Positions 1-64,000 of a stretch of DNA of 64,000 bases are shown here, piece after piece; the first letter of the stretch is position 1; each line of letters opens with the position of its first letter. A program made the translations under genes and the position numbers. The notes below the pieces were generated by a model. That model saw nothing but the letters and a program-made list of their open reading frames with translations, had not been told where the DNA came from and did not search any database. The DNA lies in NCBI RefSeq assembly GCF_000305775.1, contig NC_018866.1, positions 1,962,501-2,026,500 on the forward strand, given 5' to 3'. This stretch comes from Dehalobacter sp. DCA (lineage in GTDB: Bacteria > Bacillota > Desulfitobacteriia > Desulfitobacteriales > Syntrophobotulaceae).

Positions 1-839
1 AAATAGCGAATCATCAATTCGTCCGGCAAAGACATCGTTTTTCCAAACATTTCTCTGGGGCTTTCATAGACTCCGATGTAATTACCAAGACTTTTACTCA
101 TTTTATGAACGCCGTCAAGCCCCTCAAGTATTGGCGTTGTTAAAGCAACCTGCGGTAATTGCCCATAATCTTTTTGCAGCGTACGGCCCATGAGTAAATT
201 AAACTTCTGGTCTGTCCCTCCTAGTTCGACGTCGCTTTGCAGCGCTACCGAGTCATAGCCCTGCATCAACGGGTAAAAGAATTCATGAATGCTGATCGGC
301 CGTTCCTCCTGATATCTCTTGGCAAAATCATCTCTTTCCAGCATTCTGGCAACCGTACAATTGGAAGCTAACTTAATGACCTCTTCAAAACTGAGCTTTG
401 AAAGCCAGGTGGCATTAAACTCAATCCTTGTTTTAGCGGGATCGAGAATTTTAAATATCTGTTCTTTATAGGTTTCCGCATTCCGAAGCACTTCTTCTTC
501 GGTCAATGCCTTTCTAGTTTCGGATTTTCCCGTAGGATCACCTATCCTGCCCGTAAAATCTCCGATGATGATCACTGCCTGATGCCCCAGATCCTGAAAC
601 TGTCTCATTTTCTGCAAAGGAACGGTATGTCCCAAATGAATATCTGGAGCCGTCGGATCAAGTCCAAGCTTAACCGTCAGCGGTTTATTTGACAAAAGGG
701 AATTCTTTATTTTTTCCTTCAATTCATCCTCAGGTACAATCTCAGCAGCACCTGTTCTCAATATCTCCATTTGTCTTTGTACTTCTTTGTCTAAATCGAT
801 CAATTCAAAACATTCCTTCCATTCTTGGATATACCTCAA
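1..839 (-). CDS. tyrS: Tyrosyl-tRNA synthetase, C-terminal part outside the window
   Basis: Charges tRNA-Tyr with tyrosine in the cytoplasm. Translating the minus strand gives a class I synthetase N-terminal domain. It has the nucleotide-binding HIGH-type motif HLGH within [16 protein letters not shown], the tyrosine-site stretch [22 protein letters not shown], split here as QGYDSVALQ and LGGTDQKFN, and the KMSKS-type loop [11 protein letters not shown]. The reading frame runs off the left edge, so the anticodon-binding and S4 domains are not seen. I place the start at a TTG (837-839) because AAGGAAG lies about 9 nt upstream and the next in-frame ATG (about 33 nt further in) has no good ribosome binding site. 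The upstream region shows no T-box. It is divergent from the penicillin-binding protein gene. Confidence 0.93.
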
Positions 840-1001
840 GTATCTTTTCTTCCTTTAAAAATAAAATCAATTAATCAATTCATTGAATACCCCGCCACGA
901 TCTATAAAATTGGGGGCTGACACGGTACTATATAAAGCTCTTTGCGCTTGAGCATCTTTTATTATAAAGAAATATAAATTTTATATCAACCTCTTACCAA
1001 A

Positions 1002-1039
1002 TTGATACTGTTTTTACAGCCTTCAAAATATGATATAAT
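1002..1039 (+). promoter_or_regulatory. Likely sigma-A promoter of the penicillin-binding protein gene
   Basis: A perfect TATAAT lies at 1034-1039. Possible -35 boxes are TTTACA (1013-1018, 15-bp spacer) or the overlapping TTTTAC (16-bp spacer). TTGATA at 1002 is too far away to pair well. The rest of 840-1096 holds only AT-rich intergenic DNA between the divergent genes. Confidence 0.55.
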
Positions 1040-1096
1040 GTTTTGAGCTTATTAATCTATATACATATTAATAAGTCTTTATCTAGGAGGCAAAAA

Positions 1097-3748
1097 ATGG
1101 CTAATAACAATGATTATCATAACCGTAATGCAGATCAGAAAAACAGGCGGGTTCACCCTGTCAAAAAGAAAAAAAAGTTTTTTAATACACCCTACTTCAG
1201 AATTCCTCTTCTTATCATCATTCTACTTATTGTGATTTTAGGTATTTACTTAATTGTTGCTGTTGCAAAAACCCCCAAATTAGACGTTGAGCTGCTGACA
1301 GGTCAGAAACAATCCTCTGTGGTCTATGACAATGAACAGAATTCGATTGCCCAGCTTCACTCCTCCGAAAACAGACTGCTGGTCGACTATGAAGACATTC
1401 CGGACACTGTGAAAGAAACGTTTATCGCGGTGGAAGATAAACGGTTTTATAAACATTTTGGGGCAGACCCGATCCGGATTATCAAATCGGCTTTTAATAA
1501 TTTGAAAGCCGGCGAAGTCGTCGAAGGCGGCAGCACCATCACGATTCAGCTCGCAAAAAACGCTTTTATAGAAGATCCGACGGCGCAGAAGCTTTCGCGC
1601 AAGATCCAGGAAGCCGTTCTAGCTCTTCAGATTGAGCATGTCTACACCAAGAACGAAATTCTGACCTTTTACTTGAATCGGATTTACTTAGGGGAATCGT
1701 CTTTTGGAATCCGGACCGCTTCTTTGACTTATTTTAACAAAGAACTTAAGGATCTGAATCCGGCTGAAATCGCCATGCTGGCCGGCCTCCCTCAAGCTCC
1801 AAGCGGTTATGACCCATACTTTTATCCGGAAAAAGCCAAAGCAAGACGAACGATCGTCCTGGGTGTGATGAGAGACAATGGCATTATTACACAGGCTGAT
1901 TATGACAAGTATGTCGATACACCTTTCACGTTTGTTGACCAGGTTAAATCCAAACAAAAGAATGTCCAAATGCCCGAAATTGCAACGCGCAACAAACAAC
2001 ACCCTTATTTTGTTGACTATGTAATTTCGGAGCTTCAGGCTAAATATGGCTTTACACCTGAACAGATCTATAGCGGTGGTTTAAAGATTTATACGACTGT
2101 AAATTCAAAAATCCAGACCAAAGCCGAGGAAGCTTTTGCAGACTCCAAGAATTTCCCTGCTAACAGTAAGGACGGGACTTCCGTTCAAGGTGCGATGACT
2201 GTACTGGAGCCCGATAGCGGGGCGATTGCAGCCATGGTAGGTGGCCGGGAATACACTCCGATGGGTTTGAACCGCGCTTACCAGTCCAAAAGACAGCCTG
2301 GATCGACTGCCAAGCCACTGGTTGTCTATGCGCCGGCACTTGAACACGGCGGTTATTATCCCGGAACAGTATTCGATGATATGCCCGTTAAATTTAATAA
2401 CGGTGACGGCACTGTCTGGGCCCCGACGGATTATGACACCATTACTTCCGGCTGGCGGGGTTTGATCACGATGCGCGAAGCTGTTGAGGACTCTGTAAAC
2501 GTTTACGCCGTAAAACTCTTAAGCTCTCTCGGGGTTGAAAATGGCTGGCAGTTCGCCAAGAATAATCTGGGGCTTTCCCTAACCAACAATGACAAAGTAT
2601 TAAGTATGGCCCTCGGGACATTTGATATTTCCACCCTGCAGATGGCTTCAGCTTACGGAACATTTGCCAATAACGGTGTCAAAGCTGAACCTTACAGTGT
2701 TATTAAAGTTTTAGGCCCCGATGGTAAAACACTGGTCGAAAACACGCCTTCCGAGAAAAGAGTGATGAAAGAAACCACTGCCTATTTGATGAATGATCTC
2801 CTAAGGAGCGTTGTAACCTACGGAACAGGCACAAAGGCCCGGATTGGCAATTGGTATATCTGCGGTAAGACGGGTACAACATCCCTGGATCCTGCTAAAT
2901 TTGGCAATAGGTCCGGTAATCCCGATGCCTGGTTTGCCGGCTATAGCCCAAAATACGCGGGGGTTGTCTGGATGGGGTATGATCAGACAGATACAAGCCA
3001 TTACCTGTATAAGGTATATGGCGGCAGCTACCCGGCCAGCATCTGGAAACAGGTCATGACGGTTGCCCACGAAGGACTGGCAGTTCAGTCGAGTATCAGC
3101 CGTCCCGAAGGGCTTACGACCGTAAAATTCGATTCCAAATCAGGTCTTCTGCCAAGCAGTCTGACTCCTTCGGAATTTGTTAAATCAGAAATATGTGCGG
3201 CAGACAGTGTTCCGACAAAAGTCAGTGATGTTTGGGTCCAAGTGATGGTCGATGCTAATAACCCCAACCTTTTAGCCCCCGTAGGCAGCATGAATGCCGT
3301 ATCGAGGATTTGCCTGAACGTTCTGGACCGGCCTAAAGATGTGACCTGGCCGTCGGACGAAGCCCCCTATAAGGCTCCGGACAAATACGTGAATGAAAGT
3401 GGCAGCTCTACCAGCGGTGAGACTCCACCGGTAGGAGATTCAAGTATTCCTCAATTGTCTTTGTCTTCTCCGTATTATGACGGATCGAGCACTGTTGTTC
3501 AGCTTCCGGTTTCCAACTATAACACTAAAAAATATACTGTTAAGCTGTATATCAAGAAACCGGGACAATCCTATCTTGAAACGTATGTGCCGGAAGACGG
3601 AAACAAGAGGACGATTCAATACCGTTTAAATCTTTTCGGTGCCGGAGCAGTCTCCGGAACCTACACCTTCTGGGGTGTTCTGATGGACAATGACTCTTTT
3701 ACAGAGGGTCCTCCGTCAAATCCCGTGACGTTGGAAATCAGTAATTAA
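1097..3748 (+). CDS. Class A penicillin-binding protein (PBP1A type)
   Basis: Bifunctional peptidoglycan synthase of 883 residues, anchored in the membrane with its catalytic domains outside. Order of parts: a basic cytoplasmic N-terminus, one membrane segment at about residues 34-56, a glycosyltransferase GT51 domain (EDKRFYKHFG and GGSTITIQLAKN motifs), then a transpeptidase domain with the SxxK motif RQPGSTAKPLV, SVN and KTGTT. The tail is Ser/Gly-rich with an Ig-like region. I start at the ATG at 1097 because AGGAGG sits 7 nt upstream; the frame is open to 1043, but that extension has no ribosome binding site. It is followed by a strong terminator, so it is probably monocistronic. Confidence 0.95.
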   Translation: MANNNDYHNRNADQKNRRVHPVKKKKKFFNTPYFRIPLLIIILLIVILGIYLIVAVAKTPKLDVELLTGQKQSSVVYDNEQNSIAQLHSSENRLLVDYEDIPDTVKETFIAVEDKRFYKHFGADPIRIIKSAFNNLKAGEVVEGGSTITIQLAKNAFIEDPTAQKLSRKIQEAVLALQIEHVYTKNEILTFYLNRIYLGESSFGIRTASLTYFNKELKDLNPAEIAMLAGLPQAPSGYDPYFYPEKAKARRTIVLGVMRDNGIITQADYDKYVDTPFTFVDQVKSKQKNVQMPEIATRNKQHPYFVDYVISELQAKYGFTPEQIYSGGLKIYTTVNSKIQTKAEEAFADSKNFPANSKDGTSVQGAMTVLEPDSGAIAAMVGGREYTPMGLNRAYQSKRQPGSTAKPLVVYAPALEHGGYYPGTVFDDMPVKFNNGDGTVWAPTDYDTITSGWRGLITMREAVEDSVNVYAVKLLSSLGVENGWQFAKNNLGLSLTNNDKVLSMALGTFDISTLQMASAYGTFANNGVKAEPYSVIKVLGPDGKTLVENTPSEKRVMKETTAYLMNDLLRSVVTYGTGTKARIGNWYICGKTGTTSLDPAKFGNRSGNPDAWFAGYSPKYAGVVWMGYDQTDTSHYLYKVYGGSYPASIWKQVMTVAHEGLAVQSSISRPEGLTTVKFDSKSGLLPSSLTPSEFVKSEICAADSVPTKVSDVWVQVMVDANNPNLLAPVGSMNAVSRICLNVLDRPKDVTWPSDEAPYKAPDKYVNESGSSTSGETPPVGDSSIPQLSLSSPYYDGSSTVVQLPVSNYNTKKYTVKLYIKKPGQSYLETYVPEDGNKRTIQYRLNLFGAGAVSGTYTFWGVLMDNDSFTEGPPSNPVTLEISN

Positions 3749-3763
3749 TAATCCTTTCAAAAA

Positions 3764-3805
3764 AACACTGCCGATGGTTTAGATAACCTCGGCAGTGTTT
3801 TTTTG
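3764..3805 (+). terminator. Rho-independent terminator after the PBP gene
   Basis: An 11-bp perfect stem (AACACTGCCGA with TCGGCAGTGTT), a 14-nt loop and a run of seven T lie 15 nt after the stop codon. Confidence 0.93.
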
Positions 3806-3872
3806 TGGCTAGTATACCGTTCTCAACTTATTTAATTCTCAACTTGTTTAAAGATCAATGTACTAGTTTGGG

Positions 3873-6263
3873 TTACTTTAATTCAACGATCGTGACCCCG
3901 GAATCGCCTTCGCCAAACTCACCTAAACGGTAAGCGGCAACATGGGGATGTCTCTTCAGAAACTGATGAATGCCTGCCCGCAGGGCGCCTGTCCCTTTGC
4001 CATGAATCACACTGACCTGATTGATTCCTGTAATCACAGCATCATCCAGATACTTATCCAGCATCAGGATGCCTTCCTCGACCAGTTTTCCCCGGAGGTC
4101 AATTTCACTTCTGAGATTTACCGCTTTGCTCAGCCCGAAAGTACCTTGAATGGTTTTTGCAAAGTGTTCCGGTTTTCTTGTCTCATCGACCAGTCTTATT
4201 TCTGACAGAGGAACGCTGACTTTCAAGATACCCGTCTGGACCAACACTTCATTGTTGTTATCAGGTTTTTGTAAGACCTGGCCTTTTTGTCTAAGATTGG
4301 GCATATAGACCGTTTGCCCGGGTTCTACTTGCCCGGGCTTCGGTCCGGATTTGTTTTTTCCGGTATACTCGGTTTCATACACCTTTTCAGAGAGTTTTTT
4401 CAGCCCCTGGCGTGTTTTCTCCAGAGCCGCTTCCTGTTCACGTCGTTCTTTCTTTTGGGCTTCCTTGATTTCTTTGATGATACCTTCGGCTTCGAGTCTG
4501 GCCTGACGGACAACGTCGACAGCCTCTTCTTTGGCTTTGCGCATAATATCTTCGTATTTTTCTTCCAGTTCCAGATTCTTTTTCTTAAGCTCCGCGGCTT
4601 TATGTTCAGCCTTCTTCTGCTCTTCTTCCACGCTCCGTTTTTTAAGTTCAATCTCTCTTTGCGTATCCTCGAGGTTCTCCAGGAGATCGCTCTCCTTCGT
4701 ATCCCGTTCAGAGATAAAGGAGCGGGCTTTTTCCAAAATACTACTGCCAAGTCCGAGCCGCTGGGCAATCGCTAAAGCATTGCTGCGTCCGGGAATACCG
4801 GTCAGCAGGCGGTAGGTGGGCTTAAGCGTTTCCGGATTAAACTCAACTGAAGCATTTTCAACCCCTGGTGTATTGTAGGCAAAGGTCTTTAACGCGCCGT
4901 AGTGCGTCGTAGCCACCCCGCAGCTCCCGCGCTCCAATAATTCCGCAAGAATCGCCATGGCCAGGGCTGCCCCTTCTCCCGGATCCGTCCCGGCTCCAAG
5001 CTCATCCAGCAGAACCAGGGAACGGCTGTCGGCTTCCCGGGTAATATCAACAATATTGGTCATATGGGCGGAGAACGTACTCAAAGACTGTTCAACACTC
5101 TGCTCGTCACCGATATCGACAAAAATCCGGGTAAAGATCCCGAGCCGGGAATCACTTTCAGCCGGAATATGCAGCCCGGACTGCATCATTACCGCCATAA
5201 GGCCGATCGTCTTCAGCGTCACAGTCTTACCACCCGTGTTCGGGCCGGTAATGATCAGAAATTGATCATCCATCCCAAGTCCGACGGATATCGGTACAAC
5301 AGGCCCGGTGAGCAGAGGATGTCTCGCGCCGATCAGCTTGACCTCCTGTTTATTCATTACGAGCGGTGACCCGGCTTCCATATCTTCACTTAGACGGGCT
5401 TTCGCCAGAATAAAATCCAACTTAATCAAGGCTTCATTCAACAGCAGGATTTCCGGAATCCTGGCAGTAACTTTTGCTGTGAGCTGCTGAAGAATCTTTT
5501 GAACTTCCCTGTTCTCTTTCAGGGTGATCTCCCTCAGTTCATTGCCGAGCTGGACCACTGCCATCGGTTCGATAAAAAGGGTCGCTCCGCTGGCTGACTG
5601 ATCATGGACAATTCCGGGAAAAGCTGAACTGTATTCCATTTTAATCGGAACCACATAGCGGTCCCCTCTGCTTGTAATGACATTGTCCTGAAGCATCTTT
5701 TGATAGCTCGGATTTCTTAGAATGCCGTCAAGGCTTTCCTTGATCCGTTGCTGACTTATCCCTTTCGCTTTCCGCAGTCTGGCCAGCTCTTCGGAAGCCC
5801 GGTCATTGATATCCCCGTCCTCGGAGATACTGCGGGAGATATCATCTTCTATCTCTTTCTGCGGTACAATCCCATCGACCGTTTCTCTGAGCGTATATAA
5901 TTCGCTGTACTGGTCTTTTCCAGACTGACCGCCGTCTATCAGCGTATTCTTTAGGCGGCGGGCAGTTTTCAACGTATCTCTGATTTCCAGCAATTCTTCC
6001 GGATTTAAGGTTCCGCCCCGGTCGCATCTTTCCAGATAAGGACGGATTTCCCGCGCTCCTCTGACTGAAAACAAAGGGTTAATCCTAAGGAGAATTTTCC
6101 CTTCGTCCGTTTCGCGGAGCAGCGCTCTAACGGTACGCAGCTCAGACTCCGGAACAAGGGCTTCCGCTAATTCTTTCGCCCCGGGAAGCATGCAATGATT
6201 CCTAAGCCGTTCTCTGACTGCGCTAAAATCCAGTTTTGCCAGGACTTTATCTGAAGCTATCAA
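3873..6263 (-). CDS. mutS2: MutS2 family ATPase with Smr nuclease domain
   Basis: A 796-residue MutS2, the full usual length. The core has MutS-like lever/clamp regions, then the ATPase with Walker A GPNTGGKT (about 335), Walker B LVLLDELGAGTDPGEG and a TTHYG switch. A long charged coiled coil rich in K/E (about 515-630) follows. The C-terminal Smr domain shows the IDLRG and VIHGKGTG motifs. In Bacillus, MutS2 acts in suppressing recombination and in splitting collided ribosomes; which role applies here cannot be read from sequence. The start is TTG at 6263, and the upstream U32 peptidase gene stops 1 nt before it, so the two are probably cotranscribed and translationally coupled. Confidence 0.95.
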   Translation of the reverse strand: MIASDKVLAKLDFSAVRERLRNHCMLPGAKELAEALVPESELRTVRALLRETDEGKILLRINPLFSVRGAREIRPYLERCDRGGTLNPEELLEIRDTLKTARRLKNTLIDGGQSGKDQYSELYTLRETVDGIVPQKEIEDDISRSISEDGDINDRASEELARLRKAKGISQQRIKESLDGILRNPSYQKMLQDNVITSRGDRYVVPIKMEYSSAFPGIVHDQSASGATLFIEPMAVVQLGNELREITLKENREVQKILQQLTAKVTARIPEILLLNEALIKLDFILAKARLSEDMEAGSPLVMNKQEVKLIGARHPLLTGPVVPISVGLGMDDQFLIITGPNTGGKTVTLKTIGLMAVMMQSGLHIPAESDSRLGIFTRIFVDIGDEQSVEQSLSTFSAHMTNIVDITREADSRSLVLLDELGAGTDPGEGAALAMAILAELLERGSCGVATTHYGALKTFAYNTPGVENASVEFNPETLKPTYRLLTGIPGRSNALAIAQRLGLGSSILEKARSFISERDTKESDLLENLEDTQREIELKKRSVEEEQKKAEHKAAELKKKNLELEEKYEDIMRKAKEEAVDVVRQARLEAEGIIKEIKEAQKKERREQEAALEKTRQGLKKLSEKVYETEYTGKNKSGPKPGQVEPGQTVYMPNLRQKGQVLQKPDNNNEVLVQTGILKVSVPLSEIRLVDETRKPEHFAKTIQGTFGLSKAVNLRSEIDLRGKLVEEGILMLDKYLDDAVITGINQVSVIHGKGTGALRAGIHQFLKRHPHVAAYRLGEFGEGDSGVTIVELK

Positions 6264-6264
6264 T

Positions 6265-8850
6265 TTACGTTAGCACCCCTCTGTAAAAATGTCCTCTGGT
6301 AAAGCCATCGGGATAAAGCCCCTCCAGGCTTTTCATCGCTTCTTCTGTTTCCTCTTTGCCTATGTTCTTGCCTCCAGCCGTTTCTTTCCAAAGCTGGTGA
6401 AAGACTGCAACGGCACGTTCAGCCTGGGGCAGGGATGCCCGAAGCAGTTCCAGCCGGATATTTCTGATGCCCATATCGGCTATTTTAGACAGTTCGGTTA
6501 CCAGATTCAAGGTTTTGGCATTGAAGACATGCATCCGGCACTCTTGATCCGTAGCCAGTGGGAAGTGATAGGCCATGCGGTCCTTCAGGTACAGGTCTCT
6601 GTTTTGACAGGCCTTTCCGCATTTGTTGGGGGCTCCGTCTTTTCCCTCCCCCAGCACAGCGCCGGGAAGACAGAATTCACTGACCATCATTTCCATATCG
6701 CCAAACACCAGCAACTCAATACCTTCGGATTTGCCCAGAACGGCAAGCTGTTCCTGACTTAATTCCATGGAAAGGGCTGCCTGCCTTGCGCCTGCCCTGT
6801 GAACCCATTCCAGCGCCGCTTCGTTAAAACAATGCACAAAATAATCCGTCTCCCAAGTCCACTCGGGATCAACGGTCTTCACCATTTCGATTTCCGCCAG
6901 ATTCCCGGCCATGATCACCGGCCTTGCCGGCCAGCCTGCCACCTCTGTCAGATCCTTCAGCACCTGCTCACACTGGATCTGATTCAAGATTCGCGGCAAT
7001 CTCCATAGTAGCGTTCTTCCCCGGCTTTGACACGTATCGAGCGCCTTCTGCAGCTCTGCCAGGGTAAGGGACGGTCTGGACCGCCAGTGTTCTCCGCCCA
7101 GGATGATTCTGTCCGCACCGGACTTCAGCAAGGGCGCAATCATGGAAGAATCCGTCACCGCGGCACTGAGCAAATGCTTGCCTGTTCCGGTTTTTCCCGA
7201 TACTGTCCGGCCGGTTTTGAGCTGCTGATTCCAAGCGTGGGTCCGCTCCTGATACGCATTCAAGGTCAGTGCCGGCTTGCTGTGAGACGGTTCCAAAAGC
7301 TTCTCCACCGCAGCGCGCCGCAATTCATTCAACGCACTAACCGGTATCATCAGATCCCCTTCCAGTGCTGTCGTTAATTCTCCCAGATAAAATGGGGTAT
7401 TCCCCAGACGCCCCAGCTGTTTTACCAGAACCTCCTGTGTCAGTGGCCGATTCTGTGCTTCCTGAGCCTCACACTGCGATTCCAGCGCAACGTGCTGCTG
7501 GTCGTCCCAGACGGTCAGGCGCAGTTTTTGACCAGCTTTTCCGGAAAGCTGCATTTTTAACGGCCGCTTGCGCATTTCCTTGCCTTCCTGGAAACTAAGC
7601 CGGGCCTGGGCAATCAACTGCTCATCGTGGGTTTTGAATACCCGGTCCCCAATATTCGCAGCGCCTTCAAATTCTATGGTGACCGTATCTCCGGGTGCAG
7701 CACTGTTAACCGTTTTGCCGCCAGGTACCCCTATTCTTCCGACGCTGATCCCTTCGCGGCCTCTTTTTGTCCAGATCTCCAGGCCGTCTCCGAGTCCCAG
7801 CTCGCGGTCCAGCTTCAGTGTCAGACGGTTGTTTTTTAGATCCGTAATTCGGCCCAGCATGGTGCCACGATTGTTTGGGCGGCTGAAACTCATCATCTCC
7901 GCTCCCTGGTAACCCTGAAAGTATCCGGTTGTAAAATCCCGGTTAAAAATCTGAGTCAGCTCATATAGATCCCGGGCTGTGATTTCCTGCCCCTTTTGTT
8001 CCTGTAAAAAGTCCAGGGCTTTACGGTAGACCCGGATGACCGTTGCCACATATTCGGGCCTTTTCATCCTGCCTTCTATCTTCAGTGAGCGCACACCGAT
8101 CCGCTGCAGCTCCCCGAGATTGTCCAACAATTTCAGATCACGCGGGCTTAGAAGGTGCTCCCCGGTCTTCCTTCCTTCCAGCAGATCCCTGCCTTTGCCG
8201 TCGACCAGACTGTAGGCCATCCTGCAAGGCTGCGCACATCTTCCACGGTTACCGCTCCGTCCCCCGATATAGCTCGACATCAGACACTGTCCGGAATAAC
8301 TGATGCATAGTGCGCCATGTCCAAAAACCTCGACATCCAACTCCGTCGCCTGAACAATTTTTTCTATTTCCGGCGCCGAAGTCTCCCTGGCTAGAACAAC
8401 CCTGGAAAAACCCATTTTTTCAAGTTGCTTCAGCCCGTAAATATTATTCTGGGTCATCTGCGTGCTGGCATGAAGTTTCATTTCCGGCAGAACTTTCCGG
8501 ATAAAATTCGCAACCCCGATGTCCTGAACAATCAATGCGTCTGCGCCAAGTGAATAAAGCTGATAGACATAGTCCGACAGCTCTGAGAATTCACTGTCAG
8601 CCACAAGAATATTTAATGTCACATAGACCTTAACGCCGCGTTCGTGCGCGTACGTCACCGCCTTAGACAATTCCTCCGAATCAAAATTTGAGGCCGAAGC
8701 TCTGGCATTAAACATTTTGCCTCCGAGATAGACGGCATCGGCTCCGTTTTCCACCGCAGCCTTCAATGCCTCGTAACTCCCGGCCGGTGCAAGAAGTTCC
8801 ATCTTTTTATTTGTATGCTGCCGCGGACTGCTGCCAAAATCTGAATGCAT
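6265..8850 (-). CDS. U32 family peptidase with C-terminal extension
   Basis: 861 residues. The N-terminal U32 domain begins MELLAPAGSYEALKAAV and contains the family signature region EVFGHGALCISYSGQC ending with the cysteine cluster GRCAQPC. The middle part (about 390-530) matches the collagenase-associated DUF3656 type by position and character. A second TIM-barrel-like region follows. Family members include RlhA/TrhP, which hydroxylate rRNA or tRNA, so an RNA-modifying role is more likely than proteolysis; this is inference. The ATG at 8850 has GGAG about 10 nt upstream. A second candidate start is the ATG 16 codons further in, where family similarity begins. Coupled to mutS2 downstream. 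Confidence 0.88.
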   Translation of the reverse strand: MHSDFGSSPRQHTNKKMELLAPAGSYEALKAAVENGADAVYLGGKMFNARASASNFDSEELSKAVTYAHERGVKVYVTLNILVADSEFSELSDYVYQLYSLGADALIVQDIGVANFIRKVLPEMKLHASTQMTQNNIYGLKQLEKMGFSRVVLARETSAPEIEKIVQATELDVEVFGHGALCISYSGQCLMSSYIGGRSGNRGRCAQPCRMAYSLVDGKGRDLLEGRKTGEHLLSPRDLKLLDNLGELQRIGVRSLKIEGRMKRPEYVATVIRVYRKALDFLQEQKGQEITARDLYELTQIFNRDFTTGYFQGYQGAEMMSFSRPNNRGTMLGRITDLKNNRLTLKLDRELGLGDGLEIWTKRGREGISVGRIGVPGGKTVNSAAPGDTVTIEFEGAANIGDRVFKTHDEQLIAQARLSFQEGKEMRKRPLKMQLSGKAGQKLRLTVWDDQQHVALESQCEAQEAQNRPLTQEVLVKQLGRLGNTPFYLGELTTALEGDLMIPVSALNELRRAAVEKLLEPSHSKPALTLNAYQERTHAWNQQLKTGRTVSGKTGTGKHLLSAAVTDSSMIAPLLKSGADRIILGGEHWRSRPSLTLAELQKALDTCQSRGRTLLWRLPRILNQIQCEQVLKDLTEVAGWPARPVIMAGNLAEIEMVKTVDPEWTWETDYFVHCFNEAALEWVHRAGARQAALSMELSQEQLAVLGKSEGIELLVFGDMEMMVSEFCLPGAVLGEGKDGAPNKCGKACQNRDLYLKDRMAYHFPLATDQECRMHVFNAKTLNLVTELSKIADMGIRNIRLELLRASLPQAERAVAVFHQLWKETAGGKNIGKEETEEAMKSLEGLYPDGFTRGHFYRGVLT

Positions 8851-9082
8851 GATCGCGTTCTCCGTTCCTGTTTCGTCTTTTCTACTTTTCTTCTAATCAT
8901 ACCACACTATCATTTTGCGGCAAATTTTTTAGATTTTCTCCGAATTGTCAAATTTGGTTTAGTCAATACATCCCCTTTCAACGAAAGAAGGAAGTTTAAT
9001 CTTCATTACATTTCTCAGACAAACATTGATTACACAGAGCGTTAATAGTAATATAGAAATAGGGATTGGAGGCTGATTTGTA

Positions 9083-9489
9083 TTGAATAAGGTTAAAATA
9101 TATTTGGATACCTCAGTAATCAGCCATTTAGACGCTGAGGATACGCCTGAAAAAATGCAGGATACCCATCTTTTTTGGCAAGAATTAAAAAAGGGTTTTT
9201 ATAAAGCCGCTATCTCAGACCTGACTTTAGCGGAGTTGGCCAAATGTCCTGAGCCGAAGCGAACACAGCTTTATGAATATTTAGGACAAATTGATTATGA
9301 AGAAGTTGAGGAATCTCAGGACTCAATTATTCTGACGGAAGAATACTTAAGTATATCGTTAGCTGGAATTTCAAACACTTTGTAAATATCAAGACCATCA
9401 ATAAAGTGCAGGCTGTAAATAAGCTGCAGGATTTTAATGAAATCAATATATTGCCACCATCTATGATGTTGGGAGGAGATGAATTATGA
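9083..9489 (+). pseudogene. PIN-domain toxin gene, internally deleted
   Basis: The N-terminal 90 or so residues read as a PIN nuclease: IYLDTSVISHL carries the first acidic residue and LTLAELAK the second. The frame then breaks after ILTEEYL and ends at 9385. From about 9366 another frame resumes with the expected PIN C-terminus (WNFKHFVNIKTIN ... ILPPSMMLGGDEL) and stops at 9489. The stretch in between, which normally carries the third acidic residue, is missing. So a deletion of several tens of codons has removed catalytic parts, and the product cannot be an active nuclease. TTG start with GGAGG upstream. A copy of part of this gene is found again at 17.9 kb. Confidence 0.8.
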
Positions 9490-9663
9490 TGAGTGAAAAG
9501 TTTACAATTGACGACATTCACCGAATTAGATACGAGAACTTCGAGAATACAAAAAATTTTACACCCCAGGAACTGATTGAAAAAAACCAAACACGATGCC
9601 TTAGAAAGCAAAATGCGAATTATAGAACTAAGAAAAAAGGCAGTAAGAGTAAGTGACAGCTAA
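9486..9663 (+). pseudogene. Small antitoxin-like gene, frameshifted partner of the PIN gene
   Basis: Overlaps the PIN stop codon, as expected for a toxin-antitoxin pair. It begins MMSEKFTIDDIHRIRYEN. After FTPQELIEK a run of seven A shifts the frame. Read one base on, the sequence continues KHDALESKMRIIELRKKAVR and stops at 9661-9663. In the unshifted frame it ends with a basic nonsense tail ending KKKGSKSK at 9650. Removing one A from the run would give a continuous product of about 58 residues. Both genes of the pair are therefore broken. Confidence 0.65.
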
Positions 9664-9908
9664 GAAAAACCAGAAAATTACAGGTCTTATTAGAACATAA
9701 AGGATAAATTCGCAGTATCCAGTACGACGAACCATTTGCGGATTTTGCTCTTGATCACTCAAAATGGAGACATCTCCCAAACGAACATCTGCATAGATGC
9801 CAAGTGTTGGAAATACGTTATGCGCCGTTGGCAGAGGAATAATTGAATAACTCATATAGAAAAAAATGGCATTATTCCGCAAATAATAATATGTTTGGGG
9901 AAATCATA

Positions 9909-9967
9909 TAAAAACTGCTATGCGCTATTTTGGCAAGGAACACTTCAAATAATGTCGCGTGTTAGGC
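9909..9967 (-). repeat. Degenerate attC-like site at the left end of the cassette array
   Basis: On the minus strand an R'' box GCCTAAC and a single A are followed by a weak arm (CGCGACATTATTTG), its partial complement (CAAAATAGCGC), a 5-nt spacer and a poor R' box. It is shorter and less symmetrical than the other sites, so it is a relic at best. The rest of 9664-10070 holds this site, a palindrome and no convincing gene. Confidence 0.4.
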
Positions 9968-9991
9968 GACGTGTGGCGCTTCAAATTCAGC

Positions 9992-10011
9992 GGTTGCCAT
10001 GGATGGCAACC
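9992..10011. repeat. CCATCCATGG-core palindrome
   Basis: GGTTGCCATGGATGGCAACC has complementary GGTTGCC/GGCAACC arms around the common core. It is one of a family with the same core and different stems. Confidence 0.7.
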
Positions 10012-10070
10012 TTAAAAATTCTCCTTGACTTATCTTTCAAAAACGATAAGCTATTCATTAGGAGGCGATA

Positions 10071-10337
10071 GTGTTGGATGATAAGGTAATGGATCTTCTC
10101 GGAAAGATCCTTGAAAACCAAACCGTGACTAGTTCCCAACTTAAACAATTAACCTCTCGCGTCCAAAAAATAGAAACAAAAGTTGAACATGATTTGGGTC
10201 ATAAAATCAAAGCACTATTTGATGCTCGCGAAGTACAAAATGAGAAAAATGATACTATTATTAATACCCTCGAAAGAATCGAAACTAAAATCGAAATCCT
10301 GCAAATGGAAACAACCCATGTACGAAAAATAAAATAG
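10071..10337 (+). CDS. Small coiled-coil protein
   Basis: An 88-residue, highly charged protein with heptad-like spacing of L/I (for example LGKILENQTVTSSQLKQLT and IINTLERIETKIEILQME). It has no membrane segment or cysteine, so it is probably an all-helical coiled coil. The start is GTG with AGGAGG 6 nt upstream; the TTG one codon later is possible. It has its own terminator. It is the only intact plus-strand gene in the left, minus-oriented part of the array, so it may be an inserted unit rather than a normal cassette. No function recognised. Confidence 0.7.
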   Translation: MLDDKVMDLLGKILENQTVTSSQLKQLTSRVQKIETKVEHDLGHKIKALFDAREVQNEKNDTIINTLERIETKIEILQMETTHVRKIK

Positions 10338-10345
10338 AAAGTTTT

Positions 10346-10375
10346 AAGGAGTTATTCAAGACTCCTTTTTATTTT
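10346..10375 (+). terminator. Terminator of the coiled-coil gene
   Basis: AAGGAGT pairs with ACTCCTT around an 8-nt loop and leads into a T-rich tract. Confidence 0.85.
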
Positions 10376-10389
10376 ACCCTTTGATGAAG

Positions 10390-10438
10390 GGCCCTATTGC
10401 ATTTATCTATTCCAAGTTTTGGGGGCTCTGTGTTATGT
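10390..10438 (-). repeat. Half attC-like site after the GNAT gene
   Basis: Minus strand: R'' ACATAAC, the single A, a 13-nt arm CAGAGCCCCCAAA and the start of the common terminal segment (ACTTGGAATAGAT). The complementary arm and the R' box are absent; the sequence runs into the coiled-coil unit instead. Confidence 0.5.
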
Positions 10439-10512
10439 AAAGTTGGACGGCCCGAGATTCAGAGCTGACCACAGATGGGAGGCCCTTGGATCTCCAATAT
10501 AGCTAATTCAGA

Positions 10513-10938
10513 CTACCTACTCGTCCTTTTATTTCTTATTTCCATAAAATTTGAAGGGCAAGATAGCGGTTTAAATCCGAAATTGCCATATAACTCATGA
10601 GCATCCTTCGTAATCAATAACCATTGATAAACATCTCTCAATTCATTATGTGAAAGTATATGTTCAATAATCTTTTTACCTATACCTCGTTTTCTATTAT
10701 TCTCGTTTACATATACATCCATGATGTATGCGAATCTTGTCTTGTCTGAAACAACTCTTGCATACCCAATCTGGTTGTGAGCACTATCAAAGGCTCCCAC
10801 GACTAATGCAGAATTAGATGCTCCTTTCTTAACTTCATCCATTTTAATTCCCGGACTCCAATAAGATTTTGCTAGCAACTGTGTTACTGTTGGGAAATCC
10901 ATCATTTCCATTCCATCTCGAATCTCAAACTCTTCCAA
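10513..10938 (-). CDS. GNAT family N-acetyltransferase (cassette gene)
   Basis: A 141-residue single-domain acetyltransferase. The acetyl-CoA loop is visible as NENNRKRGIGKKIIEHIL (Q/RxxGxG/A type), preceded by the beta strands AYIMDVYVN and followed by the C-terminal YGNFGFK motif typical of GNATs. The acceptor substrate is unknown. TTG start, with GGAGGG about 6 nt upstream. It lies as a cassette between two attC half-sites and reads in cassette direction. Confidence 0.85.
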   Translation of the reverse strand: MEEFEIRDGMEMMDFPTVTQLLAKSYWSPGIKMDEVKKGASNSALVVGAFDSAHNQIGYARVVSDKTRFAYIMDVYVNENNRKRGIGKKIIEHILSHNELRDVYQWLLITKDAHELYGNFGFKPLSCPSNFMEIRNKRTSR

Positions 10939-10979
10939 ATCTATCCCTCCAAAAATATTCTACATAAGAATAAGAACAT

Positions 10980-11016
10980 TTATCATCTTCCAAGTGGCAG
11001 GAGCTGCCTGTTAGAC
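10980..11016 (-). repeat. Half attC-like site after the epimerase gene
   Basis: The R'' box GTCTAAC contains the TAA stop codon of the epimerase gene, as is common in integron cassettes. It is followed by A, a 13-nt arm GGCAGCTCCTGCC and ACTTGGAAGATG. The second arm and R' are missing. Confidence 0.55.
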
Positions 11017-11934
11017 GACGTTCCGGTTCCCCAATGCATCCACTAGAGCAGACCTTAAATTAGGAAACTTAAACTCAAAACCAACATCACTAATTTTTTG
11101 GGGAATAGCCCTTTGACCATGTAATAACATTTCAGACATTTGGCCTAATGCGATTTTCAATAAAAATTCAGGAACAGGAAACCATGATGGTCTTTTTAGG
11201 ACTTCACCTAAAATCTTTGTAAAGCCTTCCATTCTTACTGGTTCTGGTGCTGTTCCATTTACAGGACCAGTAACCTCATCATGCTCGATTATATATCTAA
11301 TCATTCTGATTAGATCTTGAATGTGAATCCATGGAAGCCACTGATTTCCTTTACCTAAGGGACCACCAACGTAAAATTTAAAAGGTATAACCATTGCTGT
11401 AAGAGCACCTTGACTACCTAATACTATCCCCGTACGAATAGTAACGACTCGTGTTAATTCATTTTGGACCTTGTATGCTTCAGCTTCCCATTTTCGGCAA
11501 ACCCCTGCAAGAAAATCCTGTCCAGGGCCTTCATTCTCGGTTATCTTATCATCCTGACGAGATCCATAGTACCCTACGGCGGAAGCGCTTATTAGAACTT
11601 TTGGATTTATAATCCCGTCATTTATAGCGTTAACAATAAAACGAGTTGTATTTATCCTACTATTCAATATCTCTTGCTTAACTGATTCAGTCCATCGATG
11701 GTTACCGATTGACTCCCCTGCAAAATTAATTACTACATCAAACTCCTTAAAATCATAAGCAGAAGATAGAGAAGAACTATTATCCCACTCTATTAGCTTA
11801 ACATCACCTTCAACCTTGTTTGCTGTGATTTTCTGATTTCTCGTTATAACAGCTACCTGATAACCATTAGAGATTAACTCCTTGGTTAAGTTCCTTCCTA
11901 GAAAACCTGTTCCACCAAAAATTAAAACATTCAT
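11011..11934 (-). CDS. SDR-type epimerase of the TIGR01777/YfcH family (cassette gene)
   Basis: A 307-residue extended short-chain dehydrogenase-like protein. The N-terminal Rossmann motif is GGTGFLG (residues 7-13). The YxxxK-like region is replaced by the family form SASAVGYYGSRQDD. A DUF1731-type C-terminal part is present (GEVLKRPSWFPVPEFLLKIALG ends FGEM-like as QMSEMLLHGQR). Substrate unknown; plant and bacterial homologues act on sugar-like or cell-division targets, but that cannot be assigned here. The ribosome binding site GGAGG lies just downstream of the preceding attC, and the stop codon lies inside the following attC half-site: a textbook compact cassette. Confidence 0.88.
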   Translation of the reverse strand: MNVLIFGGTGFLGRNLTKELISNGYQVAVITRNQKITANKVEGDVKLIEWDNSSSLSSAYDFKEFDVVINFAGESIGNHRWTESVKQEILNSRINTTRFIVNAINDGIINPKVLISASAVGYYGSRQDDKITENEGPGQDFLAGVCRKWEAEAYKVQNELTRVVTIRTGIVLGSQGALTAMVIPFKFYVGGPLGKGNQWLPWIHIQDLIRMIRYIIEHDEVTGPVNGTAPEPVRMEGFTKILGEVLKRPSWFPVPEFLLKIALGQMSEMLLHGQRAIPQKISDVGFEFKFPNLRSALVDALGNRNVV

Positions 11935-11955
11935 ATTCTATACCTCCGGAATGTC

Positions 11956-12242
11956 GTCATCACGGTAGACGCGCCGGTTACCCGGCGCACCCCGCACAGT
12001 TCCCGGCGTGCGGAACTACCGCACCGGGCTTTCCCTGCACCATTCTGTGTCAGATCATTAGCGTTACTTTATGAATCTCCTTGTCAGACTAGGGGGTTCT
12101 TTCAAAATCATTTATTCGTCCTTTTCCAATCCGCACATGGATGCGCGATCTCAGCATGGTCTTTCGCACTAACATCCTGGGGATTACCTCAACACCCCAA
12201 CCACATTCATATTGGCAAAGTTGCGGTAAAGCCCTGTTAAAC
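11956..12242 (-). repeat. attC-like site split by an intron remnant
   Basis: Minus strand: R'' GTTTAAC, A, arm GGGCTTTACCGCAA, terminal segment ACTTTGCCAATATGAATG, complementary arm TTGAGGTAATCCC (one extrahelical base), spacer CAGGAT and GTTA. The remaining GAC of R' appears 211 bp later, after the intron-like segment. Joining the two gives GTTAGAC, a good R' box. Confidence 0.75.
11959..12169 (-). mobile_element. Shrunken group II intron remnant (5' end plus domains V-VI)
   Basis: On the minus strand the segment starts with GTGCG, the group II 5' consensus. It ends with a domain V-like hairpin at 11999-12030 (begins AGCCCGGTGCGG and closes CCGCACGCCGGG, including the AGC triad) and a domain VI-like hairpin with stem GCGCCGG/CCGGCGC, then CTACCGTGAT. 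No reverse transcriptase and no domains I-IV remain, so it cannot splice. Insertion inside an attC R' box fits the group IIC-attC intron class. The 3' boundary is inferred from restoring GTTAGAC and may be off by a few bases. Confidence 0.7.
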
Positions 12243-12307
12243 GACGTATCGTGCCCCGTGACTCAGACAGTGCCACGGACGGCGCTACCTTAAGCAACTA
12301 CCGCCTT

Positions 12308-12724
12308 TCACTCAATAAATGAAGTTTTACAAACTAAACAAATATGTTTATGTACACAGACAAAATTGCCACATTCTTTGCAACTCCATCTAATCTCCTC
12401 ATGCTGTAAAAATGAATCCAGATTATTTTGCTTAATGTGCTCAAGATTTTCAATCATGCTCATGTGATACTTACTTCGATACCGCTTATCCAACTGTTTT
12501 AGTCTTATGCAAGGGAATTTGTCGCATTCAAAGCAAAACCCGGATTTATTACTTTGAATTACAGAACAATTTTTGATTATGCAACTGGTGCTATTTTTTG
12601 TTTTATACCTTATATCGTCCTCGTTTCGGCATCCCTTGCAATGATTTTTTTCCCTTTGATTTGCCATACAAAGTCTGCAATTCATCCCGCAAGGAGCAAT
12701 CAACTCTTCTCTCATTTTGTTCAT
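12308..12724 (-). CDS. Cysteine-rich DUF3795 family protein (cassette gene)
   Basis: 138 residues. Sequence starts MNKMREELIAPCGMNC, the usual DUF3795 opening with CGMxCxxC, followed by CKGCR, CSVIQ, CFECDKFPC and two further CxxC pairs near the C-terminus (CKECGNFVC, CLVC), suggesting bound metal. The open frame extends upstream to 12832, but GAGGT 9 nt before the ATG at 12724 and the start of family similarity favour this start. Biochemical function unknown. Cassette orientation. Confidence 0.82.
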   Translation of the reverse strand: MNKMREELIAPCGMNCRLCMANQREKNHCKGCRNEDDIRYKTKNSTSCIIKNCSVIQSNKSGFCFECDKFPCIRLKQLDKRYRSKYHMSMIENLEHIKQNNLDSFLQHEEIRWSCKECGNFVCVHKHICLVCKTSFIE

Positions 12725-12802
12725 CTTATACAGTACCTCATCGCGTGATTTTACTGACGTACGAGATCTGATTACCACAAAGAAATACTTTAAGTCCATT
12801 TC

Positions 12803-12821
12803 ATCCGCGCCAGGACGGCGC
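12803..12821. repeat. Palindrome of the CCRTCC family
   Basis: CCGCGCCAGGACGGCGCGG: a GC stem around CCGTCCTGG read on the minus strand. It lies just after a half attC. Confidence 0.6.
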
Positions 12822-12841
12822 GGCCTTTGCACGATATGTCG

Positions 12842-12900
12842 TCGTAGAATGTTCCGCGTATTCCCGAAGTCTGGTTATTACATTCATATTCTCTAGAACA
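12842..12900 (-). repeat. Half attC-like site after the lipoprotein gene
   Basis: Minus strand: GAGAATATGAATGTAATAAC, arm TTCGGGAATACGC, spacer GGAAC and a decayed R' ATTCTAC. The terminal segment and arm match the site at 20.4 kb, but the first arm and R'' have been lost. Confidence 0.5.
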
Positions 12901-12921
12901 GCTTTCAAATGTCATTTGTTT

Positions 12922-13434
12922 CTATTGATATCCCCCTTGTGGTTCTGGTAACTTTTTATATTCTTCTTTACTTTCTATTGTAGAAACAATCATATTAATT
13001 AGGTCTCGCAGATTCTTGGCTTCAGATCCTTCCGATAAGTTACTATCTACCCAATTAATTTGATGCTCTTTCCGGTTATACGTTATAAATAACTCATAGG
13101 TTTGACATGGAGTAACCCATCGCTTAATGGTCGAATCGTTATCTGGTTTAAAATCTTCAGGGTAGTTATTAATACTAATCTTACGCATTTCGTTATAAAT
13201 CATTGTTAATTCATCGTTTGATAACTCTAAAGGTATGGTTGATGTTCCTGATAACACTAGGTCCTTTGTAAAGGTACCATTTTTTGTATTAAGCTCATTT
13301 TTAGCTCCGATTCCATACTTTAGAACAAAAGCAAAATCTTGAGGTTTTTCGGTTGGCATATGATTTGAGCTACAACCACTGAGTAACATAATAAGAATCA
13401 ATGCAAATGTTATCCTAAAATTATTCTTTAGCAA
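12922..13434 (-). CDS. Predicted lipoprotein (cassette gene)
   Basis: 170 residues. A signal peptide of lipoprotein type is clear: basic start, hydrophobic stretch FALILIMLLSGC with lipobox LSGC, Cys at about residue 21. The mature part is soluble and polar, with a segment of alternating strands (about 45-130) and no recognised domain. Expected to sit on the outer face of the membrane. It is a single-gene cassette between a full attC (13.5 kb) and a half-site (12.9 kb), and reads in cassette direction. Confidence 0.8.
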   Translation of the reverse strand: MLKNNFRITFALILIMLLSGCSSNHMPTEKPQDFAFVLKYGIGAKNELNTKNGTFTKDLVLSGTSTIPLELSNDELTMIYNEMRKISINNYPEDFKPDNDSTIKRWVTPCQTYELFITYNRKEHQINWVDSNLSEGSEAKNLRDLINMIVSTIESKEEYKKLPEPQGGYQ

Positions 13435-13466
13435 CTTTCCTTCTCCCCATAAATAATTGACTAAGC

Positions 13467-13540
13467 ATATAACGTTCAGCCATTCCCGATGTGTCTTATT
13501 TCATTCATGTATTCTAAGTTTCGGGAAAGGCGTGTTAAGT
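13467..13540 (-). repeat. attC-like site, 74 bp
   Basis: R'' ACTTAAC, A, arm CGCCTTTCCCGA, terminal segment ACTTAGAATACATGAATG, arm TCGGGAATGGC, spacer TGAAC, R' GTTATAT. The arms pair imperfectly, with an extrahelical base as in known attC sites. Confidence 0.78.
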
Positions 13541-13648
13541 ATGGGTGGCCCGTTTCTCCTCTTATTGTATATTATATGTTCCTAGTCGAATTATGTAATA
13601 GATTGCTAGCCGTTCTTTTTCAATAAAGGCAGTTAATTTAAGAGCCAA

Positions 13649-13978
13649 TCATGCTTTCCTATTACTTCTCTTAGAATCTATTATGTGATATAACGTTAAT
13701 ATTGGGTGCTTAAACAGCATCCTTGGCCCAGAATACCTCATAACTTTCTTTATTTCTACTCTCATTTCTAGTTTATAACAATGTATTTTACATCTTGCAC
13801 AGACTGGTTTGTTCTCACCAAACATGCATTGTTCTATTTTCTTGCTTGAATATTTATATAATCTCTCACAGTCTTCACACCTTCTATTTTGGGGGGTATG
13901 GGTTTTCTTGCAATAAATATTAATCATTTTCTCAACCGTTACCCGTTCTCTTCTTCGCCTTTTGCTATCTGTACTCAT
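13649..13978 (-). CDS. YgbA-like protein (nitrous oxide-stimulated promoter family, cassette gene)
   Basis: 109 residues, with the cysteine pattern of the YgbA_NO family: IYCKKTH, RRCEDCERLYKYS, QCMFGENKPVCARCKIHCYK and the conserved MRYSGPRMLFKHP. In enterobacteria ygbA responds to nitric oxide stress; that link is family knowledge, and nothing here shows regulation. The many Cys suggest metal binding. Stand-alone cassette gene. Confidence 0.8.
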   Translation of the reverse strand: MSTDSKRRRRERVTVEKMINIYCKKTHTPQNRRCEDCERLYKYSSKKIEQCMFGENKPVCARCKIHCYKLEMRVEIKKVMRYSGPRMLFKHPILTLYHIIDSKRSNRKA

Positions 13979-14076
13979 TTTTTCTGTCCTTATAATTAAT
14001 TTTATTTTAAAAAACTGAATATATCAGCTACTAATTAAAATATTACAATGTAAGATTACTTGCAAGGCGACCTTTC

Positions 14077-14152
14077 GCTTAATGTTTCGTGAATTGCCGA
14101 CGCATCCCGACTTCATGCCTCTTTACTAAGTGTTGGCATTTCGCTGTTATAT
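14077..14152 (-). repeat. attC-like site, 76 bp, R' slightly decayed
   Basis: R'' ATATAAC, A, arm GCGAAATGCCAAC, terminal segment ACTTAGTAAAGAGGCATG, arm GTCGGCAATTCAC, spacer GAAAC and ATTAAGC where GTTAAGC is expected. Confidence 0.7.
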
Positions 14153-14180
14153 GACGTACGGCAAATCTAAACATTCAAAT

Positions 14181-14900
14181 CTATTCTATCCTTGACATTA
14201 TCTTAAGCCATGTTTCTTTGGTTAAAAAACTCTCTTCAACTTGCTCTTCTAACTCTAAGAAGCGTTTATATGGAATGCTGAATGAAAGAATGTCTTTGTC
14301 GATATGATTTCGTGCGGAAGGATCCGTTAGTCCGATAATACACTTTGGATCCTCCTTCTCAGCTTGCTCTAGTGCATATAGTACAGACTGCTGACAGCCA
14401 GAACCAAAGTCTACTTTAACGTTGTCTTGAGTTGATTTATCGTAATTGGCGAACCACATCAGTGCTGAAAGTTGATCTGCATTGGCTAGAAATATAATAA
14501 TTTCTGGTGTTTCATCTTCAGTCAATTCCGATAACGGTTTAAAAATTATATACTTTGCGGGTACAACTTCAGGTAACCCAGTTGCGAATTTCACTGCTAA
14601 CTCCGGGTTCTTCTTATAAAATTCTCCTTCTCTACCACCAGGAACACCAGTTGATAAGAAATGTTCAATAAAACCTAATTGAAACCGATTGAAGCCAAGT
14701 CCAACTTTACCACCAGGACAATTCGTAGTCTTATCTTCAAATACCGCCACTCTTCCTTTAGCTGCAGCATTTAACATAGAAATGACACAACCCCGTTTCC
14801 CTTCTTGGAACTGCATTGCATCCTCGGGTTTAACATTTGAACGGAATACTGCAACTGGCTGAGTTTTTAACTTTATTGAATCAGCAATTTTACTTTTCAT
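14181..14900 (-). CDS. DUF169 family protein (cassette gene)
   Basis: A 239-residue cytoplasmic protein of the DUF169 family. Typical parts are the opening [14 protein letters not shown], the Cys-containing [25 protein letters not shown] and the late CQQSVLY. No transmembrane segment. The family is widespread in anaerobes and methanogens, with no established reaction. It lies between two attC sites in cassette direction and appears intact. Confidence 0.88.
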
Positions 14901-14943
14901 AATACCACTCCTAATTTCATTATACTCTGATTCTCAGCATGTC

Positions 14944-15018
14944 ATATAACGTCTCGCGAAGTTCCGCAGCGTCATACCGCTTTAATATATTCAAAGTTGC
15001 GGAACTTCGCTGTTAGCG
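14944..15018 (-). repeat. attC-like site, 75 bp, nearly perfect arms
   Basis: R'' CGCTAAC, A, arm GCGAAGTTCCGCA, 29-nt terminal segment, perfectly complementary arm TGCGGAACTTCGC, spacer GAGAC, R' GTTATAT. The arms are identical to those of the site at 28.7 kb, which lies on the other strand. Confidence 0.85.
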
Positions 15019-15048
15019 ACGGACCATGCCCACAAATCCAAGTTTATG

Positions 15049-15240
15049 TTAAATTATTCCATTCTTCTTAAGACAATACCAAGTATTAATCACAAATGCG
15101 ACACTTGTTACTAAAATTATTCCTAAAATTATTGGAGTAGTTATTGGAGTAGAACGCTTTTTAATCACGTATAGTATAATGCCATCATTTAACGCAATAA
15201 CTAAGACACCTCTAATTATTAGCTCTGTCAAAATACTCAT
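15049..15240 (-). CDS. Small two-helix membrane protein, separated from its ribosome binding site by IS4
   Basis: 63 residues with two membrane segments (about 7-22 and 34-54) and a short charged loop. The start codon lies within the 7-bp target duplication of the IS4 copy at 15244-16904. The matching upstream DNA beyond the IS (16912 onward, minus strand AAAGGAGG) supplies a strong Shine-Dalgarno exactly where it would have been before insertion. The gene is intact but probably unexpressed, unless the IS end provides signals. Function unknown. Confidence 0.7.
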   Translation of the reverse strand: MSILTELIIRGVLVIALNDGIILYVIKKRSTPITTPIILGIILVTSVAFVINTWYCLKKNGII

Positions 15241-15243
15241 TAA

Positions 15244-16904
15244 CTGAAGTTTCGCACCCCTCAAAACCCTTGTATCTCTAATTTAAAGGTATCCTAATGC
15301 CAGTGGTTCCTTCTGATTATTACCGATTAACTGGCATTTTTAAGGGCTATAAGCTGATTACTAAGAAAAGAATTCTCAAATAGTTCTTTCAAATGTTCAT
15401 ATTCACTGGAATTCCTAAATTCCAAAATGTCCACTAAACCAGACTTGGCGATGCTGGTGATCACCACTTGCAGCAAATCATCAAATAATTCCCAGAGCCG
15501 CTCCGCTACATTCTTCTCTATGAGTTCGTCCTTGATTTCCGCAAATAATCCTTCTAAGGATTCGTAGGCGTTTACTCGTCGAAAATAGGCTAGGAGTGTA
15601 TAGAGGAGATAGCAGGTCGTGATATGGGCAATCTGCGCATCGAAATCCCTCGATTGACAAGTCCCGAGCTTCAAATGCTGCTTGGCTTCCTTAAAAAAGA
15701 CTTCGATGGTCCAACGGATACTGTAAATCTCCAACATACTCAATAAACTAAGAGATATATCCGTCGAGAGGAACAGTCTAAATTTCTTTTGATAGGGAAA
15801 CCGGCAAAAATACAGTTTGATTTGTCCGATTCCTTCATAATCAACAAGGACTTCGAAATAACGGATATTCCGTTTCCTACAGCGTTTTTCGTTTCCCTCA
15901 CTTTTGAGGACCGATTTTAATTGGCTGGCATTAAGGGAAGTCTCTTTGTAGCGATACTTCCTCGTATCTTGCCGAACACCACAGACCAAATGCATCGATT
16001 TTTTGTCTAATCCTCGAATCGTTTGAATGAACTCGTAACTGCTGAACCAGCTGTCAACCAGGACATATTTAGCCTTAAACCCCTGTTTTACCGCCCGTTT
16101 TATCATATCCAGACCGTTCGAAATTTTGCTAACATGGCATTCTCTGATCCGTTTAGCCCCAGCAGATTTGGGGTCTCGTTGCTTTTTGAACCGTTCTTTA
16201 CGGTGCCTTGCCTTTTTTAAGGGCTTTTCCACTTGTAAAGTGAAGTCTATAGGCGTGAGGCTTTTACCATCGAAGAAACCAAGGGTTAAATTTTTAAAGC
16301 CTAATTTGCTACCTTTCTTCCCTGCAACATGGTCAAACACCTGGGTCATTTGTTCAATTCTTCGACCTGTCTTAGCAAGAGTTGTATCATCTAGAATGAA
16401 AGCGGACTTTTCATCCACTTCGTTCGTAGGATTAACCAATCGTTGAAACTGTTTGGATATACCGATCAGCAATGCTCTCCAAGGCATTTTTTCATTGTTC
16501 TTCAGTCGATATATGGAATCTTTCTTCATAGTAGTAACCTTTTGGAAATCGCTTTTATATAACGCGTGGACACTTTTCAGTAACATTAGGGGCAACATCA
16601 ACATTAGTGAGAGGATTTCCGCGGAACTGTAACCATCCTGTTTCAGAAAACCAACTTTGCGGCAAAGCGTTTTAAGCTTGAACGTCTTCATAACTTCACA
16701 TATAATATTGTTAATCGAATAGCCGTGATTTTGGAGTACGTTTTCAATTTCTTTGACAGGTTTCCGCATGATAACACCTCATTTTTGGTTGATTTGGAGT
16801 AGCATCTTATTATACCAAAAACCTAGTGTTCATGCGGATTTTTATCGTTTTTTCGTCTTATTCTAAGCCGAATTTTCGGCTGTTTTATGGGTGCGAAACT
16901 TCAG
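15244..16904 (-). mobile_element. IS4-family insertion sequence, copy 1
   Basis: 1661 bp, identical at the protein level to the copy at 26300-27960. Terminal inverted repeats are 16 bp, perfect (CTGAAGTTTCGCACCC). A 7-bp direct duplication TCATTAA flanks it, so it inserted by itself. Confidence 0.95.
15327..16769 (-). CDS. IS4-family transposase, copy 1
   Basis: A 480-residue DDE transposase. The first catalytic Asp lies in FILDDTTLAKTG, the second in YVLVDSWFSS, and the Glu in the IS4 signature YSIRWTIEVFFKEAK, which fits Y-(2)-R-(3)-E-(6)-K. The gene fills nearly the whole element and appears intact. The other copy encodes the same sequence, so transposition was recent or the copies have been homogenised. 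Confidence 0.95.
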   Translation of the reverse strand: MRKPVKEIENVLQNHGYSINNIICEVMKTFKLKTLCRKVGFLKQDGYSSAEILSLMLMLPLMLLKSVHALYKSDFQKVTTMKKDSIYRLKNNEKMPWRALLIGISKQFQRLVNPTNEVDEKSAFILDDTTLAKTGRRIEQMTQVFDHVAGKKGSKLGFKNLTLGFFDGKSLTPIDFTLQVEKPLKKARHRKERFKKQRDPKSAGAKRIRECHVSKISNGLDMIKRAVKQGFKAKYVLVDSWFSSYEFIQTIRGLDKKSMHLVCGVRQDTRKYRYKETSLNASQLKSVLKSEGNEKRCRKRNIRYFEVLVDYEGIGQIKLYFCRFPYQKKFRLFLSTDISLSLLSMLEIYSIRWTIEVFFKEAKQHLKLGTCQSRDFDAQIAHITTCYLLYTLLAYFRRVNAYESLEGLFAEIKDELIEKNVAERLWELFDDLLQVVITSIAKSGLVDILEFRNSSEYEHLKELFENSFLSNQLIALKNAS

Positions 16905-16911
16905 TCATTAA

Positions 16912-17141
16912 TATTAAAACCTCCTTTGATAATGCGTGCTTAGCTGGGCACTCCCCCCAAACTTAGAGGCCAACAGGATGCTGGCCCCTCGAATATCTTC
17001 AAAAAACAACCGTACATTTACTATTTACTTGAGTCATAACTCATAAGTTCCTTCTTTTCTTACCCTCTAGATTTTATTCTTATTTCATACCATGTTCGAC
17101 ATTTGGAATATATCTAGCGCCAGGTAAATTCTTAACTTGAC
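16912..17141. other. Gene-free stretch with a stem-loop
   Basis: It contains the orphaned ribosome binding site of the small membrane gene and a hairpin at about 16968-16998 (GAGGCCAACAGG against its near-complement GCTGGCCCCTC). I see no gene and no attC site here. Confidence 0.5.
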
Positions 17142-17801
17142 TTACATAGCCCACGTTATCCCTAAAATAATAATTAGCAACGGAACAATTATAGCCAATC
17201 CAGATAAAATTACATTACCTAATGCCTTCCAAGCTGAGAATTTTTGTGCTTCAGCAATACATTTTAAAGATATAACAAACGTCCAAACTCCAATAATAAC
17301 CTCAATTAGTCCAAATGAAATAAGGGCAATAGTAAGGCTCAAATTTGAATCTATAATAGGGGTAGTACTCGTAAATAATTCTTGACCGAATAGTATTATT
17401 TCCGGTATCCAGAGTATTAATGCCCACATCACAGGAACATTACTCCATGCAATTGCAGTTTTTATTTCCTCAAATGATCCTTTTCCTCCTACTGCCTTAC
17501 CAGTCCATTTAATAAGCCAGCTTAAAATATAAAGTCCGATAATTCCGCCAATAGTTCCACCGATTAATGCTCCTAAAAAAATGCAAGGATATCCTAGCGT
17601 ATCCCCTGCACCCCTAGTGGAGGCTTGATCTAAAGATTTGGCGAATCCTCCTATCATTGCTAATAAAATAACATATTTCTTTGAATTGCTATTTAGTATT
17701 TGTCTTATTACCTGTCTTGGTTTTATCCATATATGTAAGAACGGATTAAGAAGCCTTTCCGGTTCATTTTCTTCTCTCTTAAAACTTTGCTCAAATTCCA
17801 A
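17142..17801 (-). CDS. Yip1-domain integral membrane protein
   Basis: 219 residues. A soluble N-terminus with the Yip1 opening (NPFLHIWIKPRQVIRQIL) is followed by about five hydrophobic segments (roughly 48-62, 75-100, 125-145, 150-175, 195-218), the usual Yip1/YIPF layout. Bacterial members have no settled function. It lies between the two oppositely oriented halves of the array and has no attC on either side, so its cassette status is unclear. Confidence 0.8.
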   Translation of the reverse strand: MEFEQSFKREENEPERLLNPFLHIWIKPRQVIRQILNSNSKKYVILLAMIGGFAKSLDQASTRGAGDTLGYPCIFLGALIGGTIGGIIGLYILSWLIKWTGKAVGGKGSFEEIKTAIAWSNVPVMWALILWIPEIILFGQELFTSTTPIIDSNLSLTIALISFGLIEVIIGVWTFVISLKCIAEAQKFSAWKALGNVILSGLAIIVPLLIIILGITWAM

Positions 17802-17892
17802 TTAACCTTCCCTCATTTCTATAAATTTACCATTGATAATATTTATTCTTCATTATATTTACAAATTCCTTCCCATTATTTTACTTAATTGG

Positions 17893-17937
17893 AGTTGGCT
17901 TTAGCGGAATTGGCCAAATGTCCTGAGCTGAAGCGGC
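17893..17937 (+). pseudogene. Fragment of the PIN toxin gene
   Basis: About 45 bp nearly identical to 9220-9264 of the PIN gene. It encodes LALAELAKCPELKR against LTLAELAKCPEPKR. Only this piece survives. It joins directly to unrelated DNA leading into the DUF3102 gene, so it marks an old recombination point. Confidence 0.7.
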
Positions 17938-18005
17938 CAAGCCCTCACCACCCGAAGCTCATCTGCATATGCTGTAATTAGAATAATAATGAAAGGGCGG
18001 GCGGG

Positions 18006-18302
18006 ATGGATAACTCGACCGGCGAACGCACGCCGCTTATCATAGCGGCTGAGATAAATATGATAACCTGCCAAACCAAAAAAATATTGCTTGCCAGCGC
18101 CATTGAAATCGGCCGTCATTTGCAGGAAGCCAAGGATCTGGTCAAACACGGGGAATGGGGTAAGTGGCTGGCAGAGTCTGTGAGCTATTCCCAGAAAACT
18201 GCCGAAAGACTGATCAAGCTCTACAAAGAATACGGGCCTAAATTGCTTGCTTCCCAAGACATGGACGTGTCAGCTCAAATTCGCAACCGGTTGCGAATTT
18301 GA
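18006..18302 (+). CDS. DUF3102 protein, truncated
   Basis: 98 residues matching the start of DUF3102 proteins: TPLIIAAEINMI, ASAIEIGRHLQEAKDLVKHGEWGKWL, YSQKTAERLIKLYKEYG. Family members are usually two to three times longer and are common in plasmid- or phage-like regions. Here the frame stops shortly after the domain, at the edge of a repeat, so the C-terminal part has probably been lost. It follows the PIN fragment. Whether the remnant is expressed is unknown. Confidence 0.65.
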   Translation: MDNSTGERTPLIIAAEINMITCQTKKILLASAIEIGRHLQEAKDLVKHGEWGKWLAESVSYSQKTAERLIKLYKEYGPKLLASQDMDVSAQIRNRLRI

Positions 18303-18315
18303 CTTACCCCCAGGC

Positions 18316-18425
18316 CATCCTCCGCTGGCTTTACCGGAAGAATAGCGCCCTCCATGGCGCTATCTGCTGCGTTCCGCATTTATGCTCCGCTTACGCTGGA
18401 ACTGTGGTACACAGACCCAGCTATG
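18316..18425. repeat. REP-like unit with CCMTCCATGG core
   Basis: Carries the palindrome at 18342-18363 (stem ATAGCGCC around CTCCATGG) and ends with GGAACTGTGGTACACAGACC. The complement of nearly the same terminal sequence recurs at 56.35 kb (GTCTGCGTATCACAGTTCC). It marks the truncation point of the DUF3102 gene. Confidence 0.6.
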
Positions 18426-18476
18426 AAAGGTATTCAAGGAACTGACTTAAGGGATGGATCTGTTGGCTAAGATTGA

Positions 18477-18863
18477 TTACGCCTTCTTGGCCAAAGCTTT
18501 GTCTAATATAGCATCAATGCGCTCCTGGGTACCGGGCTTGCATAATACTTGTAAAGGCTGTACCTGCATGAATTGATCATGATCATCGGCAGATGTCACA
18601 AACACGATGCTGCATGTTGACATGGAATCGGATTGCCGTATTTGTTTGGCGGTTTCGAGACCGGTCAGCTTTTCCATGCTATTATCAAGAAAAAGAAGGT
18701 CAAAAATCATCCCAAGCTTATTAAGTTCTTCAAGAAGCTCTTCACCACTGCCAAATTGGTAAATATCAAATGAAACCCCCTTTTCTTTTTCATATAAATG
18801 AATGAATGCCTCCAATAACTGGCGACACAACGGCCTGTCATCGCAAATGCCGATAGTAAGCAA
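18477..18863 (-). CDS. Stand-alone response regulator receiver domain
   Basis: 128 residues forming one CheY-like domain. The acidic pair is in GICDDRPL (residues 7-8), the phosphoacceptor Asp in LLFLDNSM, followed by the Thr/Ser switch VFVTSAD and Lys in VLCKPG. The sequence resembles the AgrA/ComE receiver (DDRPLCRQLLEAFI), but the DNA-binding LytTR domain is absent, so it is either a single-domain regulator or a truncated one. No histidine kinase gene is nearby. It is divergent from the small XRE regulator. Confidence 0.78.
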   Translation of the reverse strand: MLTIGICDDRPLCRQLLEAFIHLYEKEKGVSFDIYQFGSGEELLEELNKLGMIFDLLFLDNSMEKLTGLETAKQIRQSDSMSTCSIVFVTSADDHDQFMQVQPLQVLCKPGTQERIDAILDKALAKKA

Positions 18864-18924
18864 TACTCATCTCCTCCACGTATTCCTCCACAATCACATA
18901 AGTGGCTTTTGTTGAATAATTTTA

Positions 18925-18962
18925 GGACAAATAGTCCAATATGTCAATAGGACTTATCGTCC
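18925..18962. promoter_or_regulatory. Paired operator-like palindromes upstream of the XRE gene
   Basis: Two 13-bp sites with the same half-sites, GGAC-5-GTCC, start 25 bp apart (18925-18937 and 18950-18962) in the divergent interval between the response regulator and XRE genes. They are good candidates for autoregulatory binding by the XRE protein. Confidence 0.6.
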
Positions 18963-18992
18963 TAAGATATACTTGCCTTGGTGATGATGATA

Positions 18993-19205
18993 ATGCGCTT
19001 AAAAATACGTGATGTTCGTGAAGATCATGATCTAACCCAACAACAAATTGCAGAATACCTGATGTGTGATCAATCTTTATACTCCAAATATGAGCGAGGG
19101 GAACGTGATGTTCCACTGAACATCATGATTAAACTTGCACAGTTTTATAAAACCAGCGTTGACTATCTGGTCGGGCTTACAGAAAATAAACAACCTTATC
19201 GCTGA
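18993..19205 (+). CDS. XRE-family helix-turn-helix regulator
   Basis: 70 residues from MRLKIRDVRED, a single Cro/CI-type domain. The helix-turn-helix is visible in LTQQQIAEYLMCDQSLYSKYERG, with the usual continuation VPLNIMIKLAQFYKTSVDYLVGL. The frame extends a few codons upstream to 18978 with several possible starts (TTG, GTG, ATG); the ribosome binding site does not decide. It probably represses its own promoter through the paired palindromes just upstream. A terminator follows at 19.3 kb. Confidence 0.85.
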   Translation: MRLKIRDVREDHDLTQQQIAEYLMCDQSLYSKYERGERDVPLNIMIKLAQFYKTSVDYLVGLTENKQPYR

Positions 19206-19320
19206 GTTGATAAAGTTAAACAGGGTGATAAGATTTTAAGATTTGATTACAATCATTCTATTCCCAGCATCGGTTAACCATTTCATAACGTGGGTAGTTG
19301 ATGAAAAACTATAGTTTAGA

Positions 19321-19344
19321 AAAAGTGCGAACAGCACTTTTTTT
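19321..19344 (+). terminator. Terminator downstream of the XRE gene
   Basis: An 8-bp stem AAAAGTGC/GCACTTTT with a 5-nt loop and T-run. From 19206 to 19844 I see this hairpin, a second weaker hairpin near 19380-19420, the 19.7-kb attC-like palindromes and no convincing gene. Confidence 0.85.
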
Positions 19345-19669
19345 AATATATCAGAAAGTATAAATCTTTTCTGATATATAAGTAGCCTTTTCCAGCAAAG
19401 GGCTGCTTTGTTATTTTTAGAATAAATTTCCACATATTTTAATTTTTTAGAAGGATAGCAGTGAAATTTCACGAATATCAAATTAAAAAGTAACCGGGTT
19501 GATTCTTTCCTGATCGGACAGGTCTGCGGAAGCCCCGATCAGTAAAAAGCTGTTACCAAATTAAGTGTATTCTGACGAACCAGATCAGTTTATCGAAGGA
19601 AGACTTGATGAAAGAAGTTTATAAGCTGCTTGGATTTATTGGGGGGCTGAAATGGAAGAACTATTTCAA

Positions 19670-19756
19670 ATATAGTAAGTATTTCCGAACCTAGTTCGGA
19701 AATACCACCAAAAAAGAGGTATATACGAACTTAGTTCGGAAATACCGTAGTTCTAC
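19670..19756 (+). repeat. Degenerate attC-like site with two nested palindromes
   Basis: GTATTTCCGAAC and GTTCGGAAATACC form one palindrome at 19678-19707. A second imperfect copy occurs at 19717-19746. A GTTCTAC R'-like box (19750-19756) follows, complementary to the R'' GTAGAAC of the next site. The R'' side is poor. It reads on the plus strand. Confidence 0.5.
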
Positions 19757-19773
19757 GAAATATCCTGCACGGA

Positions 19774-19791
19774 CGCGCCATCCATGGCGCG
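19774..19791. repeat. CCATCCATGG-core palindrome
   Basis: CGCGCCATCCATGGCGCG lies between the attC-like site and the YcxB-like gene. Confidence 0.75.
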
Positions 19792-19844
19792 CAAGAGATT
19801 AATTAAAGAAGGAAGAAATGATATATTGAAAGGAAGAACTGATT

Positions 19845-20354
19845 TTGGAAAGCAAAATTGTCGTTGAAGTTGAATATACCGATAAAGATATTAGAGATGC
19901 ATTATTTCAAGGTATTAATAAAATTAATCAATTTTGGGTGGTTACACTTTGTGTTTTTATTGCAATTGGTTGTGTGTTGATTTTGGAATTTAGGAATGAG
20001 TTTTCGAATTATTTCAATGGCATGATTACCTTATTCTTAATTGCTTATTTTGTATTCATTTTCTATTGCTATATTAATCCAATGAATAAGTATGTAGAAT
20101 TATACAGAAGAAGAAAATATTGTACATATATTTTTTCAAATGAGAGTATTGAGTTGGTACGTCCTGAAATACAGAGTACTGGTAAATGGAGTATATTTAA
20201 TAAAGCATTTGAACTAAAAAAATATTTTATTTTGGTTGATACAAATAGAGCTTTAACTATCATACCAAAAAGGGCTTTCAAAAATGAATCTGATATTGAA
20301 GGATTTCGAAATCTTATTAAAGAGAATATAACAAATGTTAAGATAATGTGTTAA
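19845..20354 (+). CDS. YcxB-like membrane protein (cassette gene)
   Basis: 169 residues. N-terminal strand region (VVEVEYTDKDIRDALF), two membrane segments at about 30-47 and 57-77, then a cytosolic YcxB-like domain (TYIFSNESIELV, GKWSIFNKAFELKKYFILV, IIPKRAF, FRNLIKENI). No enzyme motif; function unknown. TTG start with AGGAAG about 9 nt upstream. It fits a plus-oriented cassette between the sites at 19.7 and 20.4 kb. Confidence 0.78.
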   Translation: MESKIVVEVEYTDKDIRDALFQGINKINQFWVVTLCVFIAIGCVLILEFRNEFSNYFNGMITLFLIAYFVFIFYCYINPMNKYVELYRRRKYCTYIFSNESIELVRPEIQSTGKWSIFNKAFELKKYFILVDTNRALTIIPKRAFKNESDIEGFRNLIKENITNVKIMC

Positions 20355-20370
20355 AGCAAATATTTTACGG

Positions 20371-20390
20371 GTGCACCGTCCATGGTGCAC
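20371..20390. repeat. CCGTCCATGG-core palindrome
   Basis: GTGCACCGTCCATGGTGCAC lies between the YcxB-like stop codon and the attC site. Confidence 0.75.
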
Positions 20391-20415
20391 TCTGAATCTG
20401 GGGGCAGGATACTTC

Positions 20416-20492
20416 GTAGAACAGCGTATTCCCGAAATCCGAGAGAATATGGATGTAGTAACCAGACTTCGGGAATACGCGAGACGTTATAC
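20416..20492 (+). repeat. attC-like site, 77 bp
   Basis: R'' GTAGAAC, A, arm GCGTATTCCCGAA, terminal segment, perfectly complementary arm TTCGGGAATACGC, spacer GAGAC, R' GTTATAC. Confidence 0.87.
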
Positions 20493-20545
20493 GCCATTGC
20501 TAGGTCATTTTTTATATAAAGTCCTTGATATGGGATTACTGTTTT

Positions 20546-23500
20546 TTAACGAATAACTCTTGCAACTTTAGATAAAGGACCTTGACATGAAAAGCGAGTT
20601 ACACTTTCAATTCGAGTATTTTCATGTACGTTATTAACAAATCTCCTATGACAATAAAAAGTAGTTCTTGTATCAAATCGTTCAGTTCTACACAAATACC
20701 CCGCAGGTGTACTTGCGATGACATACCCGCTTTCTCTTAAATAGTGAATATTCATAATCCTTTCGACTCTCATAGTCTCATGTTTTTCTTTATGATTTAA
20801 TGTGGGGTTATTTCTTAACTCAATAAATATATCTGTGCATTGATCATCGTTATTTATATATAAGTAAGCTGCATAACAAAGTTTTATAAAAATATCTTCG
20901 GGAACAGTTTGGGTATATTTTGCATATTCAGACTTAATGGTCTCAAAGTCAATATTTAATTTATGCATTAGTTCAAATCTTAAACGATTTAATAAGATTT
21001 CATCTTCTTTTAATAGTACTCCTTCAGAACAAATTTTATAAGCATGATTGAATTCTTTTTCTGCCATTAGGATCCTTGAGAGAAGAAAACGAGCAGACAT
21101 GTTTCTTGGGTTTAATTCTAAAGCTCTATTAAAGTAACCTTTAGCTACCGGGTTATTTACTAGGATCTCTTGAAGACGCCCAGCTTCTACTAAAATAGCT
21201 GAATCATTGGGTTGTTCTCGAGTTGCCTCTTCCATAAGCTTTTGAATCTCTTCCAGCAACTGTTCACTTTCTCCTGAGCCAGGAGTAAACTTTTTATACC
21301 AGTTAATAAGATGACTGATTAAACTATGGTAATGATAAGGACTAGTTTTGTAATAAGAACGCGAACTTTTTCTTATAGCACCTAACAGTATATCTTTCCC
21401 TTTATCCCTTAAATATGATGATTTTGTAAAATCAATCTCGTTTAAAGATTCTTTTAAATAAATGGTTCCCTGAGTATTTTTAAATATTTGTGAGGTAGGA
21501 TTCATTTCAAGTGCACTATCTATAGTAGCTTTTGCATCATCAAATCTACCAATACCAGATAAAAACAATGCTTTTTGTTGAAGTAAAAATGAATCGCCCG
21601 GCAATTGTCCCGATAATAAATCGTAGCTTTGGACTCCAACATCATTACTCGAAAAAAAACTTGAAACAGTAGAGTGGTGATACAACTTTTTAACAAGTGA
21701 CTTTTCTAGCGGATTAGAAGGAATTGCAGCTTTTACAATTGATTCTAGAAATTCATATTTTTCTACGTCATTTTTGCAAAAAAGTCTTACGATAACACTT
21801 GCGATTACTGAATGTCTTGCACTAATTAAATAATCATCCTTATCTTTGGTTTCCTCGTAACTAATAATACCTTCAGTAAACTTAAAAAGTATTTCCTGAA
21901 CCTGAGATAAATCCACACCAATGATTCTTAATAGTAAAGATTGAGGTATTCTATACCTATATTGATTAACAATACAAATGTATTTATATGCTTGTTGTGC
22001 GAGGCTAGACTTTATTGAAAAATACTCATTTGCAATTATATCATCGAATTTCTTTCCAGTGGTTATTTCTCTTAAAGCAACTATTAGTTCCCTTTCAGAA
22101 TAGGATTTAAATATGTTAATTTGTTCTAGTTCATCGATCCCAGTAAGAGTTCCAAGGCAATTATTTATTTTTAACTTGTTTAAAATAGCAGGTATTTCAA
22201 AGTCACTAAGCTTACCCATTGGATATTCTTTATGCTTAGCTAAAATTGATTCTTGAGAAAGTAAATTCCAATCTGATGACCTACTTGCACCAATAATAAG
22301 AATTCTAGCACCATTATTTTTAAAGAATGATAATAGTTTATTTGTTTTTCCGATCCTATCAGAAATGTTATCAATTAAAATTACTAAGGGTATATTTAAT
22401 TCCTTGTGAAGGTCTAATAGTATTTTTGGATCTAAGTCAGAACGACTATTCGCAAATAGAACGGTTTCACCAACTTTATTAGACAATTCAATTGACAAAC
22501 GCTTTAATAGTGTAGATTTTCCATCTCCTGATCTTCCGGTAATTATCCAAAGGCCTAGTTGTGGACTTTTATACCAAGAGTCAAAATCTGTAATTAAGCC
22601 TTCAAGAATGTCTCGAGGAGCGTCGAGATTATTTTTAATATGTTTCCATTGAGGTTCTGCACCATCATAAAATTGAGCAGTTCCATTGATAAAAGCTTTT
22701 TTTAATTCCCAAAGAGGAAATTCATAATCTTTTGAAAGATTGTACTTATTTTCTTCGGTTAATGTTGTTATGTTATTAAAAATTTCTATTGGGATTATAT
22801 TCTTTGAATAAAACTCCTCCAGAGATTCTCTTTGTCCTTTTGTTTTTGCTATGAGATATTCAGCAAAGTCATCGGTACCTACCTTTAAAATAATTAAATC
22901 CTTTGCTTGCTAAATATCCTGCAAAAGAAGTCTTAATGTTAGGACTTACAAAAAAATACCTATTGGGTATAGTCGTAATATGGCAGTATTTTTCAATAGT
23001 TGCCCAAACTTCTTGGAAATTTGAGTCTTGCATACTATAACCTATAAAAATAATTGGGCGTTCCATTAAATCAATACTTAGTTTCTCAAATAATTTTAAA
23101 TGCGCTTCTCGTGAACTTGCGTATTCTTCTAGTGAAAAAACGAGTGGAATATCTTTCCTAGTAATACAACCGTGCAATTTATGTAAAGTTATTTCCGTGT
23201 TTCTATCTTCTGTTCCTTTATCATAAGGGGCAACAACTGTGAGCAAGTTTTGAGCTTTTTCCTGCTCAGATAAGTACGCATTTTCTATAGCTTGTTCAAT
23301 ATTAGTTGTATAGATATTATACCATTTAAACTTAGTTAATTTTTTCAACCCTTCTGATGATTCAACATCACATAGTAAGTCGTATAAAAATGAGTGTAAC
23401 TTAGCATTTCCAAAATTTTGTTGAATTGTACTACTCACTAATTGAAGGCTTTCACCATCGTATGATTCGTTAGGATAAAATTCTTTATATAATATTTCAG

Positions 23501-23630
23501 ATAATCTATTACCAATTGGAACTGTCTCATCATTTTTAAGGAAAGATGAAGCACTGGCACCAGCCCCTAGAAATAAAACACATTTTCCTGAAAGTACTGA
23601 TTCAATAAGGTATTCTTCTGGAGTTTTCAT
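20546..23630 (-). pseudogene. SIR2-STAND NTPase-TPR defence-type gene with one frameshift
   Basis: Read with one correction, this is a single gene of about 1030 codons. The SIR2-like N-terminus (1-250) has FLGAGAS, YTTNIEQAIENAY and LHKLHGCI with the likely catalytic Asn and His. A STAND-type NTPase follows, with Walker A GRSGDGKST at about 22.53 kb, Walker B LVILIDNI and sensor LIIGASRSSDW. The C-terminus has TPR-like helices (YFNRALELNPRNMSARFLL). This architecture matches antiphage NADases such as Avs5. The SIR2 frame stops at 22869 after KGRYR, while one base over it continues VGTDDFAEYL into the NTPase; one surplus G near 22885 explains it. Good Shine-Dalgarno GGGAGG. It lies antisense within its cassette. 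Confidence 0.85.
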
Positions 23631-23738
23631 TAAAATATCCTCCCTATTTATATTAGAAATAATTATGATATATAATAAACAATATAGTAAAATTATACCA
23701 TATATTTAAATTGCTTTGGTAATATCATCCGCAACAGC

Positions 23739-23814
23739 GTATAACACGGTATTACCGTAACTTTGTAAAGATGCATGTGGTTAGGACGCTACGGTAATAC
23801 CGGGCACGTTATAT
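23739..23814 (+). repeat. attC-like site, 76 bp
   Basis: R'' GTATAAC, A, arm CGGTATTACCGTA, terminal segment ACTTTGTAAAGATGCATG, perfectly complementary arm TACGGTAATACCG, spacer GGCAC, R' GTTATAT. Confidence 0.87.
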
Positions 23815-23831
23815 GAAAGATGGCGCATTAC

Positions 23832-23848
23832 CGCGACCTCGTGTCGCG
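23832..23848. repeat. Small GC palindrome after the attC site
   Basis: CGCGACCTCGTGTCGCG: stem of 7, loop of 3. It lacks the CCATCC core but occupies the same position relative to attC. Confidence 0.5.
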
Positions 23849-23872
23849 AAATATTGGATTGTCAACAGTAAA

Positions 23873-24706
23873 CTAGACAGATTTGTTAAGGTAAATGGTT
23901 TTATACTCCAGAGGACTAAGGTAGCCTAGTGTTGAATGAATTCGCTTTTCATTGAACCACTTAATATAAGACTTCAATTCATTCTCTAGGTGTTCCAGTG
24001 ATACAAAGCGTCGGTTTTTCACAAACTCTGTCTTAACTAGTTTGAAGGTAGCCTCGGATACGGCGTTATCATAAGGACAGCCCTTCATACTCAAAGAACG
24101 CTGAATATTAAAGGTTGAAATTACTTCATCAATTAGCTGGTTTTTAAACTCGCTGCCACGGTCTGTATGAAACATCCTAATATTATGTAGATTGGACTTC
24201 ACGCTAGCAAAAGCCCGATATACCAGGGCAGCGTCTTTCGCTTTGCCACAGCTCTGTCCAATTATCTCCCGATTAAATAAATCAACGAGAAGGCAGATAT
24301 AATGCCATTTGGTTCCTACTCGAACATATGTCAGGTCGCTAACAACGGTCTCCAATGGCACCGCTTTTTCAAATTCCCGATTCAATTCATTCTTGATTTC
24401 AGCTTCGTTGCATTTGGTTTTGAATGGCTTATATTGAGCTACTGTGTATGTTGAAACTAAGCCATTTTTCTTCATCAATCGACCGATTCGGCGACGAGAG
24501 ACTGTTAAATTCTTCTTTTGAAGCTCAATCTTAATCTTTCTGGTACCATAGACCCGTTGATTTGATTCAAAAATCTCGATAACGTGCTGCTCAACATCGT
24601 CTTCAACTTCCTGATAGGTTGATTTGTAGTAATAACTACTGCGATTCACTTGTAGGACTTTACACATTGCTGATACCGAGTATTTGTGGGCATTTTGCCT
24701 TATCAC
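23873..24706 (-). CDS. IS3-family transposase OrfB (integrase core)
   Basis: 277 residues. HTH_21-like start (YSVSAMCKVLQVNRSSYYYK), then the rve integrase core with catalytic Asp in VVSDLTYV, Asp in FHTDRGSEF and Glu in CPYDNAVSEATFKLVKTE, the DDE triad of IS3. It ends in the family motif YIKWFNEKRIHSTLGYLSP. OrfA stops 2 nt upstream of this frame's first ATG. IS3 elements normally make the fused OrfAB by a -1 frameshift; no site is assigned here. Confidence 0.95.
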   Translation of the reverse strand: MIRQNAHKYSVSAMCKVLQVNRSSYYYKSTYQEVEDDVEQHVIEIFESNQRVYGTRKIKIELQKKNLTVSRRRIGRLMKKNGLVSTYTVAQYKPFKTKCNEAEIKNELNREFEKAVPLETVVSDLTYVRVGTKWHYICLLVDLFNREIIGQSCGKAKDAALVYRAFASVKSNLHNIRMFHTDRGSEFKNQLIDEVISTFNIQRSLSMKGCPYDNAVSEATFKLVKTEFVKNRRFVSLEHLENELKSYIKWFNEKRIHSTLGYLSPLEYKTIYLNKSV

Positions 24707-24708
24707 GT

Positions 24709-24993
24709 CTACTTTCGTCCCATGATCAGCGCGGCTTGCTTTAAAATATCATTTTCCATCAACAAGCGCTGGTTTTCTTTGCGAAGTTTTATGAGTTCTT
24801 TCTGTTCATCACTAAGATTATCTTTTTCACGAAATGAACCTGTTTTCTCATGTTGTTTCGTCCATCTGTCAAAGGTTGAACCACCTATATCATATTCCTT
24901 CAGAATTTCGGCTCTCGGTTTGCCGTTCAGATATAACTGAACCATTTGATTCTTGAATTCATCGGTAAAAGATCTTCGTTCTCTTTTGGTCAT
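24709..24993 (-). CDS. IS3-family transposase OrfA
   Basis: A 94-residue helix-turn-helix protein that recognises the IS ends. The start KRERRSFTDEFKNQMVQLY and the GGSTFDRWTKQHE recognition region are typical, followed by a leucine-zipper-like stretch LIKLRKENQRLLMENDILKQAALIM that mediates dimerisation and joining to OrfB. Confidence 0.95.
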   Translation of the reverse strand: MTKRERRSFTDEFKNQMVQLYLNGKPRAEILKEYDIGGSTFDRWTKQHEKTGSFREKDNLSDEQKELIKLRKENQRLLMENDILKQAALIMGRK

Positions 24994-25084
24994 TGTCTTT
25001 TGCTCCTTTGATTATTACTTTTAATTTACAAGACCTTAAGAAAACTGTCCAGTTTAGTGTAGCCTATTCATATTGAGGATTATT

Positions 25085-25966
25085 ATGGATGAAAGAATAA
25101 TTAGTACGTTTTGTTTATGGTGTGACTTATTAGGTTATTCAACACCCTTTGTTGAGTCAGGGTGGAATTTAAACACAGAAGAATCATTGAGAAATCTTGA
25201 CAGAATAGTAAGCTTACAGTGGATGTTTACTAAAATATCATTTTATCCAATTGAGCGTATCTTAGTTCTAAATGATGGATTTGTAAAGACTATTGACGTA
25301 CTAAAAAATCTTACTCAACCACAACAATATTTATATTGGTTTGACAATGTTTTAGATATTTATAATTCACTCAACCGTGTGGATAAAAGTAGAAACTATC
25401 CGGGAGCACGTGCTGTGTTGACTCATGGATACAGATATGAATATATGCAAAGTAATATGACAGCAGCAGATTTAGTACAAACTTCATTAGAAAGAAAAAA
25501 AGAATTGGAAAAACAAGTTATGGTATACTCGCCTCGAGAGTTTCAGATGAATACTGCATTTTCGAAAGCTTTCATTATGGAGGGTGCTGGTTCAGAGGCT
25601 GGAATTGTTGGCTCTAATCTATATATTGATATTATATTTTTGAAAGAGTTAGAATTAGTATTAACAAGCAATAAAAATGCAAAAAATTTTCTTGTTGATG
25701 AAGGTGTTGAGCATTCTGAAACAGGATGTAGAAAAGATAGAATAAATGAACTAAATGTTGAGTTTAACGTTATTTCGTATGAAGAAGAAACCTTCTTCAT
25801 CTGGGAAGTAATAGAGTGTATTGAAGGACAAAGTGAAGTTTTATTTAAGTTATGGCTTGACAATAATTATGTAGTTTTCAACAACAAAGGTATAAATACC
25901 AGATTATTTAAAGCTGTTAAGTATAAAACATTTCTCGAAAAAGACTTGATTATTGAATTAAGCTAA
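25085..25966 (+). CDS. Uncharacterised protein, weakly nucleotide-cyclase-like
   Basis: 293 residues, no membrane segment. Segments such as CLWCDLLGYSTPF, ILVLNDGFVKTI, ARAVLTHGYRYEY and IVGSNLYIDII follow the order of motifs in uncharacterised proteins with a class III cyclase-like core (metal Asp, second Asp, R-x-x-x-T-x-G). I would not assign catalysis. The ATG at 25085 has GAGG 6-7 nt upstream; the frame opens at a TTG at 25073. The IS3 element ends only 15 bp before the start. Without that IS the gene would begin within about 50 bp of the attC R' box, as cassette genes usually do. Confidence 0.7.
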   Translation: MDERIISTFCLWCDLLGYSTPFVESGWNLNTEESLRNLDRIVSLQWMFTKISFYPIERILVLNDGFVKTIDVLKNLTQPQQYLYWFDNVLDIYNSLNRVDKSRNYPGARAVLTHGYRYEYMQSNMTAADLVQTSLERKKELEKQVMVYSPREFQMNTAFSKAFIMEGAGSEAGIVGSNLYIDIIFLKELELVLTSNKNAKNFLVDEGVEHSETGCRKDRINELNVEFNVISYEEETFFIWEVIECIEGQSEVLFKLWLDNNYVVFNNKGINTRLFKAVKYKTFLEKDLIIELS

Positions 25967-26299
25967 TTTTCAAGATGATAAGGGCCTACTTCCATGTCGG
26001 CTCCGGCTCCGTGGGGCGCCATCCATCACCGGATAAAATTCAGCTATTTTTTGGAGTGAGTTTATGTTAAATAAAGAGAAATTGTTCTTAAATAAGTTGT
26101 ACTGGAAAGGTGCAAATCTTTTAGAGCATAACTGCGATTATTATAGCCAACTTATTGACAAATACGGAAAAGTAAAAGCCATTATTTATAAAGATAATAA
26201 AGAGAAATACAAAGAATATGTTTTCCATGATTTTATTTATTACTGTTTTACGAAGTCGATAAGAAGTATGGTGGCGGTAAAAGAATTAATAAACAATAA

Positions 26300-27960
26300 C
26301 TGAAGTTTCGCACCCCTCAAAACCCTTGTATCTCTAATTTAAAGGTATCCTAATGCCAGTGGTTCCTTCTGATTATTACCGATTAACTGGCATTTTTAAG
26401 GGCTATAAGCTGATTACTAAGAAAAGAATTCTCAAATAGTTCTTTCAAATGTTCATATTCACTGGAATTCCTAAATTCCAAAATGTCCACTAAACCAGAC
26501 TTGGCGATGCTGGTGATCACCACTTGCAGCAAATCATCAAATAATTCCCAGAGCCGCTCCGCTACATTCTTCTCTATGAGTTCGTCCTTGATTTCCGCAA
26601 ATAATCCTTCTAAGGATTCGTAGGCGTTTACTCGTCGAAAATAGGCTAGGAGTGTATAGAGGAGATAGCAGGTCGTGATATGGGCAATCTGCGCATCGAA
26701 ATCCCTCGATTGACAAGTCCCGAGCTTCAAATGCTGCTTGGCTTCCTTAAAAAAGACTTCGATGGTCCAACGGATACTGTAAATCTCCAACATACTCAAT
26801 AAACTAAGAGATATATCCGTCGAGAGGAACAGTCTAAATTTCTTTTGATAGGGAAACCGGCAAAAATACAGTTTGATTTGTCCGATTCCTTCATAATCAA
26901 CAAGGACTTCGAAATAACGGATATTCCGTTTCCTACAGCGTTTTTCGTTTCCCTCACTTTTGAGGACCGATTTTAATTGGCTGGCATTAAGGGAAGTCTC
27001 TTTGTAGCGATACTTCCTCGTATCTTGCCGAACACCACAGACCAAATGCATCGATTTTTTGTCTAATCCTCGAATCGTTTGAATGAACTCGTAACTGCTG
27101 AACCAGCTGTCAACCAGGACATATTTAGCCTTAAACCCCTGTTTTACCGCCCGTTTTATCATATCCAGACCGTTCGAAATTTTGCTAACATGGCATTCTC
27201 TGATCCGTTTAGCCCCAGCAGATTTGGGGTCTCGTTGCTTTTTGAACCGTTCTTTACGGTGCCTTGCCTTTTTTAAGGGCTTTTCCACTTGTAAAGTGAA
27301 GTCTATAGGCGTGAGGCTTTTACCATCGAAGAAACCAAGGGTTAAATTTTTAAAGCCTAATTTGCTACCTTTCTTCCCTGCAACATGGTCAAACACCTGG
27401 GTCATTTGTTCAATTCTTCGACCTGTCTTAGCAAGAGTTGTATCATCTAGAATGAAAGCGGACTTTTCATCCACTTCGTTCGTAGGATTAACCAATCGTT
27501 GAAACTGTTTGGATATACCGATCAGCAATGCTCTCCAAGGCATTTTTTCATTGTTCTTCAGTCGATATATGGAATCTTTCTTCATAGTAGTAACCTTTTG
27601 GAAATCGCTTTTATATAACGCGTGGACACTTTTCAGTAACATTAGGGGCAACATCAACATTAGTGAGAGGATTTCCGCGGAACTGTAACCATCCTGTTTC
27701 AGAAAACCAACTTTGCGGCAAAGCGTTTTAAGCTTGAACGTCTTCATAACTTCACATATAATATTGTTAATCGAATAGCCGTGATTTTGGAGTACGTTTT
27801 CAATTTCTTTGACAGGTTTCCGCATGATAACACCTCATTTTTGGTTGATTTGGAGTAGCATCTTATTATACCAAAAACCTAGTGTTCATGCGGATTTTTA
27901 TCGTTTTTTCGTCTTATTCTAAGCCGAATTTTCGGCTGTTTTATGGGTGCGAAACTTCAG
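26300..27960 (-). mobile_element. IS4-family insertion sequence, copy 2
   Basis: Same 1661-bp element and 16-bp ends as copy 1, flanked by its own 6-bp duplication CAATAA. Separate duplications show two independent insertions. Confidence 0.95.
26383..27825 (-). CDS. IS4-family transposase, copy 2
   Basis: 480 residues, identical in amino-acid sequence to the copy at 15327-16769, with the same DDE residues and the Y-(2)-R-(3)-E-(6)-K signature. It is antisense to the interrupted DUF5677-like gene. Confidence 0.95.
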   Translation of the reverse strand: MRKPVKEIENVLQNHGYSINNIICEVMKTFKLKTLCRKVGFLKQDGYSSAEILSLMLMLPLMLLKSVHALYKSDFQKVTTMKKDSIYRLKNNEKMPWRALLIGISKQFQRLVNPTNEVDEKSAFILDDTTLAKTGRRIEQMTQVFDHVAGKKGSKLGFKNLTLGFFDGKSLTPIDFTLQVEKPLKKARHRKERFKKQRDPKSAGAKRIRECHVSKISNGLDMIKRAVKQGFKAKYVLVDSWFSSYEFIQTIRGLDKKSMHLVCGVRQDTRKYRYKETSLNASQLKSVLKSEGNEKRCRKRNIRYFEVLVDYEGIGQIKLYFCRFPYQKKFRLFLSTDISLSLLSMLEIYSIRWTIEVFFKEAKQHLKLGTCQSRDFDAQIAHITTCYLLYTLLAYFRRVNAYESLEGLFAEIKDELIEKNVAERLWELFDDLLQVVITSIAKSGLVDILEFRNSSEYEHLKELFENSFLSNQLIALKNAS

Positions 27961-28655
27961 CAATAACTTTCGAGAAGACACTCTTATAATTCTTAGAACT
28001 GTTTATGAGAATTATATCAATATGTCCTATATACTTAATAATCCTCATGAAATACGCGAACTTGTATGGCAAAAAATTGGATTGAAAGCTGGAATATATG
28101 AATTCAAAAAAACAAATAATAACAAACTTAACTATAAAAAGGTAATACTAAAGGCTAATAATAAGGAATATGACCATAATACATCTATACAAAAAATGGT
28201 AGAACATGGCGTACATCCAATTGACGCAATAATACACCCTATTATTTATCCATATCTTTCGGAGCACACACATCCAAATATGATTGGGTCAGGAAATTAT
28301 AGAACTAAAGACAATAAACATTATGAAGTCGGGCGTGAAATATTACATATTGAAGTAGTATATTTTGCAGTATATATTAGTTTTTTAATAGGTGGAGAGA
28401 TATATTTATATCATACCGCCAACTTTGATGAGGTTGATACGCTTACCGGTGAAGAATCACGCAAGATGGTTGAGGAGATTGTGGAAATAAGAGAATTAGT
28501 AAATGAAATAAGTGAGGTCATTGTTTTTGATTTAAATACTGAGTTAAAGGAGTTAATTGAGAAAAGATTAGCTTCCATAGATATTAGCTAATTAGAATAC
28601 TACTTTTTATTGAAGACATTTAAACTGTATGTCTTTGCAATATACACATTTAAGG

Positions 28656-28675
28656 GGTTGCCCTCCATGGCAACC
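28656..28675. repeat. CCCTCCATGG-core palindrome
   Basis: GGTTGCCCTCCATGGCAACC lies between the DUF5677-like gene and the attC site. Its stem is the same as that of the palindrome at 9992. Confidence 0.75.
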
Positions 28676-28700
28676 GCTGAGTATGGGGGTGCTATCCATC

Positions 28701-28775
28701 ACATAACAGCGAAGTTCCGCAACTTAGAAAAGATGAATTTGGTAAGGCGCTGCGGAACTTCGCGAAACGTTATAT
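28701..28775 (+). repeat. attC-like site, 75 bp
   Basis: R'' ACATAAC, A, arm GCGAAGTTCCGCA, terminal segment ACTTAGAAAAGATGAATT, perfect complementary arm TGCGGAACTTCGC, spacer GAAAC, R' GTTATAT. A GC hairpin follows at 28785-28806. Confidence 0.87.
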
Positions 28776-28849
28776 AAAATCGCGCGCAGGATCGCCGCGT
28801 CCTGCGGCGAAAGAATTCTTTTTATAGGACTTATGAAAGGGAAAATACA

Positions 28850-29167
28850 GTGGGTTGTTTAGAATTAATAAGAAATGAGCCAATCGAGGAAGATATTGCT
28901 GATAATGAGATAAACCCAGTAAGGTTAATGATTTTTACTGAAGGTACTATATTAGGGCCCAAAAGTATACTGCAACATTTTAATCATGCAGCATATGTTC
29001 CGATAAATAACGCAGTTAACTTGATTAAATCTTGGAAACAACAGGGTACGGAAATAGTATATTTGACATCGAGAAAAAAAGAAAAACAGGTATGTGAGAT
29101 AAAAGAGCTGCTACTTAAGAATGATTTTCAAGGTTCAATGCTGTTTTATCGAAGTGAGGGACTATAA
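28850..29167 (+). CDS. Truncated HAD-like hydrolase fragment
   Basis: 105 residues. RLMIFTEGTILGPKS has the position of HAD motif I, but with Glu-Gly where family enzymes carry the nucleophile Asp (FxxDGT), and VYLTSRKK fits motif II. Motifs III and IV are missing because the frame stops after FYRSEGL. It resembles the front half of small HAD proteins whose usual continuation is absent. GTG start with AAAGGG upstream. It is the last gene of the plus-oriented array, just before the regulator of the rdh region. Activity is unlikely. Confidence 0.55.
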   Translation: MGCLELIRNEPIEEDIADNEINPVRLMIFTEGTILGPKSILQHFNHAAYVPINNAVNLIKSWKQQGTEIVYLTSRKKEKQVCEIKELLLKNDFQGSMLFYRSEGL

Positions 29168-29278
29168 GATGAAATACTTCGCAGTTTGTACTATACTATG
29201 AAGAAGATTACCAAGGCTCGTTCCAACTGAAAAGTATATGACTTTTATACTTGGGGGGTATATCCGCTGGATATCTAC

Positions 29279-30886
29279 ATGACCACACTTCTGGAAAAAT
29301 TAAATGCATTTAATCCAAAACTCTATAAATCCGCCAATGGGCTATCTGCGATCCGAACCTTGAAACTCATAGAAACTGGAAAGCAGACCTTTGAACCCGA
29401 TGTTCTGTATATGGGTACTAACGCTAACCTTGAAACTTTTGCCAACCATGGCGGAAATCATCTTATTTTGATAACAGATGAGGCTATACCAGATTCTTTC
29501 GAAAGGAATCCACCCTTTAATCTATTGAAAATTGAGGGAGAAATTAGTTTTAATGCAGTGTTTAATACGATACAGGATATCTTCAACAATAAAACCAAAC
29601 ACTCCCTTGATTCCGAAATTTTACTAGATTCTCTCGCTCAGGGGCAGGGAATACAACATATCATCGATATGGCATTTCCATTAATAGGGAACCCAATGAT
29701 GGTATTAGATAAAAGTCTTAAGCTGCTTGCTTATACAAAAAATATTACGGTTAATGATCCTATGTGGATTGAACTGACAACAAAAGGATTTTTTTCTTAC
29801 GAGACTGTTTCTTTGATGAAACACAAAAAAGCTTTAGAAAAAGTGAACAACAGCAAACTTCCGGTGTTGTTCTTATCTAAAGAAAAAATTGAGGATGACC
29901 ATTCGAATAGTAATTATTCAGTATTTCCTTTACTATCAGAACCCTCTGTTACTCAAGTACTTTCAAGTATTAATATTAAAGGAAAAGCTGTCGGCAGAGT
30001 TGTAATAATGGAAGTATTACAACCGATTAAGGATGAAGATATCGATCTTCTTTCACTTTTATGCAAAGTCATTTCCTCTGAAATGCAGAAAAACAAGTTT
30101 CTGATTAACTCAAAAGGGATTATGTACGAATATTTTTTAGCTGACTTGCTGAGTAAAAAGATAAAGGACTCAAAAGTAATCCATGAAAGATTAATGTATC
30201 TGGATTGCAATTTCAAAAAAAACTTATGTATTCTTACGATAAGACCTTCTCAATTTGACCTTGCAAATATTCCCCTTTCATACATTAGAGATATGGTGGA
30301 AAGTCTGATTAGTTTCAGCAAACCGATCATTTATGAGGATAACATCGTGATCCTGATTAGCAGGAGTATCGATACTCCCTTTCACGAAATTGATTTTGAG
30401 TATATGTTTGAGTTTCTTAGTGAAAATAACCTACATGCCGGGCTAAGTCGCACTTTTCAAGACCTCAGTGAAACCTATAAATTTTATCAACAATCACTTA
30501 CAGCAATGGATATCGGCGTAAAATCTTCTCAAGAAAAGATTTTCTTTGAATATGAAAAATATTTAATAGATCATGTGATTGAGTTATGCTCATCTTACAC
30601 CGACTTAAAAGATTTATGTCATCCATCCCTCCTAACCCTTATAGATTACGACCAGAAAAATAAAACTAATTTCACCCAAACACTCTATACTTTTATTGAA
30701 AATTCAAAGAAACTAATTGAAACCGCAAACATCTTACATATTCACCGTAACACAATGAGCCTTCGTATTGAAAAAATACAAGAAATCATGGAAGTAGATC
30801 TAGATGACATTAATTTTCTACTTCACCTGCAGTTTTCTTTTAAAGTTTTAGACTACATAAACAATTTGAATCTAAATAACGACTAA
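29279..30886 (+). CDS. PucR/CdaR-type transcriptional regulator
   Basis: 535 residues. N-terminal PucR-like sensory region (about 1-110), a GAF-like central region, a GGDEF-like degenerate part, and a C-terminal PucR HTH_30 domain (IENSKKLIETANILHIHRNTMSLRIEKIQEIM). Such regulators usually respond to small metabolites and act on adjacent genes. It converges with the rdhB1 end of the reductive dehalogenase block, and the two share one bidirectional terminator. No CRP/FNR-type RdhK regulator is present, so this is the only candidate regulator of the rdh genes here; that is inference. Confidence 0.85.
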   Translation: MTTLLEKLNAFNPKLYKSANGLSAIRTLKLIETGKQTFEPDVLYMGTNANLETFANHGGNHLILITDEAIPDSFERNPPFNLLKIEGEISFNAVFNTIQDIFNNKTKHSLDSEILLDSLAQGQGIQHIIDMAFPLIGNPMMVLDKSLKLLAYTKNITVNDPMWIELTTKGFFSYETVSLMKHKKALEKVNNSKLPVLFLSKEKIEDDHSNSNYSVFPLLSEPSVTQVLSSINIKGKAVGRVVIMEVLQPIKDEDIDLLSLLCKVISSEMQKNKFLINSKGIMYEYFLADLLSKKIKDSKVIHERLMYLDCNFKKNLCILTIRPSQFDLANIPLSYIRDMVESLISFSKPIIYEDNIVILISRSIDTPFHEIDFEYMFEFLSENNLHAGLSRTFQDLSETYKFYQQSLTAMDIGVKSSQEKIFFEYEKYLIDHVIELCSSYTDLKDLCHPSLLTLIDYDQKNKTNFTQTLYTFIENSKKLIETANILHIHRNTMSLRIEKIQEIMEVDLDDINFLLHLQFSFKVLDYINNLNLNND

Positions 30887-30893
30887 AACAAAC

Positions 30894-30929
30894 AAAGGCG
30901 CTAGACAATATTGCTTGTCTAGCGCTTTG
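30894..30929. terminator. Bidirectional terminator between the PucR gene and rdhB1
   Basis: A near-perfect 15-bp stem with core GCGCTAGACAA/TTGTCTAGCGC and a 6-nt loop. The core recurs in the terminator of rdhA2. Confidence 0.85.
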
Positions 30930-30968
30930 ACGTACATAATTAATCTCCATTATCATTAATTCTTAGGG

Positions 30969-31247
30969 CTACATCCAGTAATGCCATACCGCCCAGAGGC
31001 TTAAACAACCAACTGCAGATCCCGCAAAGAGAAGCATTGCACCTCTTTCCGTTGCAACCTTGTGTTTTCCCACAGCATTAATGTAAACGAAGGACGTTCC
31101 CATCACGATACAGGCATAAATGAAATAAACCAGCACCCAGCCGTACCAAGTCATAACCTTCCCGCTGGCAGAAGTGAGACTATTAACTCCGATTTCTATT
31201 AAAACAGATAAGGCCCCGACAAAAAAAGAGTAAATCATTCCGACCAT
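30969..31247 (-). CDS. rdhB: Reductive dehalogenase membrane anchor RdhB1
   Basis: 92 residues with three hydrophobic segments (about 3-22, 33-55, 70-90). The pattern YSFFVGALSVLIEIGVNSL, WYGWVLVYFIYACIVMG, SFVYINAVGKHKVATERGAMLLF is typical of RdhB anchors that hold RdhA to the membrane. Ribosome binding site AGGAGGTG. It follows rdhA1 by about 40 bp, the classic rdhAB order. Very similar to RdhB2. Confidence 0.92.
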   Translation of the reverse strand: MVGMIYSFFVGALSVLIEIGVNSLTSASGKVMTWYGWVLVYFIYACIVMGTSFVYINAVGKHKVATERGAMLLFAGSAVGCLSLWAVWHYWM

Positions 31248-31287
31248 ACGCTCACCTCCTTTGCTTTGTAATCTAGAGATCTAAAAG

Positions 31288-32592
31288 TTAAAATAGTTCC
31301 GGCCATTCTAGCCACCACTTATTTTCTTCTAAGACTTCGGTACCGTAACCAAAGAAATCATCAATATTTTTTAATAGTCTTGAAGCTAATTGCGACTTGG
31401 AAGCCGCGGCTACTCCCATCGAGTGGAACCAACTCTCTTCCTTATTGTTCCATGGACAAACTTTCATACAACGTCCGCACATCGCCCCATTCTTATTACT
31501 AATCCGGAATGTCGTGCATTTTTGGACATTGGTATTCCATTTTTCATAGCCATTATGAATGATAGGATTATCATCATGACTGATAGCTCCCGAAGGGCAT
31601 TCATCCGCACATTTTTTACACGTGGCACAGAATTCCCGGGCACCAAAGGATATGGGTTTATCGGGTTCCATAGGCATGTCCGTCGTAACAACGGCTGCCT
31701 TGAAACGGTAACCCAGGCGGGGATGAGCAACACATTCACCGGTACGCGTCATTTCGCCAAGACCGCACGCTACCAATACCGGCGGTACCACCACCTGATA
31801 ATTTCCACAATGATGCGCTCTTGCTGAATAGCCAAGATTACGAATATAAGCTGCAATAGAACAAGCAATAACACCCGAGTTCATATAAGCCATATAGCTT
31901 TGGGATGCACTAATGCCGTCAAAGCCCGTTGAACTCAATACGGTAGGCAAGCTCTGGTCTACGATGATGCCTATGGCGTATTTATGCGTTGTGGTTATCG
32001 GGGTCACATTCAAAGCATTGTAGGGCCCGTGGCCTACCGCAGGACCTTTCTCAGAATAGAAAGCGTGAGGCGGCATGAGCCCAACACCAACTTCTGACGC
32101 GCCAAGAAACATCCCGAGATCTTTAATATGGCTCGCCAGCAAATCCTGCGGCGGCAAAGGAAGTTTATCCTCTCTTACCGGCCCGTCCACAAATTCGGGC
32201 GTACCGATGGAATGAGACATGGTGAATAGCGCACTCATTAACGGGTGCTTGCCGCCAAGTTTAATTAATGACTTTAAAACCTGTTCACCATAAATACCAC
32301 GAGCAGCTTTGGCAAACCCTGTTTCCGTTTCACTGATTCTTTCGATGGGCCCAACAATTTTTGTTGAACCCAATTGTGTCGCATTTTCAGGGTTATACTC
32401 ATGCCGTTTGACGAAGACAGCTCCGTGGTCTCCGGCGTTGAGAACTGTTTTTTTATTGGATTTTTCAAGGGCGGCTTTGCTATATTTTACGTTCGTGACC
32501 GACGGCTTTAAGGTTTTATCTGCCGGATCGGATACATTTCTGCTTTCCTGGATCTCCTGTTGATTTTGTCTTTTTTGGTTTTCTGCATTCAT
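31288..32592 (-). CDS. rdhA: Reductive dehalogenase catalytic subunit RdhA1 lacking a Tat signal
   Basis: A 434-residue corrinoid/iron-sulfur enzyme predicted to remove halogen from organohalides during anaerobic respiration. Two 4Fe-4S motifs are intact: CATCKKCADECP, and CTTFRISNKNGAM followed by CGRCMKVCP. The core includes DGISASQSY, SGVIACSIAAYIRNLGYSARAHHCGNY and FGYGTEV. The N-terminus is hydrophilic, with no twin-arginine signal or membrane helix, unlike most respiratory RdhA. No earlier in-frame start encodes one. The substrate cannot be told. Roughly 60 percent similar by eye to RdhA2. Confidence 0.92.
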   Translation of the reverse strand: MNAENQKRQNQQEIQESRNVSDPADKTLKPSVTNVKYSKAALEKSNKKTVLNAGDHGAVFVKRHEYNPENATQLGSTKIVGPIERISETETGFAKAARGIYGEQVLKSLIKLGGKHPLMSALFTMSHSIGTPEFVDGPVREDKLPLPPQDLLASHIKDLGMFLGASEVGVGLMPPHAFYSEKGPAVGHGPYNALNVTPITTTHKYAIGIIVDQSLPTVLSSTGFDGISASQSYMAYMNSGVIACSIAAYIRNLGYSARAHHCGNYQVVVPPVLVACGLGEMTRTGECVAHPRLGYRFKAAVVTTDMPMEPDKPISFGAREFCATCKKCADECPSGAISHDDNPIIHNGYEKWNTNVQKCTTFRISNKNGAMCGRCMKVCPWNNKEESWFHSMGVAAASKSQLASRLLKNIDDFFGYGTEVLEENKWWLEWPELF

Positions 32593-32630
32593 TTCTTTTC
32601 ACCTCGTATTTTAATAATTAAGATTTTGAA

Positions 32631-33818
32631 TTAGTCTTTCGTCAACCAATTGAAAATAGGCGGAGACAAGGTACAAGTTACAATGGCTACTAATATAATA
32701 GTTCCGTTTAAACTACTGCTAATAATTCCAAGTTTTAGGGCCACTGCACCTGTCGCAATGATTAAACTCAGCCTTGATGATAGAAGAGTCGTTGCAGCAA
32801 TTGATCTTTTCCACGAATAATTGATTTTTAGGAAGAATACCGGAGATAAGGTAACCGCGTAAACAGCAAGAACTAAAATTGGCAACAGGAAAAGCGAACT
32901 TGCATTATTGACAATATCCTTAAAGCTAAAATTAACCCCAACCATGATAAAGAAAATCGGTATGAATATGCCATAGGCTATGGCGTCCAGCTTATGAAAG
33001 ACCTGACTTGTTTTCCGATCACTTACTAAGGAAATAATAACCCCCACCAAGAAAGCGCCAAGAATAACTTCAGTCTTTAAAAGCTGTGCAATGATGATAA
33101 ATAAAATAAGAAGGGCAAATGATGCTCGAATTTTTATCTGAGAATTTTTATGGGCCAGTTGTTCAATAATCGGTAATTTTGAAATAACATTACCAAATTT
33201 CCAGATAATGATAAAGATGGGTATGAATAATAATATTAAAGCAATATCTTTCATGGAATCTGCGCTTTTGAAAGTGATATAGGACGACAATAGCAACATT
33301 GTAAATAAATCCGAAAATAACGCGGCCAGTAAAACGCTTTGCCCATATTGCGTGGTCAACATATCACGTTCTTTTAGAATTGGAACCACAACGCCGACCG
33401 ATGTACTGGACAAAATAATTGTGAAGATAACGATATCGGGTATTAACCCAATGGCTTTAAGCCCAATTGATACGAATAACGAAAGAATAAAAGTTGTTGC
33501 AAATAGCAATAAGGCGATAAGAAAGGGGTGTTGGTGCCATTTTACATTCTTTGTCCTTGCCATTGATCTGATCATCTCAAAATCAATTTCCAACCCAGCC
33601 ATAAACATGAGAAAAGCAAATCCTAGATTATAGAGCAGGTTTAGCCATTCGCTCCCTTGAATTAAGTCAAAACCGCTTTTCCCAATAATAATTCCTGCGA
33701 TAATTTCCCCGACGACTATCGGGATAGAAATATATTTAATCTTTTTGACGATGAGTGGAATAATGAGAGCAATGACTGCAATGATTAAGAGCGGATAATA
33801 AGATATTCCTTCGGCCAT
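32631..33818 (-). CDS. CPA2-type cation/proton antiporter (Kef-like)
   Basis: 395 residues with 11-13 predicted membrane segments and no RCK domain. Motifs of the Na+/H+ exchanger family: GEIIAGIIIGKSGFDL, AFLMFMAGLEIDF and the QSVLLAALFSDL region. Proposed to exchange K+ or Na+ for H+ across the cytoplasmic membrane. It sits between the two rdhA genes on the same strand, 38 bp upstream of rdhA1, so it is probably cotranscribed with rdhA1-rdhB1. A role in handling the acid released by dehalogenation is plausible but unproven. Confidence 0.9.
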   Translation of the reverse strand: MAEGISYYPLLIIAVIALIIPLIVKKIKYISIPIVVGEIIAGIIIGKSGFDLIQGSEWLNLLYNLGFAFLMFMAGLEIDFEMIRSMARTKNVKWHQHPFLIALLLFATTFILSLFVSIGLKAIGLIPDIVIFTIILSSTSVGVVVPILKERDMLTTQYGQSVLLAALFSDLFTMLLLSSYITFKSADSMKDIALILLFIPIFIIIWKFGNVISKLPIIEQLAHKNSQIKIRASFALLILFIIIAQLLKTEVILGAFLVGVIISLVSDRKTSQVFHKLDAIAYGIFIPIFFIMVGVNFSFKDIVNNASSLFLLPILVLAVYAVTLSPVFFLKINYSWKRSIAATTLLSSRLSLIIATGAVALKLGIISSSLNGTIILVAIVTCTLSPPIFNWLTKD

Positions 33819-33873
33819 AGGTCTTGCTCCTTTTCAAACATACTTCTGCCGTTGATACGATCATTACGCTGAG

Positions 33874-33911
33874 ATAAAAAGAGACGCTAGACAACATCGA
33901 TCGCCTAGCGT
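33874..33911 (-). terminator. Terminator after rdhA2
   Basis: Minus strand stem ACGCTAG/CTAGCGT with flanking pairs and a T-run. It shares the TTGTCTAGCG core with the terminator at 30.9 kb. Confidence 0.8.
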
Positions 33912-33918
33912 ACGAAAA

Positions 33919-35238
33919 CTACTTTTTAAATAGTTCCGGCCACTGAAGCCACCAGCGGTTCTCCTGTATTACTTCGGTACCATATCCGAAGAAATCATCG
34001 ACATTCTTCAATAATTTTGCAGCAAGCTTAGATTTGGAAGCAGCGTAAATACCCACGGTATGGAACCAGCTATCCTCTTTATTGTTCCAGGGACAGGATT
34101 TCATACACACTCCGCACATGGCTCCTTTTGTATTGCAAATACGGAAAGATGTGCATTTCTTAATATCTGTGGGCCATTTTTCATAGTTATTAAACTTTGA
34201 CGGATGATCATCTTGACTAATTGCACCCGATGGACATAGCGTGGCGCATTTTTTGCAAGTTACGCAAAATTCCCTTGCTCCGAAAGAAATAGGTCCATCT
34301 GGTTCCAAAGGCATATCCGTCGTTACGGCGGCCGCCTTAAATCGGAATCCGAGCCTCGGATGCACAATACTTTCACCCGTCCTCGACATTTCGCCTAACC
34401 CGGCGGCAACGAGCGCCGGTGCTAAAATCATTTGATAATTCCCGCAGTGATGGGCCCGGGCCGAATACCCCATGTTTCTTATATAAGATGCAATGGAAGT
34501 CGCAATCACACCGGATGTGAAATACGCATAATAGCTCTGACTGGAGCTGATCCCATCCATACCCGTCGATGAAAGAATCGTATCTAAATTTTGATCAATA
34601 AGAATGCCTATAACATATTTATGGTTTGTGGTTACCGGGGTTTTTTCGTTGGGCTTTTTCAAGCCACGGGCTACTTCGACAGCATGCGGTACAGTGTGTG
34701 TCCAATACGCATACTCGGGCATCAATCCTACTCCGACCTCATCCGCCTTGAGAAATTTAGCGAGATCCTTGATATGTTGGGTCATGGATTTCGGATCAGG
34801 AATAGGAAGAGGCTCGGTTCTTACAGGTCCGTCTACAACGTTTTCACCGCCAATGACATGTGACATATTGAAAAGAGATTTTACCAAAGGATGCCTTTCT
34901 GGGATCTTCTTTAAACCTTCAGCAACCTCGGGACCGTATTCTCCTCTGCCCGCCCTGTTAAAGCCTGTATCTTCTGCGCTTTTTCTAGGGATAGGACCAA
35001 AAATTTTAGTTGATCCCAAATAATTTGGGGAATAATCGAGATGTTTAACTGGAATGCCGTAATTTCCCCCTCCAAGAATCGTCGTGGTTTTCCCTACTCT
35101 GGAAAGTGCGGCTTTGTTAAAGGCAACCGTCATACCGGCGGCGTTCGCAATGGTATCTCCAAACTGGGCATATTGATCCCTGGTCTGTTTAAAGTCTTTG
35201 TAGACTGATTCTTTTTCTTTATCGTTATAAGTCCCCAT
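33919..35238 (-). CDS. rdhA: Reductive dehalogenase catalytic subunit RdhA2 lacking a Tat signal
   Basis: 439 residues. Both iron-sulfur motifs are present (CVTCKKCATLCP; CTSFRICNTKGAM followed by CGVCMKSCP), along with DGISSSQSY, GVIATSIASYIRNMGYSARAHHCGNY and the C-terminal FGYGTEVIQENRWWLQWPELF. As in RdhA1, the N-terminus (MGTYNDKEKESVYKDF) has no twin arginines or hydrophobic stretch. It follows rdhB2 by 25 bp, so the order here is rdhB-rdhA, the reverse of the rdhA1-rdhB1 pair. The two enzymes are close paralogues. Confidence 0.92.
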   Translation of the reverse strand: MGTYNDKEKESVYKDFKQTRDQYAQFGDTIANAAGMTVAFNKAALSRVGKTTTILGGGNYGIPVKHLDYSPNYLGSTKIFGPIPRKSAEDTGFNRAGRGEYGPEVAEGLKKIPERHPLVKSLFNMSHVIGGENVVDGPVRTEPLPIPDPKSMTQHIKDLAKFLKADEVGVGLMPEYAYWTHTVPHAVEVARGLKKPNEKTPVTTNHKYVIGILIDQNLDTILSSTGMDGISSSQSYYAYFTSGVIATSIASYIRNMGYSARAHHCGNYQMILAPALVAAGLGEMSRTGESIVHPRLGFRFKAAAVTTDMPLEPDGPISFGAREFCVTCKKCATLCPSGAISQDDHPSKFNNYEKWPTDIKKCTSFRICNTKGAMCGVCMKSCPWNNKEDSWFHTVGIYAASKSKLAAKLLKNVDDFFGYGTEVIQENRWWLQWPELFKK

Positions 35239-35263
35239 GATTTCCCTCCATCATCATGAATTT

Positions 35264-35548
35264 TTAAGGATACATACAGTAACGCCAAAACAGCAAAAGT
35301 ACTAAGATACCAGCTGCAGATCCCGCAAAGAGAAGTATTGCACCTCTCCTCGTGGCAACTTTATGCTTTCCCACAGCATTAATGTAAACAAAGGAAACTC
35401 CCATAACGATACAGACATAAATGAAATAAATTAGCACCCAGCCGTACCAGGACAAAATCATTCCGTTAGCAGATGCAAGACTATTAACTCCAATTTCTAT
35501 TAAAATAGATAAGGCCCCTACAAAAAACGAGTAAATCACTCCAGCCAT
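35264..35548 (-). CDS. rdhB: Reductive dehalogenase membrane anchor RdhB2
   Basis: 94 residues, three membrane segments, strongly similar to RdhB1 (about four fifths of positions by eye). Ribosome binding site AGGAGGTG. It is the first gene of the minus-strand rdh block. The upstream 35.55-35.78 kb stretch is AT-rich; no convincing dehalobox (TTAAT-4-ATTAA type) is found, only a poor match near 35.67 kb. Confidence 0.9.
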   Translation of the reverse strand: MAGVIYSFFVGALSILIEIGVNSLASANGMILSWYGWVLIYFIYVCIVMGVSFVYINAVGKHKVATRRGAILLFAGSAAGILVLLLFWRYCMYP

Positions 35549-35782
35549 CTATTCACCTCCTTTGCTTTGTTTCCTAAAATCCATTACACTTGATGCGCGT
35601 TGCTTTTAAAAACATTTTTTTGCATCTCTCAAGACTATAAGCTAAATTCGATCTTTTTCATGGATAATTTAATCATAAAATATCAAGTTAAGATATATGC
35701 GCGATGTTAGGTATTATCATTTATTTTTGTGCATCAAGCACTATGTATTTATCTTATAGATAAGAATTTTAGTATCTTAAAT

Positions 35783-35819
35783 AAAAAAAGACACCAACTA
35801 CAATTAAATAATCGGTGTC
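35783..35819 (-). terminator. Terminator of the UPF0210-ACT operon
   Basis: GACACC/GGTGTC stem with partial inner pairing, then seven T on the minus strand. Confidence 0.75.
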
Positions 35820-35931
35820 AGAGATTTTTTGTTTTTCCTCCGTCTACTTGATAGACATATTTTGTATTATTTTAAAGGTTTATAGGTTATCATCTTTATT
35901 TAGCGCTTCGTGCCTTGTCAATCGGCAATTG

Positions 35932-37290
35932 TTAATTCCTGAAGCTGTGGATCGGCGCTGGAATTCTGCCGCCGCGGTTAATGAATTCTTCCGCACTGAA
36001 CGGATTGACAGCCATGATCGGTGCATAGCCCAGCAAACCGCCGAACTCGGCTGTATCGCCGACTCCTTTGCCATAGACAGGAATCACGCGGACTGCGGTC
36101 GTTTTGTTATTGATGACGCCGATAGCGGCTTCGTCCGCAATCATGGCTGAAATCGTCGATTCCTTCGTGTCTCCTGGTATCGCAATCATATCCAGCCCTA
36201 CGGAGCAGACACTGGTCATCGCCTCAAGTTTGTCAAAGGTCAAGGCTCCGTTCTTGACTGCATTGATCATTCCTTCATCTTCGCTAACCGGGATAAAGGC
36301 CCCGCTTAGTCCCCCTACGGAGGAGGAGGCCATAATGCCGCCTTTTTTGACAGCGTCATTCAACATAGCCAGCGCTGCAGTCGTGCCATGGGTTCCACAG
36401 GCTTCCAAGCCCATTTCTTCAAGAATCCTGGCCACACTGTCTCCGATTTCCGGTGTTGGGGCCAGGGACAAATCCAAAATACCGAACGGTACATCCAGTC
36501 TTCTGGATACTTCGTTGCCAACCAGCTGACCGGCCCGGGTAATTTTAAAGGCAGTCTTTTTAATGTTCTCGGCTACGACATGCAAGGGTTCTCCCTTGAC
36601 CTTCTCCATGGCACATTTGACGACGCCGGGACCGCTTACCCCGACATTGACCACAACTTCGGGTTCGCCAACCCCGTGGAAGGCCCCCGCCATAAACGGA
36701 TTGTCATCAACGGCATTCGCAAATACCACCAGCTTCGCACAACCCAGAGAATCCCTGTCCCTGGTCAAATAAGCTGTATCTTTAATGACTTTTCCCATCA
36801 TCTTCACTGCATCCATGTTGATACCGGCTTTGGAATTGGCCACATTCACAGACGAACATACCCGTTCTGTTTCATTCAGAGCCTCAGGGATTGATTCAAT
36901 TAAGATTCTGTCGCCTTTCGTAAAGCCTTTCTGCACAAGCGCAGAGAAGCCTCCGATAAAGTTAACGCCGACCTCCCGGGCTGCTTTGTCCAGCGTTCTC
37001 GCAAACTCGACATAGCTTTCTTCTTCACTCCCGGAGGCGATGATGGCCATCGGCGTAACGGAAATTCGTTTATTGATAATGGGAATGCCATATTCAGTTT
37101 CGATTTCATTGCCGACTTTGACAAGATTTTGTGCCAACCTGGTAATTTTGTCATAAATTCTCCGGCGGGCCTTTTCTCCTGAAGCGTCAATGCAATCAAG
37201 CAAAGAAATGCCCATTGTGATGGTCCTGATATCCAGTTTTTCTTTCTCGATCATGCGGGTGGTTTCAAAAATATTTTTATAGAGATTCAT
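35932..37290 (-). CDS. UPF0210/DUF711 family protein (PFL-like)
   Basis: 452 residues of the UPF0210 (DUF711) family: [18 protein letters not shown] at the start, and [18 protein letters not shown] and [36 protein letters not shown] near the end. The fold is related to pyruvate formate-lyase, but no radical-glycine motif is seen and the reaction is unknown. It is preceded by an ACT-domain gene, and this pair is conserved in many bacteria, which suggests a regulated metabolic role. Confidence 0.92.
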
Positions 37291-37356
37291 TATTTACCTC
37301 CAAAAGACTTCCCCTGTTTCTGGCCTGGCAACTTGTCAACCCTTGTTAACTATAAG

Positions 37357-37626
37357 TTAAATATTGTGCATGTAGTCAAAGATCTCTTCTCTTTGAATCT
37401 TCACCGACAATCCGATCTCTTTACCCAAGGCATCGAGCTCTTCCTTCAGAACACTGAAATCGCATTTTATGTTGGAAAGGTTGACCAGCATCATCATGGT
37501 AAAATAATCCTGCATAATGGTCTGACTGATATCCTCTACATTCACATTTCTCTCCATCAGAATCTTGGTAACGCCATAGATGATCCCGACTTTATCTTTT
37601 CCTATTACAGTGACAATTCCTTTCAT
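37357..37626 (-). CDS. ACT-domain protein (UPF0237)
   Basis: 89 residues forming one ACT domain: KGIVTVIGKDKVGIIYGVTKILMERNVNVEDISQTI, the glycine-containing ligand-binding loop. It probably binds an amino acid or similar ligand as a dimer. It is first in the operon with the UPF0210 gene, 66 bp upstream of it. Confidence 0.92.
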   Translation of the reverse strand: MKGIVTVIGKDKVGIIYGVTKILMERNVNVEDISQTIMQDYFTMMMLVNLSNIKCDFSVLKEELDALGKEIGLSVKIQREEIFDYMHNI

Positions 37627-37792
37627 TGTAACACCTCCGTTTGTTTCATTTTATTCTATCATTTCCTGATAAACAAAAGCAAAAATAGCGCAGTCCTTCT
37701 CAAATATTAGGCGCCTGCGAAAAATAATAAAGAAATGGCCGAATAATAAGCGGGATCGACCATTTCTTAATCACCGTCAGATGTAAAAAAAA

Positions 37793-38062
37793 TTATTCGC
37801 CGCCGCTTTCTCCTAACATGTTAAGAAGCGTCATCTGTTCTTCTTTTATTTTTGCCAATTCATCTGCAAAATTGAGTGCTGCCAGGATAGCTACCTGATG
37901 TGCTGGTATCCTCGGGAATTTCAACGCAATTTCTTCCATTCTTTTATCGACATCATGGGCGAGTTTCTTGATATATTCCTCAGATCCCTTGCCGCGAATA
38001 ACATGAAGTTCTCCGAAAATCAGAACCGATACTTTTTGTTCTTCCGGATTCACAGTCTTCAC
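37793..38062 (-). CDS. zapA: Cell division protein ZapA
   Basis: 89 residues, typical ZapA length. N-terminal strand region VSVLIFGELHVIRG, then YIKKLAHDVDKRMEEIA and a helix AALNFADELAKIKEEQ ending in a short acidic tail. It bundles FtsZ filaments at the division site. It follows pheT by 41 bp, as is common in Firmicutes. In Bacillus mutS2 lies a few genes further on; here it is about 29 kb away. Confidence 0.9.
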   Translation of the reverse strand: MKTVNPEEQKVSVLIFGELHVIRGKGSEEYIKKLAHDVDKRMEEIALKFPRIPAHQVAILAALNFADELAKIKEEQMTLLNMLGESGGE

Positions 38063-38103
38063 CCGCTCTCCTGTCTAGTACCTTGTTAACTGCATTATTA
38101 TTG

Positions 38104-40515
38104 TTATTTTCGCCATTTTGCCCCAAATTCCTGCTGTATTCCCGAAAGGATGTCGGAATTAAAAGCGTTCACTTCTTCATCTTTCAAGGTTCGTTCTGCA
38201 GACTGGTAACGCATCGTAAAGGCAAGGCTCTTGTGTCCCGCCGGAACGGGCTGTCCCTGATACACGTCGAACAGCTCTACTTCTTTCAGGAATTCCCCGC
38301 CGAGTGCCATGACCTTTTTCTTAATATCTTCTGCTGATACCTCTTCAGGGACCACAACGGCCAGGTCACGCTGAATTGCCGGATAACGCGGATACGATTT
38401 GGCAACAACCGTGAGATTGGCATTCCTGGACAGCACTCCAAAATCGAGCTCAAACAGCACCGGACACTGCAGGTCCCATTTCTGGTCGAGCTGCGGATAG
38501 ATTTCCCCGAGAATACCAAGGTACTCCCCTTTGCTGTAAATGCTTGCGGACCTCCCGGGATGAAGCAGGCTGCAGTACTTGCCTTCCTCAATTCTCCGAT
38601 ATTCAAATTCCATTCCGCATTCTTCCGCAATTTGTGTCAGTATCCCTTTAACATAAAAGAAATCAAATTTCACCTGCGAATTCAGCCAGTGGCGTTTGCT
38701 TTCCCCCTGCGCCAAGCCGGCAATCCGGGAAACCTCATCGGGCAGCTTCTTTAACGGCAGCTCTTTTGGCAAATAGACATTGCCGATTTCAAACAGCAGC
38801 AGATCCGTGTTGCGTCTGGCGGTATTTCTGGACGCAATCTCCAATAGCCCAGGCAGAAGTGACGTCCTCATCGTTCCTAATTCTTCCCTTAATGGATTTA
38901 AGAGTGGGATATTCCGGCCTTCTGACCCCCATTGATCATCCATTTCTTTATTGCTGAAAGAGTAGGAAATAACCTCGTTCATCCCGGCTTTGATCAGGAT
39001 TTTACGCAGTTTGCGCCGGAAAACCTGTTCAGGTGTCCTGCACCCTTGCGTTTGGCTGCCCTGCGGCAGGGTGGTAGGAATCTTATCATAGCCTATGATG
39101 CGGGCAATCTCTTCAATCAAGTCAACTTCAATTTTAAGGTCCTGCCTGTAAGAAGGAATTTCAACACTGTACCGGCAGTCTGGCAATTTAAGATATTCAA
39201 AATCAAGAGCTTCAAACACCTTTTCAATTTCCTGATCCGTATATTCCACACCCAGTACCTGATTGACCGTGGAAACCGCTATTTCGATCCGAACCTTGGG
39301 CGGAAGCGCACAGACTTTTTCCGTAAAGGACATCGGTACACCTGCCTCGAGTTCCAGCAGCAATTCTGCCACTCTGCCCAGGGTTGGGACTGTCCAGTAA
39401 GGATTAACGCCTTTTTCAAAACGGCTGGAAGACTCCGAACGGAGTCCCAGCTTTCTGCTGGTACGCCGGACACTCGAACCGAGGAAATGTGCTGATTCAA
39501 ACAGGATCCTGCAGGTCTTGCCGGTCACTTCGCTTTCCAGACCGCCCATGACACCGGCAATGGCCTGCGGCCCGTTATCGTCGGCAATAACCAGCATATC
39601 GGGTTCCAATCTTCTTTCGATGCCGTCCAGGCTGACCATGGTTTCACCTTGTCTGGCTTTGCGGACTCTGACCGTACCCTGAAGTTTATCCCGGTCGAAC
39701 GCATGAAGCGGCTGTCCCATTTCCAGCATGCAGTAGTTGGTAATATCGACAATATTATTGATCGGACGGACTCCGGCAGCCCGGAGCCGATTCTGCATCC
39801 AAAGCGGCGAGGGTTGAATGACGACATCATCCACCAGCAGGGCCGAATAACGCCAGGAAAGTTCCGGATCTTCAATTTCAACCTTCTGCCTGACATCTTC
39901 CGGCCAGGAAGGCATTTCCTCCCGGGCCCATTCCGGCAAAACAGGCTTTTTCCCGAGCAACGTCCCGGCTTCTCTCGCAACATTGACCATCGCCAGACAA
40001 TCCGGCCGGTTAGGGTAAAGTTCCAGTTCCAGGACGCTGTCCTGCAAACCGAGATATGTTTCCAGGCTCTCACCGACAGGCGCGTCAGGAGACAGGATCA
40101 GGATCCCGCCTTTACTGCGTTCCTGACCGACAGCTTCGATTTCGAGTTCCTTGTCGGAACAAAGCATCCCATACGATTTTACGCCTCTCATATCGACCGG
40201 CTGAATCTCTTTACCCCCTGGAAGCACCGCTCCCGGAACGGCTACCGGTACTTTATCCCCGACAAGGACATTCGAGGCACCCGTAACAATGGTCAGTACT
40301 TCCCTGCCGGTATTCAAACGGCATACTTGCAGTTTTTGGGCATCGGGATGGGGCTGGATATCCAGAATTTCACCAATATAGACTTCTGCAAAGCCTTTAT
40401 TCAAGCATTCTACCCCTTCAACTTCAATCCCGCCCCCGGTCAGGACTTCTGCCAGTTCTTCAGGACTGAGACGAAGCTCGAGGTATTGTTTTAGCCATTC
40501 CATACTTACTCTCAT
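38104..40515 (-). CDS. pheT: Phenylalanyl-tRNA synthetase beta subunit
   Basis: 803 residues, normal length for bacterial PheT. N-terminal part starts MRVSMEWLKQYL; an EMAP/tRNA-binding domain (IGEILDIQPHPDAQKLQVCRL, split), B3/B4 editing region (about 210-390), B5 domain, catalytic-like core and C-terminal FDX-ACB domain (SYPRYPAIQRDLAVVVPEEV, DVYQGQPVPAGHKSLAF). It pairs with PheS as an alpha2-beta2 enzyme. I start at the ATG at 40515, where GGAGG is 8 nt upstream and family homology begins, rather than at 40530. Confidence 0.95.
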   Translation of the reverse strand: MRVSMEWLKQYLELRLSPEELAEVLTGGGIEVEGVECLNKGFAEVYIGEILDIQPHPDAQKLQVCRLNTGREVLTIVTGASNVLVGDKVPVAVPGAVLPGGKEIQPVDMRGVKSYGMLCSDKELEIEAVGQERSKGGILILSPDAPVGESLETYLGLQDSVLELELYPNRPDCLAMVNVAREAGTLLGKKPVLPEWAREEMPSWPEDVRQKVEIEDPELSWRYSALLVDDVVIQPSPLWMQNRLRAAGVRPINNIVDITNYCMLEMGQPLHAFDRDKLQGTVRVRKARQGETMVSLDGIERRLEPDMLVIADDNGPQAIAGVMGGLESEVTGKTCRILFESAHFLGSSVRRTSRKLGLRSESSSRFEKGVNPYWTVPTLGRVAELLLELEAGVPMSFTEKVCALPPKVRIEIAVSTVNQVLGVEYTDQEIEKVFEALDFEYLKLPDCRYSVEIPSYRQDLKIEVDLIEEIARIIGYDKIPTTLPQGSQTQGCRTPEQVFRRKLRKILIKAGMNEVISYSFSNKEMDDQWGSEGRNIPLLNPLREELGTMRTSLLPGLLEIASRNTARRNTDLLLFEIGNVYLPKELPLKKLPDEVSRIAGLAQGESKRHWLNSQVKFDFFYVKGILTQIAEECGMEFEYRRIEEGKYCSLLHPGRSASIYSKGEYLGILGEIYPQLDQKWDLQCPVLFELDFGVLSRNANLTVVAKSYPRYPAIQRDLAVVVPEEVSAEDIKKKVMALGGEFLKEVELFDVYQGQPVPAGHKSLAFTMRYQSAERTLKDEEVNAFNSDILSGIQQEFGAKWRK

Positions 40516-40587
40516 CAGAGTATCCTCCATACATTAACATGTTATAGGATCAATCAAAACAATCTATCTGTAATCACTCGATCTATT

Positions 40588-41610
40588 TTAGAACTGCTCC
40601 AGGAAGCGGATATCATTATCAAAAAGCAGCCGCATATCTTCAATGCCGTATTTCAGCATTGCAATCCGTTCTACGCCCATGCCGAAAGCAAAGCCTGTTA
40701 CTTCCTTAGGATCATAGCCTCCCATCTCCAGCACATGCGGATGAACCATTCCGGCCCCCAAGATTTCAATCCAGCCGGTCCCTTTGCACAGCCTGCAACC
40801 TGCACCACCACAAAGCATGCAGGATACATCAACTTCAGCACTGGGCTCCGTAAATGGGAAGAAGCTCGGCCTCAAGCGGATTTCGCGGGATTCGCCAAAC
40901 ATTTGTCTGGAGAAATACAGAAGCAGTCCTTTGAGATCGGACATTCTGACTCCCTTATCGACCAGCAGCCCCTCTACCTGATGGAACATCGGCGAGTGGG
41001 TTGCATCATCATCGTTGCGGAAGACTTTACCTGGCGCAATGATCTTGACCGGAAGCTGGGGTCTTTGTTTTTCCATGGTTCTGATCTGGACCGGCGAGGT
41101 CTGCGTCCGAAGCAGAATATCCTCGGTGATAAAAAACGTATCCTGCATATCCCTGGCCGGATGGTCTTTCGGCAGGTTCAGCGCTTCAAAGTTATAGTAA
41201 TCCGTTTCTATTTCTGGTCCCTCAGCAATGGTAAAACCCATGCCCATAAAAATATCTTCAATTTCCTCAATCACTTTGCTTAAAGGATGCTGGTGTCCTT
41301 GAGGTAAAGAATACCCCGGCAGACTGATATCGATCCGTTCTTCCCTTAGTCTGCTTTCCAAAGCATTCTTTTCAAATTCCCTCCATTTTTTGTCCCAGGC
41401 ATCTTCAAGCTGCGTGCGCAGTTCGTTAACGATCTGCCCCATTTTGGGACGCTCTTCCGCGCTGAGCTGACCCATCTGCTTTAGCAAGGATGTGAGGGAT
41501 CCCTTTTTGCCCATCACGCGGACTTTTAGCTCCTGAAGCTCTTCCGACGAAGTCAGCTTGGTCAGTTGCCCCAGTGTATCTTCTTTAATTTTTTGAATTT
41601 CTTCTCGCAT
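40588..41610 (-). CDS. pheS: Phenylalanyl-tRNA synthetase alpha subunit
   Basis: 340 residues. A coiled-coil N-terminus (1-85) for tRNA contact is followed by the class II catalytic domain with motif 2-like [18 protein letters not shown] and motif 3 [15 protein letters not shown] zinc-like cysteine cluster [12 protein letters not shown] is also seen. ATG at 41610 is favoured over the GTG at 41619, which overlaps the likely ribosome binding site. Under control of a T-box leader. Confidence 0.95.
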
Positions 41611-41640
41611 CGCGGTCACCCTTTCAGCAATTAATTATGT

Positions 41641-42040
41641 AAAAAAACAATAAACCCTCGTCCGACTAGGGACGAGAGTTCGTATTCCCGTGGTACCACC
41701 CTTTTTTGACCATGCGTCAAATCACAGTTCACACTTAATAAGCTGGTAACGGCTGCCAACCGATATAACTCCCGGAATGAACTTCAACCTCAAGACTCCC
41801 ATGTTGAGGTAGCTGCCTGCCTGGCCGACTTTCAGTCTGAGTCGGTCCTCCCTTTAGAGGCCTGCCTGCCTTTTGTTCCGTTCATTGTCACTTCTCAATT
41901 TGTCGTTGTTCTTGTACAAAAGATATATTTGGGGAGAACCGGTTGCCTCGAAGGCTTTCCAAAAATAATCAGGCGCTGACATTTTGAGCCCACCTTTCCT
42001 CGGCTTTGGTCCGGAAAGCAAAGTAACTGTTTTCTTTGCC
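41641..42040 (-). promoter_or_regulatory. T-box leader of pheST
   Basis: The conserved antiterminator bulge GGGTGGTACCACGGG (41687-41701, minus strand) is followed by a terminator (stem CTCGTCCC/GGACGAGGG, 41655-41680, then T-run). The upstream helices fill the rest of the leader. Uncharged tRNA-Phe should stabilise the antiterminator. The specifier codon was not pinned down. Confidence 0.92.
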
Positions 42041-42048
42041 TGATCAGA

Positions 42049-42077
42049 ATTATATCATTTTCAATCATGGTTTACAA
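42049..42077 (-). promoter_or_regulatory. Promoter of the pheST T-box transcript
   Basis: TTGTAA and TATAAT separated by exactly 17 bp on the minus strand. The -35 overlaps the stop codon of the upstream methyltransferase gene. Confidence 0.75.
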
Positions 42078-42896
42078 GAATTGTCCCTGTCTTCGCATTT
42101 CATAAAGGAATATTCCGGCAGCCATTGACGCATTCAACGATTCAACATTGTTAAACATTGGAATGGAATAGTGCTTAGCGGCCTTTTCCATAAAAAAAGC
42201 TGACGGCCCTGTTGCTTCATTTCCCATAATTAATGCCAAAGGATAGTCTTCACGAATGTTCGTCTTAAATATGGAAGTTCCACCCATGGTGGATACGACC
42301 ATGGAACATTCTTTTTGTCTGCAAAAAATTGCTATTTCTTCAGGCGTTTTATCCGCCAAAATCACCTCAGAAAAAACGGAGCCCATACTGCTGCGCAGAA
42401 CTTTGGGATTATAAAGATCCACCGTTTTTTTTGTCAAAATGATTTGCTTGACATCTGCAGCCAGGGCAGTTCTTAAAATCGTGCCCAAATTACCCGGATC
42501 CTGGATTCCGTCAACGACAAGAAGAATGGTATCCTTCCGAACCTTGATATCCTGCCAGTCAAATTCGTTTTTCCGGATTATTCCGAGGATACCCTGAGGG
42601 GCTTCTGTAGCGCTCATTTTGCGCATCACCGCTTCAGACACCTCTTCAGCTTCTATTCCCAGCGCTCGTATCTCCGTCACCAGTCCGGAAATATTTAAGG
42701 AGTACTGCGGATCTGATGGTTCCGCCGCTGCGTCCTGGGCCGTATAATAAACCTTCTTAAGCTGCGCTTGCCTAAGAATAGCTTCCTGTACAAAACGTTT
42801 GCCTTCTACAAGGAATTCCCTATATTCTTTACGGCCTTTTTTATCATGCAGGGATACCACATGCTTGACCTGTTCATTTTGCAAAGAAACGATCAT
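42072..42896 (-). CDS. TrmH/SpoU-family RNA 2'-O-methyltransferase
   Basis: 274 residues. An N-terminal substrate-binding domain (VKHVVSLHDKKGRKEYREFLVEGKRFVQEA) precedes the SPOUT knot with motif 1 DGIQDPGNLGTILRTA, motif 2 LIMGNEATGPS and motif 3 IPMFNNVESLNASMAAGIFLYE, split here as IPMFNNVESLN and ASMAAGIF. It transfers a methyl group from SAM to rRNA or tRNA; the exact site is unknown. Start at the ATG at 42896, since GGGAGG lies 8 nt upstream; the ATG at 42929 has no ribosome binding site. Confidence 0.92.
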   Translation of the reverse strand: MIVSLQNEQVKHVVSLHDKKGRKEYREFLVEGKRFVQEAILRQAQLKKVYYTAQDAAAEPSDPQYSLNISGLVTEIRALGIEAEEVSEAVMRKMSATEAPQGILGIIRKNEFDWQDIKVRKDTILLVVDGIQDPGNLGTILRTALAADVKQIILTKKTVDLYNPKVLRSSMGSVFSEVILADKTPEEIAIFCRQKECSMVVSTMGGTSIFKTNIREDYPLALIMGNEATGPSAFFMEKAAKHYSIPMFNNVESLNASMAAGIFLYEMRRQGQFL

Positions 42897-43048
42897 GATA
42901 ATCCTCCCGGATTGCTCAAATAATTTCATTCAAGCCTGAGTCTGATTACCCCATATTAGGTCGCAGACCAGACCCCAATAATTATATTTGTTAAAGATCA
43001 ATATACTAGGCGCATCCTATGCCGTCGTCCTTGCTGCACATAGAGCAA

Positions 43049-43075
43049 GAGTCCGGTCCTGAAAAGACCGAACTC
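43049..43075 (-). terminator. Terminator-like hairpin after rplT
   Basis: A 10-bp stem GAGTCCGGTC/GACCGAACTC (one G-U pair) about 25 bp after the rplT stop. The T-run is poor. Confidence 0.6.
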
Positions 43076-43100
43076 CAAGTTCATCATAGATATTCTTGAC

Positions 43101-43487
43101 TTAAGCATTCGCCTGAGCTTTTGCATTGGTGTTGTCGAGTTTGCTTTGGGCAACTTCTACAAGCTTCGTAAAAGCTGCAGCATCATTAACTGCCAAATCG
43201 GCCAGCATTTTGCGGTTGATATTGACATTGGCCAGCTTCAGACCGTACATCAGCCGGTTATACGTAATGTTATTCATTCGGGCAGCTGCATTAATCCTGG
43301 TGATCCACAGTTTCCGAAAATCGCGTCTTCTCTGTTTGCGGTGAACATAAGCATACGCCATCGATTTAACGACTTGCTGTTTGGCCATTCTGAAAAGTTT
43401 GCTCTTACGTCCTCTATATCCTCTGGCTAATTTTAATATTTTTTTATGGCGTTCATGTGCTCTGACGCCTCTTTTTACACGGGCCAT
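43101..43487 (-). CDS. rplT: 50S ribosomal protein L20
   Basis: 128 residues with the L20 opening [29 protein letters not shown] and the C-terminal globular part ([27 protein letters not shown] type). It binds 23S rRNA early in 50S assembly and, in Firmicutes, represses its own operon through the leader. Slightly extended Ala-rich tail. Third gene of infC-rpmI-rplT. Confidence 0.97.
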
Positions 43488-43515
43488 TTTTAAAGACCTC
43501 CTTTAAGTGATATTC

Positions 43516-43716
43516 TTATTTAACATAAGCGATCAGGCGAGCAATACGTTTCGCATCGGTACTATGCATAACCGCCGCTTTACGAAGATTCCGTTTACGC
43601 TTTGGTGACTTCTTCTCCAAGATATGGCTTTTATATGCATGATAACAAACAATTTTGCCGGTAGCAGTTTTCTTAAAACGTTTGGCAGCTCCACGATGTG
43701 TTTTCATTTTAGGCAT
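43516..43716 (-). CDS. rpmI: 50S ribosomal protein L35
   Basis: 66 residues, highly basic, with [21 protein letters not shown] and [16 protein letters not shown]. Second gene of the infC operon, 28 bp before rplT. Confidence 0.97.
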
Positions 43717-43738
43717 TTATGATAACCCCCTTTTCATT

Positions 43739-44260
43739 TTAATCGTGTTTGTGTGCGGAAGGAGCTAAAATCATAACCATATTGCGACCTTCGACTTTGG
43801 GTTCACGCTCGACAAGAGCTTCTTCACTAAGAAATTCAGCCATTCGTAAACACAATACTTTACCATGGTCTGGGTGTGTTATCTCCCGTCCTCTAAACAT
43901 GATGGTAACTTTTACTTTATCGCCATCGCCTAAAAAGCGCTGGGCATTGCGCGCTTTGGTCATAAAATCATGGTCTTCAATATTCGGGCGGAGCTTGACT
44001 TCTTTAATTTCAACAACCTTCTGCTTCTTACGGGCTTCTTTATCACGCTTCGCCTGTTCATATTTATATTTCCCATAATCCATCACCTTACAAACCGGTG
44101 GTTTGGCAGCAGGAGCAATCTCCACTAAATCAAGCGCTTTTTCAGCAGCGACGCTCAAGGCATCTTTAATAGGAATGATCCCGAGTTGTTCTCCTTCTTC
44201 ACCTACTAATCGAACTTCCCGAGCCCGGATTTCTTCATTAATCCGTAAATCTTTGTTAAT
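43739..44260 (-). CDS. infC: Translation initiation factor IF-3, AUU start
   Basis: 173 residues when read from an ATT codon at 44258-44260, preceded by GGAGGTG 8 nt upstream. The N-terminal domain begins INKDLRINEEIRAREVRLVG; the C-terminal domain has the PNIEDHDFMTKARNAQRFL and KVTIMFRGREITH segments. An internal ATG (44158) would lack the N-terminal domain. Non-ATG AUU starts are the rule for infC and allow IF-3 to control its own synthesis. Confidence 0.95.
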   Translation of the reverse strand: MNKDLRINEEIRAREVRLVGEEGEQLGIIPIKDALSVAAEKALDLVEIAPAAKPPVCKVMDYGKYKYEQAKRDKEARKKQKVVEIKEVKLRPNIEDHDFMTKARNAQRFLGDGDKVKVTIMFRGREITHPDHGKVLCLRMAEFLSEEALVEREPKVEGRNMVMILAPSAHKHD

Positions 44261-44280
44261 AGCGAATCACCTCCAATTTT

Positions 44281-44460
44281 TTGCTTACAACGAGCCAAAG
44301 AGTATAAAAAAATAAAGACGGTATTCCACCCGTCTTCATCATACAAAATGAGCATAACCATACTGGAAAACTCACTAGGACCTCATCGGCATTATGTCAT
44401 GAGGTGAGAAGCGGATGGCTTCTACTTGGCATAAGTATTATACATAGTTTAGCGTTCAAT
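44281..44460 (-). promoter_or_regulatory. infC operon leader with attenuator
   Basis: A terminator (AAGACGG/CCGTCTT, 8-nt loop, T-rich run) lies at 44305-44337 upstream of the infC ribosome binding site. Further hairpins lie upstream (for example CCTCAT/ATGAGG, 44380-44405). This fits the L20-type leader of Firmicutes, in which L20 promotes premature termination. Confidence 0.7.
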
Positions 44461-44483
44461 GTCAATCATCTAATATGTGATTT

Positions 44484-45940
44484 GTTGTTGATCTGCGATA
44501 ATGTCATAGTATAATTCTTCAAGGAAAATGTCATCCCCTCACAAAACAGATATAATGGGAGAATGAAATTAGAAATGAGCAAGCAAGAAGCAAGAAAAGT
44601 AACCATTATCGAAGAATTATTGGCAGGCCATTTATTAAACAAACAAGCAGCAGGGCTTCTAAATCTCAGCGTCAGACAAGTACAGCGGTTGAAAGTGGAG
44701 GCCACCGCCAATGGGGTCATGAGCATTCTGCATAAAAACAGAGGACGTAAGCCTGCTAATGCCTTAGATCCAAAGTTAGCCTTGAACATCATTGAGATTT
44801 ACGAAAAGGAATTGATCAACTATAACTTTTGCCATGCTACCGATGTTCTCGCTGAAGACAAGGGGATATTTGTCTCTGTCAGCACTGTTTCAAGACATCT
44901 AAAAGCCAGTGGTATTCGATCCCCAAAGGCCAAACGAAGACCGAAGAAACATCGGTCAAGAAATGCCCGTAAACGTGAAGGAGAACTCGTTCAGATGGAT
45001 GCTTCCAGTTATGATTGGCTGGGCAATGACTCCTACCTGCACCTTCATGGTGCTGTAGATGATGCCACAGGTCGTATTCTAGCTCTTCATTTCGAAAAGG
45101 AAGAAACCTTTGAAGGGTATTGTGAGTTGATGTTTCAGATGAATCAAGACGGCCATTTGCCAAGGGAAATTTACACCGATGGTAGAACAGTCTTTGCTTA
45201 TGACAGTAAAACAAAAAAGAAACTGACACTAGATGAAGAACTAACTGGTAAAGTCGAGCGTCAACCCCACTTCGCAAGAGCTCTCAGAGAAACCAAAATT
45301 CTACTTATCATTGCCAAGTCTGCACAAGCTAAAGGGGGGATTGAAAGGCTCTGGGAAACTTTGCAGGATCGTTTGCCTAAAGATATGAAGCGTAAAGGCA
45401 TTAATTCAATTGAACAGGCTAATGAATTCCTGAGGCAATATATTCCCTATTACAACCGCAAATTCTCCGTCCAGGCTGCCAGCATGGAAAAGGCCTATTT
45501 GCCCAAACAGGATTTGGCTGCATTTCAGTTAACCTTTGCTATACATGAAACAAGAAAGCTTGATTCAGGCCTTTCCTTTTCTTATAGAGGTCAGAAATAC
45601 CGGTTGCCAATTTCTAAGGATAATAAAGAAATCCCTGCATCCCCTCATGACACGATTACTGTAGCAACCAGTAAACATATCGGAATGCAGGTTCTTTTCA
45701 AGGGCCTTGTGATTAAACCAGAACCGCTTAATACTCAGCCTAAGGAAAGTATAATACATATCTCTCAGCCGGACAACTCTACTAATTGCCTACCTTCTGA
45801 GACTTTAATTAAACCTAAAAACAAAACTAATTCCCCTTGGTTTGGCTATACCGAAATTTTCTATTCCAAGAAACTTAGGGATGACATTTCTGCTGCACAG
45901 TTATCACCCTATCAGGGTGACATTATCGCAGACTATTGAC
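44484..45940 (+). mobile_element. ISNCY (IS1202-like) insertion sequence
   Basis: 1457 bp. The ends share an inverted TCTGCGATAATGTCA. A long direct duplication of about 19 bp (ATCATCTAATATGTGATTT) flanks it at 44465-44483 and 45941-45959; long duplications are typical of this group. The transposase stop codon lies one base before the end of the element. Confidence 0.9.
44563..45939 (+). CDS. ISNCY-family transposase
   Basis: 458 residues. Two N-terminal helix-turn-helix regions (KQAAGLLNLSVRQVQRL; ILHKNRGRKPANAL), then an rve-type integrase core with Asp in LVQMDASSYDWL, Asp in IYTDGRTVF and Glu in AKGGIERLWETLQD. The C-terminus carries a Mu-like part. The gene appears intact, so the element may be active. 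First of a plus-strand unit inserted between minus-strand genes. Confidence 0.92.
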   Translation: MKLEMSKQEARKVTIIEELLAGHLLNKQAAGLLNLSVRQVQRLKVEATANGVMSILHKNRGRKPANALDPKLALNIIEIYEKELINYNFCHATDVLAEDKGIFVSVSTVSRHLKASGIRSPKAKRRPKKHRSRNARKREGELVQMDASSYDWLGNDSYLHLHGAVDDATGRILALHFEKEETFEGYCELMFQMNQDGHLPREIYTDGRTVFAYDSKTKKKLTLDEELTGKVERQPHFARALRETKILLIIAKSAQAKGGIERLWETLQDRLPKDMKRKGINSIEQANEFLRQYIPYYNRKFSVQAASMEKAYLPKQDLAAFQLTFAIHETRKLDSGLSFSYRGQKYRLPISKDNKEIPASPHDTITVATSKHIGMQVLFKGLVIKPEPLNTQPKESIIHISQPDNSTNCLPSETLIKPKNKTNSPWFGYTEIFYSKKLRDDISAAQLSPYQGDIIADY

Positions 45941-45945
45941 ATCAT

Positions 45946-47004
45946 CTAATATGTGATTTTAAATGTTTCATTTTCATTGGCCGGAACCGTGATCTTTCCG
46001 TCAATCATTTTTTGTTTATATTCATTTATTTTGGTATAGGTTTCTTCCGAAACCATAGATTCAGTTGTCTCTGCCAAACCAACGGCACCCTCTGCTAAGC
46101 CATACGATACATTTTTACCGGACGCCAAGGTGTTTTCTTCAATTTGTTTGATGATGCTGTAAGCGACCTCGCCGTTTTCTTTGATGACTGAAGTAAGGAC
46201 AGTCTTAGGTGCCAGACTATTTTGATCGATGTCAGCACCTATGGCATACTTGCCTTTTTCCTGCATGACTTCAATCATTGCTTTTCCTGCCAGACCTGCG
46301 CTATGAAAAATAACATCGGCATCAGAATTGACCATGGCTTCCGCCATTTCTTGGACCCTGACCTTATTGGTGAAAGTGGCGGCATTTCCTTTCAAAAGCT
46401 CACAGTTGGGATTGACGAACCGTACTCCGCTCTTGAAACCATAAAAGTAAGGCTGTGCTGCTTCTTTATTGTCCCCTGAGATAAAACCAACGACATTTGT
46501 TTCCGTCATTTTGGCCGCCAGATACCCTGCCAGAAAAGCAGCTTCCTCTACTCTATAAGACACGGCCAGAATATTATCAGGTATGGTTCCCTCGATGGTG
46601 CTGTCCAGACAGACATAGGTAATTTTAGGGTTTTTTTCTGCCGCTTCCAGAGCTGCCGGAACGGCAGCAGAACCTATGGTAAATATGACCTGACAGTTCT
46701 GGGATTTAAGCTCGGCAAGTCCTGACGGATAGTCTTTATCATTTTTGACCTTAGCATAGCCGATCCCGGCGTTTAGTTCCTGTTGTGCCTTTTGCAGTCC
46801 TTCCCAGGCTTTTTCAGAATAAATATCCTCGATTCCATCCTGGCCGGTAATCAGTCCGACCTTGATCGCGTAGTTTCCCGAGTCATCCGAAGGTACGTCC
46901 TGACCGCCTCCGCCCAGAATCCCGCAGCCAGTCAGCAACAGTAAGGCTATAACAAGCAAACAAAGCATTTTTCCCCATATTTTCACTGCATTCCTTTTTA
47001 ACAT
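45946..47004 (-). CDS. BMP-family substrate-binding lipoprotein
   Basis: 352 residues. Signal peptide with lipobox LLTGC (Cys at about 27), followed by a periplasmic-binding fold of the Bmp/PnrA family: IKVGLITGQDGIEDIYSEKAWEGLQKAQ, YVCLDSTIEGTIPDNILAVSYRVEEAAFLAGYLAAKMT and VGFISGD. Relatives bind purine nucleosides for ABC import, but no permease or ATPase gene is adjacent. The TAG stop codon and the final residues ITY lie inside the duplicated target of the ISNCY element, so the coding region survived the insertion intact. Confidence 0.9.
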   Translation of the reverse strand: MLKRNAVKIWGKMLCLLVIALLLLTGCGILGGGGQDVPSDDSGNYAIKVGLITGQDGIEDIYSEKAWEGLQKAQQELNAGIGYAKVKNDKDYPSGLAELKSQNCQVIFTIGSAAVPAALEAAEKNPKITYVCLDSTIEGTIPDNILAVSYRVEEAAFLAGYLAAKMTETNVVGFISGDNKEAAQPYFYGFKSGVRFVNPNCELLKGNAATFTNKVRVQEMAEAMVNSDADVIFHSAGLAGKAMIEVMQEKGKYAIGADIDQNSLAPKTVLTSVIKENGEVAYSIIKQIEENTLASGKNVSYGLAEGAVGLAETTESMVSEETYTKINEYKQKMIDGKITVPANENETFKITY

Positions 47005-47008
47005 TTTT

Positions 47009-47956
47009 TCACCTCTTGTATAGCCTTCTGTTATTCAGTGTCCAAAGTTTATCGGAAAAATTCCCAGGCTCGGTTTCATTCAGGGCTTTTTGCATATCAA
47101 ACATCCTGGCGTCAATGATATCCAGATAATGAAGGATTTCTGCCTCTGGAAACATCGGTCTCTTGGGACTGCCATATTCCGGCTCATAATGGTGCGAAAG
47201 CAGCATATGCTGAAGAAGGAGACTGGTCTCCTCATCGAGACCCGCCTTGCCTGCAGCCTTTTCAATTTTCTTGATTCCTTGAACAATATGGCCTAGCAGC
47301 TGCCCCTCAACTGTATATTCCGTAGCGATCCCCAGGGCATTGGCATCAATTTCATCAAGCTTGGCAACATCGTGCAGCATGATCCCGGCATAAAGAAGAT
47401 CTTTATCCAGGAAAGTATAGACATCCGCTAGTTTTTCTCCAGCTTTAAGCATCGTCAGCGTATGATACAGCAGTCCCGACCTTAAGGCATGATGATTCTG
47501 CACAGCAGCCGGATGAATAAGCAGTTTCTCTCCGGCTTCTGTCAGGAGAAGCTGGACTGTTTCTCTTAGTTTGACATTCTCCATCCCGGCGAGGTATTGC
47601 AGAAGCTCAGCGTACATTGCTTCTGGACTATACGGTGCGACAGGTATAAACGCTTGAATGTCAACTTGATCGTCCTCAACAACTGCACGGATTTTATCGA
47701 TCTTAACTTGTTTCTTGCCTTGCCATTCCGCCATACTGCCTTTGATCTTTACAAGCATATTGCTTTGATACAGTGCTTCATCTTCCTGCTTGCAGTCCCA
47801 CATCCTTGCGGTTATTTCCCCGCCGGCGTCACCTAAGACGATATCAAGATACCGGTTTCCGCCAGCCGTAGTCTTCGTTTCAACCCTGCGAATCAGGAAA
47901 AATGCGACCAAAGACTCTCCTGACTTCAACTCATTCCAATTCTTTTTCTCAGTCAA
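47009..47956 (-). CDS. yhaM: 3'-5' exoribonuclease YhaM family
   Basis: 315 residues. An N-terminal OB fold (about 15-95: AFFLIRRVETKTTAGGNRYLDIVLGDAGG) binds nucleic acid; a C-terminal HD domain has HALRSGLLYHTLTM, HDVAKLDEID and HMLLSHHYEPEYGSPKRP, with the metal-binding His/Asp residues. It degrades short single-stranded RNA/DNA from the 3' end. The BMP gene starts 4 nt downstream, so the pair may be one transcript. Confidence 0.92.
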   Translation of the reverse strand: MTEKKNWNELKSGESLVAFFLIRRVETKTTAGGNRYLDIVLGDAGGEITARMWDCKQEDEALYQSNMLVKIKGSMAEWQGKKQVKIDKIRAVVEDDQVDIQAFIPVAPYSPEAMYAELLQYLAGMENVKLRETVQLLLTEAGEKLLIHPAAVQNHHALRSGLLYHTLTMLKAGEKLADVYTFLDKDLLYAGIMLHDVAKLDEIDANALGIATEYTVEGQLLGHIVQGIKKIEKAAGKAGLDEETSLLLQHMLLSHHYEPEYGSPKRPMFPEAEILHYLDIIDARMFDMQKALNETEPGNFSDKLWTLNNRRLYKR

Positions 47957-48011
47957 GTTTAACCCACCACTCTCCGGAATTTGTATTGTTTTCCGCTGGT
48001 CAATCCAGTGT

Positions 48012-49937
48012 TCAAGCCTGATTGCCTGCAGGAATTTTTTTGGTGTTTATTTCGTCCAGAATCAAGGAAATAAAATCTTCCAATTCCATGACGTTGGTCT
48101 TCTGTTCTCCATAACGGCGGACGGATACCGTACCCTCTTCGGCTTCTTTATCGCCGACGACCAAAGCAAAAGGTATTTTATCGGTCTGTACTTCCCTGAT
48201 CTTATAGTTGATTTTCTCCCGGCGTTCATCAAGCGCGGCGCGGATATCCCGGTCCATAAGCAGTCCCTTAACTTTTTCAGCATAGGCGCTGTGCTTGTCA
48301 CTGATCGGCAGAATGCGCACCTGCTCAGGCGAAAGCCAAACAGGGAAAGCACCGGCGTACTGCTCGGTCAGAAGTGCAATAAAACGCTCAATGCTGCCGT
48401 AAACGACCCTGTGAATCATGACAGGACGGTGTTTATCCCCGTCTTCCCCAATGTAGGTTAGGTCGAACCGTTCCGGCATCTGGAAATCCAACTGGATGGT
48501 TCCGCACTGCCAAGTTCTGTCGAGACAATCCTTCAGGTGAAAATCAATTTTCGGTCCGTAGAAGGCTCCATCACCAGGATTAATTTTGTAATCCATCCCT
48601 TTGGCTTCCAACGCTTCCTTCAGCGCATTTGTCGCCATTTCCCAATCCTGATCTGAACCCATGGAATCCTCCGGCCGGGTGGAAAGCTCAACATGGTACG
48701 CAAAACCAAATATCTTATAAAAATAATCAACTAAATTAATGACACCAATGATCTCATCTTTGATCTGGGACGGCAGCATAAAAATATGGGCATCATCCTG
48801 CGTAAAGTTTCTTACTCTCAACAAACCATGAAGAGCACCCGATAGTTCATGCCTGTGCACAAGACCTAGTTCTCCGCAGCGGATCGGCAAGTCCCGGTAG
48901 CTGCGCAGTTTAGTTTTGTACATAATCATGCCACCCGGACAGTTCATCGGTTTAACGGCATAGTCCTCATTGTCTATTTTCGTAAAATACATGTTTTCCT
49001 TATAATGATCCCAGTGCCCGGACTGCTGCCAGAGAGCTGTATTCAAGATGATAGGCGTTCTGATCTCGACATAGCCTCTCTTCTGGTGCTCTCTGCGCCA
49101 GAAATCTTCCAGCGTATTCCTTAAGACCATACCCTTCGGATGAAAGAACGGGAAGCCGGGACCTTCATCGTGCAGACTGAAAAGGTCAAGCTCCATCCCA
49201 AGCTTCCGGTGGTCACGCCTTTTGGCTTCTTCAAGCTTAAATAAATAATCATCAAGATCAGAGGTCTTGGCAAAAGCTAAACCGTAGATTCTCTGAAGCA
49301 TTTTGTTTTTCTCACTGCCGCGCCAGTATGCACCAGCCAGGCTCTGCAATTTGAAGGCCTTCAATACCTTTGTTCCGGGAACATGCGGTCCGGCACAGAG
49401 GTCTGTAAAATCCCCCTGCGTGTACATCGATATTCCGACGTCTTCAGGAAGGTCGTTGATGAGTTCTACTTTATATTTTTCCCCTTTATTTTGGAAATAG
49501 TCAATCGCTTCTTCGCGCGCAACCTCACGGCGTTCAAACTTATAATCATTCTTCGCCAGTTTGCGCATCTCCTCTTCAATCTTGCCTAAATCCTCGGGGG
49601 TGAACGTGTATTCAGAGTCAAAGTCATAGTAAAAACCATTCGCAATCGCGGGACCGATACCCAGAATGGTTCCCGGGAAAAGATTCTTCACAGCCTGAGC
49701 CAAAAGGTGAGAAGCAGAATGGCGCATTACTTCCAGTCCCTCTTCATTATCAAGCGTAAGTATTTCTACGTTAGCGTGATCTTCTATCGGAAACGAGAGG
49801 TCTTTGACCTCCCCGTCCACCTTGCCTGCAACCGCGACCCTGGCCAGACCCTGAGAAATAGAAGCAGCCAATTCCAGAACAGTTGAACCCTGTTCCACTT
49901 GACGAACCGAACCATCCTTTAAGGTTACATTTAACAT
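48012..49937 (-). CDS. thrS: Threonyl-tRNA synthetase
   Basis: 641 residues. TGS domain (1-62), an editing/SAD domain with HSASHLLAQAVKNLFP, the class II core (motif 1 near KRGYVEIRTPIIL, motif 2 RCGELGLVHRHELSGALHGLLRVRNFTQDDAHIF, split here as VHRHELSGALHGLLR and FTQDDAHIF, motif 3 MIHRVVYGSIERFIALL) and the anticodon-binding domain (LSPEQVRILPIS). Zinc-site residues Cys in NCPGG and His are present. Preceded by a T-box leader. Confidence 0.97.
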   Translation of the reverse strand: MLNVTLKDGSVRQVEQGSTVLELAASISQGLARVAVAGKVDGEVKDLSFPIEDHANVEILTLDNEEGLEVMRHSASHLLAQAVKNLFPGTILGIGPAIANGFYYDFDSEYTFTPEDLGKIEEEMRKLAKNDYKFERREVAREEAIDYFQNKGEKYKVELINDLPEDVGISMYTQGDFTDLCAGPHVPGTKVLKAFKLQSLAGAYWRGSEKNKMLQRIYGLAFAKTSDLDDYLFKLEEAKRRDHRKLGMELDLFSLHDEGPGFPFFHPKGMVLRNTLEDFWRREHQKRGYVEIRTPIILNTALWQQSGHWDHYKENMYFTKIDNEDYAVKPMNCPGGMIMYKTKLRSYRDLPIRCGELGLVHRHELSGALHGLLRVRNFTQDDAHIFMLPSQIKDEIIGVINLVDYFYKIFGFAYHVELSTRPEDSMGSDQDWEMATNALKEALEAKGMDYKINPGDGAFYGPKIDFHLKDCLDRTWQCGTIQLDFQMPERFDLTYIGEDGDKHRPVMIHRVVYGSIERFIALLTEQYAGAFPVWLSPEQVRILPISDKHSAYAEKVKGLLMDRDIRAALDERREKINYKIREVQTDKIPFALVVGDKEAEEGTVSVRRYGEQKTNVMELEDFISLILDEINTKKIPAGNQA

Positions 49938-49998
49938 GATCCTATCACTCCTTGTTTTTATTCATGATTCATCCATTCAAACTTCTTTGGTATTAATA

Positions 49999-50280
49999 CT
50001 AAAAAGCTCCCGTCCTTCCTATGGGACGAGAGCGATAGAAACCCGTGGTTCCACCCAAATTCAAAAATATGACCGCCTACTATACCGGCAGCTAATTTTC
50101 CTTGGCATCCTTAACGCGGATAAACGTCCAGCCTACGCAAATCATGTTCGGCGAGGAACTCGGAGGCGGTCTTTTCCCAAATATCGCAAAAATGCTCACA
50201 GCCCAGGGCATTTCTCTCTAAATGCGAACGATTAGGATACTGTCCTCTTCATCGTGCCTTCATTATTCCTTATATATAGT
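49999..50280 (-). promoter_or_regulatory. T-box leader of thrS
   Basis: Minus strand antiterminator GGGTGGAACCACGGGT (50041-50056) followed by the terminator stem GCTCTCGTCCC/GGACGGGAGC and T-rich run (50001-50034). A possible promoter TTGACA-15-TATAAT lies at 50286-50312, overlapping the end of ytxC. Confidence 0.9.
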
Positions 50281-50312
50281 CTTAGATTATACCACTTAAA
50301 GTATGTTGTCAA

Positions 50313-51146
50313 TCAGTTCTCTTTACACAGGCTGCATCCCCGGCAATAGGTCATCTTATCACCAAAAACTTCCTGAACGATCCGGGCGATTCCGGACTGT
50401 TTTTCTGCTGCAACATGAACAATCAGGCGATTCGGAGAGCGTTTCAGCAAAACACTGATGGGGTGATCTTCGCTTTCAGCACTGGAATTTATCAGAACGG
50501 AATGGTTGTCATCGTAAAATGCCACTTCATCTTTGTGATTAATGACCATATGCATCGTATTTTTGTTATCCCGCTGGGATTCAAAAAATCTTTTCAGGAG
50601 TCGTACAAAGCTTTCATGCTCCTGCTGGAGGGCATAAACATTCACAGCACGCGCAATCTGTTTCTTTAATTCTCTCTTATATTGACCCGATCTGAAATTC
50701 ATAAATCCTTCCAGATCAATTCTTTGATGGTCATTCAAAAATTCCAGAATGGACTTTACCAGGATTCTGTTTCTAAGCCGAAGAAAACCAGTCTCTGCCT
50801 GGTCATTCAGATATCCGGCAACCTTGGGATAAGCCTCGTCCATTTCGCTCCCGAACATGTTGTAGTCATTTTTTAATTTTTTTCTGATAAAACGTTCTTC
50901 CCATCCCTGAAGAACAACGCTTCCCAGCGCATGGGCAATATAGTACTGAACGATTTTGACGGTAAGCTCATTCCGGACATTTTTCCCCTTCAAATTGGCA
51001 TAAATGAAGCTGACCAGATAGTTTGGCTCACGGCAGACTTCAGATATTTCAATCGGCAGCCCGTCTTTATGGTACAAATCGTGCACTGCTTGAGAAAGCT
51101 CTTCTTTATAATCAGAAGTTCCAACTTCTAAATAATAATCATTCAA
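50313..51146 (-). CDS. ytxC: YtxC-like sporulation protein
   Basis: 277 residues, no membrane segment. Recognised from the YtxC family pattern: LKNDYNMFGSEMDEAYPKVAGYL, RILVKSILEFLNDHQRIDLEGFMNFR and the C-terminal VFGDKMTYCRGCSLC. The last part has paired Cys (CRGCSLC), which may bind metal. Function unknown beyond its link with sporulation. Often found just upstream of thrS, as here. Confidence 0.88.
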   Translation of the reverse strand: MNDYYLEVGTSDYKEELSQAVHDLYHKDGLPIEISEVCREPNYLVSFIYANLKGKNVRNELTVKIVQYYIAHALGSVVLQGWEERFIRKKLKNDYNMFGSEMDEAYPKVAGYLNDQAETGFLRLRNRILVKSILEFLNDHQRIDLEGFMNFRSGQYKRELKKQIARAVNVYALQQEHESFVRLLKRFFESQRDNKNTMHMVINHKDEVAFYDDNHSVLINSSAESEDHPISVLLKRSPNRLIVHVAAEKQSGIARIVQEVFGDKMTYCRGCSLCKEN

Positions 51147-51267
51147 AAGAAAAATCCCCCCCTGGAAATATATGCATCATCCTTCCTAATATTTCCGGTA
51201 AGGAATTTTCTTATTCTTATCTATTCTTATATATTCTTATATTGGTTAGAATTACATTGTTTCTTGT

Positions 51268-51909
51268 CTAATTGATATTTTTTCTGCCGCTTAAATAAAC
51301 GATAAGGCCAATCAGCAGCAAACTAACTGCCATGATCCCGAATTGTACATATCTGGTTAAGTACAGGAATTCTGTCACATTCTTAACATCGATATCCCCT
51401 GCCAGAACAGCATATGTCTTTCCGGCATCCTTCACTTCCTGGTAACTCGATACGAATGTCCCCAGTGAAGTCGTGTGATATTCTCCCTGGACAACTTTGC
51501 CCTTCAGCGTGTTCTCTACTGCCGACGAGGCGTTGTTCTCCAATTGTCCCAAAGACAAATGTGCCGGGTCATCCTCGACCCTCGCATCAACAACGTAAAA
51601 CCAGGCCTTATTCTGCTCATCCTTGTACAACATGTAAATATTTTCGAGCTGGTGCTCTGTCTTTAACTGCATCAGCTTCGCCCGAAGTTCTCCGTAATAA
51701 GCATTCTGCTGATTCTGCGTTTGAATAAGCTCCTGCAGCCTTTCGTTATCAAAATCAGCCACGGCCAGAGTAAGCGTGTTGCTGACCCGTTGGCCTGCCA
51801 AATCTAGTGCGAGCTGTTTGGCTCGGAAATTTCCTATCCCCGTGACAATAATCAGGCAAAAAACAGCAATGATGATGACAGCATATATTTTTTTCTTTTC
51901 CGGTGACAT
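51268..51909 (-). CDS. Membrane sensor-like protein with no output domain
   Basis: 213 residues. Membrane segments at about 9-26 and 188-206 bracket an extracytoplasmic domain of about 160 residues with a coiled N-terminal helix and a PAS/Cache-like part (ENIYMLYKDEQNKAWFYVVDARVED, SSYQEVKDAGKTYAVLAGDID). This is the input half of a chemoreceptor or cyclase, but nothing follows the second helix except SGRKNIN. It may partner another protein or be a degraded receptor. Divergent from the YkvI-like gene. Confidence 0.75.
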   Translation of the reverse strand: MSPEKKKIYAVIIIAVFCLIIVTGIGNFRAKQLALDLAGQRVSNTLTLAVADFDNERLQELIQTQNQQNAYYGELRAKLMQLKTEHQLENIYMLYKDEQNKAWFYVVDARVEDDPAHLSLGQLENNASSAVENTLKGKVVQGEYHTTSLGTFVSSYQEVKDAGKTYAVLAGDIDVKNVTEFLYLTRYVQFGIMAVSLLLIGLIVYLSGRKNIN

Positions 51910-52076
51910 TTTTACCCCCCATAAGCATTCAAACTAATTCCTTTGTGCCTATATTATTCTACACCATTATTACCTATTCTGCATGCGTTGAAGTTCATTT
52001 CCAGAGATATTTAACATAATAATCTTTAAGGATATTGTTCCTAGAACCCTATGTTCAGAGGGAAAGCAGGTGAAGT

Positions 52077-53162
52077 ATGAAAAATACAAAACAGTTTTCC
52101 ACAGTTTCAATTGCAGCCGCCTTCATCGGAACAATTGTCGGAGCAGGGTTTGCGACCGGACAGGAGGTTCTCCAATTCTTTACTGTATTTGGAACAAAAG
52201 GTTTTGCCGGTATCGCCGTGTGCACTGTCTTATTTTGTTATTTTGGGATTCTCATCATGCGGATATCCAGAGAACAAAATGCCGATTCGCACCTGGAACT
52301 GGTCAGATTCACATTTGGGAAGCCTCTTGGGATTTTAATGGATTGGTTTATTACCTTAAGCTTCTTGGGTGTCCTGATCGTCATGGCTGCGGGATCCGGA
52401 GCTGTCGTTGAAGAGCAGCTTGGCTTTTCCCCGCTTCTGGGCAGTATTACCGTTATTCTGCTTGCGTTTCTCACCGTCATTTCCGGGGTCAGAAACGTCA
52501 TACGCGCCATTGGTTTGGTTGTACCTTTTCTGCTTCTTGCCGTCTTCAGTGTTGCTATAATCTCGATTGTCCTCGATCCAATCACGCCATCCAAAATTGC
52601 ACTGCTTGGATCGTTAGAATCTCCGACAGCAACCCATTGGTCCACGGCAGCTATACTCTATGTTTCTTATAATATTGTACTTTCTGTAGCTATCCTGTCC
52701 CCTTTAGGTGTGGAAGGCCGGAGTGAAAAGAGTCTTGTTTGGGGTGGCCTGCTGGGTGGTCTAGGCCTGGGTGCCGGGATTCTGGCAATTAATCTGGCAA
52801 TTATCTGCGGGTCTCCGGAAATTCTTCCTTTTCAGGTTCCCATGGTATTTCTCGCTACCAGACTGAATCCACTGGTAGGGTATGCTTACGGGCTAATTTT
52901 GCTTCTGGAAATCTATACAACTGCCGTAAGTATTCTCTACGGCTTTACAGCCAGGATTGCTTACGATAACAAGCAAAGGATTCTTGGTGCTACCCTTGCT
53001 TCCATCGGTGCAATTATCGCTGCCCAGTACGGTTTTTCCGCGGCAGTCTCTGCCATATATCCTTTGATCGGATTTGCTGGGCTGATCTTCCTCGGAGGGC
53101 TGCTGTTTACGCAGTTCAGGGATAGCTTCAACAGTATATTCAAACCTGGAAGATTCAAATGA
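52077..53162 (+). CDS. YkvI-like membrane transporter
   Basis: 361 residues with about 10 membrane segments. The N-terminal IAAAFIGTIVGAGFATGQEVLQFF is the glycine-rich unwound helix of the LeuT-like YkvI family; the helix after about residue 120 (ILLAFLTVISGVRNVIRAIGLVVPF) is also typical. Substrate unknown; possibly an amino acid or similar. Ribosome binding site GCAGGTGA. Transcribed towards arsR. Confidence 0.85.
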   Translation: MKNTKQFSTVSIAAAFIGTIVGAGFATGQEVLQFFTVFGTKGFAGIAVCTVLFCYFGILIMRISREQNADSHLELVRFTFGKPLGILMDWFITLSFLGVLIVMAAGSGAVVEEQLGFSPLLGSITVILLAFLTVISGVRNVIRAIGLVVPFLLLAVFSVAIISIVLDPITPSKIALLGSLESPTATHWSTAAILYVSYNIVLSVAILSPLGVEGRSEKSLVWGGLLGGLGLGAGILAINLAIICGSPEILPFQVPMVFLATRLNPLVGYAYGLILLLEIYTTAVSILYGFTARIAYDNKQRILGATLASIGAIIAAQYGFSAAVSAIYPLIGFAGLIFLGGLLFTQFRDSFNSIFKPGRFK

Positions 53163-53179
53163 CTTTTGCCTCAAAGGTA

Positions 53180-53244
53180 TTGACAGTCCCTACAACACTT
53201 AGTATTATAAATATGTACATATGCATATATGCGCATATGTACAT
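53180..53244 (+). promoter_or_regulatory. arsR promoter with overlapping operator palindrome
   Basis: TTGACA (53180-53185), a 17-bp spacer and TATTAT (53203-53208). A 32-bp palindrome follows at 53213-53244, with perfect 12-bp arms ATGTACATATGC/GCATATGTACAT, covering the start point. The layout indicates autorepression. Confidence 0.8.
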
Positions 53245-53277
53245 CACTCATTTATTTTGCTTTAGGAGGCGGCCAAA

Positions 53278-53607
53278 ATGTCGGTATTTCACGCCCCTGT
53301 CCCGGAACAGCCCCAGAAACACATTCCAGGTATAGAATTATCGATGGAACTGGCAGACTTCTATAAGGTATTTGCGGATTTCTCCAGAATACGTATCCTT
53401 TTTGCATTATTGGATCATGAGCTCTATGTAAATGAACTGGCAGAAATTTTAGGTATGAGCCAGTCGGCCGTCTCCCACCAATTGAGGATTCTCCGGCAAT
53501 ACAAATTGGTCAAGGTACGCCGGGCCGGTAAGACAAGTATTTATTCTTTGAGTGACGATCATGTTTATCGGATACTGACCCAGGGGCTCGAACATCTTTC
53601 TCCCTGA
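53278..53607 (+). CDS. ArsR/SmtB-family repressor
   Basis: 109-residue winged helix protein (ELADFYKVFADFSRIRILFALLDHELYVNELAEIL, then the recognition helix SQSAVSHQLRILRQ). It lacks the ELCVC cysteines of the arsenic/cadmium site in alpha-3. The C-terminal helix SDDHVYRILTQGLEHL keeps Asp-x-His and a His 11 residues on, which is most of the zinc-type alpha-5 site of CzrA/SmtB, but the fourth ligand is not obvious. Probably a metal-responsive autorepressor; target beyond itself unknown. Confidence 0.9.
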   Translation: MSVFHAPVPEQPQKHIPGIELSMELADFYKVFADFSRIRILFALLDHELYVNELAEILGMSQSAVSHQLRILRQYKLVKVRRAGKTSIYSLSDDHVYRILTQGLEHLSP

Positions 53608-53615
53608 TTGATTGT

Positions 53616-54248
53616 TTATGGATTCATTCCTTCAATTAAAACCGCTCTTACGGGACTGCCGTCGCAGTCTCTTATTTTTAGAGGCAGTGCAACAAGAAAG
53701 TAATCTCCCTCATTAACTTCCGATAAGTCTAGTCCTTCTAATACTGCACTGTTTCCGGAAAGCAGAATGGTATGACTTGAATAAGCGCTGCTCGTAGAAT
53801 CATCAATGGACAAGTAATCGATCCCAACCAATTGTACTTTTTTGGCTGCAAGGTATTCAGCGGCTTCGGAAGAAAGATATGTATACTCCGGCTGAAACGC
53901 ATTGTCCTTTAAAAGGCCTGAGTTCCGGGTTTTGAATAAGATCCTTTCCCCTTCTCGGATTCCTTTGGGGATCAGATGGTCAGGCAGGATACTCCCCGCA
54001 GCCGCCACTTCAATTACCCTGGCCGCTCCGATAAGCAACTCCAGAGGAATCCTGTCAACAGATCCTCCTCCTGTTAGGCAATGAGACGGCGCATCAAGAT
54101 GGGTTCCACAATGGGAGCCCATCGAAAGCATCGAAAGACGATATCCATCCTTGTCTAGGGAATACACCGGTTCTGATTGAAACGGCGGATCCCCGGGATA
54201 AGAAACCATTCCCGGAAAAAGCGGGATCGTTATATCATGGATCACCAT
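53616..54248 (-). CDS. Cyclase-family metal hydrolase (kynurenine formamidase-like)
   Basis: 210 residues. The family motif HCGTHLDAPSH (metal-binding His and Asp) is intact, after HDITIPLFPGMVSYPGDPPF. Members hydrolyse N-formylkynurenine or related amides, but the wide family does not allow a substrate call. The start at 54248 has GGGAG about 7 nt upstream and overlaps the end of the diguanylate cyclase gene by 14 bp, suggesting cotranscription; the ATG at 54269 is the alternative. Confidence 0.85.
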   Translation of the reverse strand: MVIHDITIPLFPGMVSYPGDPPFQSEPVYSLDKDGYRLSMLSMGSHCGTHLDAPSHCLTGGGSVDRIPLELLIGAARVIEVAAAGSILPDHLIPKGIREGERILFKTRNSGLLKDNAFQPEYTYLSSEAAEYLAAKKVQLVGIDYLSIDDSTSSAYSSHTILLSGNSAVLEGLDLSEVNEGDYFLVALPLKIRDCDGSPVRAVLIEGMNP

Positions 54249-55380
54249 AACAAACTCCCATATCTTCAACTAATTCGTTTCCTACGACAATCCTGTTCCG
54301 GCCTGTGTTTTTAGCCTCATAAAGTGCATCATCCGCTCTTTTGAATATATTATCAACACCGAGGTCCAGTTCTTTCTTTTCAGCAATTCCGATGCTGACA
54401 GAAACCTGGATCTTTTCTGTATTTTCCATTTCTATGACGACATCAAGGACTTTCTGCTGGATTCTCTCGGCTACAGCTTGGGCCATTATAAGGTCGGATT
54501 CTACTGGAATTACCGCGAATTCCTCTCCCCCGATCCGGGCCAGGATATCCATATCGCGCAAAACCAGCTTAAAAGCTTTGACGACCTCTTTTAGCACCCG
54601 ATCACCGACCAGATGTCCATACTGATCATTCACACTTTTAAATTTATCAATATCAATCAAAAGCATCGTAAAATTCCGCTTATATCTCTCCGAGCGCGAA
54701 AATTCTTCCTGCGCTTTTTGCATAAAAGCAAGCCTGTTGTCAATGCCCGTCAGGAAGTCTGTGGTTGCCTGGTGCAGCAATTCCTTCTCCAACTTTTTCC
54801 TGACCGTAATGTCCAGAACAATCATGATTAGATGAATAACATTATCTTCGCTGTCACGAACTGTGGATAAATTGATTTCCGCCCATAAAGACTGTCCGTC
54901 TTTGCATCGGAATTGTTTCTCACATTTCTTCCACGCGTCTTTGCCTTCCCATACTTCCCTGCAATGTATGATGCTCTCCTGCCGGTCCTCAGGCACAATC
55001 GAATCAAAAAAGGTTAACCTTATTAACTCTTCCTGTGAGAAACCAGTCATCCGGCACAGGGTCGCATTTACGTAATGATAATGCCCATCCTGGTTCAGCA
55101 AGGCAATTCCTGCGGCTGCATTATTTATTACCCCACGGTACAACGCTTCACTTTGCTTCAAGGCATTTTCTATCATTCGTTTTTTATGAATCTCCTTATG
55201 CATCCCCACATTTAAAGTAAAGGAGAATATAAACAAAATAATAATGATTGGCAGCCAAAAAAACAGCTTATCATTATCCCCAATAAACAAATAGACAATA
55301 ACAAAAGCTCCGATTATACAGGCATTATACAAAAAAAGTTTTCGTCTCCAATTATCCTTATACCGATTGATCTCGTCCAT
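54235..55380 (-). CDS. PAS-GGDEF diguanylate cyclase
   Basis: 381 residues. Two N-terminal membrane segments (about 14-31 and 36-55), one PAS domain with PAC tail (ALYRGVINNAAAGIALLNQDGHYHYVN, split, to VLDITVRKKLEKEL) and a GGDEF domain of the active GGEEF type (ARIGGEEFAVIP) with an upstream RxxD inhibitory site (RDMD, five residues before GGEEF). It makes c-di-GMP from GTP at the membrane. Confidence 0.92.
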   Translation of the reverse strand: MDEINRYKDNWRRKLFLYNACIIGAFVIVYLFIGDNDKLFFWLPIIIILFIFSFTLNVGMHKEIHKKRMIENALKQSEALYRGVINNAAAGIALLNQDGHYHYVNATLCRMTGFSQEELIRLTFFDSIVPEDRQESIIHCREVWEGKDAWKKCEKQFRCKDGQSLWAEINLSTVRDSEDNVIHLIMIVLDITVRKKLEKELLHQATTDFLTGIDNRLAFMQKAQEEFSRSERYKRNFTMLLIDIDKFKSVNDQYGHLVGDRVLKEVVKAFKLVLRDMDILARIGGEEFAVIPVESDLIMAQAVAERIQQKVLDVVIEMENTEKIQVSVSIGIAEKKELDLGVDNIFKRADDALYEAKNTGRNRIVVGNELVEDMGVCYGDP

Positions 55381-55690
55381 AATTCCTTTTTATCCCATTT
55401 TTTATTTTTTGTGGAAATATTTTAATTGATTAATTCTTGAAAAAAATTTTATATCCTTTATTTTTTTTTGATCGTTTCTGGAATATTTTAGATAAAATTT
55501 GTCGTGATTGTGTTAAAAATACGAAGTATTTAATAACTGATCTGGCTCGATTCTTCGAACCATTCGGGCCAATAGGACTAATAGGCTATTTATCCGGGAC
55601 TTTGGCCTTTTCTCCTAGGACCTTTATACTATTTCCATTTACATCATAACTTAAATGCTTATTAATTAAAACCAGAAAATTATCAAAGGA
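55381..55690. other. Gene-free AT-rich interval
   Basis: Between the diguanylate cyclase gene and the broken ferritin-like gene. Short open frames here have no ribosome binding site and no protein-like composition. Confidence 0.5.
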
Positions 55691-56052
55691 TGGTTCTTGT
55701 ACCTTACTTTTCCAGCCGATATAATTGATCTATCATTGATCATTCAGGCCATGGCCAATGAGATGACCCATGTCCAGGATTATCAGATCAAACTTTATGA
55801 ATATGGCTGGAGCCCAAGCCCTTTACGGTGGTTATTCTGGCTTGTCGGAAGTTCATTGGTCTTTTCAGCCGCCTGCGGGGAGAAAAATCAATGCTGAATG
55901 CCGGGATCTGGACAGAACAAAAAGCCGTGACCGACTATCAGAAAATCATCAATTCAGCGAAATGGGAGCCCGAAACACTCGCTGTAATCCAAAAGAATTT
56001 AAGCGATGAGTATCACCATATCGAAACTTTACAGAAGCATTTAAATGCCTAG
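55691..56052 (+). pseudogene. Broken COQ7/ferritin-like gene
   Basis: The first frame reads IIQAMANEMTHVQDYQIKLYEYG and LRWLFWLVG, then shifts near 55850 into another frame reading IGLFSRLRGEKSMLN, AGIWTEQKAVTDYQKII and LSDEYHHIETLQKHL, and stops at 56052. Together they resemble the later part of a diiron ferritin-like protein (COQ7/DUF2383 type) with an E..H pair in SDEYHH. The N-terminal part is absent. Frameshift and truncation make it a pseudogene. Confidence 0.6.
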
Positions 56053-56086
56053 CAGACCGATTTCTATATCCCGTTGAGAACAATGA

Positions 56087-56215
56087 TAGCTTTGCTCGGG
56101 CTAGTCTCCGTAATGGATGGCCGCTTTCGGCTCTTGTGCCCTCCCTGGCACAAACAGCCGCGCTCCGCAATCCATGCTCCGCTTGGCGCTGGCCATCCAT
56201 TACGAAGACCTAATC
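56087..56215. repeat. REP-like hairpin unit
   Basis: Outer arms CGTAATGGATGGCC (56109-56122) and GGCCATCCATTACG (56191-56204) enclose the inner palindrome TTGTGCCCTCCCTGGCACAA (56134-56153). The first 46 bp recur at 59029. Confidence 0.75.
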
Positions 56216-56337
56216 TGGAGTTTATGAAAGTTTTTTTGAAGTTAACCTTGTTTTGGAATCGCTGTCTAGTAAAAGTTCTTAAAGTTACTACACAAATAAC
56301 GAGCTGTATTCTGACATGCAGACCTGCTTGAATAACC

Positions 56338-56455
56338 CTCTGATCAGTCTGCGTATCACAGTTCCGCGACGAGCGGAGCCTGGATGGCGAAGCGCGGCTC
56401 TTTCTTCGGATTGTGCCATCCATGGCACGCGGATATTGTGGCACGCAGACAGGCC
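56338..56455. repeat. REP-like unit with CCATCCATGG palindrome
   Basis: Contains GTGCCATCCATGGCAC (56413-56428) and GTCTGCGTATCACAGTTCC near its start. The latter is the near-complement of the end of the unit at 18.4 kb. Confidence 0.65.
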
Positions 56456-56514
56456 CAAAAATATTTTAGTTAGTCTTTAGTCCACAGAATTACCCAAACA
56501 CAGTGTCAGAATTA

Positions 56515-56549
56515 AATCGCCCTGAAGTCTCTTGAGCTCCAGGGCGATT
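56515..56549. terminator. Terminator-like hairpin after speE
   Basis: AATCGCCCTG/CAGGGCGATT, a 10-bp perfect stem with further inner pairing. The T-run is weak on both strands. Confidence 0.6.
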
Positions 56550-56604
56550 ATTTATGCAATATGTCATTACTGAAAAGTGTGCACGTACTGATATCACTCT
56601 GCTT

Positions 56605-57459
56605 TTACTCCGCGGTATCTGTCAAGAGGTCCTTCACATAAGTCGGAAGCGCAAAGCTTCCTTTGTGGATATCCGTATTATAATACCTTGTTTTGATCCC
56701 GAGTTGATTCCAGGTTTCTTCTTTGACATCCATTACTGGGTCATATTTTTTAGAAGCAAAACCAAATAACCAGTGGCCCGAAGGATAGGTTGGAATATGG
56801 GCCTGATATACCTTACAAATCGGGAAATATTCCTGAATGCGTTTATGGGCCCTTTGCATGGCCTGCGCATACGCATCATAGTAAGGGCTTTCATGCTGAT
56901 TGACCAGAATGCCGTCTTCTTTTAAGGCTTTAAAGCAGTTGCCATAAAACTCTCTGGTAAAGAGTCCTTCCCCCGGCCCGAATGGATCGGTAGAATCAAC
57001 AATCACAAGGTCATAGGTGTTCTCCTTGGAACGGACAAATCTCAGTCCGTCCTCAAAATAAAGATGCACCCTGGGGTCATCTAGCTTGCTGGCTGTCTGA
57101 GGCAGATATTCCCGGCACACGTCGACCACCATCTTGTCAATTTCCACCATATCGATGTTTTCAATCCCGTTATAACGGGTAAGCTCTCTGACAGTGCCGC
57201 CATCTCCGGCACCAATAACCATGACGTTCTTAATCCCTGGATTCGTTGCCATAGGGACATGCACAATCATATCATGATAAATAAATTCGTCTTTTTCTGT
57301 AACCATCATCAGCCCATCCAGCGTTAAGAACGTGCCGAACTCCTTGGACTTAAAGACGTCAATTCGTTGGTATTCACTCTGTCCGTTATAGAGCTGTTCA
57401 TCGACTTTGATGGTAAAACGGACGTTTTGGGTATGCTGTTCCGTATACCATAATTCCAT
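56605..57459 (-). CDS. speE: Spermidine synthase
   Basis: 284 residues, normal for SpeE. It carries LWYTEQHTQNVRFTIKV at the start and the catalytic and cofactor motifs VIGAGDGGTVREL, VEIDKMVVDVCREYLP, DGLRFV and VDSTDPFGPGEGLFT. It transfers an aminopropyl group from decarboxylated SAM to putrescine. The stop-to-start gap from speA is 3 nt, so the two are a polyamine operon. Confidence 0.96.
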   Translation of the reverse strand: MELWYTEQHTQNVRFTIKVDEQLYNGQSEYQRIDVFKSKEFGTFLTLDGLMMVTEKDEFIYHDMIVHVPMATNPGIKNVMVIGAGDGGTVRELTRYNGIENIDMVEIDKMVVDVCREYLPQTASKLDDPRVHLYFEDGLRFVRSKENTYDLVIVDSTDPFGPGEGLFTREFYGNCFKALKEDGILVNQHESPYYDAYAQAMQRAHKRIQEYFPICKVYQAHIPTYPSGHWLFGFASKKYDPVMDVKEETWNQLGIKTRYYNTDIHKGSFALPTYVKDLLTDTAE

Positions 57460-57462
57460 ATT

Positions 57463-58914
57463 TCATTCCCCCACAACCCTGATATTTTCAATAAACATAT
57501 CTTCCGTCCCGGTAAGAAAACTTCCTTTACTCTTGGCATAGACAATGTAATCAATGATTTCCTCAGTGATCCGCTCTCCAGGCGCGAGTATTGGAATTCC
57601 CGGGGGATAGGCCATCACAAACTCCCCGCTGATTTGTCCCGCGCTCTTTCTTATAGGCAGGGAATGCTGTTCTGAATAAAACGCGCGCTGCGGAGCCATG
57701 ACGACATCAGGCGTAATGTACTCATGATCAAACATACCTGTCTTATCACGCATATAAAGCCTTTTGATCTCCGACAAAGACGAGACCAAACGCTCCAAAG
57801 CCAGCGCCCTGTCGCCGACAGAGATAATCGCCAGAATATTTCCAATATCGCCGAATTCGATCTGGATATCGTAATTGTCCCGAAGTATATCGTAGACCTC
57901 GACTCCAGCAAGCCCTATATCCCGGGTATGTACGACAAGCTTGGTCGTATCAAAATCAAAAATTGAATCTCCATTGATCAGTTCTTTCGAGAATGCATAA
58001 TATCCGCCAATTTTGTTAATTTCGTCGCGTCCATAGTTGGCCAGGGAAGTTACTTTGGCAAAGATATTTTTCCCGTCAAGCGCAAGATTGCGTCTGGAAA
58101 TATCCAAAGAAGACAAAAGCAGGTAAGAAGCGCTGGTCGTCTGGGTCAGATTAATAATCTGCCGGACATGTCCAATATTTAAACGGCTGCCAATTAACAA
58201 AAAAGAGCTTTGGCTTAAGCTTCCTCCAGTTTTATGCATACTGACCGCCGCCATATCTGCCCCTGCAGCCATGGCATTCAGCGGTTGGTTTTCACCGAAG
58301 TAAAAATGGGTGCCATGGGCTTCATCAACCAGTACAAACATACCTTTTTGGTGAGCAAGTTCGGTAATGGTCTTTAAGTCTGAACATATTCCATAATAGG
58401 TAGGATTATTAATAAAAATAGCCTTTGCATCGGGATGCTGCTCCATCGCTTTTTTCACTTCGCTGATCGACATTCCCAAAGGTATGCCGAGCGCATTATT
58501 GACTCCCGGATTCACATATACCGGGATGGCTCCACTGATAATCAGTGCATTAATGGCACTTTTATGAACATTGCGCGGCATAATGATCTTATCACCCTGT
58601 TTGCATACGCTCATGATCATCGCCTGAACTGCCGAGGTCGTTCCATTGACCATAAAAAAAGCATGGTAGGCATCAAAGGCATCCGCAGCAAGTTCCTCTG
58701 CCTCTTTGATGACCGAAACAGGATGTCCAAGATTATCTAAAGGTTTCATGGCATTGACATCAACAGAAAGGCACCTTTCCCCGAGAAACTCCCTGAGCTC
58801 CGGGTTGCCTCTCCCTTGTTTGTGCCCAGGCACATCAAACGGTACGATCCGCATTGCTTTATATTTTTGAAGGGCTTCATAAATAGGCGCTCTGTCCTGG
58901 GAAGCTGAATGCAT
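57463..58914 (-). CDS. speA: Orn/Lys/Arg decarboxylase, probably arginine decarboxylase
   Basis: 483 residues, PLP-dependent fold type I. It has DVPGHKQGRGN, the PLP-stacking region DEAHGTHFYFGE and the Schiff-base lysine in VSMHKTGGSLSQSS, and ends with YPPGIPILAPGE, typical of the short Bacillus SpeA/YaaO type. Paired with speE this suggests arginine to agmatine as the first step of polyamine synthesis; lysine decarboxylation cannot be excluded. ATG at 58914 has GGTGGAG upstream and is preferred over the GTG at 58926. Confidence 0.92.
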   Translation of the reverse strand: MHSASQDRAPIYEALQKYKAMRIVPFDVPGHKQGRGNPELREFLGERCLSVDVNAMKPLDNLGHPVSVIKEAEELAADAFDAYHAFFMVNGTTSAVQAMIMSVCKQGDKIIMPRNVHKSAINALIISGAIPVYVNPGVNNALGIPLGMSISEVKKAMEQHPDAKAIFINNPTYYGICSDLKTITELAHQKGMFVLVDEAHGTHFYFGENQPLNAMAAGADMAAVSMHKTGGSLSQSSFLLIGSRLNIGHVRQIINLTQTTSASYLLLSSLDISRRNLALDGKNIFAKVTSLANYGRDEINKIGGYYAFSKELINGDSIFDFDTTKLVVHTRDIGLAGVEVYDILRDNYDIQIEFGDIGNILAIISVGDRALALERLVSSLSEIKRLYMRDKTGMFDHEYITPDVVMAPQRAFYSEQHSLPIRKSAGQISGEFVMAYPPGIPILAPGERITEEIIDYIVYAKSKGSFLTGTEDMFIENIRVVGE

Positions 58915-59028
58915 AAAAATCTCCACCCTCTGCTATGATCTGTGTCTTGATAAAACTATCAACGTTACTATAGTAGACAATGCGGACATTGTCAATAAAA
59001 CACTATAACCACCGCAGCGACACTCATT

Positions 59029-59074
59029 TAGCTTTGCTCGGGTTAGTCTCCGTAATGGATGGACGCTTTCGGCT
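59029..59074. repeat. Direct repeat of the 56.1-kb unit
   Basis: 46 bp, 44 identical to 56087-56132. The right-hand half of the unit is missing. It lies in the interval between the divergent speA and GNAT genes. Confidence 0.8.
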
Positions 59075-59128
59075 GTTGTAAAATGTATGTTATAATAAGG
59101 AAAAGTTGAACGCTAAGGAAGTTTGATT

Positions 59129-59584
59129 ATGCTACGAAACTACACAATCAGAAAAGCTGAAGATACCGACATCCCAGATCTCATTCGCTTACTGACAATC
59201 TTATTCTCCATAGAAAACGATTTTGAAGCCAATGCGTTAAAACAACGAGGCGGCTTGGAAATGATGCTGAATGACAGCACGAACCGCTGTATTCTTGTTG
59301 CCGCTATGAATAATAAAATCATTGGTATGGTTACATGTCAAATGCTTGTATCTACTGCCGAGGGCGGGCCGGTTGCTTTAATTGAAGACATGATTGTGGA
59401 TGCGGAACATCGCGGAAAAGGGCTGGGAAAACAGCTGATTTCTTCGATCGAAGAATGGGCGGCAGAAAAAGGTGCGAGCCGGTTACAGCTGTTAGCTGAC
59501 AAAAACAATACACCGTCGTTGGACTTCTATAAAAAAATCAGATGGGATTACACCCAGCTGATATGTCTGCGTAAAAAGCTTTAG
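59129..59584 (+). CDS. GNAT family N-acetyltransferase
   Basis: 151 residues. The acetyl-CoA loop is VDAEHRGKGLGKQLISSIEEWA, the preceding strand ALIEDMIV, and the C-terminal part shows NNTPSLDFYKKIRWDY. Typical single-domain acetyltransferase of unknown substrate. ATG at 59129 with AAGGAAG upstream; a TTG at 59123 is in frame but less likely. Confidence 0.88.
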   Translation: MLRNYTIRKAEDTDIPDLIRLLTILFSIENDFEANALKQRGGLEMMLNDSTNRCILVAAMNNKIIGMVTCQMLVSTAEGGPVALIEDMIVDAEHRGKGLGKQLISSIEEWAAEKGASRLQLLADKNNTPSLDFYKKIRWDYTQLICLRKKL

Positions 59585-59623
59585 CAAGCAAAAAGTTTCA
59601 GATAAAAGACGTCACAAAGTGAC

Positions 59624-59786
59624 TAGTACCATGTAACCCCTAAATCTTATATATCCTGGCGGCGGATTTCTTTTCATACTGCGTTGTCGTCAATCGCCAT
59701 ACGCTCGGTATGGCTCAAACCTCCGCCTTGTCTTAAAAGAAATCTGCTCACCATTATATTACAATTTTAGGGGTTACAAGGTACTA
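59624..59786. mobile_element. MITE-like element with 21-bp terminal repeats
   Basis: Inverted ends TAGTACCATGTAACCCCTAAA and TAGTACCTTGTAACCCCTAAA (20 of 21 match) flank 121 bp without a gene. The interior has a further imperfect palindrome, RGATTTCTTTT against AAAAGAAATCT. TA at both outer ends fits a TA target, as for IS630/mariner-type MITEs. The right end supplies the stop codon of nifV. Confidence 0.65.
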
Positions 59787-60918
59787 AACTGATAAGATCA
59801 TGTTCAGTTAACGATCTGTTTTTCTTATCTGCCAATTGAATAAAAGCTCCATAGATTTGTTCCAATTCTGCTTGGCGATACTCAATGCCAAGCTCTTTTA
59901 ATTTATGCTTTAAGGCATTTCGGCCTGACCTCGCTGTAAGAACGATCTTTCCCGCAGGCGCTCCAATCATTTCAGGACTGAATGGTTCGTAGGTCATCTT
60001 CTCTTTAATCACCCCGTCCTGATGAATGCCCGATGCATGGCAAAACATATTTTCTCCTACAACCGCCTTATATCTGGGAATGGGTATCCCCGTGATTCTG
60101 GATACCATTTTACTTGTTTCGTATATCTCTTTGATCTGAACGCCCGTGCTTATACCCGCAGAACTTTGTTCCATAAAAAGAGCCGTAATGATTTCCTCCA
60201 GTGAAGCATTTCCAGCCCTCTCTCCAATACCATTGATCGTACCTTCTACTTGATCTGCACCTGCAATTATAGCCGTTAAAGAATTTGCAGCAGCCAGACC
60301 TAAATCATTATGGCAATGAACGCTCAATTGGACCTTTTCGATATGTTTAACCGTTTCTTTAATCTTATGGATGAGTTCTCCGCACTTCCAGGGCATACCG
60401 ACCCCCACGGTATCGGAAATTGTGACGACTGTCGCCCCGGCCTCAATCACGCTTTCCATTATTCGGACCAAAAAGCCAAATTCACTGCGAAATGCATCCT
60501 CAAAGAAAAACTGCACATCATTGAAAGTCTTTCCTGCATATTTAACTGCCCAGACCGCTTTTTCTATAACCTGATCGGGTCTTAATCTCAGCTTTTTGTC
60601 CATATGAATGGGGGAAACTGCCAATCCTAAGTTTATCCGGGAATTTTTTGCATCTTGCATTGCCTCTGCACAAAAATCGATATCCTTCTGTACACATCTT
60701 GCCAGACCACAAACAATGGATCCCCGGATTTCCTGACTGATTATTTTAACTGACTTAAAATCACCCGGTGAAGAAGCCGGATAACCTGCTTCAATGATGT
60801 CAATCCCCAGCTTCGACAGCTGTCTGGCGATTTCTAATTTTTGAGAGCAGCTCATGGTCGTATCCAGCGATTGTTCTCCGTCTCTTAATGTAGTATCAAA
60901 TAGGTCAATCTTCCTCAC
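59767..60918 (-). CDS. nifV: Homocitrate synthase NifV
   Basis: 383 residues. A TIM-barrel of the isopropylmalate/homocitrate synthase class: LFDTTLRDGEQS with the metal Asp and Arg, EAGYPASSPGDF, the HCHNDLGLAAANS metal histidines and GIGERAGNASLEE. It condenses acetyl-CoA with 2-oxoglutarate to homocitrate, an organic part of FeMo-co; nif context supports this over leuA. GTG start with AAGGAG upstream. The final residues VPCNP and the stop lie in the MITE-like terminal repeat, so the natural C-terminus may have been replaced. Confidence 0.92.
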   Translation of the reverse strand: MRKIDLFDTTLRDGEQSLDTTMSCSQKLEIARQLSKLGIDIIEAGYPASSPGDFKSVKIISQEIRGSIVCGLARCVQKDIDFCAEAMQDAKNSRINLGLAVSPIHMDKKLRLRPDQVIEKAVWAVKYAGKTFNDVQFFFEDAFRSEFGFLVRIMESVIEAGATVVTISDTVGVGMPWKCGELIHKIKETVKHIEKVQLSVHCHNDLGLAAANSLTAIIAGADQVEGTINGIGERAGNASLEEIITALFMEQSSAGISTGVQIKEIYETSKMVSRITGIPIPRYKAVVGENMFCHASGIHQDGVIKEKMTYEPFSPEMIGAPAGKIVLTARSGRNALKHKLKELGIEYRQAELEQIYGAFIQLADKKNRSLTEHDLISLVPCNP

Positions 60919-61363
60919 CTTTTTTTCTCCTTTCAGGTAATGTCCGCAGTTTATCTTCTAAGATTATTTTGACCTGACCGGCTCCAAATTTCCGAATATA
61001 CCGGGGGTACCGGTTTTTTTTGCCGCTATGCTTTTCCCGGAATAAGACCTGGTCTAAAAAGTCATCCGGACTGCCATCGCATTCCCAGACACTGAATTTG
61101 TTTTTTTCTAAAAAATGATTGGGGATATCCGTTAAACTGGCTCCAACAAAGACTTTGCAGGAGTCTAAAAATGCTATGATCTCATCCATTTTCTTCCGTA
61201 TACCGATCTGACCATGGACTTCTTGAAGCGAAAACTCCCTCTCGCGCGTTCTTTTCCACGCGATTCCGTCATGCTCGAAAACCACGATTTTTCCATTGCC
61301 ATAGAATTTCGTGGTTTCTCCTTTTTTTCCAAGGAATACGGCAATTTCAGCGGGTTCGTTCAT
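60905..61363 (-). CDS. AnfO-like nitrogenase accessory protein, second copy
   Basis: 152 residues. Shows the same N-terminal block as its neighbour (IAVFLGKKGETTKFYGNGKIVVFE ... WKRTREREFSLQEV), then FVGASLTDIPNHFLEKNKFSVWECDGSPDDFLDQV. This matches AnfO-type proteins of nitrogenase clusters. The C-terminal part of the longer homologue is missing. ATG at 61363 with GGAGGTGG is preferred over the TTG at 61384. It overlaps nifV by 14 bp. Confidence 0.75.
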   Translation of the reverse strand: MNEPAEIAVFLGKKGETTKFYGNGKIVVFEHDGIAWKRTREREFSLQEVHGQIGIRKKMDEIIAFLDSCKVFVGASLTDIPNHFLEKNKFSVWECDGSPDDFLDQVLFREKHSGKKNRYPRYIRKFGAGQVKIILEDKLRTLPERRKKGEED

Positions 61364-61380
61364 CAACTCCACCTCCTCAC

Positions 61381-62010
61381 TCAACGACCGCGATCGATTA
61401 ATATCTTTACCAGCCCTTCCCCTTCCTCGAGCACTTGCTGCTTGAGGTTATGCATTACCAATTCCTGTTCTAACCACGGTGGAAGATGATTGAAGGTTGC
61501 TTCCAGCGTTTTGAACCCACCTTTTTTTAGAAAAGGCAGAAGGGCTTGTTTTGAAGTAATCCCAAGATCCTTCTCTTGAATATCTTTAATAATCACCACA
61601 TAATTCCCGGGTGATTTCTCCACGTAATTTACGGAATAGCTATTTTGCTGTTCTCCTGATTTCTCAACTTCATCTGAGGATTGTTCAATGGATAACCGGA
61701 TTTCGTCCAGAAAATCAGCCGGATCTCCTGTCCGCTCCCAAACATTGCATTGGTTTTTTTCCAGAATGCTTCCCGGAAGGCCTTCCATTTTTAAGGCCAC
61801 AAAATTTGAGCAATCGCCTAAGAATTCCTTTAGTTCGTCCATCTTGCAGCGAAGATCCGACATGCCCTGCACATCAGAAAGTGTGAATTCCCGCACGCGC
61901 GAGATCTTCCACTCCCCCATTTTTCTGCTGAAAAGTACCACTTTCCCTTGAACGCTCAGGGTGGCCGTGTTTCCTGATTTGTCTAAAATTACAGCGATTT
62001 CATGCGCCAT
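61381..62010 (-). CDS. AnfO-like nitrogenase accessory protein, first copy
   Basis: 209 residues. N-terminal part EIAVILDKSGNTATLSVQGKVVLFSRKMGEWKISRVREFTLSDV is the AnfO family pattern, followed by LPGSILEKNQCNVWERTGDPADFLDEI and a C-terminal helical region (TLEATFNHLPPWLEQELV). It has no catalytic motif. Anf/Vnf-linked genes of this type are named as accessory to alternative nitrogenases, but here the neighbours are nifB, nifN and nifV. GGAGGGGG ribosome binding site. Start is 20 nt after the nifB stop. Confidence 0.8.
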   Translation of the reverse strand: MAHEIAVILDKSGNTATLSVQGKVVLFSRKMGEWKISRVREFTLSDVQGMSDLRCKMDELKEFLGDCSNFVALKMEGLPGSILEKNQCNVWERTGDPADFLDEIRLSIEQSSDEVEKSGEQQNSYSVNYVEKSPGNYVVIIKDIQEKDLGITSKQALLPFLKKGGFKTLEATFNHLPPWLEQELVMHNLKQQVLEEGEGLVKILIDRGR

Positions 62011-62030
62011 TTAGACTCCCCCTCCATGGC

Positions 62031-62915
62031 TTATCCAACATCTTTTTGGTAACTGCATTTTTGGCGTCCTTCAATAAACTTGGCGGAGCAATCCTGACCT
62101 AACAGGCCGATGGCATCGGCCCGGCATTGTTTGCAATGAGACATTTGCTGCAGATACGCTCCGCATTGTTTTCTCATATTCATGATTTTGTGTGTATTGG
62201 TTGGCGGATGGTTTGCCATCCTGCTGCCCTCTGCGGGTATAAATGGCATAATATTGGTCGTAAAAGCACCAAGCTCTTTAACCTTCCTAACAACTTCCGG
62301 GATCCCGTGATCATTGATTCCTTCCATCATCACAATGTTCACTTTCACCAATACGCCGTTATTGACTAACTCCTTAACTCCCTGAAGCTGACGGGCAATC
62401 AGCAGTTCTGCCCCTTCTTCTCCGGTATAAATACGACTGTGGTCATTTACACGCCGATAAATTTTTGCCCCTATCTTGGGATCCAGACTGTTGATCGTTA
62501 CCGTAACATGCTGAAGGTTTAGTTCTGCCAACTCTCCAACCAGCTCGGGCAAAAGGAGCCCGTTCGTGGAAAGACAGAACGTGGTGTCCGGGTCTTCCTG
62601 GCGGATCAGTTCAAGCGTCTTTTTTGTTTTTTGCCAATTCGCCAACGCATCGCCTGGTCCGGCAATTCCAACCACCGTCAAGTTGCCTAGTTGTTTCTTA
62701 ACCATCTGAAATCTTTCCAAGGCCTTTTCCGGTGTTAAAACTTCGCTGGTCACTCCAGGCCGGCTTTCGTTGACACAGTCAAACTTTCTGCTGCAGTAAT
62801 TGCAGCTGATATTACACATAGGAGCAACAGGCAGATGAATTCGAGCGTATTGATGCTGGGCTTCTGATGAGTAGCAAGGATGTTTACTTATTCTCTCTGT
62901 AAGGTTTCTGTTCAT
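62031..62915 (-). CDS. nifB: Nitrogenase cofactor radical SAM protein NifB, short form
   Basis: 294 residues. Radical SAM cluster motif CNISCNYCSRKFDC, preceded by HPCYSSEAQHQYARIHLPVAP, then the SAM-binding region VGIAGPGDAL, and C-terminal CGAYLQQMSHCKQCRADAIGLLGQD. It makes NifB-co, the Fe-S precursor of the active-site cofactor. There is no C-terminal NifX domain. ATG at 62915 with GGTGAG 6 nt upstream, versus GTG at 62924; the nifN stop overlaps the ribosome binding site, so translation is coupled. Confidence 0.95.
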   Translation of the reverse strand: MNRNLTERISKHPCYSSEAQHQYARIHLPVAPMCNISCNYCSRKFDCVNESRPGVTSEVLTPEKALERFQMVKKQLGNLTVVGIAGPGDALANWQKTKKTLELIRQEDPDTTFCLSTNGLLLPELVGELAELNLQHVTVTINSLDPKIGAKIYRRVNDHSRIYTGEEGAELLIARQLQGVKELVNNGVLVKVNIVMMEGINDHGIPEVVRKVKELGAFTTNIMPFIPAEGSRMANHPPTNTHKIMNMRKQCGAYLQQMSHCKQCRADAIGLLGQDCSAKFIEGRQKCSYQKDVG

Positions 62916-62920
62916 TACAC

Positions 62921-64000
62921 TCACCTGACTTTCGCTTCATAAAATAATGCAAACATATTAGCACGATAATTCTTGTACTTGTTTTCCAATAGCGTATTGG
63001 TAATACGGTCAAGAAAACGAAGGCTTCCTTCATAACCAACGGATAAAATCCGCTGTCCCCCAACTCGGTCAATGACCGGAAAGCCAAAGCGTACCAGCGG
63101 GATCTCCGCTCTTTCTGTTAAGATCTTTCCCTCAGAATGACCGATGGCTATATTAATCTTCCGATTTTTACATTGCTCCAGGATATGGGAAAAATCAGTG
63201 TCTCCTAAAATGCTATATTCAGAGTCAAAGTCACTGAGCTTGTCAAATTCTTGCTGCAATATCTGTTCAATCTTTTTTGTCCTGCTGCCGGTGGCCATAA
63301 TCGCGGGTTTTATACCGTTTTCCAGACAAAGCTTGGTCACGGCGTAAACCTGTTCAGGCTCCCCAAAAATGACGGCCTGCCCTTCAAAATTGTGTTTATG
63401 GGAATCAAACATCCCGTCCAGCAATCGTCCTCTGGCCTTTTTGATCTCTTCCGGAAGATCTGTGCCGGAAGATTTCATACCGGCAGATTCCGTACCGTAA
63501 TTTGCGATCTCCTTGAGTGTTGAGAAAAATAAATCGGTATTTTCGATCCCAACCGGCAGGGGAACGCGAAATAAGGGAACACCAAATTCATCACGTAAAT
63601 ATTTTCCGGCAGACTGGGCGTCATCGATCGTGATCCCCATTTCCAGTGTAGCTCTGGCTCCAGACATTTTCCGGATTTCTTCAATTTTTGTTCCTCCAGC
63701 CGGGCTTTTCTGATAGGGCTTGCTGTAAGGGGCATCCAAGGTATCGGTATAATCCGGAAGCAGGGTATAATCAATGCCCATCGCTGCCAGCAGCCGTTTG
63801 ATTTCCCTCAAATCAGCCGTACTGATATGGGGAACGATGACGTTGACTTTATTGTGTTTTGCCGTTTTTTCTGCCAGAAAACAGACAATCCGGTAAACCG
63901 TAAGCCAGTACCCCTCTGAATGGGAACCGCCATATCCCGGCGTCGGAACATTAATAATCGGCAAACCAGTGATTTCTTGTCCTTGCAAATATCGGGAGGT
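62921..64000 (-). CDS. nifN: Nitrogenase cofactor scaffold NifN, N-terminal part outside the window
   Basis: The last 359 codons of a NifN/NifK-like protein. The reading frame remains open to the window edge, with in-frame codons (TSRYLQGQEI) before the first possible internal start, so the true start lies beyond 64000. Conserved parts: INVPTPGYGGSHSEGYWL, RVPLPVGIENTDLFF, IFGEPEQVYAVTKLCLENGIKPAIMATGS and FPVIDRVGGQR. With NifE it forms the scaffold where FeMo-co matures. Confidence 0.9.
   Translation of the reverse strand, partial: TSRYLQGQEITGLPIINVPTPGYGGSHSEGYWLTVYRIVCFLAEKTAKHNKVNVIVPHISTADLREIKRLLAAMGIDYTLLPDYTDTLDAPYSKPYQKSPAGGTKIEEIRKMSGARATLEMGITIDDAQSAGKYLRDEFGVPLFRVPLPVGIENTDLFFSTLKEIANYGTESAGMKSSGTDLPEEIKKARGRLLDGMFDSHKHNFEGQAVIFGEPEQVYAVTKLCLENGIKPAIMATGSRTKKIEQILQQEFDKLSDFDSEYSILGDTDFSHILEQCKNRKINIAIGHSEGKILTERAEIPLVRFGFPVIDRVGGQRILSVGYEGSLRFLDRITNTLLENKYKNYRANMFALFYEAKVR

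Follow-up and report, generated by a model that had tools for sequence, protein, structure and literature searches.

A group II intron remnant at an attC site of Dehalobacter sp. DCA and its family of attC-associated introns

Group II introns that occupy attC sites, in integron arrays as well as in CALINs, are known from the group IIC-attC lineage (S.ma.I2 type), which the available part of PMC7923331 places within class C; there, these introns are described as entering the bottom strand of attC at TTGT/T, in the orientation opposite to the cassettes. According to PMC4424553, homing is usual in every lineage except class C, and insertion in attC is a minor habit of that class. Two single cases also resemble what we describe here, both as given in the accessible text of PMC7923331. 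UHB.I2 (IIB1) does not belong to class C, lies in cassette orientation and is established immediately after an attC, while an Enterobacter cloacae IIC intron (Rodriguez-Martinez 2012, via PMC7923331) occupies the attC top strand, again in cassette orientation. Concerning the hosts, integrons are rarely reported in Bacillota, and one complete integron and a few CALINs are given for Firmicutes in PMC9024848.

The locus presented here was found in a 64,000-nt stretch of the Dehalobacter sp. DCA genome (hereafter the window), between two gene cassettes read from the minus strand. In the direction of reading, its features are:

12308..12832, minus strand: DUF3795 gene of the preceding cassette, on the same strand as the attC, with its stop just before it
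12167..12242, minus strand: attC of the DUF3795 cassette, with R'' GTTTAAC at 12242-12236 and R' GTTA at 12173-12170 plus GTG
12109..12166, minus strand: cassette leader, CGAAAGACCATGC...AATAAATGAT, taken for the intron start in the earlier note
12032..12108, minus strand: stretch between the leader and domain V, without convincing match
11959..12031, minus strand: 3' remnant of a group II intron, recognized by covariance model, own-genome copies and fold
12031-12030, minus strand: two bases of the remnant at the putative deletion border
12029-11997, minus strand: domain V, within the remnant
11996-11959, minus strand: domain VI, within the remnant, the final intron base being the T at 11959
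11956..11958, minus strand: GAC, the 3' exon and remainder of the R' box before the epimerase cassette
11011..11934, minus strand: epimerase gene (NAD-dependent epimerase family; PF01370, DUF1731) carried by the next cassette

The attC of the DUF3795 cassette shows the inverted repeat between the AAC of R'' and the GTT of R', is placed 3' of a cassette gene and forms a hairpin (both strands folded). Similar attC sites were found in 23 of the 41 genomes searched, a tally that includes matches to the intron only and to the leader. Two further attC-like sites of the same array are located at 13536-13470 and 15014-14947 (minus strand), with GTTATATG as R'.

The tail (12031-11959, minus strand) terminates with CTACCGTGAT|GAC and is the real remnant of a group II intron, namely its last 70-odd bases. 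A covariance model built from 11 other 3' ends of the intron family, with the window held out, recognized it with 90 bits (E-value = 4.3e-17) and gave no second match at E up to 10 in the 64 kb. Over 71 nt, the tail is also 87% identical to full-length introns of its own genome at their 3' ends, and these matches far exceed what chance would give. Copies of this stretch are present at 933, 1716 and 832 kb (86–87% identity), and those at 933 and 1716 kb are part of 1902-nt introns with open reverse transcriptase frames. Folding revealed a domain V hairpin with a two-base bulge, now without its foot pairs, and an intact domain VI that carries a bulged A close to the 3' end. When only the ORF-less copy of a relative (G047) and the own intact intron were compared with it, the tail was closer to the former (71/75 bases) than to the latter (63/75). 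All the letters named in the earlier note (GTTA, GTGCG, two adjacent hairpins at 12029-11959 and GAC) are present, and its identification of the hairpins as domains V and VI was borne out. The domain V model of Rfam, of the kind proposed there as a check, did not report the tail even at E 10. The silence of Rfam says little, because the intact own-genome copy scored just 33.1 bits with the same model, below the cut-off of 40. A T-box leader at 50261-50019 (minus strand, 94.8 bits) was the sole Rfam family above cut-off in the window.

The intact own copy matched the Rfam group-II-D1D4-6 model (RF02005) from end to end of the model with 151.8 bits, whereas none of the domains of this model were found in the window remnant. 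D1-D4 and the reverse transcriptase, present in the intact relatives, are absent from it, and a remnant of this composition, lacking D1-D4, is expected to be a fossil that can neither splice nor move. The earlier note had proposed a remnant reduced to its two ends; the loss of D1-D4 and of the reverse transcriptase holds, while of the ends the 3' one alone survives, apart from possibly a few letters, as the sequence upstream indicates.

GTGCG is located at 12169-12165, directly after GTTA, and 211 nt separate its start from the last intron base, both counted. Introns of the family start with GTGCGCCAAGC or GTGCGCCAAGCAAAGCTTGG, while the window reads GTGCGAAAGACCATGC instead. A search for GTTAG, a gap of 0–5 and then GAAAGACCATGC in 73 genomes of the order led to eight places in seven genomes. 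Seven of them read GTTAGGCGAAAGACCATGC, the leader after GTTAGGC, and the extra T was seen in the window alone. At 933 kb of the own genome, too, this leader stands directly behind the 3' exon of the intron. It is about 60 nt long with a small GC-rich inverted repeat, and is established after R' in several cassettes of different species (window 12166-12109 and seven places in relatives). In a sensitive comparison of the 217-nt window segment with the intact intron, the domain V-VI match was accompanied by one 23-nt match to the reverse transcriptase region (E-value = 0.009), and no domain I match better than E 2 was obtained. The stretch 12108-12032 gave nothing convincing against the 73 genomes (best match other than itself 23 nt, E-value = 0.0017). 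The leader matches and the missing domain I led us to reject GTTA-GTGCG (12173-12165) as an intron 5' junction and therefore to assign the GTTA at 12173-12170 to the DUF3795 cassette as its R', with the leader of another cassette after it. Since the family starts with GTGCGCCAAGC and the window segment with a leader, just the 3' end of the intron has survived, apart from possibly a few letters. The supposition that this GTTA is the remnant's own 5' exon is not supported, since a foreign cassette leader intervenes.

The epimerase cassette was found in three states. One sister species (G002) carries it with a 294-nt intron from which the reverse transcriptase region is deleted, GTTA|GTGCGCCAAGC...CTACTGTGAC|GACGACATTCC, and another (G001) carries the same cassette without intron, as ATTA-GACGACATTCC. 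In the window, the tail alone precedes it. The earlier reading of GAC as the rest of an attC R' box was thus supported, GACGACATTCC following GTTA|intron in the one species and ATTA in the other, and, as the 3' exon of the remnant is attC, the remnant does support the interpretation of the repeat as attC. The attC upstream of the cassette differs among G001, G002 and the window, which, together with the three states, fits an intron that belongs to the cassette behind it, at its 5' end. Integron integrases cut at G|TT, so the intron would fall in the opening part of that cassette and may be carried along by it.

We therefore propose, with a probability of roughly 0.8, that the window holds the tail of an attC-homing, top-strand intron before the epimerase cassette, fused by deletion to the leader of another cassette. 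The intron would first have entered the R' box that precedes the epimerase cassette, separating GTTA from GAC, and would have been transported along with this cassette. Later, a single deletion, reaching from inside another cassette through its attC to the foot of domain V, probably joined the leader of the lost cassette to the intron tail. One such deletion would explain the order leader, stretch 12108-12032, domains V-VI, GAC and epimerase. The stretch 12108-12032 is perhaps the start of the lost cassette, for which no convincing match was found when this stretch was compared with 73 genomes, and the extra T in GTTAGTGCG would be a small separate change. Several points speak against this explanation, namely that the lost cassette it requires was not found, that the junction with the extra T resembles an intron start, that Rfam reports no domain V in the window, and that 8/18 family sites have no ORF ending at most 250 nt upstream, the nearest one up to 700 nt away being on the opposite strand at five of them.

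The resemblance to an intron start is the strength of an alternative in which both intron ends survive. GTGCG at 12169-12165 would then be the 5' end of the intron, joined to the leader by a rearrangement via the shared GCG, with the tail kept on the other side. GTTA|GTGCG is indeed the exact 5' junction of the family, and a junction at GCG could account for the extra T, unique among the eight leader places. However, this requires two rearrangements against one deletion and one base, and what follows GTGCG is a cassette leader with no domain I match, so that we regard the survival of both ends as unlikely.

The target of the family was studied with a 5'-end pattern that holds no exon letters, so that GTTA was not built in. 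Among 82 genomes of the class, intron 5' ends were located at 18 places in 11 genomes, and all 18 stand directly after GTTA (at the G003b site, where the cut was shifted by an extra C, it was read by eye as GTTA|GTGCGCCC). Inspection by eye showed a complete attC upstream of 16 of these 5' ends and its right half or less in two (G000 at 624 kb and one G003 site). At the other end of the intron, a scan of 73 genomes with the covariance model gave 19 strong 3' ends (at least 82 bits); 18 of the 19 were read, G045 being left out, and G was present at +4 in every one, as it is in R' boxes here (GTTAGGCG and GTTATATG). Full-length introns with the same 3' end as the window tail thus lie inside attC at GTTA| both in the own genome and in relatives, in keeping with the earlier claim of a remnant. 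Ten of the 18 sites have an ORF of at least 80 aa ending at most 250 nt upstream, in all ten on the intron's strand; at the other eight, the closest ORF up to 700 nt away lies on the opposite strand in five cases and on the same strand in two, and one site has none. As the near upstream ORFs are all on the intron's strand, the intron is placed in the top strand, oriented with the cassettes. Judging from these insertion points, the family as a rule homes to the R' box of attC (GTTA|) in cassette orientation. The exact 26-base 5' end was found in four stretches among 84,980 species genomes, from Desulfosporosinus nitroreducens and two Peptococcaceae assemblies, a search from which records near the window's genome were possibly omitted.

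Regarding the intron class, the reverse transcriptase of the relatives carries the RVT_1 and GIIM domains. In a protein tree of 17 rows, with a partial LtrA row left out, the family was represented by the proteins at 933 kb, of G040 and of G011. They stand apart from the clade formed by the GsI-IIC reverse transcriptase, that of entry 7uim (a class C enzyme), the own-genome reverse transcriptase at 547 kb and one from Lactiplantibacillus. Forcing the family into one clade with the GsI-IIC enzyme and three others was rejected (p-AU 3.9e-6). The tree holds no S.ma.I2-type protein, and what it says about group IIC-attC therefore depends on the placement of this lineage in class C by PMC7923331.

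The earlier note had assigned the remnant to the known group IIC-attC introns, to which its position at an attC R' box and the RVT_1 and GIIM domains of the relatives' reverse transcriptase would also lead. This assignment is not supported: the available part of PMC7923331 describes a bottom-strand insertion at TTGT/T against the cassettes, whereas the family of the window sits at R' on the top strand, oriented with the cassettes, and has a reverse transcriptase that groups outside class C. The top-strand position, the cassette orientation and the rejection of the protein from the GsI-IIC clade led us to reject the canonical group IIC-attC type, and a remnant of such an intron is very improbable. 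The single cases mentioned above differ as well, as far as the accessible text of PMC7923331 describes them. UHB.I2 is known from one copy, whose ends (UUGCG..GU) are odd and whose flanks are not conserved, whereas the present family has many copies, GTGCG..AY ends and a fixed GTTA| target; the Enterobacter cloacae intron is one case, reported as IIC, whereas this family is outside class C. No report of this intron family was found in the literature searched, as far as the accessible parts of it go. The kind is already known, that of attC-associated group II introns, of which the family is a new variant and the window copy its fossil. As for the tail having been kept for use, for example in the expression of the epimerase gene, whether as promoter or as leader structure, we give this hardly any credence: the tail does lie directly before the ribosome site and gene with domain VI intact, but its one promoter-like site (0.8 in shuffles) is on the other strand and the epimerase cassette of G001 does without the intron.

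ORF-less copies offer a further view of the family. Two 679-nt copies on one contig (G047:C13, L147 and L148) are 99.4% identical and occupy separate attC sites at a distance of about 4.8 kb, with different 3' exons, and one copy of 675 nt was found in G053. No family protein was detected at E 1e-60 in either assembly, and these data suggest that the ORF-less copies may move in trans. We lean, with some reserve, toward the broader view that this non-class-C lineage is a dedicated parasite of Bacillota integron arrays, which would read the attC top strand, insert as GTTA|rest of R' and thereby join the next cassette, while its ORF-less 675–679 nt forms (two copies on one Desulfosporosinus contig) would move in trans.

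Other mobile elements were also located in the own genome. At C1:1713943 (minus strand), another group II intron (L036), which starts with GTGCGTCCTGG, interrupts an attC within its left arm (ATAACAGTGAATTCCCA|), and its reverse transcriptase (C1:1712218-1713333) is 47% identical to the 933 kb protein. This insertion point is a second attC-associated target. At C1:1710259 (minus strand), a different group II intron has its 3' end directly against the domain V-VI interval of a family tail, which looks like one intron nested in the remnant of another. Finally, a broken tyrosine recombinase, whose C-terminal part resembles that of integron integrases, lies beside a cassette array at C1:1720279-1720733 (minus strand). 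No integron integrase above the TIGR02249 cut-off was present in the own genome, nor any at E 1e-40 in 73 genomes, a search in which no positive control was registered either.

The value of the window fragment, itself a fossil, is that it leads to the family. The attC homing described so far concerns class C introns and the bottom strand, with single exceptions (PMC7923331, available part). Here, 18 out of 18 insertions in Bacillota fall at one top-strand position and belong to introns outside class C, which suggests more than one origin of attC homing. Additionally, as the intron is established inside the mobile unit, cassettes could carry introns between arrays.

Follow-up and report, generated by a model that had tools for sequence, protein, structure and literature searches.

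A frame-broken SIR2-STAND gene, likely of antiphage type, inverted within an attC cassette of a Desulfitobacteriales-type bacterium

Introduction

Defense cassettes are established in other integrons (reviewed in PMC12409362). The locus described here raises the question of whether a large SIR2-STAND gene, lying in reverse orientation between two attC-type sites of Dehalobacter sp. DCA, is a captured defense sensor, and what kind of array has taken it up. We analyzed the window, i.e., the whole stretch of 64,000 nucleotides from 1,962,501 to 2,026,500, within a genome that is a single contig of 3,069,953 bp, together with other genomes of the order and with homologous loci from many phyla. We consider it likely that the gene is a captured antiphage-type NADase sensor, inverted within an attC cassette, and that an intact copy would work as proposed below. 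The array platform is the larger surprise, more so than the SIR2-STAND gene itself.

Results and Discussion

Table 1 Positions of the cassette features, of neighboring attC sites, and of array recombinases in related genomes
Feature	Position	Strand	Basis or remark
attC-type site, 5' side of cassette (R'' GTAGAAC ... R' GTTATAC)	20416..20492	+	82.7 bits, reversed 21.3; hairpin z -5.8
Cassette, 3,322 bp, G^TT to G^TT	20487..23808	+	Site boundaries
attC-type site, 3' side of cassette	23739..23814	+	86.1 bits, reversed 16.7; hairpin z -3.9
SIR2-nSTAND5-TPR-CSD gene	20546..23630	-	Frame-broken; joined, 1,027 aa
SIR2_2 (NADase-type) ORF, 253 aa	22869..23630	-	Pfam 5.5e-17
+1 frame break interval	22869..22912	-	Frame translations and alignment with intact homologues
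nSTAND_NTPase5 domain	22250..22675	-	Pfam 4.7e-26
Walker A GRSGDGKST	22511-22537	-	Within nSTAND_NTPase5
Helical TPR array	20765..21712	-	Pfam TPR matches; AlphaFold2 helices, pLDDT ~90
C-terminal cold-shock/OB domain, five strands	20549..20746	-	PF00313 in family; Foldseek CspA
Shine-Dalgarno GGGAGG	23639..23644	-	Direct reading; good
Possible -10 TATAAT (perfect), gene-owned promoter	23692..23697	-	Direct reading; no convincing -35
Next attC of the same array	28701..28775	+	88.3 bits
Neighboring array, five attC (12167, 12844 [degenerate], 13467, 14077, 14944)	12167..15018	-	attC model
I2-less recombinases	G003:C1:3325711-3326802; G011:C88:49586-50677; G012:C3:7956-9026; G042:C1:694932-696008; others		Co-directional

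An integron-type cassette with one inverted gene

The gene is bounded by two attC sites of the same orientation and makes up an integron-type cassette of one gene (Table 1); the crossover at the 5' site is expected after G20486. The original prediction had placed a minus-strand gene between two plus-strand attC sites, and this holds, with scores that fall to ~20 bits when the sites are reversed. Both sites form hairpins on the single-stranded bottom strand. The underlying covariance model rests on 11 palindromic sites of the window genome, both flanking sites among them, and it also detects nontraining sites in this genome and in ~30 others. Pairing in the 13-bp L arms reaches 97%, 9 of the 13 pairs are changed on both sides, and sliding the partner by one column abolishes the signal. 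The outer R boxes are constant at AAC/GTT and variable beyond, as expected if partners were swapped by recombination. When the window was simulated five times with a first-order Markov model, a scan with the attC consensus gave 0, 4, 0, 0, and 0 matches. Group IIC-attC introns habitually insert next to attC, and group IIC-type introns directly follow two attC R' boxes on the 3' side, supporting the attC identity. Chance palindromes were rejected on account of the covariation, the orientation, and the group II introns at the sites.

The window genome has ~20 attC-type sites in three clusters plus a singleton. In the clusters at 930 to 941 kb and 1,711 to 1,719 kb, genes follow the attC direction; the SIR2-STAND gene is therefore antisense to its own cassette, as first proposed. 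Its cassette is also unusually long, as had been noted: among 147 attC-to-attC intervals from eight genomes (median, 882 bp), this interval of 3,323 bp ranks fifth, and the two longest contain IS elements. Long, inverted cassettes are rare, yet not unique. The longest ORF is antisense in 14 of the 139 intervals that hold one, and inverted cassette genes of 291 to 404 aa are present in other arrays of the order.

The flanking attC sites could instead be incidental, if a chromosomal or transposon-borne gene had come to lie between them through IS-driven rearrangement and had not been captured as one cassette. IS elements are indeed dense nearby (15327-16769, 23873-24993, and 26383-27825), both small attC-flanking hairpins that most other cassettes of the genome have are absent from this one, and its homologues do not reside in cassettes of the window attC type. 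However, there is no IS between the two sites, which are complete, share an orientation, and lie 3.3 kb apart, as for other long cassettes; the inverted genes in other arrays of the order also speak for capture. We regard such a rearrangement as unlikely and retain capture as a single cassette.

A single frame break in a gene of 1,027 codons

The ORF list and Pfam assign one large gene to the cassette, spread over two open frames. Downstream of the SIR2_2 ORF, the second frame (20546-22873, minus strand; 775 codons) encodes nSTAND_NTPase5 (3e-26) and TPR matches. The two frames are open together solely across 22869-22912 (~14 codons), and the sole break in the gene is a +1 shift of one base, most likely at TTTTAAA at ~22886. 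Because the first ATG, GTG, or TTG of the downstream frame is codon 22498, past the Walker A motif, we conclude that this is one gene with a one-base break and reject two separate genes. The joined protein is collinear end to end with unbroken single-gene proteins of ~1,030 to 1,050 aa.

Since the gene is interrupted after its SIR2 domain, the deposited copy probably no longer functions, unless the shift reflects a sequencing error. The cassette could thus be a pseudogene, a defense fossil left behind in an array with an equally defunct integrase. The single +1 shift deprives the STAND-TPR-CSD frame of a start ahead of Walker A, the recombinase remnant of the genome is broken, and the catalytic motif TTNIE deviates from TTNYD. 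On the other hand, the gene is otherwise open over its 1,027 codons and the Walker A motif and the catalytic N and H are intact, so that any decay would be very recent, and the shift may be a one-base assembly error. We give a fossil cassette an even chance; it is compatible with our preferred explanation, as a later state of a captured cassette. Far less credible is programmed +1 frameshifting, which would yield two products, a short SIR2 protein and a full-length sensor. The shift at TTTTAAA and the ~14 codons over which both frames are open would suit it, but the homologous frames that we collected are uninterrupted in all cases but one, an RF2-type stop-slip site is absent, and -1 programmed signals are incompatible with a +1 shift.

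The original prediction also held that the inverted gene carries its own expression signals. The Shine-Dalgarno sequence bears this out, whereas the promoter is weaker: a good -35 is missing next to the TATAAT, and promoter-like matches in the region (14, versus 15.3 in shuffles) are not above chance. Expression from the gene's own Shine-Dalgarno sequence and TATAAT is plausible, with a promoter signal at chance level.

Domain plan and predicted fold

Pfam and the joined translation support the proposed order of SIR2, STAND, and TPR with the Walker A motif GRSGDGKST. SIR2_2 (PF13289) matches at 62.6 bits, against a cutoff of 24.5, with the GAGAS, TTN (N110), and HG (H153) motifs kept and TTNYD changed to TTNIE. 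Pfam finds both SIR2_2 and nSTAND_NTPase5 in every one of the 39 family members. Residues G22, G24, N110, G154, G370, and K371 are invariant among them, and H153 is kept in 35; D112 is replaced by E in the window protein (E in 2 of 39 members), and Y111 is replaced by I (1 of 39). N110 and the Walker A lysine each correspond to an essential residue of PaAvs5 (PMC12931631), and so does D112. Of the Avs5 catalytic motifs, TTNxD and HG/NG, the window protein thus keeps N110 and H153 but has E at the D position.

The original prediction missed the C-terminal cold-shock/OB domain, as well as the likeness to SAMD9 and the I2-less platform described below. PF00313 (cold shock) is matched in 14 of the 39 family members. 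Folded alone, this domain forms a five-stranded barrel, for which the best Foldseek match is CspA (2l15; E, 6e-4; TM, 0.67/0.78).

AlphaFold2 on the 39-member family alignment gave a mean pLDDT of 85.6; in its input, the break was bridged by a four-letter code word, and five residues at the joint were altered. A structural comparison of the frame-corrected protein, as had been suggested, points to antiviral proteins: near full length, Foldseek matches EfAvs5 (1.3e-22) and human SAMD9 (9e-20), and VIA gives Z values of 21.5 and 21.0, respectively, with ~700 residues aligned in each case. The rmsd of 20 Å to Avs5 and 10 Å to SAMD9 indicates that the domains agree better than their relative placement. 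Single-domain matches to further SIR2 and TPR families are also present in the VIA list, which was not used for excluding families.

Relation to Avs5, SAMD9, and other NADase systems

Avs5 (AVAST type 5; EfAvs5, 9jap; PaAvs5) shares with the window protein the SIR2_2 effector, the STAND NTPase, the C-terminal helical repeats, and the GAG/TTN/HG and Walker A motifs, and EfAvs5 is the best Foldseek match (705 residues aligned). In contrast, the window protein falls in the nSTAND_NTPase5 class (91.8 bits) and not in nSTAND3 (PF20720; 17.2 bits, below the cutoff of 27.2), it carries an extra C-terminal CSD/OB domain at a length of ~1,030 aa, and it reaches 27.1 bits with the Avs5 equivalog model NF041814 of NCBIfam, whose cutoff is 1000. 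Judged by these profile scores, it is Avs5-like in plan and not an Avs5 family member. Thus, the earlier assignment as Avs5-like stands for the fold, which is near that of EfAvs5, but not for membership.

The window gene is a member of a distinct family, SIR2_2-nSTAND_NTPase5-TPR-CSD, that shares its domain order with the SAMD9 core. This core comprises SIR2-like, STAND P-loop, TPR, and cold-shock-like OB domains and has bacterial members (Mekhedov 2017, PMC5445408). Pfam, AlphaFold2, VIA, and Foldseek together find the same order in the window protein, and residues 391 to 1309 of SAMD9, which with SAMD9L is a human antiviral factor, align over 688 residues. Unlike SAMD9, the window protein has no SAM or AlbA_2 domain, and identity is 13%. 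The Walker A motif is GGT/S in SAMD9 and a canonical GDGKST here, with K371 in all 39 members. AlbA_2 precedes SIR2 in the SAMD9 family and has been lost in some members (PMC5445408); Pfam gives no AlbA_2 match ahead of SIR2 in the window protein, which begins at SIR2. Because AlbA_2 is absent and the Walker lysine, lost in SAMD9, is retained, we do not assign the window protein to the SAMD9 family; as modeled, it may work like that family. The structural likeness of Avs5 and SAMD9 has already been published (PMC12931631). What the locus adds is a four-domain Avs5 relative that has the domain order of the SAMD9 core and is carried by a mobile cassette.

The NADases Thoeris ThsA, DSR2, KomC, and SIR2-HerA share the SIR2 fold (Z, 18 to 25 over ~250 residues) but have other sensor and switch parts.

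Homologues and origin of the gene

Full-length single-gene relatives at 20 to 24% identity are spread over many phyla (Planctomycetota, Bacteroidota, Pseudomonadota, Chloroflexota, and others), on chromosomes and sometimes on plasmids, outside cassettes of the window attC type. Unbroken homologues of 1,034 to 1,051 aa (21 to 24% identity) are found on plasmids of Acinetobacter, Vibrio, Psychrobacter, Klebsiella, and Methylobacterium. Across 86 homologue loci, no attC of the window type was scored by the lineage-specific model, which other kinds of attC could escape. The SIR2_2-nSTAND_NTPase5 family is therefore not a cassette specialist. Homologues that consistently lie outside cassettes had been named as evidence against the original prediction; this outcome is borne out in part, and it leaves the cassette status of the window copy unaffected.

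Closer to the window genome, the gene is isolated. No full relative was found in 60 near genomes, and a sample of the phylum (398 genomes) gave just two SIR2-domain matches beyond the window genome. PF25199 matches in 74 genomes of the order are mostly generic P-loops, with four genomes above the cutoff, including the window genome. Scans for close relatives in genome contigs, viral contigs, and a phage collection found none; the relatives were found with an alignment query. The G+C content is 31% in the cassette versus 42% in the window. Together with the lack of a relative in the 60 near genomes, this low G+C content suggests that the gene was acquired laterally.

An I2-less recombinase beside arrays across the order

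Of 41 genomes examined from the order, 30 contain sites detected by the attC model, with as many as 36, 59, and 63 in three genomes (G003, G013, and G032). A tyrosine recombinase, 360 to 367 aa when intact, adjoins the arrays. In seven genomes (G001, G003, G004, G011, G012, G015, and G032), an intact or partial copy shares contig and strand with the array and lies ~0.6 to 4 kb before the first site, and a long-type recombinase before an array was also found in four further genomes (G042, G046, G053, and G054) in which it was sought afterwards as a test. Several draft genomes have the recombinase at a contig end, where adjacency cannot be judged. A second, shorter type is divergent to the array (G015 C53, G038 C23, and G451 C223).

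None of 25 genomes has a match to TIGR02249 (IntI) above the cutoff. When aligned with IntI1 (a partial copy that covers the I2 region), the long-type recombinases of seven relatives lack the I2-helix insertion; they have an extra N-terminal region of ~85 aa. According to the literature, cassette capture requires I2, which is confined to integron integrases (PMC7790495). The arrays resemble classical integrons in their RYYYAAC/GTTRRRY boxes, in their single-strand hairpin sites of ~76 nt, in having usually one gene per site, and in the group IIC introns at attC. They differ in that the adjoining recombinase, co-directional with the array, lacks the element regarded as the hallmark of integron integrases (PMC7790495) and carries the N-terminal extra region.

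The I2-less recombinases may move attC hairpins in another way, an unseen canonical IntI may act in trans, or the association may be historical. Uniform arrays and repeated adjacency lead us to favor the first option. The order-wide arrays with their I2-less recombinase make the I2 requirement for hairpin attC recombination, a standing question, directly testable. Tentatively, the attC arrays of the order, with up to 63 sites per genome, might represent a distinct integron class, served by I2-less tyrosine recombinases and stocking large antiphage-type SIR2/STAND cassettes among others, even though I2 and single-strand attC recombination are held to go together exclusively, in integron integrases; we would put its chance at somewhat less than even. 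In the literature searched, integrons of Dehalobacter, Desulfitobacterium, or Desulfosporosinus are not described. The order-wide cassette arrays fall in Bacillota, a phylum with one complete integron reported before (PMC9024848).

In the window genome, no functional integrase was found beside an array. Its recombinase is a pseudogene, a remnant at 1720279-1720733 (minus strand) plus an N-terminal piece, beside the 1,711- to 1,719-kb array; residues 25 to 207 are unmatched (a large deletion), and there are two stops and one frameshift. With this recombinase broken, the cassettes of the window genome are probably frozen unless aided in trans.

Defense cargo and proposed mechanism

The original prediction tied the array to phage defense. 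One further cassette of the genome is certain to be a defense cassette, a complete two-gene SIR2-HerA system (L015:11667-14737, minus strand; G000:C1:936.7-939.7 kb; PADLOC, 373 and 513 bits), which is sense oriented between the attC sites at L015:11239-11314 and 14847-14923. However, most cassettes across the order hold other genes, namely, acetyltransferases (the commonest family), methyltransferases, toxin-antitoxin-like genes, and genes of unknown function. Among 125 cassette proteins of the order, a handful match defense models at 1e-5, among the 25 families listed. The link between array and phage defense is real but modest, defense being one of several cargos.

This mixed cargo would also suit a STAND signaling protein with another cellular role, as would the fact that the defense role of family members is argued by analogy. 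Yet the whole-protein fold matches are antiviral proteins (Avs5 and SAMD9), and plasmid members have restriction, Abi, toxin-antitoxin, and recombinase genes in their neighborhood. We find a nondefense role quite improbable.

In weighing the antiphage reading, we counted the second SIR2 defense cassette for it and the frame break, the TTNIE motif, the recombinase remnant, the absent hairpins, and the chance-level promoter against it. What we see directly is the boundaries and orientation of the cassette, the domain content, the predicted fold, and the conservation of the catalytic N, the catalytic H, and the lysine of Walker A. On our preferred explanation, a Desulfitobacteriales-type bacterium would have horizontally acquired a NADase sensor, with a SIR2 effector, a STAND switch, and a TPR plus cold-shock/OB sensor end, and captured it, in inverted orientation, as a cassette in a chromosomal integron-like array, where the gene would rely on a translation start of its own and perhaps also on its own promoter. 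By analogy with the characterized relatives Avs5, DSR2, and ThsA, from which we infer the trigger, the oligomerization, and the loss of NAD+, the TPR/CSD end of an intact copy would recognize a protein or nucleic acid product of the phage, STAND modules with bound ATP would then assemble, and the SIR2 domains would hydrolyze NAD+, stopping the infected cell. By the same analogy, the window gene would act in phage defense. Defense cassettes of Vibrio chromosomal and mobile integrons (PMC12409362) are likewise attC-bounded with a single defense gene, but those are small and streamlined, whereas this one is an inverted STAND gene of 1,027 codons in a Bacillota-type array and far exceeds in size the streamlined defense cassettes described so far.

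Other features of the arrays

The opposed attC arrays of the window, 12167-15018 (minus strand) and 20416-28775 (plus strand), are ~5 kb apart. The same 480-aa transposase occurs twice in the window (15327-16769 and 26383-27825), and a third copy splits a cassette of the L015 array (5963-7405). Identical group II introns (RF02005; RT, 448 aa) abut two attC R' boxes (L015:9926-10001 and L016:13421-13495), and further group II introns are present in both the L015 and the L016 arrays. Most attC sites in L015 and L016 are flanked on both sides by short hairpins whose loop carries a conserved RTCC, and such hairpins also occur in the window at 20371-20400 and 28655-28680. Flanks such as GCACGATACGTC / GACATATCGTGC lengthen the attC palindrome past the R boxes. 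A cassette gene at L016:9000-10205 (minus strand) encodes Schlafen AlbA_2, the domain that precedes SIR2 in SAMD9. A rifampin ADP-ribosyltransferase gene (L015:4692-5126, minus strand; Arr-ms, 165 bits) lies in the array region; an Arr-ms-type gene is also known from mobile resistance integrons. The window further contains a T-box leader (RF00230) at 50019-50261 on the minus strand, with 94.8 bits.
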